A stretch of DNA of 34,670 bases from Clostridia bacterium (GTDB lineage: Bacteria; Bacillota; Clostridia; Christensenellales; Aristaeellaceae): the NCBI GenBank assembly GCA_017470945.1, contig JAFUXH010000135.1, positions 1-34,670 on the forward strand, written 5' to 3'. Made by a program: the position numbers and the translations under genes. Within the stretch, counting starts at the first letter, position 1, and every line of letters starts with the position of its first letter. Below are positions 1-34,670 of this stretch, in pieces. The notes beneath the pieces are model-generated. The model worked only from the letters and a program-made list of their open reading frames with translations, did not search any database and was not told the origin of the DNA.

Positions 1-274
1 GCGCGGCGGGGGCGGCGGCAGCGATCAACGCCGCGTCGTCCTCATCCGGCATGGTCCAAGCTTTGGTGTGCTGCTTCGCAAGCTCAGATTGCTCCTCCTG
101 CCGCTTGCGGGCCTTTTCTTCCTCTTCTTCCCGCTGGAAGCGCGCTTCCAGCTTGCGAAGATTCTGCAGCACGGTATCGATATTCCGATGGATCCGCGTC
201 GCATCCTCCAGAATTTGGCCCGCCTGCTGCGTGATTTCTTTTGTGGCTTCCGTCAGTTTGACCTTGTTGGACAT
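1..274 (-). CDS. infB: Translation initiation factor IF-2, N-terminal part (runs off the window)
   Basis: IF-2 is the GTPase that brings initiator tRNA to the 30S subunit. Only about 91 residues are visible, and the frame is open to the window edge. The visible part starts MSNKVKLTEATKEITQQ, then an Arg/Glu-rich charged helix and an alanine-rich linker, as in the poorly conserved IF-2 N-terminal extension; the GTPase domain lies outside. I chose the ATG at 274 because a GGGGGTG ribosome site sits about 11 nt upstream. An in-frame ATG at 295 has no such site. It is the last visible gene of the rimP-nusA-rnpM-ylxQ-infB operon, 47 nt after ylxQ. The identification rests mainly on operon position plus the character of the N-terminus. 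Confidence 0.82.
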   Translation of the reverse strand, partial: MSNKVKLTEATKEITQQAGQILEDATRIHRNIDTVLQNLRKLEARFQREEEEEKARKRQEEQSELAKQHTKAWTMPDEDDAALIAAAAPAA

Positions 275-321
275 TCGATGCTTGCACCCCCGCATTTTGG
301 TAAAATGGTTTCTTGTGTTGA

Positions 322-636
322 TCAACGGGCCGGGCGATCCGGCTCCGATAGCAATTGCAGCATGCGACGGCACAATTTGCCGTCCTTCACCGCGGCGGCC
401 ATCCGGTCGTCCTTGCCGCAGGCCCGGGATAATTCCCCCTCGGGCAGCATATGCAAGGGCACGCCGCGATACGCGCAGGCGTCGGTGATTTTTTTCCGGG
501 TGCCGGGCGATGCGCCCTCATCCAGCAGCGCCAGCGCGGCGCGGCCGGCCTTGATTTCCCGCAGGGCCAGATCGGCCCCCAGGGTGATCTGCCCGCTGCG
601 GCTGCACAGGCCCAGCAGGCCGCTGATGGGCGTCAT
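322..636 (-). CDS. ylxQ: YlxQ-like L7Ae/L30e family RNA-binding protein
   Basis: A 104-residue protein of the L7Ae/L30e/S12e fold, which binds RNA kink-turns. The order fits the family: an N-terminal helix with LLGLCSRSGQITLG (residues 6-19), the ALALLDEGASPGTRKKI segment that carries the conserved acidic/glycine turn, then a C-terminal region with VPLHMLPEGEL. Its ATG overlaps the rnpM stop by 4 nt (ATGA), so translation is probably coupled. Its place between rnpM and infB is the classic position of ylxQ in Firmicutes. The cellular role is not well defined; a ribosome- or RNA-associated role is inferred from the fold. Confidence 0.85.
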   Translation of the reverse strand: MTPISGLLGLCSRSGQITLGADLALREIKAGRAALALLDEGASPGTRKKITDACAYRGVPLHMLPEGELSRACGKDDRMAAAVKDGKLCRRMLQLLSEPDRPAR

Positions 637-911
637 GCCTTATCCTCCAGCGCCTGCAGCTGGGAAAGAAGGGAAGCGTGGGTCTCCTCGCCCAGGGGGC
701 ATTCAAAGGCCCGCTCCAATTGCTTTTGCTTGATGGCGCGTTTGAAGCAATCCGCCGAAAAGCACACATACGCCCCCCGGCCCGGCTTGCGCCCCGTCGT
801 ATCAATGGATACCACGCCCTCGGGCGAGCGCACCACCCGCAGCAATTCCTTCTTGGGCTTCATTTCCCGGCAGCCCACGCACATGCGCATGGGCACCTTT
901 TTTTCCTTCAT
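633..911 (-). CDS. rnpM: RnpM (YlxR), RNase P modulator / nucleic-acid binding
   Basis: A 92-residue protein with the YlxR signature: MRMCVGCREMKPKKELLRVVR near the N-terminus, then GRKPGRGAYVC and a second Cys (DCFKRA). YlxR homologues bind RNA, and the family is now called RnpM because it modulates RNase P. The start at 911 (MKEKKVPMRMC) is preferred over longer in-frame versions because AAAGGAG lies 6-7 nt upstream and the extra N-terminal residues would overlap nusA. The gene lies between nusA and ylxQ, as in most Firmicutes. The four conserved cysteines are arranged as CxxC plus two later Cys. Confidence 0.9.
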   Translation of the reverse strand: MKEKKVPMRMCVGCREMKPKKELLRVVRSPEGVVSIDTTGRKPGRGAYVCFSADCFKRAIKQKQLERAFECPLGEETHASLLSQLQALEDKA

Positions 912-924
912 AGCCGCTCCTTTG

Positions 925-2091
925 TTATTCGATGTCGTCCTCCGGCGGCAGCAGGTCATAATCCTCCTGCTCGTCGGCGATCACCGATCCGCCGCCTTCC
1001 TGCACCTCGGGCCGGTTCAGGCGCAGCAGCTCCGCCGCCTGGGTTTCGGATTTGATGTCGATCTTCCAGCCGGTCAGCTTGGCGGCCAGGCGGGCGTTCT
1101 GCCCCTCCTTGCCGATGGCCAGGGACAATTGATTATCCGGCACCACCACGCGGCAGATCTTTTCCTCGTCGGATTGCAGCACCCGGATCACGTAGGCAGG
1201 GTTCAGGGCGTTGGCCACGAATTCGGCGGGATCGGCGGACCACTTGATCACGTCGATCTTTTCATTCTTCAGCTCGGCCACCACCTTATTGACGCGGCTG
1301 CCGGCGGGGCCCACGCAGGCGCCCACGGGATCGATGGCGGCGTCCACGCTGGTGACGGCCATCTTGGTGCGGCTGCCGGCCTCCCGGGCGATGGATTTGA
1401 TTTCCACCACGCCGGTGGCGATTTCCGGCACTTCCATTTCAAACAGGCGCTTGACCAGATTGGGATGCACCCGGCTGACGCTGACCTGGGGCAGGCGGGA
1501 AATATCCCGGCGGTCCTTATGCACCTGCAGCACGTACACCTTGATGTGATCCCCGGGGCGGTATTCCTCGCCGGGGATGAATTCGCTTTCCTCCAGCACG
1601 CCCTGGGTACGGCCCAGTTCCACATACACGGCCTTGGGCTCCACCCGCTCCACGATGCCGGTCAGAATCTCGTTTTCCTTTTCGATATATTCGTCGTAGA
1701 TCTTGCCCTTTTCGGCGTCCCGCAGCTTTTGCATGATCACCTGCTTGGCGTTCTGGGCGGCCACCCGGCCAAAATCGGCGGGGGTCACGTCGATCTCCAC
1801 GATATCGCCCAATTCGTAGTTGGGGCTCAGGGCCTTCGCCTGCTCCAGGGAAAGCTGCTGGTTTTCATCCTCCACCTCTTCCACGACGACCTTCCGGGCG
1901 AAAATCTGGGCGTCATGCTCCCGGCTGAGCACCACGGAAAGGTTCAGCGGGGCGTTCTGCGCCCGCTTGATATACCGGCGGTAGGCGGCCTTGCAGCCAT
2001 CCTCCACCGCGCTGATGATCTGATCCATGCTGATGTCCTTGGCCTTGGCCAGGGCTTCGATCGCGTCCATCATTTCAGATTTGCGTGCCAT
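925..2091 (-). CDS. nusA: Transcription termination/antitermination factor NusA
   Basis: NusA binds RNA polymerase and nascent RNA and modulates pausing, termination and antitermination. The 388 residues show the full order: N-terminal polymerase-binding domain (about 1-125), S1 domain (about 137-200), KH1 with the [14 protein letters not shown] signature (254-267) and KH2 with [18 protein letters not shown] (325-342). The C-terminal tail is acidic. Length fits Gram-positive NusA, which lacks the proteobacterial acidic repeats. The S1-KH linker reads [19 protein letters not shown]; many NusA proteins have a Gly-Pro where Leu-Pro stands here, a small local difference. It follows rimP in the operon and precedes rnpM by 13 nt. 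Confidence 0.96.
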
Positions 2092-2126
2092 ATTTTCCTC
2101 CTGCTTTGATTGCTTGATATGGATTC

Positions 2127-2621
2127 TTATTCGAATTCGTCTTCCGCCTCGTCCAGGGCGCTCAAATCGGGCACCAGCCGCACCTGGGATACCACCTTCC
2201 GGGGCAAATCCACGTCGGTTTCTTCCTCCCCGCCGACCGTCAGCACCACGTGATCGTCGTCCATGGCCTTCAGCAGGCCCTCGATCACCTTTTTGCCGTC
2301 CACCGGCTTATACAGCCGGGCCTCCACCAGCAAGCCGATGGATTTTTCCACGTCCCGCTTGGTTTTCAAAGGCCTGTCGATGCCGGGGGAGCATACCTCC
2401 AGAAAATCGTAGTCGAAGCTTTCCAGGCCGGGCTGCACCGCCCGGTGATAGGTTTCACAGTCGTCCAGGGTGATGCCGCCGTCCCGGTCGATATAGATGC
2501 GCAGGTAACGGCCGGTGGGCTCCTTTTCAATGGCGGCGTCGCACAATTCATAGCCCAGCCGTTCAGCCGTTTTTTCACAGATGGCCGTGATCTTCTGCAT
2601 GTTGGCGTTTTTAGGCGGCAT
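2127..2621 (-). CDS. rimP: Ribosome maturation factor RimP
   Basis: RimP is needed for maturation of the 30S subunit. The 164-residue protein has the family pattern: LGYELCDAAIEKEPTGRYLRIYIDRDGGITLDDC in the N-terminal domain, then FLEVCSPGIDRPLK at the domain junction (LEVSSPGldRPL in the family), then a C-terminal SH3-like barrel and an acidic tail. The start at 2621 (MPPKNANMQK) is chosen because a GGGGA ribosome site lies close upstream. The frame stays open to an ATG at 2765, but those 48 extra residues fall in the leader and do not resemble RimP. First gene of the operon, transcribed from the promoter at 2829-2857. Confidence 0.94.
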   Translation of the reverse strand: MPPKNANMQKITAICEKTAERLGYELCDAAIEKEPTGRYLRIYIDRDGGITLDDCETYHRAVQPGLESFDYDFLEVCSPGIDRPLKTKRDVEKSIGLLVEARLYKPVDGKKVIEGLLKAMDDDHVVLTVGGEEETDVDLPRKVVSQVRLVPDLSALDEAEDEFE

Positions 2622-2828
2622 AATCGATCCCCTTTCCCCTGAAAATACAGAAAGAGCGGGATAACGCCGCTGATCGGAACCAGGCAGGGGTCGCGGAAAA
2701 AGCCCGACGACCGGCGGCCCATCCCTTCGCAGCTCCCACTCTTCGTTAAACCCTTCTTTCTTCATGAAAAAACGCTTCTGCGCTTTTTCGGCCCTTCATT
2801 CTACACAGAAATCCAGACTACGGTGGTT
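2622..2828 (-). other. Leader of the rimP operon, about 200 nt
   Basis: The promoter at 2829-2857 implies a 5' untranslated region of about 200 nt before the rimP ATG. On the minus strand it holds a G+C-rich segment followed by five T (near 2700), which could be a weak attenuator hairpin, but the stem I can draw is only 4-5 bp with a wobble. The frame from 2765 is open through the leader without looking like a protein. No recognised riboswitch motif is seen. Confidence 0.4.
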
Positions 2829-2857
2829 ATTATAACATATTGAGCCGCCGAATACAA
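2829..2857 (-). promoter_or_regulatory. Sigma-70/SigA promoter of the rimP-nusA-infB operon, extended -10
   Basis: On the minus strand: -35 TTGTAT (2857-2852), a 17-bp spacer, and -10 TATAAT (2834-2829). TG one base before the -10 makes it an extended -10. It lies in the gap between the radical SAM gene and rimP and points at rimP. Confidence 0.75.
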
Positions 2858-2921
2858 GCGTTTTCCAAAGAAATATCCAAATTCTTTCTTGCCCCGCGGC
2901 TTCTTTTGCCAAAACGGGCGG

Positions 2922-3824
2922 CTATTGCCCCGGGCCGAACAGCGACAGCTGCGTGGCCTGATACGGCGCTTTCAGCATCGCGCTGATATCCTCCATGCGG
3001 TACAGAAGCCCCCGGGCCTCGCAGGCCGACGCGAACGCCTGCCACAGCCGCCGGGTATCCGGGGAATAGCACGCGTATTGATCGCCGTACTGCCGGATGT
3101 AACGCTGCTTCAAGCCAGGGAAGGCCTCGTCCAATCGGTCGTAGAAATACAAGCGCTGGTTCTGGCGCAGGGTGACGCCGAAGGCCATTTCGGCATACAC
3201 CCACCGGCAGCCCGCGTCGGCAGCGCGGCTGACGATGGCGCGGATATTTTCTTCCGTATCGTTGATGAAGGGCAGGACGGGCGACAGCAGCACCCCGCAG
3301 GGCACCCCCGCCCGGGCCAGGGCCGTCAGGGCGGCCAGGCGCTGGGACGAAGGGGCGACGTGCCGTTCGATCCGGCAGCACAGATCATCCTCCGCCGTGG
3401 TGATCGTCACGCTGACGGACGTTGGCGCGCGTTTTCCCATCTGCCGGAATAGGTCGATATCCCGGGTCACCAGGGGCGATTTGGTCAGCACCGCCGCCCC
3501 GAAGCCATATTGCACCAGGGCCTGCAGCCCCCGCCGGGTCAATCGTTCCTTTTCCTCAAAGGGGTTGTAGGGATCGCTCATGGAGCCCGTCAGCACCACC
3601 CCCGCCCGGCGCTTGCCCCGCAGTTCCCTGGTCAGGATCTCCACCGCGTCCCGCTTGGCCCGCACCGTATCGAAATCCGTGATACCATAGCATTCCGACC
3701 GGCTGTCGCAGTAAATGCAGCCGTGGCAGCAGCCCCGGTACAGGTTCACCGTATAATCGCTGGCGAACCACCCCTCCGGCCGCCGGGGGGACAGGATGGA
3801 TTTAGCGGGTATGTAGTCCATCAT
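2922..3824 (-). CDS. SPL-like radical SAM protein
   Basis: A radical SAM enzyme of the spore-photoproduct-lyase-like branch (similar to the Rv2578c group), 300 residues. The iron-sulfur motif CxxxCxxC is at Cys32, Cys36 and Cys39 inside YRGCCHGCIYCDSR. Other family features are GSMSDPYNPFEEK (about 82-94), an ILTKSPLV-type strand and a C-terminal FG-rich tail. The substrate is unknown; true spore photoproduct lyase differs in its C-terminal region, so DNA repair cannot be assumed. Two adjacent ATG codons are possible starts, with AGAGGAG just upstream. The start follows the Nudix gene stop by one base, so the two are very likely co-transcribed. Confidence 0.85.
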   Translation of the reverse strand: MMDYIPAKSILSPRRPEGWFASDYTVNLYRGCCHGCIYCDSRSECYGITDFDTVRAKRDAVEILTRELRGKRRAGVVLTGSMSDPYNPFEEKERLTRRGLQALVQYGFGAAVLTKSPLVTRDIDLFRQMGKRAPTSVSVTITTAEDDLCCRIERHVAPSSQRLAALTALARAGVPCGVLLSPVLPFINDTEENIRAIVSRAADAGCRWVYAEMAFGVTLRQNQRLYFYDRLDEAFPGLKQRYIRQYGDQYACYSPDTRRLWQAFASACEARGLLYRMEDISAMLKAPYQATQLSLFGPGQ

Positions 3825-3825
3825 T

Positions 3826-4233
3826 TCACTCCTCTGTCAGCGCGTGATGAAACAGCTCCGGCGTGATGACGGGGTAGGTCAGCGCCGCCGGCAGCGTGGC
3901 AAACAGCCCCACCTCCGCCATTTCGCTGTCCGGCAGGGGCTCAAAGGCCCGGATATCCGCCCGAAACACCCGGCCGCAGGCGCCGCCGCAGTCATCCCCC
4001 GCCCAATAATCAAACAGCGGGGCGATCGCCGCGTCCCGGACCCCCGATTCCTCGTATAGCTCCCGCCGGGCGGCGGCAAGGGGCGTTTCCCCCGCTTCGA
4101 TGTGGCCGCCCTGGGTTTCCCAGGTATCCCGGCGCTTGTGGCGGCTCAATACGATCAGGCCCCGATAAAAGCTGAGCACCACCACGTATTTGTAATCGCT
4201 CAGCGTTCCCAGGGGCTTCACCTCACAGCGCAT
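3826..4233 (-). CDS. Nudix hydrolase
   Basis: A small (135 residues) pyrophosphohydrolase that splits nucleoside diphosphates linked to another group. The Nudix box is complete: G43, E49, then RELYEESGV at 57-65, matching Gx5Ex7REUxEExGU. The preceding strand RDTWETQGGHIE is typical for MutT/ADP-ribose-type members; the substrate cannot be told. The gene overlaps the upstream hydrolase by 11 nt and ends one base before the SPL-like gene, so the three form one unit. A house-cleaning role next to a repair-like radical SAM enzyme is only a suggestion from context. Confidence 0.88.
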   Translation of the reverse strand: MRCEVKPLGTLSDYKYVVVLSFYRGLIVLSRHKRRDTWETQGGHIEAGETPLAAARRELYEESGVRDAAIAPLFDYWAGDDCGGACGRVFRADIRAFEPLPDSEMAEVGLFATLPAALTYPVITPELFHHALTEE

Positions 4234-4996
4234 CGGCTTGCCCCTCGCTTTTTTTCAGGAATTCCGCCATGGCCTCCACGATCTTTGGATATTCCGGCGA
4301 AATGGTGCACACGTGGGGTGCCTGATCCAGCCACAGCCGGGCCTTGACGGCGCTGGAAACCCCGTTCAGGATGATATCAGGGCTGTCCGCCGTCACCACC
4401 TGATCCCCGTGAGATTGAATGGCCAGCACCGGGCAATGGATCAGGGCCAAATGCTGCCTGGCCCTGCGCATCAGAACGCTCAGATGGCGGTAGCTCGCGG
4501 TGGGCGTCACCTCGTACCCCACGTCGTATTCCCCGTTCAGGGTGGCCCGCGCGGGGTCCACCCGCTTGGGGATCACGGGACAGATAGGCGCGATCACCGG
4601 GGCCAGGGGCCGCAGCTTATTCACCGTTTTCATAGGCGCGGCGATGGTCACACAGGCCGTCGCTATCCCCTCCTGCGCCAGCAGCAGGGCCAGCAGACCG
4701 CCCATGCTCAGCCCGCACACAGAAAAGCGCGGGTAACGCCCCGCCATATCCCGGGCCGCTTCCCGGGCGGCCAGCAGCCAATCCTGCCAGGCAAAGCCGG
4801 CCATGGCCTGGGGCGTTTCCCCGTGGCCCGGCAGGCAGATGCCCCGCACGGCGAACCCCCGGTCCCGCAGCCCCTCCCCCAGCAAGCGCATGTGGGCCGG
4901 CGTGCCGGTCAGGCCGTGAATCAAAAGCACCCCGTGCTCCCCCGCAGGAAAATCAAAGGGCCGGGCCAAGGGTGAAGTGATGGGTTCCAGCGTCAT
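4223..4996 (-). CDS. Alpha/beta hydrolase, carboxylesterase-like
   Basis: A 257-residue cytoplasmic alpha/beta hydrolase resembling the Est30/YvaK carboxylesterase and monoacylglycerol lipase groups. The oxyanion region is LLIHGLTGTP (24-33), the nucleophile elbow GLSMGG places Ser97, and the likely acid and base are Asp198 (QSHGDQVV) and His228 (APHVC). No signal peptide is present. It starts with ATG after a GGAAGG site and overlaps the Nudix gene by 11 nt. A terminator for the upstream secreted-protein gene lies just before it, and no clear own promoter is visible, so some readthrough may feed this operon. Confidence 0.88.
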   Translation of the reverse strand: MTLEPITSPLARPFDFPAGEHGVLLIHGLTGTPAHMRLLGEGLRDRGFAVRGICLPGHGETPQAMAGFAWQDWLLAAREAARDMAGRYPRFSVCGLSMGGLLALLLAQEGIATACVTIAAPMKTVNKLRPLAPVIAPICPVIPKRVDPARATLNGEYDVGYEVTPTASYRHLSVLMRRARQHLALIHCPVLAIQSHGDQVVTADSPDIILNGVSSAVKARLWLDQAPHVCTISPEYPKIVEAMAEFLKKSEGQADAL

Positions 4997-5029
4997 TGCC
5001 TTCCGATCCTTTCTGCGTCAGGAAGAAAT

Positions 5030-5061
5030 GGGGCTGCCGCACACGTTCGCGCAGCAGCCCC
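5030..5061 (-). terminator. Intrinsic terminator after the 495-residue secreted protein gene
   Basis: Arms GGGGCTGC and GCAGCCCC (8 bp) with further partial pairing inside, followed on the minus strand by ATTTCTT. The T tract is interrupted, so efficiency may be moderate. Confidence 0.6.
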
Positions 5062-5081
5062 ACAGGGACAAATGGATGGGA

Positions 5082-6569
5082 TCAGGCGGCGGGAGCTTCC
5101 TCCACGGCCTCATCCAATTCCAGTTCTTCGAACAGCTGGTTGAGCAGTTCTTCCAATTCTTCCTCGCTCATTTCCTCCAGCTCGCTCAGATCGATTTCCT
5201 CGTCGTCTTCGGCTTCCTTGGTTTCCTCGACCACGGTTTCATCCGGGATGGCGGACATCTGGCTGAACAGGTTCATCAGCGCCATCACCGTTTCGGGCAT
5301 GGCGTTGGCGGCGTTGCCCAGCACGGTGCCCAAGCCGTTCATCGCCACATCCTGCAGCAGGGCGGTGATTTCGGGGGCGTTTTCGCCATCCTTCTGATAG
5401 GCGGCGATCAGATCTTCCACGGCCAGCACGGTGCGTTCGCCGATTTCCACGGGCGCGATCTCAATGTCGGCGTTCATTTCGCCCACCACGTTCACGGTCA
5501 GCAGGGGGGCGGCGTCGGTGAGCACATAGTAAGCCGTCTGGGCGGTGATCAGGCTTTCCTGCTTCGTCATTTCCATCACCACGGCGAAGAACGCCTGGGC
5601 GAACACATCCACTTCCAGACCCAGGAAGGATTCAGAACCGGCGGCGATCACGTCGACCACCACGGCGTCGGAAGCGCCGTTGGAAGCGGCTTCGCGGATG
5701 GCGTCGGCGGTTTCGTAGGTCTTGGCGCCGTACAGCACGTGATAGACCACCTGATCGTTCACCGTGCCGCCCATGATGAGCACGTTGTCATTTTCGTTTT
5801 CGATGACGCCCACCACGTAATTGATGGCGGGTTCCCCGGTTTCCGCGTCCATGGTGCCGTACAGGTTCATGCTCAGCTGGGGCACGTTTTCGCTCTGGGC
5901 GAGCTCGGCCTTCGCGGATTCAAAATCCGGCAGCTGATCGGCGGGGATAACGCCGGCTTCCACCAGGTCCTGGGCGCAGCCCGCGACCAGGTCCAGCGTC
6001 AGCTCAGCCAGTTCCTGAGCGGTGATTTCAATGGGCACCCGCAGGGTGAAGGTGGCGCCGTCGATGGCGAATTCGCCCACTTCGGGCTCGCCCACCTTGC
6101 TCATCACGGCGGTCATGTAAGCTTCCAGGCGCGGCACGATGGCGGTGATCACTTTCTCCACCATTTCCTGCATCGCTTCATCGTTCAGCATGCTCATCAG
6201 CTGGTTCAGCGTTTCCCCGGAAACGGTGAGGGCGTAGCTGGGGAACAGATCGCTGACGGCGACCAGGCCGCCATCCTCGGTGCGGCTGACGGCGCAGCTC
6301 AGCACCGGCTGGCCGGCCAGGGTCAGCTGGAACACACCATTGTTATCATCCTCGGCGGCATACAGGCCCAGGTTGTTGATCAGGGCCTTCACGTGGCCGA
6401 GCAGTTCCTGCGTTCCTTCGTCGTCGCCGCCCAGCAGCATGCCGGCCAGGGAATCAAACAATTCATCGTTCAGGGTATAGGTAGCTGTTGCTTTTTCCGT
6501 CTCCGCCAGCGTGCCCACGCAGGACAGGGCCATCACGGCGGCCATCAGGATTGCCAGGATTCTCGTCAT
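5082..6569 (-). CDS. Secreted protein of unknown function with acidic C-terminus
   Basis: I do not recognise the family. The 495 residues start with a clear signal peptide (hydrophobic residues 4-16, cleavage plausibly after GTLA). The body mixes beta-strand-like stretches and amphipathic helices with almost no Cys. The last 50 residues are extremely acidic, for example EEIDLSELEEMSEEELEELL, probably helical. No membrane anchor or sorting motif follows, so the product is probably released or held by charge. It has its own promoter (6617-6645), a strong GGAGG site before ATG and a terminator, so it is a separate unit from the two secreted proteins upstream, though similar in style. Confidence 0.75.
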   Translation of the reverse strand: MTRILAILMAAVMALSCVGTLAETEKATATYTLNDELFDSLAGMLLGGDDEGTQELLGHVKALINNLGLYAAEDDNNGVFQLTLAGQPVLSCAVSRTEDGGLVAVSDLFPSYALTVSGETLNQLMSMLNDEAMQEMVEKVITAIVPRLEAYMTAVMSKVGEPEVGEFAIDGATFTLRVPIEITAQELAELTLDLVAGCAQDLVEAGVIPADQLPDFESAKAELAQSENVPQLSMNLYGTMDAETGEPAINYVVGVIENENDNVLIMGGTVNDQVVYHVLYGAKTYETADAIREAASNGASDAVVVDVIAAGSESFLGLEVDVFAQAFFAVVMEMTKQESLITAQTAYYVLTDAAPLLTVNVVGEMNADIEIAPVEIGERTVLAVEDLIAAYQKDGENAPEITALLQDVAMNGLGTVLGNAANAMPETVMALMNLFSQMSAIPDETVVEETKEAEDDEEIDLSELEEMSEEELEELLNQLFEELELDEAVEEAPAA

Positions 6570-6616
6570 TTCTTTTTCCTCCCAGTGTTTTTTTGGCCAG
6601 GATATCCTACGCGCCT

Positions 6617-6645
6617 ATTATCGCACAGATTCCTTTTTTTCGCAA
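6617..6645 (-). promoter_or_regulatory. Promoter of the 495-residue secreted protein gene
   Basis: On the minus strand: TTGCGA (6645-6640), a 17-bp spacer and GATAAT (6622-6617), about 48 nt upstream of the ATG at 6569. Confidence 0.6.
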
Positions 6646-6725
6646 TGCGAAAGAGGCGGAAAAAAGCGGTTTTTCAGCGCGAAAGGTGACAACTTGATCA
6701 GAATTTACGAAAAATTGCCGCTCCG

Positions 6726-8372
6726 TCAGGGATTGATCTTGACCTGCACCTGGGCAGGCCGGGCGGTGGGCTTCGCCGTAGGCGCCAAAGTGGGCTCGGC
6801 GGCAGGTTCGGCGGTGGGAGCCTGCGCGGGCTCGGTGGTAGGCTCGGCGGCGGCCTCGATCACCGGGGCATCGGCGGGCAGGGTAGCAGGCAGAAGCTGC
6901 TCCGCCGCGTCCTGCACCCAGGCAGTCAAATGATCCTTCCATTCCTGGATCAGCTTCTCATAGCCGCTGCCATTCAGCCGGTCCAGCCGGACGGCGTCTT
7001 TCACGTCGCTCAGCTTCGTCACCGCCGTAGGGGCCGCCGTGCGGCCGGACAGGGAAGCGACAATGGCGGCGTCCCCATCCAGATCCCGCCAGGTCAGGGT
7101 GGCCTCCACGCGGGTGACGGCCCGGGCGTCGCTGGCGGAGGAGAAATCAGCCTGCATGGTCAGCGATTGGGCGGGCAGGGCCTGATTGTGGGGCTTGATC
7201 ACCAGGGTGGCCAGCATGGTTTGGGTAAAGCGGTCGGTAGCCAGGGAATAGGCCTCCGTGCCGGGCTCCCAGGTGAAGTTGAAGTCGAATGCGATCTTGC
7301 GCCGCTCGGCGGTGCTTTCCACGATGAGGAAATTGCCCGTTTCCTCCACCGGGGGCAGCAGGATGGCCACGGAGCCGGACGAAATATGCTCCTTCTCCGT
7401 CAGGCAGGTGATATCAAAATCCGCGCCGTTCCGGGTAGAGCCGGTGAAATTCCAGGTGTCCCCTGAAGACGCCGGGGTCAGGGTAACGGTCAGATCGGAA
7501 AGGAATTGATTCTCGGCGAAAGGCAGCTTCACCTGATCCAGAATGGCCCGGCCCGAGGCGTTGTAGCGCCGGGTGATCTCGATCTCGCCCTTCAGACTGA
7601 CCCGATCCACCATCCGCTGCAGGGACGAAAGCAGCCCGGGCTGCAGATAGGAGGCGGCCTCCTGGGCGGTCACGATCTCCCGCAGGAGGGAGAGCATCTG
7701 GGCATCGGAAAAGAAATCGGCCAACAGCGCCTTGATTTCCGCCTTCACATCGTCGGCGGGGATGCGCCACTGCAATTGGGTGTAGGACACCTTGTTTTCC
7801 TTGCCGGTGGAAGGGACGGCGTAGGCGTTGAGCCAGGAGCCCAGCTTGGTTTCATACAGCACAAAATGCTGGCTGGCCTTTTCCTTCCAGGCGGCGGGGG
7901 CGTTTTCGATCTCCGTCAGCACATGCCAGATGGGGGGCCATTCGCTGCCTGGCTGCGCGATGTTTTTGATCAGGGCCGATACGTCCCATGACCGGGCGGC
8001 GGTATACCAGGCCTTTTCGTGGCCCGCCAGCAAATCGCTGGTGACGCCTGCCAGGGAATCATTATACAAATACGTGGTTTTGGCCGCCGCCTGGCCGTCG
8101 ATCAGCACGTCGGCCGTCCATTGGCCGTCGGCGCGGTCCTGCAGGGAGTGATGCACGTCCAGCGTCACCCGGGACGCGGCGGACTGCAGCCAGTTCCACG
8201 CGTCGGGATTCAGGGCGGCCGTTTGGCTGCCGGACGCCGAAAACGTCACGGTGCCGCGGAAGCCCTGCTCCGTCAACTGGCCGCCGAATTTTTCCAGCAG
8301 CGTGGCCGCCATCGCCGGCACGGCGCCAAGCGCCAGCGTCAGCGCCAGCAGCAGCGCGATCAATCGTTTCAT
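6726..8372 (-). CDS. Secreted protein of unknown function with Pro/Thr/Glu-rich tail
   Basis: A 548-residue protein that I cannot assign to a family. A strong signal peptide is present (MKRLIALLLALTLALGAVPAMA, cleavage after AMA). The body reads as an extracellular beta-rich protein with many Ser/Thr and repeated phrases such as strand-turn-strand with aromatic residues, and only one Cys. The last 60 residues form a low-complexity tail of EPT/APT/AEP repeats, typical of a flexible linker or cell-wall-spanning region, but no LPxTG or SLH motif follows. Its ATG overlaps the stop of the upstream secreted-protein gene by 4 nt, so the two are translated together and may act together. Confidence 0.78.
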   Translation of the reverse strand: MKRLIALLLALTLALGAVPAMAATLLEKFGGQLTEQGFRGTVTFSASGSQTAALNPDAWNWLQSAASRVTLDVHHSLQDRADGQWTADVLIDGQAAAKTTYLYNDSLAGVTSDLLAGHEKAWYTAARSWDVSALIKNIAQPGSEWPPIWHVLTEIENAPAAWKEKASQHFVLYETKLGSWLNAYAVPSTGKENKVSYTQLQWRIPADDVKAEIKALLADFFSDAQMLSLLREIVTAQEAASYLQPGLLSSLQRMVDRVSLKGEIEITRRYNASGRAILDQVKLPFAENQFLSDLTVTLTPASSGDTWNFTGSTRNGADFDITCLTEKEHISSGSVAILLPPVEETGNFLIVESTAERRKIAFDFNFTWEPGTEAYSLATDRFTQTMLATLVIKPHNQALPAQSLTMQADFSSASDARAVTRVEATLTWRDLDGDAAIVASLSGRTAAPTAVTKLSDVKDAVRLDRLNGSGYEKLIQEWKDHLTAWVQDAAEQLLPATLPADAPVIEAAAEPTTEPAQAPTAEPAAEPTLAPTAKPTARPAQVQVKINP

Positions 8373-9847
8373 ATCGCATCCTCCTCATTCCAATCCGTCC
8401 CCGGTCCGGGGGTCGGTTCATCCCGCGTTTCCTCCGTCGGCAGGGGCACGGTATCCCCCGTCATCCATTCGTCGGTGCGCAATTCGTGGGTCAATAAGAT
8501 CCGTTCATTCTCCGGCAGGGTGGACATCAGCCGCACCACCGGCCCCACCAGCCCCGGGATCTCCGCCTGCACGGCGGCCTTCGCCTGGGCGTCGCTTTTG
8601 CCGGAAAGGTCGACGGGGTTTTCGATCTCAGGCTCGGTGAAATCGCCCGCCTCGGCGATATCGATGTGCACCGCGGCTTTCATGTTGACCTTGCTGCCCC
8701 GCTTGCGCTGCACCGTCACATCGCCGCTGAGCCCCGCGTCGGTGAAGGCCAGCGCCGGGGTCAGGGTGTAGGTAGTTTTGACCTTGTTTTCCGTCTGGGT
8801 GATGGTTACCTTGCCGCTCCAGGCTTCATCGCCGCCCTTGATCACATTCTTCAGCGAAGCGGCCACGGTGGCGGCCTCGGTCACCTTATCGAACAGACGA
8901 TTGTAGGATACGTCGATCTTCAGGGTGCGATTGCCGTTTTTCGCTTTGGCAAGACTGACGCTCAGGCGGAAGGTCAGCTTGTTCTTTCCCTTCACCTGGG
9001 GCAGGGACAGGGACAGGTAGCCGCCCTTGTCGGCTGTGTAGCCGCCAAACAGCGTCACCTTCCTTACGTCGCTTCCCTTACCGGCGCTGCCGGTGAACTG
9101 CATGCCCATGTCGCCCTGGTTCTTGTCGAGCAGCCGCTTGAAGCGGCATTCGCCGGAAAAGGTCAGGCTGCCCAAAAGCTCCTCCAATTGACCGCAGCGG
9201 CCCGGCTGATCCGCCAGGGCTTCCCGCAGGGTGGGCAGCACCGCCGTCAGGATATCCGACCAGGCGGCGTTCATTTCGTCGGCGGTGAGCGCGTAATCCC
9301 GGTAGCTGGGCGACGCGGTGGCGTTTTTCACAGTGGTGCGGGCCTTTTTGGTTTTGGCCGTCACCTTTTCATCCAGGACGGGATACAGCGCCTTCGCCAA
9401 TTGATCATACAGGGCGGGAAATTCCAGGATATCGTAGATATAGGGCTCCTCCCCCGCCAGGTACGCCAGGGCGGTTTTCTGGCCGGCGGCCGTCCAGTAC
9501 GCGTTTCCAGAGGGAGAAAACAGCGTCACCGCGCCATTCCCCTGGGGGCGGGACGCGACGGACAGGATCTCCTCCCCCGCGTATTCCACCGCGGCTGTGG
9601 TCACCGTGCCGCCAAGCCGGCCCTTCACGATCCATTTGAGGTTGGAAAGCCATTCATTCACCGTTTCCAGGTTCTTTTTCGACAGCTTGTCCAGCGCCGT
9701 ATAGCTGCCCGTCCATTCCACCATCATGCCGTCCCGCTGCTTGAACTGGGTATAGCGGGGCGAAAATTCCGCCAGCGCGCCGACGGAAGGAACCAGCCAA
9801 ACCAAGATACTCAGAAGCGCGGCCCATCGCCTGATACGCGAGCGCAT
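8369..9847 (-). CDS. Secreted protein of unknown function, first of a two-gene unit
   Basis: A 492-residue protein without a recognised family. It has an N-terminal signal peptide (Arg-rich start, hydrophobic core WAALLSILVWLVPSVGALA). The mature part alternates strand-like segments, for example FRLSVSLAKAKNGNRTLKIDV and GKVTITQTENKVKTTYTL, with helices. The end is a short Pro/Thr/Glu tail (LPTEETRDEPTPGPGTDW) much like the tail of the downstream partner. Only one or two Cys. The general build suggests an extracellular beta-sandwich or beta-barrel-like fold, but this is inference. It is transcribed from the promoter at 9933-9961 and overlaps the next gene by 4 nt. Confidence 0.75.
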   Translation of the reverse strand: MRSRIRRWAALLSILVWLVPSVGALAEFSPRYTQFKQRDGMMVEWTGSYTALDKLSKKNLETVNEWLSNLKWIVKGRLGGTVTTAAVEYAGEEILSVASRPQGNGAVTLFSPSGNAYWTAAGQKTALAYLAGEEPYIYDILEFPALYDQLAKALYPVLDEKVTAKTKKARTTVKNATASPSYRDYALTADEMNAAWSDILTAVLPTLREALADQPGRCGQLEELLGSLTFSGECRFKRLLDKNQGDMGMQFTGSAGKGSDVRKVTLFGGYTADKGGYLSLSLPQVKGKNKLTFRLSVSLAKAKNGNRTLKIDVSYNRLFDKVTEAATVAASLKNVIKGGDEAWSGKVTITQTENKVKTTYTLTPALAFTDAGLSGDVTVQRKRGSKVNMKAAVHIDIAEAGDFTEPEIENPVDLSGKSDAQAKAAVQAEIPGLVGPVVRLMSTLPENERILLTHELRTDEWMTGDTVPLPTEETRDEPTPGPGTDWNEEDAI

Positions 9848-9932
9848 CCTTCACACCCCTTTCGGCTTCTCAACGATACCAACGGGAAAACCCGGCCTTT
9901 TCATGCAAAAGAGCAAAGATTTCCCCAGGATC

Positions 9933-9961
9933 ATTATATCGCATCTTTCTGGAATTGAAAA
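9933..9961 (-). promoter_or_regulatory. Promoter of the two-gene secreted-protein unit
   Basis: On the minus strand: TTTTCA (9961-9956), a 17-bp spacer and a consensus TATAAT (9938-9933). It lies about 85 nt upstream of the start at 9847, back to back with the glycosidase promoter. Confidence 0.6.
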
Positions 9962-10025
9962 GGGGCTGGGCGGAAGAAACGCCGGTTTTTACAAGAAAAA
10001 TAACAAAGCTTTTTCCAATTTTTCA

Positions 10026-10054
10026 TTGATTTTCTCAGTATGCTATGTTATGAT
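10026..10054 (+). promoter_or_regulatory. Promoter of the alpha-glycosidase-recG-addB unit
   Basis: TTGATT (10026-10031), a 17-bp spacer and TATGAT (10049-10054), with TG one base before the -10 (extended -10). It is the only good promoter before the glycosidase; recG and addB follow with short gaps. Confidence 0.65.
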
Positions 10055-10092
10055 AATTCCTGACTCTTTTTGAAAGAAAGTAGGCGCTTTTC

Positions 10093-11844
10093 TTGCACTT
10101 GTATCACGATTCTTTTTCAGCGCAATATCGGTATCCCCTGGGGGCCCTGCCCTGCGGCGCGAAGGTGACGCTGCGCCTGAAGGCCCCCTACGCCGCCAGC
10201 GCATCCCTGCGCTTTTACGACGGCAGCGAAAAATGGATCCCCATGACCCACGAAAAAAAAGGCTGGTTCACCGCCCAGGCGGAAATCCCGCGCGTGCCCA
10301 TCCTGTGCTGGTATGATTTCCGGGCCGAGGATCACCGCGGCGTCAGCTACGCCATCGGCGCGCCGGAGGATGGCCTGAGCGGCGAGGGCGTGATGACCAA
10401 CGGTCTCCCCCGTGCCTGGCAAATCACGGTGTACGATCCCGCCTACACCACGCCCGATTGGATGCACACCGGCATCATGTATCAAATTTTTCCCGATCGA
10501 TTTTATAAAAAGGGCGATTTCCTGCAGCAGCGGGAGGAATGCTATTACCACCAGGATTGGAATGACGATCCCATCCTGATGCCCGAGGGGGGCGACGATA
10601 ACTGCGCCCGGGATTTCTTTGGCGGCAATTTGAAGGGCATTGAGGAAAAGCTGCCCTATCTGGCGGAATTGGGCGTCACCGTGCTATATTTAAACCCCGT
10701 TTTCCAGGCCCGCTCCAACCACCGCTACGATACCGCTGATTACGAGAAGATCGACCCTTTGCTGGGCGAGAATGAAGATTTAAAATCCCTGTGCGAGGCG
10801 GCGAAGGCCCGCGGTATCCGCGTGATGCTGGACGGCGTGTTCAGCCACACCGGGGAGGACAGCGTGTATTTCAACCGCTACGGCCGTTTCCCCTCCGTGG
10901 GGGCCTGCCAGTCCACCCATTCCCCCTATTGCCCCTGGTACAGCTTTTCCCGGTATCCCGACCTGTATGATTCCTGGTGGGGCTTCCACACCCTGCCCGC
11001 CGTCAATAAAAGCTGCGCCTCCTATCAGCAATTCATGTTCCAGCCCGGCGGCGTGGTGCGCCAGTGGATCCATCGGGGCACCTCCGGCTGGCGGCTGGAT
11101 GTGGCGGACGAACTGACCATGGATTTCCTGCGCAAGCTGCGCAAGGCCGCCAAGGCCGAAAATCCCGACGCCGTGGTGCTGGGCGAGGTGTGGGAGGACG
11201 CCAGCCACAAGGTGGCCTACGGCGAAATGCGCTGCTACTGCCAGGGCGACACCCTGGACAGCGTGATGAATTATCCCCTGCGGGAGGCCGCCATTGATTT
11301 CTTCACCGGCAAAATCACCGCCGGGGCCTTAAAGCGCCTGATCCAGTGCCAGAAGGAAAATTATCCCGTGCCCTTCTATTATTCCCTCATGAACCTGGCC
11401 GGCAGCCACGACCGGGCCCGGATCATCAACGTGCTGGCCGGGAAAACCTGGGAAAACCTGGCGCCCAAGGATCGCCGGGGCAGGCAATTATCCCGGGCGG
11501 AATACAATAAAGCCGCCGCGAAATTCGTGGAATTGACCCGCCTTCTGTGCGCCCTGCCCGGCATCCCCTGCATCTATTACGGAGACGAGGCGGGCATGCA
11601 GGGCTCCTCCGATCCTTACTGCCGGGGAACCTTCCCCTGGGGCCGGGAAAACAAGGATCTGCAGGCGAAGATCAAAGAAATCCTCTGGCAGCGGCGGAAC
11701 AGCCCCGCCCTGCAAACCGGCGATATGTCCATCGAGGTGATCGACGAAGATACGCTGCTGATCCAGCGGCAGATCACCGGCGGCAAGGACGTATTCGGCA
11801 ACAAAGCGAAGAATGAAAGAATCACCATTGAAATCAAGCGGTAA
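10093..11844 (+). CDS. GH13 alpha-glycosidase (neopullulanase/maltogenic-amylase-like)
   Basis: A cytoplasmic (no signal peptide) GH13 enzyme of 583 residues that probably hydrolyses maltodextrins. An N-terminal beta-sandwich (about 1-120, CBM34-like) precedes the catalytic barrel. Signatures are IMYQIFPDRFY (128-138), VMLDGVFSH (244-252), the nucleophile Asp336 in GWRLDVADE, the acid/base Glu365 in VVLGEVWED and Asp440 in NLAGSHDRAR. The N-terminal domain and these motifs point to the GH13_20-type neopullulanases. The start is TTG at 10093 after an A/G-rich stretch; a second TTG at 10099 is possible. It sits directly before recG with 6 nt between, an unusual partner. Substrate specificity cannot be read off. 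Confidence 0.9.
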   Translation: MHLYHDSFSAQYRYPLGALPCGAKVTLRLKAPYAASASLRFYDGSEKWIPMTHEKKGWFTAQAEIPRVPILCWYDFRAEDHRGVSYAIGAPEDGLSGEGVMTNGLPRAWQITVYDPAYTTPDWMHTGIMYQIFPDRFYKKGDFLQQREECYYHQDWNDDPILMPEGGDDNCARDFFGGNLKGIEEKLPYLAELGVTVLYLNPVFQARSNHRYDTADYEKIDPLLGENEDLKSLCEAAKARGIRVMLDGVFSHTGEDSVYFNRYGRFPSVGACQSTHSPYCPWYSFSRYPDLYDSWWGFHTLPAVNKSCASYQQFMFQPGGVVRQWIHRGTSGWRLDVADELTMDFLRKLRKAAKAENPDAVVLGEVWEDASHKVAYGEMRCYCQGDTLDSVMNYPLREAAIDFFTGKITAGALKRLIQCQKENYPVPFYYSLMNLAGSHDRARIINVLAGKTWENLAPKDRRGRQLSRAEYNKAAAKFVELTRLLCALPGIPCIYYGDEAGMQGSSDPYCRGTFPWGRENKDLQAKIKEILWQRRNSPALQTGDMSIEVIDEDTLLIQRQITGGKDVFGNKAKNERITIEIKR

Positions 11845-11850
11845 AGCATC

Positions 11851-13863
11851 ATGATGGCGCTGAGCGAATTGAAGGGCCTGGGCAAGGCCCGGCTGGACAC
11901 CCTGCATAAAGCGGGCATTCACACCGTGGCCGACCTGCTGCTGACGCTGCCCGTGCGCTATCAGGATACGTCGGCTTCCCTGCCCATCGGCGAAATCGCC
12001 CCGGGGATGGAAATCTGCGTATCCGGCTATCCCAAGGCCGCCCCCCGGCTGAGCCGCTTTCACGGCATGACCTCCGTAACGCTGCGGCTGTGCGATGAAA
12101 CAGGGGGCGTGCCGGTGGTCTGGTATAACCAGCCCTGGCTGCAAACCCAAATCCATCAGGAAGATCTGCTGACCCTGTACGGCCGCGTCGACCGGGACAA
12201 GCAGGGCCGCATCCGCATGGCCTCGCCCCTCATTGTGAGGGAGCGGGGCATTTTGCCTGTTTATCGGGCGTTGGCCGGCATCCCGCCCAAAACCATGCGA
12301 GAATTGATCCGCCAGGCCCTGACCCAATTGGAGGATTGCTGCCCGGAAACGCTGCCCGATATCCTGCGGCTGAAATATCATTTGTGCGAGCGCAATTTCG
12401 CCCTGCGCCAGGCCCATTTCCCCGAAACAAAGGAAAATTTGGCCATCGCCCTGCGCCGGGTGTCCTTCGAGGGCATGCTGCTGTATCAGGCCGCCGCGGC
12501 CTCCCTGCGGGGGGAGCGCGCCCGGGGCATTTCCATGGATGTGCCAGACGATGGGCCGGAGGCTTATTTCCGCACCCTGCCCTTTCCCCCCACCGGGGCC
12601 CAGCGCCGGGTGCTGCAGGAGATCGCCAATGATTTGAAGGCCCCCATCGCCATGGGCCGCATGATCCAGGGCGACGTGGGCTGCGGCAAGACCGCCATCG
12701 CCTTCGGGGCCATGTTTCTGGCCGCCCGGGCGGGCTACCAAAGCGCCCTGATGGCCCCCACCGAGATCCTGGCCCGGCAGCACCTTTTCAGCGCGAAGGC
12801 CATGCTGGAAAGCCAGGGCATCCCCTGCGGGCTGCTGATCGGCGGCATGAAGGCGAAGGAGCGCCGGGAGGCGCTGCAAAGCATCGCGTCGGGCCAATGG
12901 CGGGTAGTGATCGGCACCCACGCCCTGATATCCGAAGGCGTTGAATACGAAAACCTGGGCCTGGTGATCACCGACGAGCAGCACCGCTTCGGCGTGCGCC
13001 AGCGCCGGCTGTTATCCCGCAAGGCCAAGGAAAACGAGCCCGCCCCCAACGAGCTGGTCATGTCCGCCACGCCCATCCCCCGGTCCCTGGCGCTGGTGCT
13101 GTACGGCGATCTGGATCTGTCGGTGGTGGATGAGCTGCCCCCCGGCCGCACCCCGGTGAAAACCCGGATCGTGCCGGAGGATAAGCGGGAGGGGCTTTAC
13201 AATTTCATCCGTTCCGAAGCCGCCCAGGGGCGGCAAACCTACATCGTGTGCCCCCTAGTGGAGGAAAGCGAGCAGATCGACGCCCGCAGCGCCCAGGAAA
13301 CCTACGCCGATCTGTGCACCGGCCCCCTTTCCGATCTGCGCCTGGGCCTGACCTACGGGGATCAGGACGCCCAGGATAAGGCCGAGACCATTCAAAAATT
13401 CTCCGCCGGGGAAATCGACGTGCTGATTTCCACCACGGTGATCGAGGTGGGGGTCAACGTGCCCTCCGCCACGGTGATGGTGATCGAAAACGCCGATCGC
13501 TTCGGCCTGTCCCAATTGCATCAATTGCGGGGCCGGGTGGGCCGGGGGGCGAAGGAAAGCTGGTGCTTCCTCATGGCCGCCCCCAACGAGCGGCTGAAAA
13601 CCCTGTGCGAAACCAACGACGGCTTCCAAATCGCCCAAAAGGACCTTGAATTACGGGGCCCCGGCGATTTCCTGGGCACCCGTCAGCACGGCGACACCCT
13701 GCTGCCCGGCATGGCCCTGGGCAGCGATATCCATCTGCTGGAAGAAACCAGCGCCTGCCTCAAATGGCTGCGCTCCCCCGGCTATGAGGAGGAATGGGCG
13801 CTCGTCAGGCAGGCCGCCCAGACCGCCTTCGCCCGGGTGATCGACGAAGTGGCCATGAATTGA
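11851..13863 (+). CDS. recG: ATP-dependent DNA helicase RecG
   Basis: RecG remodels stalled forks and branch-migrates Holliday junctions. The 670 residues show the N-terminal wedge/OB region (about 50-130), Walker A GDVGCGKT (274-281), DEQH box (375-378), MSATPIPRSLAL (motif III) and the C-terminal QLRGRVGRG and LRGPGDFLGTRQ elements that are specific to RecG. Length matches the family (about 680). The start is one of two adjacent ATGs; no strong ribosome site is visible, so translation may depend on the glycosidase gene 6 nt upstream. It precedes addB by 21 nt, giving a recombination-repair pair. Confidence 0.97.
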   Translation: MMALSELKGLGKARLDTLHKAGIHTVADLLLTLPVRYQDTSASLPIGEIAPGMEICVSGYPKAAPRLSRFHGMTSVTLRLCDETGGVPVVWYNQPWLQTQIHQEDLLTLYGRVDRDKQGRIRMASPLIVRERGILPVYRALAGIPPKTMRELIRQALTQLEDCCPETLPDILRLKYHLCERNFALRQAHFPETKENLAIALRRVSFEGMLLYQAAAASLRGERARGISMDVPDDGPEAYFRTLPFPPTGAQRRVLQEIANDLKAPIAMGRMIQGDVGCGKTAIAFGAMFLAARAGYQSALMAPTEILARQHLFSAKAMLESQGIPCGLLIGGMKAKERREALQSIASGQWRVVIGTHALISEGVEYENLGLVITDEQHRFGVRQRRLLSRKAKENEPAPNELVMSATPIPRSLALVLYGDLDLSVVDELPPGRTPVKTRIVPEDKREGLYNFIRSEAAQGRQTYIVCPLVEESEQIDARSAQETYADLCTGPLSDLRLGLTYGDQDAQDKAETIQKFSAGEIDVLISTTVIEVGVNVPSATVMVIENADRFGLSQLHQLRGRVGRGAKESWCFLMAAPNERLKTLCETNDGFQIAQKDLELRGPGDFLGTRQHGDTLLPGMALGSDIHLLEETSACLKWLRSPGYEEEWALVRQAAQTAFARVIDEVAMN

Positions 13864-13884
13864 TATAGAAAGGAGCGATCCCTC

Positions 13885-16800
13885 ATGCTGAACATCCTGG
13901 GCGGCAGCCAGGAAACGCTGCGGCGGCATTTGATTGCCCTGGCGTCCCAGGCCGGGCGCATGCTGGTGATCGTGCCGGAGCAATATACCCTGCAAACCGA
14001 GCGGGAACTCATGGACGGGCTGAACCTGCCGGGCTTTTTCGACATTGAGGTGCTGTCGGCCTCCCGGCTGACGGAGCGAGTGTTCGCCCAGGCAGGGTCG
14101 GACGGCCGGGTGCGCATCGACGCCCGGGGCAAGCAATTGGCCCTGGCCCGGGCTTTGCTGCAATGCCGAAAGCAATTAAAATACTATGAAAGCGCCGCCG
14201 AGAAGCTGGGCTTCGTGGAGCGGGTGGGCGCCCTGATCGCCGATATGAAGCGGGCCGGCGTGGCCCCCGAAGCCCTGGCCGCCCACGCGGAAACCCTGCC
14301 GGACGGCGCGGGGAAGGACAAGCTGCGGGACCTGGCGCTGATTTACTCCACCTACGAAGCGGGGCTGAGCGGCCAGTTCGTGGATGGGGAGGACGTGCTG
14401 GAAAACATGCTGCGCCGCCTGCCGGACAGCGGCCTGGTGGATCGGGATACGAAGGTGGCGGTGTACGGCTTCGACGTATTCACCGGCCAGATGGGCCGCC
14501 TGCTGCTGGCCCTGGCCCGCCTGAGTGACGACGTGAGGGCCCTGATCGTGCTGGGCCGGGAGGAAATGTTCTCCCCCGTGCTGGAAAGCGCCCGGCGGCT
14601 GCAAAAAAGCGCCCAGGACGCCGAGATCCTCTGCCAGTTCTCTCTCCTGCCCCCGGCAGAAGAAAAGCGGGCCCCGGAATTAACCCACCTGTCCCGGCAG
14701 TATTTGCAAAGCCCCGGCCAGGTATACCCCGGCCCCGTGCCCGCCATCCGGCTGTACGCCGCGGCCAATCCCTATTTCGAGGCCCACTTCGTATCCCAGG
14801 AAATGCTGCTGCTCCACGAGCAGGGCGTTCCCTTCGGGGAAATGGCCCTGGCCATGGGCGATCCCGGCTTTGCCGGCACGCTGGCCACGGTGCTGAACGC
14901 CTATCAGATCCCCGCTTACGTGACCCGCAAGCTGCCCGCCGCCACCCACGGCACGGCCCGGTTTTTGCTGTTCTCCCTGAAGGCCGTCGCCGGGGGATAC
15001 GACGCTCCCAGCATGCTGACGGCCGTCAAATCCGGCTACGCCCCTCTGTCCGCGGAGGATGGGTGGCGGCTGGAAAACTACGTGCTTTCCTACGGCATCA
15101 AGGGAAAATTGTGGCTGTCCCCCTTCCACCGGGGGCCGGCGGAGGAATGCGCCCGGGTCGAGGAGGCCCGCCAGGCCCTCATCGGCCCCATCGAGGCGCT
15201 GCGCCAGGCCCTGCGGCAGGCTGAAAACGCCGGGGATGCCCTGCGGGCGGTGTACGCTTATTTGGAAGAAACCCAGGTGTTCGACCGCCTGACCCAGACC
15301 CAGGAAGCCCTGCTGGCCCGGGGCATGGCGGCGGAAGCGGTGCAGGCCCGGCAGGTGTGGGAGGCCATCGTGCAGCTTTTGTCCCAGGCCCACGCCCTGC
15401 TGGGGCCGGTCAAGGTCAGCGCCAGGCAATTGTCCGCCTGGCTGGAAGCGGGGCTGGACGCCTGCGAATTATCCTCCCTGCCCCCCACGGCGGACGCGGT
15501 GATGTGCGGCGAAATCGGTTCGCTGCCCCTGGCCCGGCCCCGGGTGCTGTTCATGACCAATCTGACCGACGGCATCCTGACCGCCCCTGCCCCGGGGCTG
15601 CTGACCGCCCAGGAGCAGGAGGAGGCCCAAAACGCCCTGCACGCCTATCTGGCCCTGGATGACGACGGCAAGGATTCCCTGGCCCGGCTGGATATCTGGA
15701 AGGCCCTCAGCTCTCCCACGGAAAAGCTGTACCTCACCCGCGCCCAGGCCACGGAGGATGGCGGCGCCCTGCGGCCCTTTGCCGCCCTGGCCCACATCCG
15801 GCGGCTGTTCCCCGAATTGGTGGAGGAGGGCGGCGTGATGCAGAAAAGCGCGGCCCGTCTGCCCCTGGCCCCCGGCCCGGCGCTGGACGCCCTGGGCATG
15901 AAGGCCCGGGATGGAGCGCTGGACGGCGAATGGCTGGCAGCCTGGAAATATCTGTGTCAAAACAACGCAACGAAGGAACGGGCCGCCGCCCTGTGCCGCG
16001 CCTTCGCGCCGGAGGAGAACGCCCCCTCCCTGCCCCGGGAAATCACCCGCAATCTGTTTATGGAGCGGATCATGTCGGTCAGCCGGCTGGAAAATTTCGC
16101 CGTGTGCCCCTACAAGCATTTTGTGGATCAGGGCCTGTCCCCCCGCCCCCGGAAGGAATGGACGCTGACCCCCATCGACGCCGGCAATTTCTACCACAGC
16201 GCCCTGGAGGGCTTCACCCGCCTGCTGCCCACCCTGCCCAACTGGCCCCGCATCGACAAAAAGACCTGCGACGCCGCCATCGATCAGGCCGCCCAGGGCA
16301 TGTTTGAGCAAATGCTCTCCGGCCCCATGGGCGACAGCGCCCGCATGAAGGCCCTGGGCGAAAAATACCGCCGGGTGCTGCGGCGCGTGGCGTGGACCTT
16401 CACCCGGGGGGCCCGGCAAAGCGCCTTCACCCCGGAAAGCGCCGAGGTAAAATTCGGCTACCCCGGCGGCATCCCCCCCATCGAACTGACGCTGAAGGAT
16501 GGCAGCCGGGTGTTCATCCGCGGCATGATCGACCGCATCGACCGCTACGCCGGGGACGAAGGGGTGTACCTGCGGGTGGTGGATTACAAATCCGGCGGGG
16601 AAAAGCTGAGCCCCGCCCGGATCTTCTGGGGCGCGCAGCTGCAATTGCTGCTGTATCTGCGCTCCGCCCTGACCACCGAACCGGGGGCGGAGCCCGCCGG
16701 GGCGTTTTACATGCACGTGACGGACCCCCTGGTGCCCGACCAGGAGGACCTTTCCCAGATCGAGGACGCCCTGGCGAAGGAATTGTGCCTGCGGGGCGTG

Positions 16801-17157
16801 GCGCTGAAGGACGCGGCCATCCTGCAGCGCATGGACGCCGGCACCCCGCCCCTGACGCTGCCCAAGGTGCTCAACAGCGACGGCAGCTTCAGCAAAACCG
16901 CCCCCCTGGCCACCCTGCAGGATCTGTACGCCCTGATCGGCCACGCCGAGCGCATGGCCGCCCAGTGGGCGGAAAAGATCCAGGCTGGGGAAATCGCCGC
17001 CGCCCCCCTGTGCGATAAGAACGGCGACGGCCCCTGCCGCTTCTGCGATTACGCCGCCATCTGCCGCAAATCCACCGCCCGCGCCCCGGAAAACGCCCGC
17101 CTGCTGCAGGATATGAAATTCGACGAGCTGCTGGAAAAAGTCAACCAGCGGGCATGA
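13885..17157 (+). CDS. addB: Helicase-nuclease subunit AddB, N-terminal Walker A missing
   Basis: AddB is the second subunit of the AddAB double-strand-break resection enzyme. The protein has 1090 residues. Family hallmarks are VPEQYTLQTERELM (about 32-45), the iron-sulfur cysteines Cys741, Cys1051, Cys1054 and Cys1060 (C-x309-CxxCx5C) and the nuclease motif VVDYKSGG with Asp900 and Lys902. Odd point: the first strand reads MLNILGGSQETLRRHL, whereas Bacillus AddB has a GRSGSGKT-type P-loop there; no GKT/GKS is present. No addA follows, although addB-addA is the usual order. AGAAAGGAGCG precedes the ATG. Confidence 0.92.
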   Translation: MLNILGGSQETLRRHLIALASQAGRMLVIVPEQYTLQTERELMDGLNLPGFFDIEVLSASRLTERVFAQAGSDGRVRIDARGKQLALARALLQCRKQLKYYESAAEKLGFVERVGALIADMKRAGVAPEALAAHAETLPDGAGKDKLRDLALIYSTYEAGLSGQFVDGEDVLENMLRRLPDSGLVDRDTKVAVYGFDVFTGQMGRLLLALARLSDDVRALIVLGREEMFSPVLESARRLQKSAQDAEILCQFSLLPPAEEKRAPELTHLSRQYLQSPGQVYPGPVPAIRLYAAANPYFEAHFVSQEMLLLHEQGVPFGEMALAMGDPGFAGTLATVLNAYQIPAYVTRKLPAATHGTARFLLFSLKAVAGGYDAPSMLTAVKSGYAPLSAEDGWRLENYVLSYGIKGKLWLSPFHRGPAEECARVEEARQALIGPIEALRQALRQAENAGDALRAVYAYLEETQVFDRLTQTQEALLARGMAAEAVQARQVWEAIVQLLSQAHALLGPVKVSARQLSAWLEAGLDACELSSLPPTADAVMCGEIGSLPLARPRVLFMTNLTDGILTAPAPGLLTAQEQEEAQNALHAYLALDDDGKDSLARLDIWKALSSPTEKLYLTRAQATEDGGALRPFAALAHIRRLFPELVEEGGVMQKSAARLPLAPGPALDALGMKARDGALDGEWLAAWKYLCQNNATKERAAALCRAFAPEENAPSLPREITRNLFMERIMSVSRLENFAVCPYKHFVDQGLSPRPRKEWTLTPIDAGNFYHSALEGFTRLLPTLPNWPRIDKKTCDAAIDQAAQGMFEQMLSGPMGDSARMKALGEKYRRVLRRVAWTFTRGARQSAFTPESAEVKFGYPGGIPPIELTLKDGSRVFIRGMIDRIDRYAGDEGVYLRVVDYKSGGEKLSPARIFWGAQLQLLLYLRSALTTEPGAEPAGAFYMHVTDPLVPDQEDLSQIEDALAKELCLRGVALKDAAILQRMDAGTPPLTLPKVLNSDGSFSKTAPLATLQDLYALIGHAERMAAQWAEKIQAGEIAAAPLCDKNGDGPCRFCDYAAICRKSTARAPENARLLQDMKFDELLEKVNQRA

Positions 17158-17217
17158 AAGAAAAAGGATGATACTGAACGCATGGAAGAATCGCAAAAAA
17201 CACCAGGCAACAAACAC

Positions 17218-17342
17218 TGTCATCCCGACCGAAATGGAGCGGAAGGCGGAATGAAGCGGAGGGATCTGGCGCGGCTTGTTCGGCCTACTTTCAGATCCCT
17301 CGATTCCGCTTTTTCTCTGGCTCCGCTCCACGGGGGATAACA
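17218..17342. repeat. Palindromic intergenic repeat, about 125 bp
   Basis: Ends TGTCATCCC and GGGGGATAACA form near-matching inverted termini. Inside, GAGGGATCTG (17259-17268) and CAGATCCCTC (17292-17301) are a perfect 10-bp inverted pair, and the outer arms (GGAGCGGA... against ...GGCTCCGCTCC) pair imperfectly. This resembles the TGTCATCCTGAGCG...GGATCT palindromes dispersed in many bacterial genomes. No coding capacity; probably a non-autonomous repeat. Confidence 0.65.
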
Positions 17343-17416
17343 GGAAAGAGCTTCCTTTCGGTTTTCACTTCTCCTGATGTTTTTTGAAATCAGCATGAAA
17401 CCCGATCGACCCGCCA

Positions 17417-17450
17417 AAATACCCGGCCTTCTCGCGTTGGCCGGGTATTT
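17417..17450. terminator. Hairpin terminator, probably for the minus-strand gene remnant
   Basis: Perfect 12-bp arms AAATACCCGGCC (17417-17428) and GGCCGGGTATTT (17439-17450). On both strands the 3' arm ends in T's, so it can work in both directions. It lies 11 bases after the stop of the minus-strand remnant. Confidence 0.7.
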
Positions 17451-17461
17451 ATATAGGTGGT

Positions 17462-17754
17462 TTACGGCTCCCATTTCGTGCCGTCGGTAAACCGCGCACG
17501 CATGATGGTCAGCTTCACTTTGACGGCTTTCTGATTGACCATATCGTGAATCTCTACGCCGTCCTCAGTCGTATTGGTAACGATCTTGTGATGATCCGGC
17601 GGTTTCCGTTCGCGTCGTAGGCCCTCAGCCGCGGCGTCGCGGATCGCACGGCTTTCGTGGCGTTTTTTTGATTTCGAGGCAGAACGGCCAGAACGATCAG
17701 GGCGAGCCCTTTTGCTCCGCGCATGTTCATGCATCCATCTTCCTTCTCCCACAT
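17462..17754 (-). pseudogene. Frameshifted remnant of a small, possibly secreted protein
   Basis: Two overlapping minus-strand frames each look like part of one protein. One frame gives a signal-peptide-like start (MNMRGAKGLALIVLAVL, from about 17730) and stops at 17554. The other gives a plausible C-terminus (VKLTIMRARFTDGTKWEP) that stops at 17462. Joined near 17570-17600 they would make a protein of roughly 85-90 residues, so one indel may have broken the gene. The alternatives are a true 96-residue protein in the second frame or no gene at all. The terminator directly downstream supports a gene once present. Family unknown. Confidence 0.4.
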
Positions 17755-17900
17755 GGATGGCGTATTTTCACCATGATTTCTGGCTTCATCCTATCGCGTC
17801 CCGCGCGAAAAAGAAAACGGTTTCGGCCCCGCCGGGCAAAAGATTTTCCCCTTGTTTTCCGCCGTTTCGCTGCGCCTTGCATGGATTCGTAAAATTAGTA

Positions 17901-17930
17901 CTGGTAATTTTGCGGAAAATAAGGTATAAT
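17901..17930 (+). promoter_or_regulatory. Probable promoter of the P-loop gene and thrC
   Basis: TATAAT at 17925-17930 with a weak -35 (CTGGTA, 17901-17906, 18-bp spacer), 34 nt before the ATG at 17965. The sequence here is more A+T-rich than its surroundings. Confidence 0.5.
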
Positions 17931-17964
17931 GACTGTAGAATAAGAAGTGAAGGGGGTTTTTCCC

Positions 17965-18375
17965 ATGATACAGGTCATTCACGGCAAAAAAGGATCCGGC
18001 AAAACCAAGCGCATTCTGGACATGGCCAACACCGCGATCAAGGAGCATAAGGGCGACGTTATCTTCATCGACGACGATAACCGCTATATGTTTGACCTGC
18101 GGCACGAAGTGCGCTTCGTCAACGCCGGCGAATACGGCACCGACAGCCCGGAAATGTTCTTCGGCTTCCTGTGCGGCATGCTGGCCCAGAATTTCGATAT
18201 CAGCGTGATCTTCGTCGACGCGTTCATCAAATTGGTGAAAACCGACGTGGAAAACACGGCCGATTTCTTCGCCCGGCTGGAAAAGCTGAGCGAAAAGCAC
18301 AACGTGCAGTTCATCCTGTCCGTCAATTGCGACGACGCGGTGGCGCCTGAATTCATCAAGAAATTTTTCATCTGA
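17965..18375 (+). CDS. Small P-loop ATP-binding protein of unknown role
   Basis: A 136-residue protein starting MIQVIHGKKGSGKTK, a textbook Walker A, followed by a Walker-B-like strand VIFVDAFIKL (about 80-89) and a C-terminal strand VQFILSVNCD. The size is that of a minimal P-loop domain. Similar short Clostridial proteins are sometimes labelled PilT-like, but nothing else here suggests pili. I preferred the ATG at 17965 because AAGGGGG lies 8 nt upstream; an in-frame GTG at 17947 is possible. The gene lies 18 nt before thrC and is probably co-transcribed with it, without an obvious metabolic link. Confidence 0.75.
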   Translation: MIQVIHGKKGSGKTKRILDMANTAIKEHKGDVIFIDDDNRYMFDLRHEVRFVNAGEYGTDSPEMFFGFLCGMLAQNFDISVIFVDAFIKLVKTDVENTADFFARLEKLSEKHNVQFILSVNCDDAVAPEFIKKFFI

Positions 18376-18393
18376 TCAGATCGAGGTAACACC

Positions 18394-19875
18394 ATGGCCT
18401 TTGTGAGCACCCGGGGAGCAGAACGCGTTTCTGCTCCCGAAGCGATCGTGCGCGGCATCGCCCCGGACGGCGGGCTGTACGCGCCGGAAGCCCTGCCCGC
18501 GTGGAGCAGGGCCGATTTTGCCGCCCTGGCCCGCCTGGATTATCCCGCCCGGGCGGCGCTGATCCTGTCCCAATTACTGGATGGATTCACCCAGGAAGAA
18601 TTGCTGCCCATGGCCCGGAACGCTTACGCCCGGTTTGACGATCCGCAAATCGCCCCCCTTCGGGCGCTGCGGGACGGGCAGTACGTGCTGGAGCTGTTCC
18701 ACGGGCCCACCATGGCCTTCAAGGATATGGCCCTGCAATTCCTGCCCCGGCTGCTGACCGCCTCGGCCCGCAAGCAGGGCGAGCAGCGGGAAATCGCCAT
18801 CCTGACCGCCACCAGCGGCGATACCGGCAAGGCCGCCCTGGAGGGCTTTCAGGACGTGCCCGGCACGTCGGTCACGGTGTTTTATCCCCTGGGCGGCGTC
18901 AGCGCCGTGCAGGAAAAGCAGATGGTCACCAGCGCCGGGAAAAACGTGCACGTGGTGGCGGTGAAGGGGAATTTTGACGACGCCCAGACCGGCGTGAAAA
19001 CCCTGTTCGGCGATCCCGCCTTCATCGACAGCATGGCCCAGCGGGGCAAAACCCTGTCCTCCGCTAATTCCATCAATCTGGGCCGCCTGGCCCCCCAGGT
19101 GGCGTATTATCTGTCCGCCTGCGCCGATCTGCTGGCCGACGGCAAGGCCGATTGGGATACGGGCGTGAACGTATGCGTGCCCACCGGCAATTTCGGCAAC
19201 ATCCTGGCCGCCTGGTATGCCAAGCGCATGGGCGCGCCCATCCGGAAGCTGATTTGCGCCAGCAACCGCAACGACGTGCTGACCGATTTCATCCGCACCG
19301 GGGTGTATGACAAGCGCCGCCCATTCCACAAAACCATCTCCCCCTCGATGGATATCCTGATCTCCTCCAACCTGGAGCGGTTCTTGCTGGAGCTGGCCCA
19401 GGGCGACGCCCGGCAGGTGCGCGCCTGGATGGAGCGGCTGAAAACCGAGGGGATCTACGAAATCGCCCCCGATCAAAAGGCCGTGCTGGCCGACATCTTC
19501 TTTGGCGGCTGCGCCGACGACGAAAAGACCCGCGCCGCCATCGGCCGGGTGTGGCGGGAGGAGCAATACCTGATGGATCCCCATACCGCCGTGGCCGAGG
19601 CCGTGGCCCGGGATTACCGACAGGAAACGGGCGATCCGGCCCCCCTGCTGATCGTATCCACCGCCAGCCCCTACAAATTCGCCGCCGACGTGGCGCAGGC
19701 CGTTGGCTGCCCAGTGTCGGGCGACGCCTTCGACGCGGCCCAGGAGCTGGAAGCCTTCACCCAGGTGAAAGCCCCCCGGCAGGTGGCTGAATTGAAATCC
19801 CTGCCCGTGCTGCACACCCGGATCTGCGAAAAGGACCGGATGGGCGAAGCGGTGCTGGCCGGGTTTGACGATTGA
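18394..19875 (+). CDS. thrC: Threonine synthase
   Basis: Converts O-phosphohomoserine to threonine using pyridoxal phosphate. The 493 residues match the longer (class I, about 490-residue) type. The PLP lysine is Lys110 in LFHGPTMAFKDMALQ, and the phosphate-binding ILTATSGDTGKAAL follows at 136-149. Further family elements are VQEKQMVT and ANSINLGRLAPQ. The start ATG has GAGGT 9 nt upstream. No other threonine-pathway gene is adjacent, and no T-box or attenuator is seen before it, so control is unknown. Confidence 0.96.
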   Translation: MAFVSTRGAERVSAPEAIVRGIAPDGGLYAPEALPAWSRADFAALARLDYPARAALILSQLLDGFTQEELLPMARNAYARFDDPQIAPLRALRDGQYVLELFHGPTMAFKDMALQFLPRLLTASARKQGEQREIAILTATSGDTGKAALEGFQDVPGTSVTVFYPLGGVSAVQEKQMVTSAGKNVHVVAVKGNFDDAQTGVKTLFGDPAFIDSMAQRGKTLSSANSINLGRLAPQVAYYLSACADLLADGKADWDTGVNVCVPTGNFGNILAAWYAKRMGAPIRKLICASNRNDVLTDFIRTGVYDKRRPFHKTISPSMDILISSNLERFLLELAQGDARQVRAWMERLKTEGIYEIAPDQKAVLADIFFGGCADDEKTRAAIGRVWREEQYLMDPHTAVAEAVARDYRQETGDPAPLLIVSTASPYKFAADVAQAVGCPVSGDAFDAAQELEAFTQVKAPRQVAELKSLPVLHTRICEKDRMGEAVLAGFDD

Positions 19876-19907
19876 GGCGGAAAAAGCGACAATTGGGCCC
19901 CATCCTC

Positions 19908-19935
19908 TTGCGTTTTTTGCCCGCCATGCTATGAT
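19908..19935 (+). promoter_or_regulatory. Promoter of the 112-residue conserved protein gene
   Basis: TTGCGT (19908-19913), a 16-bp spacer and TATGAT (19930-19935), 35 nt before the ATG at 19971. Confidence 0.5.
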
Positions 19936-19970
19936 CAACCCATACCGATAAACGATTGGAGGGAAGGATC

Positions 19971-20309
19971 ATGGCACAGTATACCCAGCATTTTACCGCG
20001 AATTTTGAGGACCTGCTTTCTTACGTTGACGACAGCGTGATGCGGGGCAGTTTTTCCGCCTCCCGGGAGGGCGGCAGCAATTTTTCCCTGGGCGACGTGC
20101 GGTGCGCCACTCGGGTGTACGAGCGGTACAGCTACATCGGCAGCAACCGGCTCAGCCTGACGGTAACGCTCTTCGGCCGGGACGGGGATATCCAATTGAC
20201 CGCCATCACCGCCGGCGGCAGCCAGGCCCTGATGTTCAAAATCAACACCTGGGGCGAGGAAGCGTTCCTGGAAAAGTTCGTATCCCAATTGGAGAAATAT
20301 CTGCATTGA
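19971..20309 (+). CDS. Small conserved protein, possibly DUF6054
   Basis: A 112-residue cytoplasmic protein without signal peptide or membrane segment. It starts MAQYTQHFTANFEDLL and contains alternating strands, such as RLSLTVTLFGRDGDIQLTAI, and a C-terminal helix EAFLEKFVSQLEKYL. Size and pattern resemble a small uncharacterised Firmicutes family (DUF6054 as I recall it; not certain). The start at 19971 follows GGAGGGAAGG closely; a longer version from 19956 is unlikely. It has its own promoter and sits alone between thrC and the rubrerythrin gene. Function unknown. Confidence 0.6.
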   Translation: MAQYTQHFTANFEDLLSYVDDSVMRGSFSASREGGSNFSLGDVRCATRVYERYSYIGSNRLSLTVTLFGRDGDIQLTAITAGGSQALMFKINTWGEEAFLEKFVSQLEKYLH

Positions 20310-20419
20310 CGGCGTTTCAGCTGCTGCCGGCAGTGGTATCATCAAGATGGGATCAGCGCCGGATGCCCCGGCGTACAGCAAAAGGACCATATCAATCAGA
20401 AGAAATGGAGGAAACAACG

Positions 20420-20965
20420 ATGAAATGGGTATGCCAGATCTGCGGTTACGTGTATGAAGGAGAACAGCCCCCGGAAAAGTGCCCCGTTTGCAAAGCGCCC
20501 GCCAGCAAATTCACCAAGCAGGACAGCGAAAAGGTGTGGGCCGCCGAGCACGTGGTGGGCGTGGCCAGCGAAGCCCCTGAAGAAATCAAGGCCGGCCTGC
20601 GCGATATGTTCAACGGCGAATGCAGCGAAGTGGGTATGTATCTGGCCATGAGCCGCGTCGCCATCCGGGAAGGCTATCCCGAAGTAGGCGCGTTCTTTGA
20701 AAAAGCCGCCTTTGAAGAAGCGTGGCACGCCGCGCATTTTGCCGAGCTGCTGGGCGAAGTCGTCACCGACAGCACCAAGAAAAACCTGCAGCTTCGCGCC
20801 GACGCCGAATACGGCGCCACCCAGGGCCGCGCCGACCTGGCCAAGAAGGCCAAGGCCCTCAACCTCGACGCCATCCATGACATCGTGCATGAAATCGGCC
20901 GCGACGAAGCCCGCCACGGCAAGGCTTTTGCCGGCCTGCTGAAGCGGTACTTTGGGGACAAGTAA
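20420..20965 (+). CDS. Reverse rubrerythrin (rubredoxin domain first)
   Basis: A 181-residue non-haem iron peroxidase/oxygen-defence protein of anaerobes. The rubredoxin domain comes first: MKWVCQICGYVYEG with CxxC at 5 and 8, and CPVC at 21 and 24. The four-helix ferritin-like di-iron domain follows, with E67, E100/H103 (EEAWHAAH), E130 and E163/H166 (DEARH). This order is that of the reverse rubrerythrins of Clostridia, which reduce hydrogen peroxide and oxygen. The ATG has TGGAGGAAAC upstream. The last 55 codons are present again, in divergent form, at 25458-25631, on the other side of the island. A strong terminator follows the stop. Confidence 0.93.
   Translation: MKWVCQICGYVYEGEQPPEKCPVCKAPASKFTKQDSEKVWAAEHVVGVASEAPEEIKAGLRDMFNGECSEVGMYLAMSRVAIREGYPEVGAFFEKAAFEEAWHAAHFAELLGEVVTDSTKKNLQLRADAEYGATQGRADLAKKAKALNLDAIHDIVHEIGRDEARHGKAFAGLLKRYFGDK
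20870..20913 (+). repeat. Left copy of the 44-nt direct repeat (rubrerythrin 3' end)
   Basis: This block in the rubrerythrin gene (codons for [15 protein letters not shown]) is identical to 25539-25582. Similarity extends on both sides, with synonymous differences, over about 170 nt. It marks the left edge of the accessory island. Confidence 0.85.
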
Positions 20966-21332
20966 TCGCTGTTTCTACAAGGCTTTTTAGAGACTGCTCT
21001 GAATGGAGCAGTTTCTTTTTTGGTGCGCAAATCGACATCAACTGTGTGCTGTTGTTGGGACTGCCCTCCTTCCTGCGATTGAAAACCGCTCATTTTGCCT
21101 CAAATGTTGTGCCTCCAGAATGTTGGGACCTTTTGCGGCGTCATTATACCATGAAATAACAAGCAATTCAATAACATCTCTACAGCAAAATGCAACTCAG
21201 AAGAAAACGACTTCCAAACATTTTTGAAACAACTTTCAATCATCTAAAAACCTTGATTATACTGGATTTCTGAGCATGGAACACTTCAAGAGCAGGTCTT
21301 CAAAAAGATTTGCCATATTTTTTGATATGTCA
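20966..21332. other. Gene-free left end of the island
   Basis: After the rubrerythrin stop comes the terminator at 20990 and then A+T-rich sequence with no convincing gene. A minus-strand promoter-like sequence (TTGAAT, 17 bp, TATAAT; 21171 to 21143) points back toward the rubrerythrin gene. The only frame it could serve (from 21093) runs antisense through rubrerythrin and is not protein-like. A TATACT near 21255 has no clear partner. Confidence 0.5.
20990..21022 (+). terminator. Intrinsic terminator after the intact rubrerythrin gene
   Basis: Arms GAGACTGCTC (20990-20999) and GAGCAGTTTC (21006-21015), 10 bp with one G-T pair, followed by seven T. A strong rho-independent terminator. Confidence 0.85.
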
Positions 21333-21371
21333 CAAATAAACGACTGATGCACCCGCCGCGCATGCTATAAT
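21333..21371 (+). promoter_or_regulatory. Island promoter 1 with 15-mer box
   Basis: Box CAAATAAACGACTGA (21333-21347), then 18 bases, then TATAAT (21366-21371). The same 15-mer occurs before island promoter 2, also 18 bases from TATAAT. No good -35 hexamer is present at the normal distance, so the box may bind an activator or act as an alternative -35. Confidence 0.65.
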
Positions 21372-21381
21372 ACAGTCACAA

Positions 21382-21398
21382 GGTTGAGGGAAGCAACC
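21382..21398 (+). promoter_or_regulatory. Leader hairpin 1
   Basis: GGTTG (21382-21386), loop AGGGAAG, CAACC (21394-21398), starting about 10 bases after the -10 and therefore at the very 5' end of the transcript. An outer pair CAAGGT/ACCTTG could extend or compete with it. Confidence 0.45.
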
Positions 21399-21465
21399 GA
21401 GACCTTGAAAGACAAGAAGCCCTGGCGGGGCAGATGAAAATACCGCCAAATAGAAAGGATTTATT

Positions 21466-21723
21466 ATGAAGAAGAATGCTAAGGTTTTCATCATCAAGGC
21501 GAAGGCTGCCAACGGCAATGACCGCACTGTGCACGCTGTCACTTCTCTGGATGTCACCCTGAACGATGTCATCAAGGCGAAGAACATCCCTGTAATGTCC
21601 ATCATCTCCACCAAGGTTACTGCGCCGATGACCCTTCAAGAAGCCACTGCCTTCACCGCCAAGGATTATGCCGCCCTGGTTTGCGCACCGAATACCCGCG
21701 TAGTCAAAACCACCATCGGATAA
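21466..21723 (+). CDS. Island protein 1, 85 residues, unknown
   Basis: I do not recognise this protein. It is small, basic at the N-terminus (MKKNAKVFIIKAKAANG), probably cytoplasmic, with no Cys and no membrane segment. Strands around VFIIKAKA, VHAVTSLDVTL and IISTKV suggest a small beta-rich fold. AGAAAGGA lies 8 nt before the ATG. It is expressed from island promoter 1 with a leader of about 90 nt. The gene that follows has a promoter of the same type, so the two are probably co-regulated. Codon use is less G+C-biased than in the backbone genes. Confidence 0.6.
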   Translation: MKKNAKVFIIKAKAANGNDRTVHAVTSLDVTLNDVIKAKNIPVMSIISTKVTAPMTLQEATAFTAKDYAALVCAPNTRVVKTTIG

Positions 21724-21755
21724 ACACCACCTGCCACAAGAAAAGAAACCAGTAC

Positions 21756-21794
21756 CAAATAAACGACTGACGAATCCTCACCAAGTATTATAAT
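21756..21794 (+). promoter_or_regulatory. Island promoter 2 with the same 15-mer box
   Basis: Box CAAATAAACGACTGA (21756-21770), 18 bases, then TATAAT (21789-21794): the same box and spacing as at 21333. The sequences between box and -10 differ, so the box and spacing appear to be kept by selection. Confidence 0.65.
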
Positions 21795-21803
21795 AAAGCC
21801 ATC

Positions 21804-21821
21804 AAGTGAAGGAAAACACTT
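21804..21821 (+). promoter_or_regulatory. Leader hairpin 2
   Basis: AAGTG (21804-21808), loop AAGGAAAA, CACTT (21817-21821), about 9 bases after the -10. It has the same position and a similar purine loop to leader hairpin 1, but a different stem sequence. Confidence 0.45.
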
Positions 21822-21849
21822 ACAAACCCAAGAGAGAAAGGAAACCACT

Positions 21850-22284
21850 ATGACTACTATCTCCATCACCATCAACCGCAAGAACAGCACCATCGAACTG
21901 ACCAAAGCCACCGCCAAAGCAGCCACCAAGTTTGGCTCCGAAGCCTACAATCGGTTGCAGGATGCCCGCAAGGACTACCCCACCTTCCGCGTCGTGACCG
22001 TTGCCAAGAAGACCGCCAAGCCCGAATACAAGGGTCTGACCTTCGAGTACATGAAGAAGTACATCGCCCAGCACGATGACGAGAACAACACCATCATGGC
22101 GAAGTTCCTTGACCTGCGCGGCGAGAGCGACGAAGCAAAGGCTATCGGTGCCATGTCCGCTGGCTACATCGAAATCAAAGCCTGGTTCTTCGAGCAGTAC
22201 CCCGCCATCCAGAAGTTCCACGAAGACCGCATCGCCCTGTTGAAAGACGCTGTTGAGAAGCAGGCGGCGAAGAAAGCCGCTTGA
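21850..22284 (+). CDS. Island protein 2, 144 residues, paralogue of protein 3
   Basis: No family recognised. The protein starts with TTISITINRKNSTIEL, a probable beta hairpin, then a helical core with ARKDYPTFRVV and YKGLTFEYMKKYI (about 40-76) and a charged Lys/Ala-rich C-terminal helix. The downstream gene at 22333 encodes a related protein with the same order (LTINHTNHTIVM, RRDYPNYQVV, YRGLTYTYMEDYI), so this is a tandem duplication. No signal peptide or membrane segment. AGAAAGGAAACC precedes the ATG. It is driven by island promoter 2. A structural or nucleic-acid-related role is possible, but nothing shows it. Confidence 0.65.
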   Translation: MTTISITINRKNSTIELTKATAKAATKFGSEAYNRLQDARKDYPTFRVVTVAKKTAKPEYKGLTFEYMKKYIAQHDDENNTIMAKFLDLRGESDEAKAIGAMSAGYIEIKAWFFEQYPAIQKFHEDRIALLKDAVEKQAAKKAA

Positions 22285-22332
22285 CCTTCCCACCACCATC
22301 ACATTTTCGACCAATAGAAAGGAGTTGTCAGT

Positions 22333-22782
22333 ATGACCAATACGCTGACCATCAATCACACCAATCACACCATCGTCATGGACAGGACTTTTGCCAAGCA
22401 TGCTGTTGATACCAGAAGCGAAGAATACATCCACCTGCAAGCCGTTCGCCGCGACTATCCCAACTATCAGGTTGTCCAGCGCCACATCCGCACCAATAGC
22501 AACAAGAATACTTACAGGGGCCTGACCTACACCTACATGGAAGACTACATCATGACCCACGGCACGACTGAGACGAGGCTTGCGAATTATAAGGAATACT
22601 CCGAAATGCGCATGATTGCTGAATGCCACGGCAAAGCATTCCGTTATCCTGTCATCAAAAGTTGGTTTTTGAACAAATACCCCGAAATCGCCAATTTCAG
22701 TACGATGGAATACACTTCGCAGGTCATCGAGCAGGGCGAAGCCGAAGCTGATAACACCGTCACTTTGAAGAAAGCATCGTGA
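22333..22782 (+). CDS. Island protein 3, 149 residues, paralogue of protein 2
   Basis: Related to the preceding gene over roughly the first 80 residues: the N-terminal LTINHTNHTIV strand pair, the DYPNYQVV segment and YRGLTYTYMEDYI. The two also share a W-F-xx-YPxI motif later (KSWFLNKYPEI here, KAWFFEQYPAI in protein 2). The C-terminal tail is acidic here and basic in protein 2. A good AGAAAGGAG site precedes the ATG. No separate promoter is visible in the 48-nt gap, so it is probably co-transcribed with protein 2. Function unknown. Confidence 0.65.
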   Translation: MTNTLTINHTNHTIVMDRTFAKHAVDTRSEEYIHLQAVRRDYPNYQVVQRHIRTNSNKNTYRGLTYTYMEDYIMTHGTTETRLANYKEYSEMRMIAECHGKAFRYPVIKSWFLNKYPEIANFSTMEYTSQVIEQGEAEADNTVTLKKAS

Positions 22783-22787
22783 TTTTT

Positions 22788-22839
22788 CCTCAAAGGTTGA
22801 TAGAAGCTCATAATAAGTATAAATGGTCAACCTTTGAGG
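22788..22839. repeat. 13-bp perfect inverted repeat around an A+T-rich core
   Basis: CCTCAAAGGTTGA (22788-22800) and TCAACCTTTGAGG (22827-22839) with 26 bases between; flanking T's and A's extend the symmetry with one bulge. The core holds TATAAA (22818-22823). It can be read as an operator pair around a promoter for the next gene or as a terminator hairpin after protein 3; there is no T tract after it on the plus strand. Confidence 0.6.
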
Positions 22840-22860
22840 GAAAAGCGGGAAGGTGAGAGC

Positions 22861-23604
22861 ATGAAGCAGTTAGAGGTTCGCGCTTACGAGCGCCAAGAGA
22901 TAGCCGAAATTATGGGCTTGAAGGTGAGCAGCCATAATTTTATCCGTGATGTGCGCGACAGGCTGAAAAAATGGGGCTACACCTGCGAAACGCCACGCGG
23001 CAGGGCGGTCATCATCACCAGTAAACCCGAAACGGCGCAGGAGCGTTTGGCTGAAATCATGATTCGACTGTTCGGGCTGGACCTCCAGATTGAGGTGTAC
23101 GCCTTCGCCTGCTACCTTCACTTCATGCTGAACGAGCCTGCCGCACAAGCCATGCCTTGGGTAGAACGGCACGCCCTGATTCAAGAGATGTATGGTCTGG
23201 ACATTTCAGAAATCACCCTGCGTCGCTGGACAAAACACCTGCTGGACGGCGACATCATGCACAAGAACGAAGGCAGGCAGGATTCTGAATGGTGGATGAC
23301 CTACACTGACAGCGTGGGGAAACATCAAGAGCCTGTGGAAGAAGAAGACTTGCCGCAGATGCACCAATACTGGAAGCGGCATGGCGAATTACTGAATAAA
23401 TGGCGAATCACCTGCAACGGCAATGAAAGCGCCGCGTGGAGCGCAACCCGAAAGCAAATGTGGCAGGAATACCAATGCTGCTATTATCGCTGCAAGTGCC
23501 TGACCATCAACGGAATTGGCAATGAAGAAATCAACACCATCATTGACCTTGTGGATGAAATACTGGAACTGAATTGGGATTCCTCAAACGCTGAACAAGC
23601 ATAA
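22861..23604 (+). CDS. Island protein 4, 247 residues, probable N-terminal winged-helix DNA-binding protein
   Basis: No named family recognised. The N-terminus (about 8-60) reads like a helix-turn-helix with a wing: YERQEIAEIMGL, then a helix RDVRDRLKKWGY and a basic hairpin RGRAVIITSKP. A second region with ISEITLRRWTKHLL (about 120-135) could be another helix-turn-helix. The C-terminal third has several Cys (YQCCYYRCKC) and a final acidic helix. The start at 22861 follows GGAAGGTGAG; the longer frame from 22834 would overlap the inverted repeat. A terminator follows. It could regulate the island promoters, or be a replication-type protein; both are inference. Confidence 0.6.
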   Translation: MKQLEVRAYERQEIAEIMGLKVSSHNFIRDVRDRLKKWGYTCETPRGRAVIITSKPETAQERLAEIMIRLFGLDLQIEVYAFACYLHFMLNEPAAQAMPWVERHALIQEMYGLDISEITLRRWTKHLLDGDIMHKNEGRQDSEWWMTYTDSVGKHQEPVEEEDLPQMHQYWKRHGELLNKWRITCNGNESAAWSATRKQMWQEYQCCYYRCKCLTINGIGNEEINTIIDLVDEILELNWDSSNAEQA

Positions 23605-23655
23605 GGCTTTTGCGCACCTATGAAGGGAGCCTGACAAGTGAATAGATTGCGATAT

Positions 23656-23684
23656 TGGAAGCATGATTTTTGCTTCCATTTTTC
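23656..23684 (+). terminator. Intrinsic terminator after island protein 4
   Basis: Arms TGGAAGC (23656-23662) and GCTTCCA (23672-23678) followed by TTTTT. Confidence 0.75.
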
Positions 23685-24009
23685 ATTATTTTGGACTTTC
23701 TTGCCGTTTGAAGATTCACCTCAACCCGCGCCAACTTGCCGACCATGAAAAATTTTGGTAAAATAAGTATGGAAAGTGAAGCGGTGCATTCCTTTCCAAT
23801 GGTCTGCTATGAAACGCTTTTGACCAATCATCACCTTCTTTCGCATGGTTCTAATCATTTCCATGTGCACCGCAACAAAAAATGTCACATTATAAGCAAA
23901 CAGCGGAAGTGTATCACGGCACTTCCGCTGTTTGTTGCTCTCATCGCTTTACAAAAATACAATAGAACTAACAAGAAAAAGAAACCCCCTGCTGATGCTG
24001 GTGGTTTCA
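23685..24009. other. Gene-free stretch inside the island with a strong hairpin
   Basis: No credible gene. It holds a perfect 14-bp inverted repeat, AAACAGCGGAAGTG (23898-23911) and CACTTCCGCTGTTT (23920-23933), with an 8-base loop. It lies between converging units (protein 4 on plus, the ribbon-helix-helix gene on minus) and may end transcription from either side, although T tracts are short. Confidence 0.55.
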
Positions 24010-24192
24010 TCATTCTATTTCAACATTTTCGACGCCATGCCGCAAGAGCAGGTTGATGAGCTCATTTCTGGAATAGTTAGTTTCTGCCGCCAGCTTGTCC
24101 AGAGCTTCCAAGGTGTCTTCCTTGATACGAACCGAAATCACTTTATAACCATCATCCCCACGACGCTTGATTTTTAGAACATTTTCACCCAT
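24010..24192 (-). CDS. Ribbon-helix-helix (CopG/Arc-like) regulator
   Basis: A 60-residue protein with the ribbon-helix-helix layout: strand YKVISVRIKEDTL, helix TLEALDKLAAETN, turn, helix SRNELINLLLRHGVEN. This fold forms dimers that bind short palindromes and usually represses its own gene. The start at 24192 (MGENVLKI) follows GGTGAT; a TTG at 24204 would be a longer choice. It is transcribed away from the 24321 gene, with overlapping promoters between them. No toxin gene is adjacent in the antitoxin-toxin manner, but the small divergent gene at 24321 could be its partner. Confidence 0.78.
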   Translation of the reverse strand: MGENVLKIKRRGDDGYKVISVRIKEDTLEALDKLAAETNYSRNELINLLLRHGVENVEIE

Positions 24193-24222
24193 ACCATCAC
24201 CCAACCTTTCGATTTCTACACA

Positions 24223-24294
24223 ATTATAGATTGACGGTGTGCAGAAAGATATGCTATAATCTAATATGGTAGATGATATTCACGATGATATCAT
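24223..24294. promoter_or_regulatory. Divergent promoter/operator region of the RHH regulator
   Basis: Plus strand: TTGACG (24231-24236), 18 bp, TATAAT (24255-24260). Minus strand: TATAAT (24228-24223) with no good -35. Downstream of the plus -10 lie ATGATAT (24273-24279) and the perfect palindrome ATGATATCAT (24285-24294), 12 bp apart start to start, which is operator-like for a ribbon-helix-helix dimer pair. Confidence 0.6.
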
Positions 24295-24320
24295 TTTAGA
24301 ATACGAAGGGAGAGAAGGGG

Positions 24321-24530
24321 ATGCGAAAGAACTCAGAGCGGATTGACCCGAACAAGAAACTGTTCGTGGTCAATAACTGTGGCGCAAGCAGGACGCTCCA
24401 CATCAACGATGGACGATGTTGCCAAGTCAAGCGACTGTTTCAGTTCGCTGATTTCGAAACAGAACAAGGTGCTTGGAAATACTTCGATAATAACTTGAAA
24501 AGATGTGGAAATTGTTTTCCGAAAGAATGA
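24321..24530 (+). CDS. Small cysteine-containing protein, unknown
   Basis: A 69-residue protein with five Cys: NNCGAS, GRCCQV and a C-terminal RCGNCF (CxxC). The pairing of an inner Cys-rich turn with a final CxxC could make a zinc site or knuckle, but this is only suggested by spacing. AGAAGGGG lies immediately before the ATG, a short distance. It is transcribed from the plus promoter at 24231 that shares its control region with the ribbon-helix-helix gene. Continuous with the secreted-protein gene 13 nt downstream, so probably one unit. Family unknown. Confidence 0.55.
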   Translation: MRKNSERIDPNKKLFVVNNCGASRTLHINDGRCCQVKRLFQFADFETEQGAWKYFDNNLKRCGNCFPKE

Positions 24531-24543
24531 AAGAGGGGTTTTT

Positions 24544-25137
24544 ATGAAAAAAATCATTTGCACTATGCTTATTTTTCTTATGCTTATTGGAATGACATCA
24601 GTGGCAGTAGCCGATGCCATAGCAGAATATGGTAGTTGGAGTGTTTATCAAAGCAAAGATGAATTCGATCTTCCGATAAAAGATCAATATTATGTGGCGT
24701 GTGTTGCCTATGGCAATTTCAGTAATACTGCAACAAGTAAAGGTGATTTAGCTGTAGTTATGTCCGTTAATCAGGAACCATGGGTAACATTCGTGTTAGT
24801 TGAGTATGGGAAGCATGCCGTTTCTAATTCATCTTCCAAAGATTACCGGAAATTCGACATTCTAATGATGGATTCGGATGGCAATAGGCAGCAATTAATG
24901 GGTTTCATGAAACCTAAGTCGAACAGGGTTATTGCAACTACAAAAGGTAATTATGAGCCTGAAACCAACAAAGCAATTTTAAAAGCTTTAATGGCAGGTG
25001 AGGGTACTGTTCGATTCTCCGTGACGGATAGAGACGATTCCAGGTATAAGTATGTTTTTGTCATTGAAGATATCGCTGGATTTTGTGAAGCTTGTGAGAA
25101 AGCAAACATCAGTCTCGCGAACGTTGCTGGAGAATAA
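24544..25137 (+). CDS. Secreted protein of unknown function, A+T-rich gene
   Basis: A 197-residue protein with a strong signal peptide (KKIICTMLIFLMLIGMTSVAVA, cleavage after VADA). The mature part has a Trp/Tyr-rich beta-type pattern (GSWSVYQSKDEFDLPIK, then YYVACVAYGNF) and a late CEAC pair. This layout is seen in invasion-associated-locus-like and other small secreted beta proteins, but I cannot assign it. The start at 24544 follows AGAGG; a longer frame from 24505 overlaps the preceding gene. Codon use is clearly richer in A and T than any backbone gene, suggesting recent transfer. It is the last gene of the island. Confidence 0.65.
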   Translation: MKKIICTMLIFLMLIGMTSVAVADAIAEYGSWSVYQSKDEFDLPIKDQYYVACVAYGNFSNTATSKGDLAVVMSVNQEPWVTFVLVEYGKHAVSNSSSKDYRKFDILMMDSDGNRQQLMGFMKPKSNRVIATTKGNYEPETNKAILKALMAGEGTVRFSVTDRDDSRYKYVFVIEDIAGFCEACEKANISLANVAGE

Positions 25138-25403
25138 AGAATAAAACAAAAAGACGGGAAAGCGATTAGAAATGCATATAATCGGAGACTATTACGGTTT
25201 GTGATTTCGGCGTAAATATCCATGTTTGTTTGCTCCCTTCTCTTGTTCAGGGGAGCCAGCCATGTTATATTCACACCTTCTAATGTTGTGTCAAAAGGTG
25301 TGCCAACATGCTTTAGAGATGCAGTTGAGATGCACAATAGTTGTGTCGAAGTTCTTCAAAAGATGTAAGAAATATGTTAGTGCGATACTCCCCGAACGCT
25401 ACC
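25138..25403. other. Gene-free right end of the island
   Basis: A+T-rich sequence with no credible frame, repeat or terminator that I can support. It ends at the consensus promoter at 25404. Confidence 0.5.
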
Positions 25404-25432
25404 TTGACAGCGCACCCCTAAAGTCTTATAAT
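25404..25432 (+). promoter_or_regulatory. Perfect consensus promoter pointing into the rubrerythrin fragment
   Basis: TTGACA (25404-25409), a 17-bp spacer and TATAAT (25427-25432), identical to the sigma-70/SigA consensus. It is the best promoter in the window, yet it leads into a truncated gene. Confidence 0.8.
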
Positions 25433-25457
25433 GTCAGTGTACGCAAGGCTTTTTGTC

Positions 25458-25634
25458 GCAATCCGCGCCGATGCTGAGTACGGTGCAACTCAGGCAAGAG
25501 CTGACCTGGCCAAGAAGGCCAAGGCACTGAATCTCGATGCCATCCATGACATCGTGCATGAAATCGGCCGCGACGAAGCCCGGCACGGCAAGGGCTTCCA
25601 GGGCCTGCTGGATCGGTATTTCGGGAAGTAATCA
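25458..25634 (+). pseudogene. Rubrerythrin 3'-end fragment (5'-truncated duplicate)
   Basis: Encodes the last 55 residues of a rubrerythrin in frame, from [11 protein letters not shown] to [20 protein letters not shown], with no rubredoxin domain and no first half of the di-iron domain. It differs from the intact copy mainly at synonymous sites and in the last residues ([13 protein letters not shown] against KAFAGLLKRYFGDK). An open frame from 25431 adds [10 protein letters not shown] from unrelated sequence, but there is no ribosome site. Its own terminator follows (25646). It is best read as the displaced end of a host rubrerythrin gene, left on the far side of the island. Confidence 0.85.
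25539..25582 (+). repeat. Right copy of the 44-nt direct repeat (rubrerythrin 3' end)
   Basis: Identical to 20870-20913. The two copies start 4669 bp apart and in the same orientation, so recombination between them would remove the island and leave one rubrerythrin gene. Confidence 0.85.
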
Positions 25635-25645
25635 TCTTGCCGATT

Positions 25646-25685
25646 GAAAGGGAGTACTGAGCGATCGGTTCTCCCTTTCTTCTTT
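25646..25685 (+). terminator. Intrinsic terminator after the rubrerythrin fragment
   Basis: Arms GAAAGGGAG (25646-25654) and CTCCCTTTC (25671-25679) followed by TTCTTT. Probably the terminator of the original rubrerythrin gene. Confidence 0.65.
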
Positions 25686-25745
25686 GGTCTATTCTGAGAA
25701 TCCCATTACACTTGCTCCCTGTCTGAGCAATAGGAGAAACGTGAT

Positions 25746-26570
25746 ATGAGCGTCAGTATTGAAAACACATCGGGCATCCCGGCTGCGGTTTGGGTGATCG
25801 GGCTGCTGATCTTAGCCGCTGTCATCCTCTACGCCGTCAAGCACGGGCACAATGTCAAAATCGGCCCTATTGAGTTTGAATCCAAAGGGGAGCAGGCAAA
25901 AAAGCAGCCGCCGTCCGAAGAAAGCGCGCCGTCCGATCCGGGCCCGGCAGAAGGGAAACACATTGATCCCACCGCGGAGCCTTTAACGGAAGGTGTAGCG
26001 CATCTCTTTGGCACGACGAGGACGCAGGATTCCGAGCTGGCTTACCTTTATCTGACGAAAGCCGCCGAAGCCGGCCAGCGCGAAGCCTTCTTCTATCTCG
26101 GATATATGTACGCAAAGGGATTATACGTCCGCTTAGATTACCAGGAAGCCATGGCGCAATACAAAAAAGGCGCCGATCGGGGAAGCACGTCCGCCATGAA
26201 TAATATCGGCCATTTGTATGAAAACGGCCTTGGCGTGGCGCAGGATTACAAGGCGGCGGCGGATTGGTATATCAGGGCCGCGGATCTTGGCGACCCGGCA
26301 GGCCAGGGAAACGCCGCGCGTATGTATAAAAACGGAAGAGGCGTCCCCCAGGATCTCGACAAAGCCATAACCTTGTACAGGCGGGCCATCCAACAAGGCA
26401 ATGAAAGCGCCATGAACAATCTCGCCGTCATGTATGAAGAGGGTGTCGGCGTGCAGCAAGATATAACCCAGGCGATTTTCTGGTATAAAGAGGCCGCGAA
26501 AAACGGCAACAAATCCGCCCCGAAAGCCTTGGAAAGGCTGAAAGAAAGCCGGCCCGAGCTGTTCACCTAA
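25746..26570 (+). CDS. Membrane-anchored Sel1-repeat protein
   Basis: A 274-residue protein with one N-terminal membrane segment (about 12-31, AVWVIGLLILAAVILYAV), a short positively charged stretch and a Pro/Ser/Glu-rich linker (about 48-78). Four to five Sel1-like repeats follow (about 85-265). The repeats carry the usual A-x-x-x-L-G-x-x-Y-x-x-G and D-x-x-x-A-x-x-W-Y-x-x-A-A pattern, for example NNIGHLYENGLGVAQDYKAA. Sel1 repeats form an alpha solenoid used for protein-protein contacts. Likely topology is N-terminus anchored with the solenoid on one side; which side is not certain. GGAGAAACGTGAT precedes the ATG. It follows the rubrerythrin fragment. Confidence 0.85.
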   Translation: MSVSIENTSGIPAAVWVIGLLILAAVILYAVKHGHNVKIGPIEFESKGEQAKKQPPSEESAPSDPGPAEGKHIDPTAEPLTEGVAHLFGTTRTQDSELAYLYLTKAAEAGQREAFFYLGYMYAKGLYVRLDYQEAMAQYKKGADRGSTSAMNNIGHLYENGLGVAQDYKAAADWYIRAADLGDPAGQGNAARMYKNGRGVPQDLDKAITLYRRAIQQGNESAMNNLAVMYEEGVGVQQDITQAIFWYKEAAKNGNKSAPKALERLKESRPELFT

Positions 26571-26757
26571 GCTTCACGGGCACGTAAGCTTACGGCGAAG
26601 CCCGCACGGCAAGAACTTCCGAATTTCAGTTCCTTCCGCGCGGGGAATCCCGTGTGTTTTCCTTTCCCCTATTCGCATATTCCTTCATTCTTCATCGGAA
26701 ACGGAACAACGCAAACAGCAAACCGATTCCCCACGCGTGGGCAAAGGAGGTGAAAGC

Positions 26758-27516
26758 GTGTCCGTCAGTCCATCCCTGAAAAACGGGCCATATGGACGGC
26801 AGCTGATCGAAGCCCTGCAGCTATTGATCCGCAACATGCAGGAATTGCCGGACGCGTATGCTTCCTATCACGAAGTGTTTTCCGATTGGCAAAAGCAGCT
26901 GTACGCCGGATGGAAGGCAAAGGAGCCGACGCTCATGTACCTCACGGCGGAATACTGCCGCCTGACGCCCGACTTCGGCCCGGTGTTTGACCTTGAAGCC
27001 GAGGACGTGCCCCAGGCCGGCCCGGAAGAGGCGGAGAAGATTTATCTGGCCGCCGCGGAGCAGGGCTGCGATCTGGCGCGCCTGTGGCTGGCCTACTGCT
27101 ATGAGGAAGGAAGATGCGGGCTTCGGAAAGAACCGCAGCTGTCCATGCAATTCCAAACCGCCGTGACCCACCCGGTGGACAGGCTATTTCCCCATGAGCT
27201 TTCCTTTTTGTATGAGGAGCTTGAGCAGCTGTATGACGTTGCGGAGCACGCGCTGTACCTTTGGGATGCCTACCAAAACCCGGATTTTTCATCGATCAAT
27301 GATCGAAGCATGCTGCTCTATTCCTATATGATCCTGCTGGGCCTGCGGGACGTTCCGCGCCACGAGCGCAGAAGCGCGCTGGACGTGTACAATCCCGCCA
27401 TCGAATGGAGATCCCCTTACGATTCGCTGAACGCGCAAAACAGCCGGGAAAAGCAGAGCTGGGAAGCCTGGTGCGCAGAGAGGGGCTTCCTTGCGTCGGG
27501 CAGCGAATTCATTTGA
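26758..27516 (+). CDS. Sel1-like/TPR-type cytoplasmic protein, unknown
   Basis: A 252-residue protein starting at GTG (26758), chosen because AAAGGAGGTGA lies just upstream; a longer in-frame GTG at 26737 would include the ribosome site. It has no signal peptide. One clear Sel1-like unit is seen at about 93-125 (EEAEKIYLAAAEQGCDLARL, then LAYCYEEGRCG). The remainder is helical with many aromatic residues and no recognised catalytic motif. It lies about 190 nt after the membrane-anchored Sel1 protein and may work with it as a soluble partner, which is inference. Family otherwise unknown. Confidence 0.7.
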   Translation: MSVSPSLKNGPYGRQLIEALQLLIRNMQELPDAYASYHEVFSDWQKQLYAGWKAKEPTLMYLTAEYCRLTPDFGPVFDLEAEDVPQAGPEEAEKIYLAAAEQGCDLARLWLAYCYEEGRCGLRKEPQLSMQFQTAVTHPVDRLFPHELSFLYEELEQLYDVAEHALYLWDAYQNPDFSSINDRSMLLYSYMILLGLRDVPRHERRSALDVYNPAIEWRSPYDSLNAQNSREKQSWEAWCAERGFLASGSEFI

Positions 27517-27596
27517 CGCGAGTCGTCCAAAAGGAACGGCCATCCCGGAAAACAAATCAAGCTCAGCGATTACTGTGTAGAAAGGAAGTAAACCAT

Positions 27597-28106
27597 ATGA
27601 AGCGATCTGTCGCATGGACGCTCCTTGTCATGCTGTGCCTCACAGCGGGTATTGCCCGCGCAGAAGAGGAACTTGCCTCTCTTGGCGAATCTTATGAATT
27701 TGACGATTTTGGGGCGTCTTTTCTGGGTTATCGCGTGACGCAGGTTGCCAATAAGAATTATATCTACATTTACATGGATTATAAAAACCAATCCGACGCG
27801 CCGCAAATGTTTGATTCCGCCTGCATGGTCTTTGTATATCAGGATGATGAAATGTGCGAGGTGCCCGGCAATGATTTACCCGGCACGAAATTCTATGAAA
27901 TCACGCTTCCCGGCCAAACAGGAAAATACGCATTTGCGTATGCGCTGTACAACACCGAAACATCCGTGACAGTGCAGATGATGCCGGGTTCTCAAATCCG
28001 GGTAGCTCCGTCCTTCCGCAAAGGGATCCGTACCTATGTCTTCGATATAAGTATGGCACCTGAAGACATTGCCCACGGCTACACATGGGATGAGATAACA
28101 CCATAA
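27597..28106 (+). CDS. Secreted DUF5067-like protein
   Basis: A 169-residue protein with a signal peptide (MKRSVAWTLLVMLCLTAGIARA). The mature part carries the pattern YIYMDYKNQSDAPQMFDSACMVFVYQDDEMCEV, close to the extracellular immunoglobulin-like domain DUF5067 (YFDFTNNSDE...F...VFQNG...). No lipobox, so released or loosely held. The start ATG at 27597 has GAAAGGAAG upstream. It follows the Sel1-like gene by 80 nt and may belong to the same unit. Role unknown; many such domains occur in secreted lipoproteins of Clostridia and Lactobacillales. Confidence 0.6.
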   Translation: MKRSVAWTLLVMLCLTAGIARAEEELASLGESYEFDDFGASFLGYRVTQVANKNYIYIYMDYKNQSDAPQMFDSACMVFVYQDDEMCEVPGNDLPGTKFYEITLPGQTGKYAFAYALYNTETSVTVQMMPGSQIRVAPSFRKGIRTYVFDISMAPEDIAHGYTWDEITP

Positions 28107-28225
28107 AATTCAAAAGATGCCTGCCACTTCTGCGGCAAGGCGTTCGAGGGGGCTGCTGAAGCGATACGATGGCGCTGCGCCATGGTATTGTTTGCGCAGA
28201 TAACGCAATTTCGTCGAGGTGTGTT

Positions 28226-28801
28226 ATGGATAGAAAACGACTGTGGCGAACCATTCGCCTGAACCTGGCGCGCAACCGGAATCAATACGTGCGGGACCAT
28301 CATATCTTTGCCGCTTTTGGCCGCGGCAGCAAGATATCCATGCGGGTCATACCGCTGTACCCGGAATTGATCAGCATCGGGAACAACGTGATCATCGCCG
28401 CCAAGGTCACCTTCGTTCCCCACGATATCATTCACGATATGCTCAATCATCTCCCCGCTTCCCCGGATGCGGCCGACCAGCCCAAGTACCGCGAACACAT
28501 CGGGTGCATCCGGATCGACGACAACGTGTTCATCGGCGCCAACACCACCATCCTGGCGGACGTGCGGATCGGCAGCCGGGTGGTGGTCGGCGCGGGATCG
28601 CTGGTGAATAAGGATTTGGAGGGCGGCTACGTGTATGCCGGCGTGCCCGCCAAGAAAATATGCACCTTTGACGCGTTCCTGCAAAAGCGCAGAAAAACGG
28701 CCCAATACCCGGCGCAGTTCCACCGCCACGGCGATTCTGTCGATCCGGCGTTCGCCAAATGGCTGTGGGAAGATTTTCAGGCCAGGCATCAGGAAACATG
28801 A
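28226..28801 (+). CDS. Hexapeptide-repeat acyltransferase
   Basis: A 191-residue left-handed beta-helix acyltransferase, CoA-dependent type, that probably O- or N-acetylates a sugar. Hexapeptide rungs are seen at ISIGNNVIIAAKVTFV and IRIDDNVFIGANTTILADV, and the family end signature VVVGAGSLVNKDLEGG, then YVYAGVPAKKI (about 127-150). The histidine of FVPHDIIHD is the likely catalytic base. Start at 28226 with GAGGTG upstream; longer frame from 28169 is less likely. No sugar-synthesis genes are adjacent, so the acceptor is unknown. A terminator follows. Confidence 0.85.
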   Translation: MDRKRLWRTIRLNLARNRNQYVRDHHIFAAFGRGSKISMRVIPLYPELISIGNNVIIAAKVTFVPHDIIHDMLNHLPASPDAADQPKYREHIGCIRIDDNVFIGANTTILADVRIGSRVVVGAGSLVNKDLEGGYVYAGVPAKKICTFDAFLQKRRKTAQYPAQFHRHGDSVDPAFAKWLWEDFQARHQET

Positions 28802-28813
28802 TTGCATTCAGCG

Positions 28814-28836
28814 ACCGCTCCATCGGGACGGTTTTT
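28814..28836 (+). terminator. Probable terminator after the acyltransferase gene
   Basis: ACCGCTCC (28814-28821) pairs with GGGACGGT (28825-28832) with one mismatch and one wobble, followed by TTTTT. Confidence 0.5.
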
Positions 28837-28978
28837 GATTGCCCATAGCGAAAGATGAAATGGCCTATCGTCGCATACCGCCCGGCCGGGAACAGCGCCG
28901 CGCGTCCCGCGGAATGCCGATCTGTCCCGCGGGAGGCGAAAAAAACACGGTTTTTCAAGGGCAAAATGAATTCAACGC

Positions 28979-29007
28979 TTGCATCCCGGGCCAAAATACA
29001 TTATACT
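28979..29007 (+). promoter_or_regulatory. Promoter of asp23-fakA
   Basis: TTGCAT (28979-28984), a 17-bp spacer and TATACT (29002-29007), 57 nt before the Asp23 gene start. Confidence 0.7.
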
Positions 29008-29064
29008 ATATGTTGTCCCCGAGTATCCGCCCGGGGGCAGAACCGGCTAAGGAGGTTCGGCAAT

Positions 29065-29415
29065 ATGGAATGCAAAATCAAAAATGACATTGGCACGATC
29101 TTCATTTCCGAAGATGTGATGCTCAAGGTGGTGGGCTATGCCGCGCTGGAATGCTACGGCATCGTGGCCATGTCCTCCAAGCGGGCCAAGGACGGCCTGG
29201 TGGAATGGCTGGGCCGGGAAAACCTGAGCAAGGGCGTGCAGGTTCGCCTGGTGGACGATCAATTGGATGTGGATCTGTTCATCGTGGTGGAATACGGCAT
29301 TTCCGTGGCCGAGGTTTGCAAGACCATCGTAGAAGTGGTGCGCTATAAGCTGGAAAGCATGACGGGGGTAAAGGTTCGCTCCGTCAATATTTCCGTGGAA
29401 GGGATCCGGGTGTAA
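29065..29415 (+). CDS. Asp23/Gls24 family envelope-stress protein
   Basis: A 116-residue protein of the Asp23/Gls24 (YloU-like) family. The pattern fits: IFISEDVMLKVVGYAALECYGIVAMS, a variable middle, DVDLFIVVEYGISVAEVCKTI and the end VKVRSVNISVEGIRV. Members form a layer at the membrane or affect envelope stress; the Bacillus homologue YloU sits before the fatty-acid kinase gene yloV, exactly the arrangement here. The TAAGGAGG site lies 10 nt before the ATG. Gap to fakA is 40 nt, one transcript. Confidence 0.92.
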   Translation: MECKIKNDIGTIFISEDVMLKVVGYAALECYGIVAMSSKRAKDGLVEWLGRENLSKGVQVRLVDDQLDVDLFIVVEYGISVAEVCKTIVEVVRYKLESMTGVKVRSVNISVEGIRV

Positions 29416-29455
29416 GCGGATACCTGGCCCACAGATTTGAACGGAGGGAAAACCC

Positions 29456-31108
29456 TTGATACAAGTACAGGCAATTGACGGGCTGCTCCTGCGGGAAATG
29501 GTGCTGGCAGGGGCCGCGCTGCTGGAAAAAAACCGGGAAATGGTGGACGCGCTGAACGTGTTCCCCGTGCCGGACGGCGATACGGGCACCAATATGAGCC
29601 TTACCATGGCCAGCGCCACCCGGGAAATCAATTCCCGGGAATTCACCCGGGCCGACGAGGCGGCCGCCGCTTTATCCAAAGGCGCGCTGCGGGGCGCCCG
29701 GGGCAACAGCGGCGTAATCACCAGCCAGCTGTACCGTGGCTTTGCCAAGGCGCTGGCGGGGGTGGAAAAAATCACGCCGCCCCAATTCGCCGCCGCCCTG
29801 CAAAAAGGCGCGGAGCAGGCCTATAAGGCCGTGATGAAGCCCAAGGAGGGCACCATCCTGACGGTGGCCCGGGTGATCGCGGAGGACGCGGTGCGCCAGG
29901 CCCAGGCCGCGCCGGAGGATTACGACGCGCTGTTCAACGTAATTTTGCAGTCGGGCGAAGCCATTTTGCGGCGCACACCCGATATGCTGCCGGTGCTCAA
30001 GCAGGCCGGCGTGGTGGACGCGGGCGGCCGCGGGCTGCTGCTGCTGTATACCGGCTACGCCGCCGTGCTGCGGGGCGAAAGCATCGAAGACCTGATGCCC
30101 GACGACGTGGCGGTGGACGACGAAGCGGAATTCACCGACAATCACGACGCCATCGAGAACCTGAAATACGCCTACCACACCGCCTTTGACGTGCGCGACC
30201 TGCGGGACGACGTGAAGGAAGAAGATATCGACACCTTCCGCCGCCGGCTGAACCGCATCGGCGACTGTGTGGTGGTGGAGGGCGATTTGACGGGCGTCAG
30301 CGCCCACGTGCACACCAACGAGCCCCACAAGGCCATCGAATACGGCATCGAGCTGGGTGAATTGACCAACCTGGTCATCGAAAACATGGCCTGGGTCCGC
30401 AAGGAAGCCGCCCGCGCCCAGGAGGAGGCCAACGCGCCCCAGGAGCCGCCCAAGCCCTACGGCATGGTCAGCGTATCCCTGGGCGAAGGCTTCTCCCGAA
30501 TCTTGAAGGATCTGCAGGTGGACGGCATCGTGGAGGGCGGCCAGACCATGAATCCCTCCATCGAGGATCTGCAAAAAGCCATCGATTCGGTCAATGCCGA
30601 AACCATCTTCGTGTTCCCCAACAACGGCAATATCATCCTGGCGGCCCAGCAGGCGGCGGAGTTATCGGAAAAGAACGTGGTGGTGATCCCCACGAAGAAC
30701 GTGGCCATGGGCATCGCCGCGGCGGTGGCCTTCCAGCCGGACCTGAGCGCCGAAGAAAACGCCCAGCGCATGGACGAAGCCGCCCAGCGGGTGCGCACCG
30801 GCACCATCACCTACGCCGTGCGGGACAGCGATTTTGAAAACATGCATATCTCCGAGGGCGATATCATCGGCCTGCACAACGGCAAGGTGGAATTCCAGGC
30901 GCACAACGTGCACGACGTGGCCATCGAATTGGTCAAAGCCATCGTGACGGAGGATGACGGCCTGATCACCATCTACTACGGCGCCGAAACCAAGGCGGAG
31001 GACGCCAAGGCCCTGGGCGCGGAGATCGAAGAAATGTGCCCCGACTGCGACGTGGAGGTGCACGAAGGCGGCCAGCCCCTGTATTACTACCTGATCGCGG
31101 TAGAGTGA
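29456..31108 (+). CDS. fakA: Fatty acid kinase catalytic subunit FakA (DAK2/DegV-like, YloV)
   Basis: FakA phosphorylates fatty acids bound to a FakB (DegV) protein. The 550 residues show the DhaL/DAK2 kinase domain first (about 10-205), with NVFPVPDGDTGTNMSLTM carrying the metal-binding aspartates and ALRGARGNSGVI. The central Cys-poor domain and the C-terminal FakB-binding region (about 330-550) follow, with VFPNNGNIILAAQQAAEL. The start is TTG with GGAGGG about 8 nt upstream. The yloU-yloV order is kept; a serine dehydratase and recG, which often follow, are absent here and recG lies at 11.8 kb. A perfect terminator ends the unit. Confidence 0.94.
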   Translation: MIQVQAIDGLLLREMVLAGAALLEKNREMVDALNVFPVPDGDTGTNMSLTMASATREINSREFTRADEAAAALSKGALRGARGNSGVITSQLYRGFAKALAGVEKITPPQFAAALQKGAEQAYKAVMKPKEGTILTVARVIAEDAVRQAQAAPEDYDALFNVILQSGEAILRRTPDMLPVLKQAGVVDAGGRGLLLLYTGYAAVLRGESIEDLMPDDVAVDDEAEFTDNHDAIENLKYAYHTAFDVRDLRDDVKEEDIDTFRRRLNRIGDCVVVEGDLTGVSAHVHTNEPHKAIEYGIELGELTNLVIENMAWVRKEAARAQEEANAPQEPPKPYGMVSVSLGEGFSRILKDLQVDGIVEGGQTMNPSIEDLQKAIDSVNAETIFVFPNNGNIILAAQQAAELSEKNVVVIPTKNVAMGIAAAVAFQPDLSAEENAQRMDEAAQRVRTGTITYAVRDSDFENMHISEGDIIGLHNGKVEFQAHNVHDVAIELVKAIVTEDDGLITIYYGAETKAEDAKALGAEIEEMCPDCDVEVHEGGQPLYYYLIAVE

Positions 31109-31124
31109 TGATCAATCGCCTTGC

Positions 31125-31161
31125 AGCGGAAGGAACGGCCATGATCGTTCCTTCCGCTTTT
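31125..31161 (+). terminator. Intrinsic terminator after fakA
   Basis: Perfect 13-bp arms AGCGGAAGGAACG (31125-31137) and CGTTCCTTCCGCT (31146-31158), 8-base loop, ending in TTTT. Confidence 0.9.
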
Positions 31162-31167
31162 CATTTT

Positions 31168-31330
31168 ATACTAAATCAAATCTAAAAGACTGTCTGGATT
31201 CGGCGTGAATTTTTCGTCTTGGCTAAGCTGAACGAAGGGAGGCGTAGCAGCGCTACGTTGACCGGAGTAAAGCAACGCCAGGGCGAAAAAGGCACCCGAA
31301 GATGACAGGATTTTAGGTTTGATTTAGTAT
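31168..31330. mobile_element. MITE-like palindromic element, about 163 bp
   Basis: Terminal inverted repeats of 20 bp with one mismatch: 31168-31187 (ATACTAAATCAAATCTAAAA) and 31311-31330 (TTTTAGGTTTGATTTAGTAT). The interior is also an imperfect palindrome (GTCTGGATTCGG... against ...CCCGAAGATGAC) centred on GTAGCAGCGCTAC. No coding capacity. TA bases at both ends could be an IS630/mariner-type target duplication. It sits between a terminator and a promoter, a typical safe site for a MITE. Confidence 0.7.
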
Positions 31331-31393
31331 TAGGCCGATAACCCACCAGAAAAAACAGGCAGAAGAAAAACAATGGCTCCTCCCCCATGGGCC

Positions 31394-31421
31394 TTGACAA
31401 ATTCTGCAAAATGATTAAAAT
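31394..31421 (+). promoter_or_regulatory. Promoter of the T-box transcript
   Basis: TTGACA (31394-31399), a 16-bp spacer and TAAAAT (31416-31421); start of transcription expected near 31428, just before T-box stem I. Confidence 0.7.
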
Positions 31422-31429
31422 TATCTTAA

Positions 31430-31697
31430 TCGCTATGACGGAGTTAGGTTCTCCGATCCGCGCTGCAGAGAATTGGCGGTTGGTGCAAGCCATGAGCGCG
31501 CAGGATGAATCGTCTCACTCCCGAGCTGAACGCCTGAACGGATCGCAAGTAAGGCATTCCGGCACGCCCCGTTATCACGGCGAAGGGTTTTCCAAGGAGA
31601 ACCTGGTAAGTTGGCCGCGCAGGCGGCAAATTGGGTGGTACCGCGGTAAAGAATTGCTTTATCGTCCCTGAAGCGTTATACGCTTTGGGGGCTTTTT
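31430..31697 (+). promoter_or_regulatory. T-box riboswitch, probably leucine-specific
   Basis: The T-box sequence GGGTGGTACCGCGG is complete at 31633-31646. Upstream, CAGAGAATTGGCGGTTGGTG and CAAGCC mark the distal part of stem I. The specifier region reads CGTCTCACTCCCGAGCTG; the codon position before A gives CTC (31514-31516), a leucine codon. Downstream is a 12-bp terminator stem, GTCCCTGAAGCG (31664-31675) and CGCTTTGGGGGC (31681-31692), followed by TTTTT. Uncharged tRNA binding would favour antitermination and expression of the next gene, a LeuA-like protein, which fits leucine. The specifier was placed by eye. Confidence 0.92.
31664..31697 (+). terminator. T-box regulated terminator
   Basis: Stem 31664-31675 with 31681-31692 (12 pairs including wobbles), loop TTATA, then TTTTT. 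It competes with the antiterminator that contains the T-box sequence. Confidence 0.85.
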
Positions 31698-31724
31698 ATT
31701 TACACATCAAGGAGGATGCGGCAT

Positions 31725-33125
31725 ATGCGGCAAATTGCGATTTCAGATCAAACCCTGTTCACCCCCGCTGCCCGGGAAGCGGGCTTCCGGCAAAAGCTGG
31801 AAGCGGCCAGGAAGCTGGACCACCTGGGGGTATCGGCGGTGGAAACGCCCAAATTATCCCAGGATGAGGCCGATATGCTGCTGATGCGCAGCCTGTGCAG
31901 CACGGTCAAGCGCAGCGCGCTGGCCTGCGAAACGGGCTGGACGGCGGAGGGCGTGGCCCGGGCCTGGGAGGCCGTGAAAAACGCCCGCCAGCCCCGGTTG
32001 ATCGTTGCGATGCCCCTGACCAGCGCCCAGCTGGAATATATGTGCCATTTGAAGCCCCCCAAGGCGCTGGAAGTGATCGGACAGCTGGTTGCCCAGGCCA
32101 AGGCCGTGTGTGCCGACGTGGAATTTGCCTGCCAGGACGTGACCCGGACCGAACAGCCCTACGCCTTGGACGCCATTCGCGCCGCCGTGCAGGCGGGGGC
32201 TACCCGCGTCACCCTGTGCGATTCCGCCGGGCTGAGCCTGCCGGAGGAGCTGGCAGCCTGGGTGCAGGCCGCCCGGGAGGCCGCCGGGGATCATGTGACC
32301 CTGGCCGTCCGCTGCGGGAACGAACTGGGCCTGGCCGTGGCCTGCGCCGTTGCCAGCCTGCAGGCCGGGGCGGATGAAATCAAAACCGCCTTTGAGGATG
32401 CCACATGCCTGTCCGCCGCCGCCGCCGCCAAGCTGCTGCGGGCCCGGGGGGCCGATCTGCAGTTGGAAAGCGGCGTGGACGTGACCCGGGTGAACCGCAC
32501 CGCCGGGGAGATCGAAGCGCTGTTCACCGCCGCCGAAGGCAAGCAAACGCCCTTCGACGGCCATGCCTGGTCCGACGCCGGGGAGGCGCTGCTGCCGCCC
32601 GACGCCGCCGGCGAAGTATTGGGCGCGGCGGTCAAGGCCCTGGGGTACGAGCTGAGCGAGGATGATATGCTTCACGTACGGGAGGCCATCGACCGGGAAG
32701 CCAAGGGCCGGGGCCTGAGCCGGGCCGAATTGGAAGCGCTGATCCTGTCCTCCTCCCGGCAGGTGCCCCCCACCTACCGGCTCAAGAGCTATCTGATCAA
32801 CAGCGGCAACACCATCACCCCCAGCGCCCACATCACCCTGGATAAGGCCGGAGAAGCGCTCAGCGGCCTGTGCGCCGGGGACGGCCCCATCGACGCCGCC
32901 TTCCTGGCCATCGAGCAGATCATTGGCCAGCACTACGAACTGGATGATTTCCAGATCGCCGCCGTGACCCAGAACCGGGAATCCATGGGCGACGCCCTGG
33001 TGCGGCTGCGCCACGGCGGAAAGATCTACGCCGGCAAGGGCATTTCCACCGATATCATCGGCGCGGCCATCCGGGCCTATATCAACGCCTTGAATAAAAT
33101 TGCCTATGAGGAGAAAACGGTATGA
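31725..33125 (+). CDS. Isopropylmalate synthase-like protein lacking catalytic motifs
   Basis: A 466-residue protein with the LeuA plan: a TIM barrel (about 1-260), a linker and the C-terminal leucine-binding regulatory domain (about 345-466, from YRLKSYLINSGN). It keeps barrel elements such as CQDVTRTE (137-144) and DSAGLSLPEE (166-175). But the TLRDGEQ motif near the N-terminus is replaced by SDQTLFTPA (7-15), and the HxHND metal motif reads RCGNE (196-200). It therefore probably does not make isopropylmalate. The start at 31725 follows AAGGAGG at the right distance; the ATG at 31716 does not. It is controlled by the T-box. Its stop overlaps the next ATG by 4 nt. Confidence 0.82.
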   Translation: MRQIAISDQTLFTPAAREAGFRQKLEAARKLDHLGVSAVETPKLSQDEADMLLMRSLCSTVKRSALACETGWTAEGVARAWEAVKNARQPRLIVAMPLTSAQLEYMCHLKPPKALEVIGQLVAQAKAVCADVEFACQDVTRTEQPYALDAIRAAVQAGATRVTLCDSAGLSLPEELAAWVQAAREAAGDHVTLAVRCGNELGLAVACAVASLQAGADEIKTAFEDATCLSAAAAAKLLRARGADLQLESGVDVTRVNRTAGEIEALFTAAEGKQTPFDGHAWSDAGEALLPPDAAGEVLGAAVKALGYELSEDDMLHVREAIDREAKGRGLSRAELEALILSSSRQVPPTYRLKSYLINSGNTITPSAHITLDKAGEALSGLCAGDGPIDAAFLAIEQIIGQHYELDDFQIAAVTQNRESMGDALVRLRHGGKIYAGKGISTDIIGAAIRAYINALNKIAYEEKTV

Positions 33126-34670
33126 AACTGAGCTTTGCCACGGGCAGCTGGCCCTTTTCTCTGGATGAAAGCATTTCCCAAGCCCGGGAAATGCGCTATC
33201 AGGGCCTGGAGCTTTCCCAGGAAAGCCTGGCCCGGTTTGCGGCGGCGGGCAATCCCCTGTCCCCCGCCAAAATGATCGAAACGGTGCGGCTGCTCAATGA
33301 ATCAGACGTCGATATCGCCTGTATCGCCGCCGCCCCGCAGTGGAAAACGGTGGATATCCCCAAATTGATCACCCTGGCCCACGATTTGCGCTGCCCCTTC
33401 GTGGCCCTGCCCTTTGATCAGGGCGGCTCAGGCGCGGCGGAAAAAATCGCCCTGCTGCTGCCCGCCGCCGAAAAGGCGGGGGTATCGCTGCTGATCCCCA
33501 CCGCCGGCGCGTTTGCCGATACTGGCATCCTGAAAACCTTGCTGGACAGCTTCGCCTCCGACTACCTGGGGGCGGTGTGGCAGGTGGCCGACGCGGCGAC
33601 CGCCGGCAAATCGCCGGAGGATATCGTGACCGACCTGGGGGCGTATATCCGCCACGTGCACCTTGCCGACGCCGTGATTGAAAACGGCCAGGCCGCGCCC
33701 AAGCTGCTGGGCGAAGGGGAATTGCCCCTGGCCGACGTATTCGCCGCCCTGCGCTCCATCAGCTTCGACGGGTTTTATTCCTTCGTTTGGCAGCCCGGGG
33801 AGGGCGCCTTGGGGCAGGCGGACGTGGTGCTGCCCCACTACGCGGCGCTGGCTCGTTCCCTGGGCAAGGATCCCCGCCAGGCCCGACACCAATTGTATGA
33901 AAACAACCGGCACACCGGAAAATACATTTTCAAAAAGGACGTGCTGGTGGATCTGACCTTCTCCAAGCTGCTGGACCGGGTGGTGGAGGAATTCCCCGAT
34001 CAGTACGCGTTCCGCTATACCACCCTGGATTACACCCGTACCTACGCCGAATTCCGGGACGACGTGGACGAGTGCGCCCGGGCGCTGATGGCCATGGGCG
34101 TGCGCAAGGGCACCAAGGTGGCCATGTGGGCCACCAACGTGCCCCAGTGGTACATCGGCTTCTGGGCCACCACGAAGATCGGCGCGGTGCTGGTTACGGT
34201 GAATACCGCCTACAAGATCCACGAGGCGGAATACCTGCTGCGCCAAAGCGACACCCACACCCTGATCATGGTGGAGGGCTGGCGGGACGCCGACTATTCC
34301 GCCATCATCCGGGAATTGTGCCCCGAATTGGATACCACGCCCTCCGGGGAAGCGCTGCACATCAAGCGCCTGCCCTTCCTGCGCAACATCGTCACCGTGG
34401 GCTTTTCCATGAAGGGCTGCGTCACCTGGGAGCAGGCCCTGATGAAGGCCAAGCGAACCCCCAAGGAAGCCCTGATCCGCCGGGCGGACAGCGTGAAGCC
34501 CACCGACGTGTGCAACATGCAGTATACCTCCGGCACCACCGGCTTCCCCAAGGGCGTGATGCTGACGCACCACAACATCGTCAACAACGGCAAGTGCATC
34601 GGCGACCGGATGGATCTTTCCACCGCCGATCGCATGATGATCCAGGTGCCCATGTTCCACTGCTTCGGCA
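33122..34670 (+). CDS. TIM-barrel / AMP-forming acyl-CoA synthetase fusion (runs off the window)
   Basis: About 516 residues are visible in one unbroken frame. Residues 1 to about 245 form a xylose-isomerase-like (AP endonuclease 2 type) barrel: MKLSFATGSWPFSLDE, IRHVHLADAV and LLGEGELPLADVFAALRSI. After a short linker (ENNRHTGKYIFKKD) an AMP-binding ligase domain starts at about 270 (LLDRVVEEFPDQYAFRY), with the core A3 motif YTSGTTGFPKG at 468-478 and HHNIVNNGK. In the barrel the usual final Glu strand reads SFVWQP, so a metal ligand may be lost. The ligase would activate a carboxylic acid as CoA thioester. ATGA overlap with the LeuA-like gene implies coupling and T-box control. Confidence 0.85.
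   Translation, partial: MKLSFATGSWPFSLDESISQAREMRYQGLELSQESLARFAAAGNPLSPAKMIETVRLLNESDVDIACIAAAPQWKTVDIPKLITLAHDLRCPFVALPFDQGGSGAAEKIALLLPAAEKAGVSLLIPTAGAFADTGILKTLLDSFASDYLGAVWQVADAATAGKSPEDIVTDLGAYIRHVHLADAVIENGQAAPKLLGEGELPLADVFAALRSISFDGFYSFVWQPGEGALGQADVVLPHYAALARSLGKDPRQARHQLYENNRHTGKYIFKKDVLVDLTFSKLLDRVVEEFPDQYAFRYTTLDYTRTYAEFRDDVDECARALMAMGVRKGTKVAMWATNVPQWYIGFWATTKIGAVLVTVNTAYKIHEAEYLLRQSDTHTLIMVEGWRDADYSAIIRELCPELDTTPSGEALHIKRLPFLRNIVTVGFSMKGCVTWEQALMKAKRTPKEALIRRADSVKPTDVCNMQYTSGTTGFPKGVMLTHHNIVNNGKCIGDRMDLSTADRMMIQVPMFHCFG

Follow-up and report, generated by a model that had tools for sequence, protein, structure and literature searches.

In the 34,670-nt contig of a Clostridia bacterium analysed here (JAFUXH010000135.1; hereafter the window), the 3′ end of an intact reverse rubrerythrin gene (rbr), a conserved oxygen-defence gene, occurs again downstream. 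The gene lies on the + strand ("reverse" is part of the type name), and its product contains a rubredoxin-like domain (residues 3-31) and a rubrerythrin domain (residues 62-173; Pfam). The preliminary description had reported a recurring rbr end with 44 identical nucleotides, and this was confirmed as a direct repeat (20795-20967 and 25464-25636) of 173 nt with 82% identity at a spacing of 4,669 nt, with the exact 44-nt block GCCATCC...GAAGCCCG inside both copies. The second copy was matched by the Rbr protein at an E-value of about 8e-28 (tblastn), and in the whole genome this protein found three places, namely the two window copies and one weak rubredoxin-like match. The rbr reading frame is open to its stop, and the gene end is repeated directly at both borders of the island, with the gene rebuilt in frame. 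The lower G+C described for the DNA between the copies was likewise borne out, at 0.454 versus 0.627 in the left flank (13885-20965) and 0.624 in 29456-34670. As for a terminator behind each copy, the left stem was called by the terminator scan, whereas the right one is visible in the sequence but absent from the scan's calls. In addition, GNA-loop hairpins sit before the attR-like end. The island had been drawn at 20786..25634; two rbr ends indeed bound an insert there, but it is one of several, since the further rbr ends 2 and 3 (Table 1) show that the array extends past 25634 and takes in the Sel1 gene. The window thus holds three displaced rbr ends, one of them decayed.

Table 1. Features of the rbr locus in the window
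Feature	Position	Strand	Remarks
Reverse rubrerythrin gene (rbr), intact	20420..20965	+	Pfam RUBY_RBDX 1.1e-15, Rubrerythrin 1.7e-11; repeat
Putative rbr attachment region (3′ end)	about 20888-20965	+	
Terminator-like stem behind rebuilt rbr end	20989..21016	+	Terminator scan
Left-end leader	21054..21270	.	Matches the corresponding position in the G100 element (L221, with integrase) at 71% over 217 nt
ORF, 85 aa	21466..21723	+	No family at significant score
ORF, 144 aa	21850..22284	+	Homologue of first gene of G194 element (50%) and of G140 (72%)
ORF, 149 aa	22333..22782	+	Homologue of second gene of G194 element (60%)
ORF, 247 aa	22861..23604	+	Weak winged-helix match (HTH_33, E 0.006, below cut-off)
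Ribbon-helix-helix (CopG/Arc-like) regulator	24010..24192	-	Family match
ORF, 69 aa, no assigned function	24321..24530	+	
ORF, 197 aa, no assigned function	24544..25137	+	Signal-peptide-like start (by eye)
Relic of ardC gene start (MDIYAEITNR...), rest missing	25197..25269	-	L166, 89% (75 nt); L221, 84% (61 nt)
Displaced rbr 3′ end 1 (attR-like)	25464..25634	+	Repeat, rbr-end search
Sel1-repeat protein (cargo), bracketed by displaced ends 1 and 2	25746..26570	+	Sel1 1.8e-39
Decayed displaced rbr end 2	about 26596..26618	+	1/400 shuffles as good
ORF, 252 aa, cargo	26758..27516	+	
ORF, 169 aa, secreted-like (by eye)	27597..28106	+	Ends some 9 nt short of displaced end 3
Displaced rbr end 3	28115..28167	+	nhmmer E 8e-5; 0/400 shuffles as good
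Presumed DAK-like gene, conserved right neighbour	29456..31108	+	Also behind rbr ends in G013 (L035; 80%) and G019 (L054; 90%)

We then searched relatives for elements at the same site. As a result, four were found to carry elements of 10-19 kb between rbr and a displaced rbr end (G311, 18.3 kb; G194, 18.9 kb; G100, 11.6 kb; G239, 10.5 kb). The G194 element encodes proteins matching Phage_integrase (1.8e-16), ArdC and resolvase, and restriction-modification genes are present in the G194 and G311 elements. A tyrosine integrase family was detected in 12 of 308 family genomes, and in all 11 matches that reach the first seven residues (among 16 matches) a displaced rbr end is found about 160-280 nt away, with the integrase antisense to it. 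The same arrangement was found in G534, which belongs to another family and holds the sole full integrase match there; in G457, an rbr end lies near the integrase with both on the same strand, and the fetched flank lacks an rbr end in four of the 16 matches, including the nearly full-length L211. Furthermore, the DNA pattern of the rbr end recovered one IMG/VR viral contig (L158), in which a related integrase adjoins the last about 93 nt of rbr and a terminase small subunit lies on the other side, so that the rbr end sits between viral-type genes. An IMG/VR protein search for relatives of the G025 integrase confirmed none, and no phage structural or packaging genes were recognised by eye among the L165 and L166 ORFs. 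These elements and L158 support the earlier proposal that an element carrying its own rbr 3′ end recombined into the host gene.

Colinearity was seen between the window island and the left end of the integrase-bearing elements (at the DNA level with G100), and two of the island genes are syntenic with G194 and homologous in G140. The ardC gene is intact in the relatives' elements and reduced to a relic of its start in the window. From this colinearity and the relic, the island (20966-25463) would be an element that has lost its middle and its integrase, in line with the suggested remnant. No integrase was matched in the window, as had been noted, or in this genome when searched with the element integrase, and nine window proteins gave no PADLOC match; the assessment tool gave 8.4% contamination for this genome, and many of the compared genomes are metagenome assemblies. 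A tRNA-type attachment site was also considered and rejected, as no tRNA lies within the window.

The right-hand copy, which covers about 57 codons, had alternatively been ascribed to a second rbr gene that lost its 5′ half. Two full rbr genes in tandem, named beforehand as evidence against an inserted island, do occur about 7-8 kb apart in L164, L167 and L168, but these loci belong to other genera of the family. Such a loss fails to account for loci with up to seven rbr ends, and the sharp border, the integrase beside displaced ends and the colinear elements in relatives also stand against it, so that we consider this alternative highly improbable.

To compare filled with empty sites, the sequence behind the last displaced end was matched with the sequence directly behind rbr in insert-free loci. 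This succeeded in 6 of 41 filled loci (one of them out of register; none for the window), whereas the DNA that immediately follows rbr in filled loci matched insert-free loci in 0 of 42. Such strict matches to an empty site are few. A looser count gave 17/41 versus 4/42, with "empty" loci that included L165, L221 and L092 (elements or an integrase piece) and with two matches inside one locus (L164).

Beyond the large elements, the relatives carry rows of much smaller inserts. Among 148 non-redundant loci, 42 hold 76 downstream rbr ends, none on the minus strand at a score of at least 18 bits, with up to seven rbr ends in a single locus. In 51 loci, keeping rbr ends of at least 18 bits and gaps of 150-2,500 nt only, we counted 90 distinct inserts, and within each locus the rbr ends all lie on one strand. 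Since both sets include loci fetched for having several matches, they give no prevalence; in loci chosen for holding rbr, downstream ends were present in 11 of 20 (L033-L052, E<0.02) and in 12 of 80 (L078-L157), two of the latter 12 (L154 and L155) being the same loci as L039 and L046. None of the 22 Butyrivibrio-titled loci among the 80 has a downstream rbr end, one of them having only 8 nt downstream. In the inserts shorter than 1,500 nt (n=68), the longest ORF is on the + strand in 60 and on the - strand in 7, with one lacking an ORF, and in 53 of 67 the ORF stop falls within -10 to +40 nt of the rbr end that follows, the other 14 having no flush ORF end. The cassette-type genes comprise MNT/HEPN toxin-antitoxin-like pairs, NUDIX, DUF4160/DUF2442 pairs, CPCC, and small membrane and cysteine-rich proteins. 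When displaced ends were aligned with the rbr of their own genome, identity climbed from about 0.3 to mostly 0.6-0.9 within about 12 nt.

The inserts also appear to have moved individually. Near-identical cassettes (95-99%) were found across genomes with rbr genes up to about 29% apart; for example, one 361-nt cassette is 98-99% identical across three genomes with rbr genes of 71-80% identity. In 27 insert pairs of at least 85% identity, the downstream neighbours reach at most 0.58 in 24 and the upstream neighbours at most 0.56 in 20, while in the remaining three (L080, L170, L261) the downstream sequence is alike too (0.83-0.90). These data bear on the explanation that the small inserts are large integrase elements shrunk by deletion in place, of which the window island would itself be an instance and which also draws on integrase N-terminal relics that in L035 and L170 have rbr ends on either side and in L171 adjoin one at the contig start. 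However, near-identical inserts recur across different contexts and genera, which independent deletions would not yield, and their ORFs are mostly flush with the border; we therefore regard shrinkage as an unlikely source of the small inserts.

We also compared the rbr ends around shared cassettes to locate the exchange points. In 22 pairs, high identity that goes with the cassette is confined to positions 36-47 in the preceding end and to about -12 to 5 in the following one, and the preceding end is the more similar of the two in 11 of 19 cassette pairs, which clearly favours neither end. A rule taken from L111/L081, that the tail before a gene travels with it, was given up, as the alignments also show scattered exchange points, and for these reasons no single fixed cut is claimed. 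The entire following end is common to L098 and L175, which led us to abandon a target-duplication model. As the exchange points are not one fixed cut, homology-driven or repeated exchange fits at least as well.

Small cassettes may have been exchanged by homologous (RecA or annealing) recombination via the rbr ends, for example after DNA uptake, with integrases having only founded the array. The spread of exchange points over the rbr end and the integrase in only 12/308 genomes agree with this, as does the finding that displaced ends are closer to their own genome's rbr than to others' in 62/67 (positions 28-47), 54/67 (8-27) and 49/67 (-12 to 7). On the other hand, the common stretch is only about 45-60 nt, with roughly 70-73% identity between unrelated ends, which is short for RecA; the homology of small inserts begins inside a zone of about 12 nt; and the single strand of rbr ends in 51/51 loci is unfavourable as well. 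We hold this route to be a realistic option, if somewhat short of an even chance, and it competes only with the last, inferred step of the scheme below.

Taken together, we propose that the rbr end is the attachment site of integrase elements, that it has grown into an integron-like cassette array, and that the window island is a remnant element, with a probability of roughly 0.8 for this reading as a whole. Integrative elements with a tyrosine integrase would use the last 45-90 nt of rbr as their attachment site in the chromosome, and recombination inside the element's own rbr end rebuilds a full rbr on the left and pushes the old end to the right, as the genome comparison shows. For this family of rumen Clostridia, the comparison also shows that DNA units of some 0.2-1.4 kb, most of them with a single main gene and each bounded by rbr ends, pile up in one orientation and have crossed between genera singly. 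The cassettes may use the rbr end for exchange and probably also rbr transcription if no terminator lies in between. The integrases most likely act on the cassettes in trans, aided or followed by exchange via the repeated rbr ends. Since the integrase is rare while arrays are frequent in the fetched loci, the link from integrase to cassette is indirect. More tentatively, the rbr 3′ end could be a family-wide cassette site in a new gene-cassette capture system, in which one-gene cassettes carry a split copy of the site and are shuffled between genera by phage or element integrases or by recombination via the site; this Firmicutes counterpart of the integron is a possibility that we would not yet favour.

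A mostly uncultured rumen Clostridia family thus seems to gather and trade short genes at one constant position and with no recognised IntI. Each insertion brings a fresh gene end, so arrays can grow with rbr unharmed. The site is defined, a candidate integrase is at hand and natural substrates are numerous, which makes the origin and movement of cassettes testable outside integrons. Searching behind rbr also offers a handle on mobile cargo and defence genes in rumen genomes.

Integrons combine single co-oriented gene cassettes with an IntI integrase and attC sites, and to our knowledge cassette systems are known chiefly from integrons. A classical integron would account for an array mostly of single co-oriented genes. 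However, no genome of 308 passed the IntI model cut-off (nor did any of the 14 control genomes, leaving this count without a positive control), it is the rbr end, modelled as sequence only, that recurs as the site, and Rfam families gave no match in five loci; we attach almost no weight to this explanation. Integron cassette arrays and attC clusters that lack an integrase (CALIN) resemble the present arrays as rows of small, mostly single co-oriented genes split by a repeated site, in the exchange of single cassettes between genomes, and in arrays without a neighbouring integrase. The integron pattern of co-oriented single genes, each followed by a site, is seen in most rbr inserts (60/68 co-oriented, 53/67 flush), whereas the rbr array has no integron integrase over the cut-off, uses a protein gene's 3′ end as its site, and shows scattered exchange points.

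Staphylococcal cassette chromosome (SCC) elements insert at the rlmH 3′ end via a Ccr serine recombinase. A conserved protein gene end used as a site, repeats between tandem inserts and composite islands are points of likeness, but the recombinase beside rbr belongs to the Phage_integrase family and the rbr inserts mostly carry one gene. At icd (e14, phage 21), the integrating element re-supplies the gene end. The icd, trmE (3′ end) and dusA (5′ end) prophages and islands are alike in that a tyrosine integrase uses a protein gene as its site. Within the open-access coverage of PMC, no account was found of rbr serving as a site for integration or for cassettes. Compared with the icd, trmE and dusA systems, the rbr site adds rows of one-gene inserts.

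The last 173 nt of the rubrerythrin gene rbr recur downstream in the same direction with 82% identity, including an exact block of 44 nt, and the G+C content of the island thus enclosed is 45%, versus 63% and 62% in the measured flanks. The preliminary description, in which the rbr 3′ end recurs around a low-G+C stretch, is sound. In the whole genome of the window (8.4% contamination by the tool's figure), the rbr protein matched the gene, the downstream copy and, weakly, one rubredoxin-like sequence, three places in all. Three displaced rbr ends, i.e. copies of the 3′ end downstream of the intact gene, were located in the window, and a perfect sigma-70 consensus promoter (12/12, spacer 17) lies shortly upstream of the first.

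Features of the rubrerythrin locus in the window
Feature	Position	Strand	Remark
rbr	20420-20965	+	intact gene
Island	20966-25463		
ardC start (relic)	25197-25269	-	84-89% to elements; MDIYAEITNR in ORF list
Sigma-70 promoter	25404-25432		
Repeat of rbr 3′ end	25464-25636	+	
Displaced rbr end	25464-25634		
Displaced rbr end	26596-26618		decayed
Displaced rbr end	28115-28167		

Short rbr 3′ ends closely downstream of full genes were also found by an rbr protein search of 60 relatives, and an nhmmer model built on the last 72 nt of rbr detected rows of them, with the gene end plus six more copies in genome G013, three in G024 and two in G034. At least one displaced end was present in 42 of 148 non-redundant rbr loci (76 ends in total), many of the genomes being metagenome assemblies with several contigs that stop inside arrays. 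No opposite-strand end scored at least 18 bits in the 148 loci, and in an enlarged collection of 51 loci with 90 non-redundant inserts, no locus had rbr ends on both strands. The length of rbr carried differs, some elements having about 57–58 codons (attR of locus L216, first displaced end of the window) and others about 22–30. L057, from another family of the order (G050), has a displaced end behind an insert of about 970 nt that carries a gene for 202 aa, so use of the site extends beyond the family.

We then compared filled loci, which carry displaced ends, with strictly empty ones, in which at least 3 kb of sequence was known, no rbr end scored 12 bits or more and nothing resembled an element or integrase. 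For 6 of 41 filled loci (one out of register), the DNA following the final displaced end matched the DNA that immediately follows rbr in a strictly empty locus. When the DNA immediately following rbr in the filled loci was used instead, the count was 0 of 42; an earlier, looser count gave 17/41 versus 4/42. Clear cases are L034 and L041 against L038 (83% over 92 nt, 85% over 142 nt), and the window itself gave no match. In 68 small inserts, the identity of the displaced end to the rbr of its own genome was about 0.3 (0.15–0.50) up to 13 nt before the CACGG motif, 0.46–0.74 from −12 to −2, and mostly 0.6–0.97 thereafter, falling lower at individual variable positions. We infer that the displaced ends arose by insertion, not duplication. 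Separately, L164 (G316), L167 (G160) and L168 (G157) have two complete rbr genes on the same strand about 7–8 kb apart, perhaps elements bearing a whole rbr gene.

The row of rbr ends in G013 contains an integrase N-terminus, an intact relative of which lies antisense in G025, adjoining a displaced end. This type of integrase occurs in 12 of 308 family genomes, with 16 matches overall. Wherever the match extends to the first seven residues (11 cases), it is antisense and lies about 160–280 nt away from a displaced rbr end. Another match, an internal fragment, also has a displaced end nearby, and the remaining four lack an rbr end within the fetched flank: one is nearly full length without its start, two are fragments and one has 28% identity. 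Among 297 sampled genomes of the order, two further matches were found: in G534 the antisense integrase lies beside a displaced end, as in the family, and in G457 an rbr end is nearby, yet on the same strand as the integrase. From rbr to the displaced end, the elements span 18.3 kb (G311), 18.9 kb (G194), 11.6 kb (G100) and 10.5 kb (G239). The proteins of the G194 element match Phage_integrase, ArdC and resolvase, and restriction genes are of type I restriction-modification in G194 and methylase/restriction-like in G311. An IMG/VR contig (L158) encodes a 422-aa integrase, 37% to that of G025, followed by the last ~93 nt of rbr and, beyond it, a terminase small subunit, a layout that we take to be attP-like. 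A second integrase of the same family on G194:C13 (L211, L219), without its first residues and with no rbr end nearby, perhaps has another target site. G+C-rich hairpins with GNA loops (e.g. GGGGCGCAGCCCC) abut the displaced end of integrase elements in L166, L215 and L035.

Two island genes, of 144 and 149 aa, have homologues (50% and 60%, respectively) in genes one and two of the G194 element, and the gene order is conserved. The pair recurs in G140 at 72% and 86%, the latter over 22 residues before the contig end, and another G140 contig, which we infer belongs with the first, has an integrase fragment adjoining a displaced rbr end. Furthermore, blocks in the first 2.2 kb of the island align colinearly (66–77%) with the beginning of the G100 element, the start of the elements' ardC gene is retained, and the integrase search gave no match in the window or its genome. 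Because of these shared features and the lack of an integrase match, the island is best read as a deletion derivative of the integrase-element family, with a rebuilt rbr on one side and the old rbr end on the other. Threonine synthase and DUF6054 genes adjoin rbr in many loci of the genus. Since the window's rbr protein is 92–93% to other genera (L078, L079, L082) and at most 82% to its own, whereas the neighbouring threonine synthase is 83% to a genus member (L033), the rbr coding region may itself have been exchanged.

The small inserts, or cassettes, mostly carry one gene. Among 68 inserts below 1,500 nt, the longest ORF shared the strand of rbr in 60 and ran opposite to it in seven, one insert having none of 30 codons; this ORF filled a median 80% of the insert, and in 53 of 67 cases its stop fell at −10 to +40 nt from the rbr end that follows. 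MNT/HEPN pairs, DUF4160/DUF2442 pairs and NUDIX genes recur across genomes and positions, as do a cysteine-rich protein in six inserts, zinc-ribbon-like by eye and with no Pfam match, and a 127-aa membrane-like protein in four; L046 has a CPCC protein. In 27 insert pairs at least 85% identical, the identity was at most 0.58 downstream in 24 and at most 0.56 upstream in 20, about the level of unrelated sequence in such alignments by our own estimate of the baseline. A 361-nt cassette is 98–99% identical in G104, G073 and G287, versus 71–80% for their rbr genes.

When recent transfers are aligned, the block in common runs from the 3′ portion of the preceding rbr end to, in most cases, the 5′ portion of the following one; in L098 and L175 it covers almost all of the following end. 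Relative to unrelated pairs, the excess identity (22 pairs, eight families) was 0.80–0.86 at positions 36–47 of the preceding end and, for the following end, 0.85–0.57 at −12 to 5; values in between were lower, apart from positions 30–35 of the following end (0.56). One event per pair at a single fixed cut would not produce this pattern. It would be produced by scattered cuts, by several events or by exchange driven by homology, and we therefore assign no enzyme to the small cassettes.

As to known systems, Rfam gave no family in five loci, and searches of part of the literature found no description of rbr serving as a site for integration or for cassettes. An integron integrase scored above the model cut-off in 0 of 308 genomes, with no control genome positive either; the same search gave weak tyrosine-recombinase matches in 295 of the 308.
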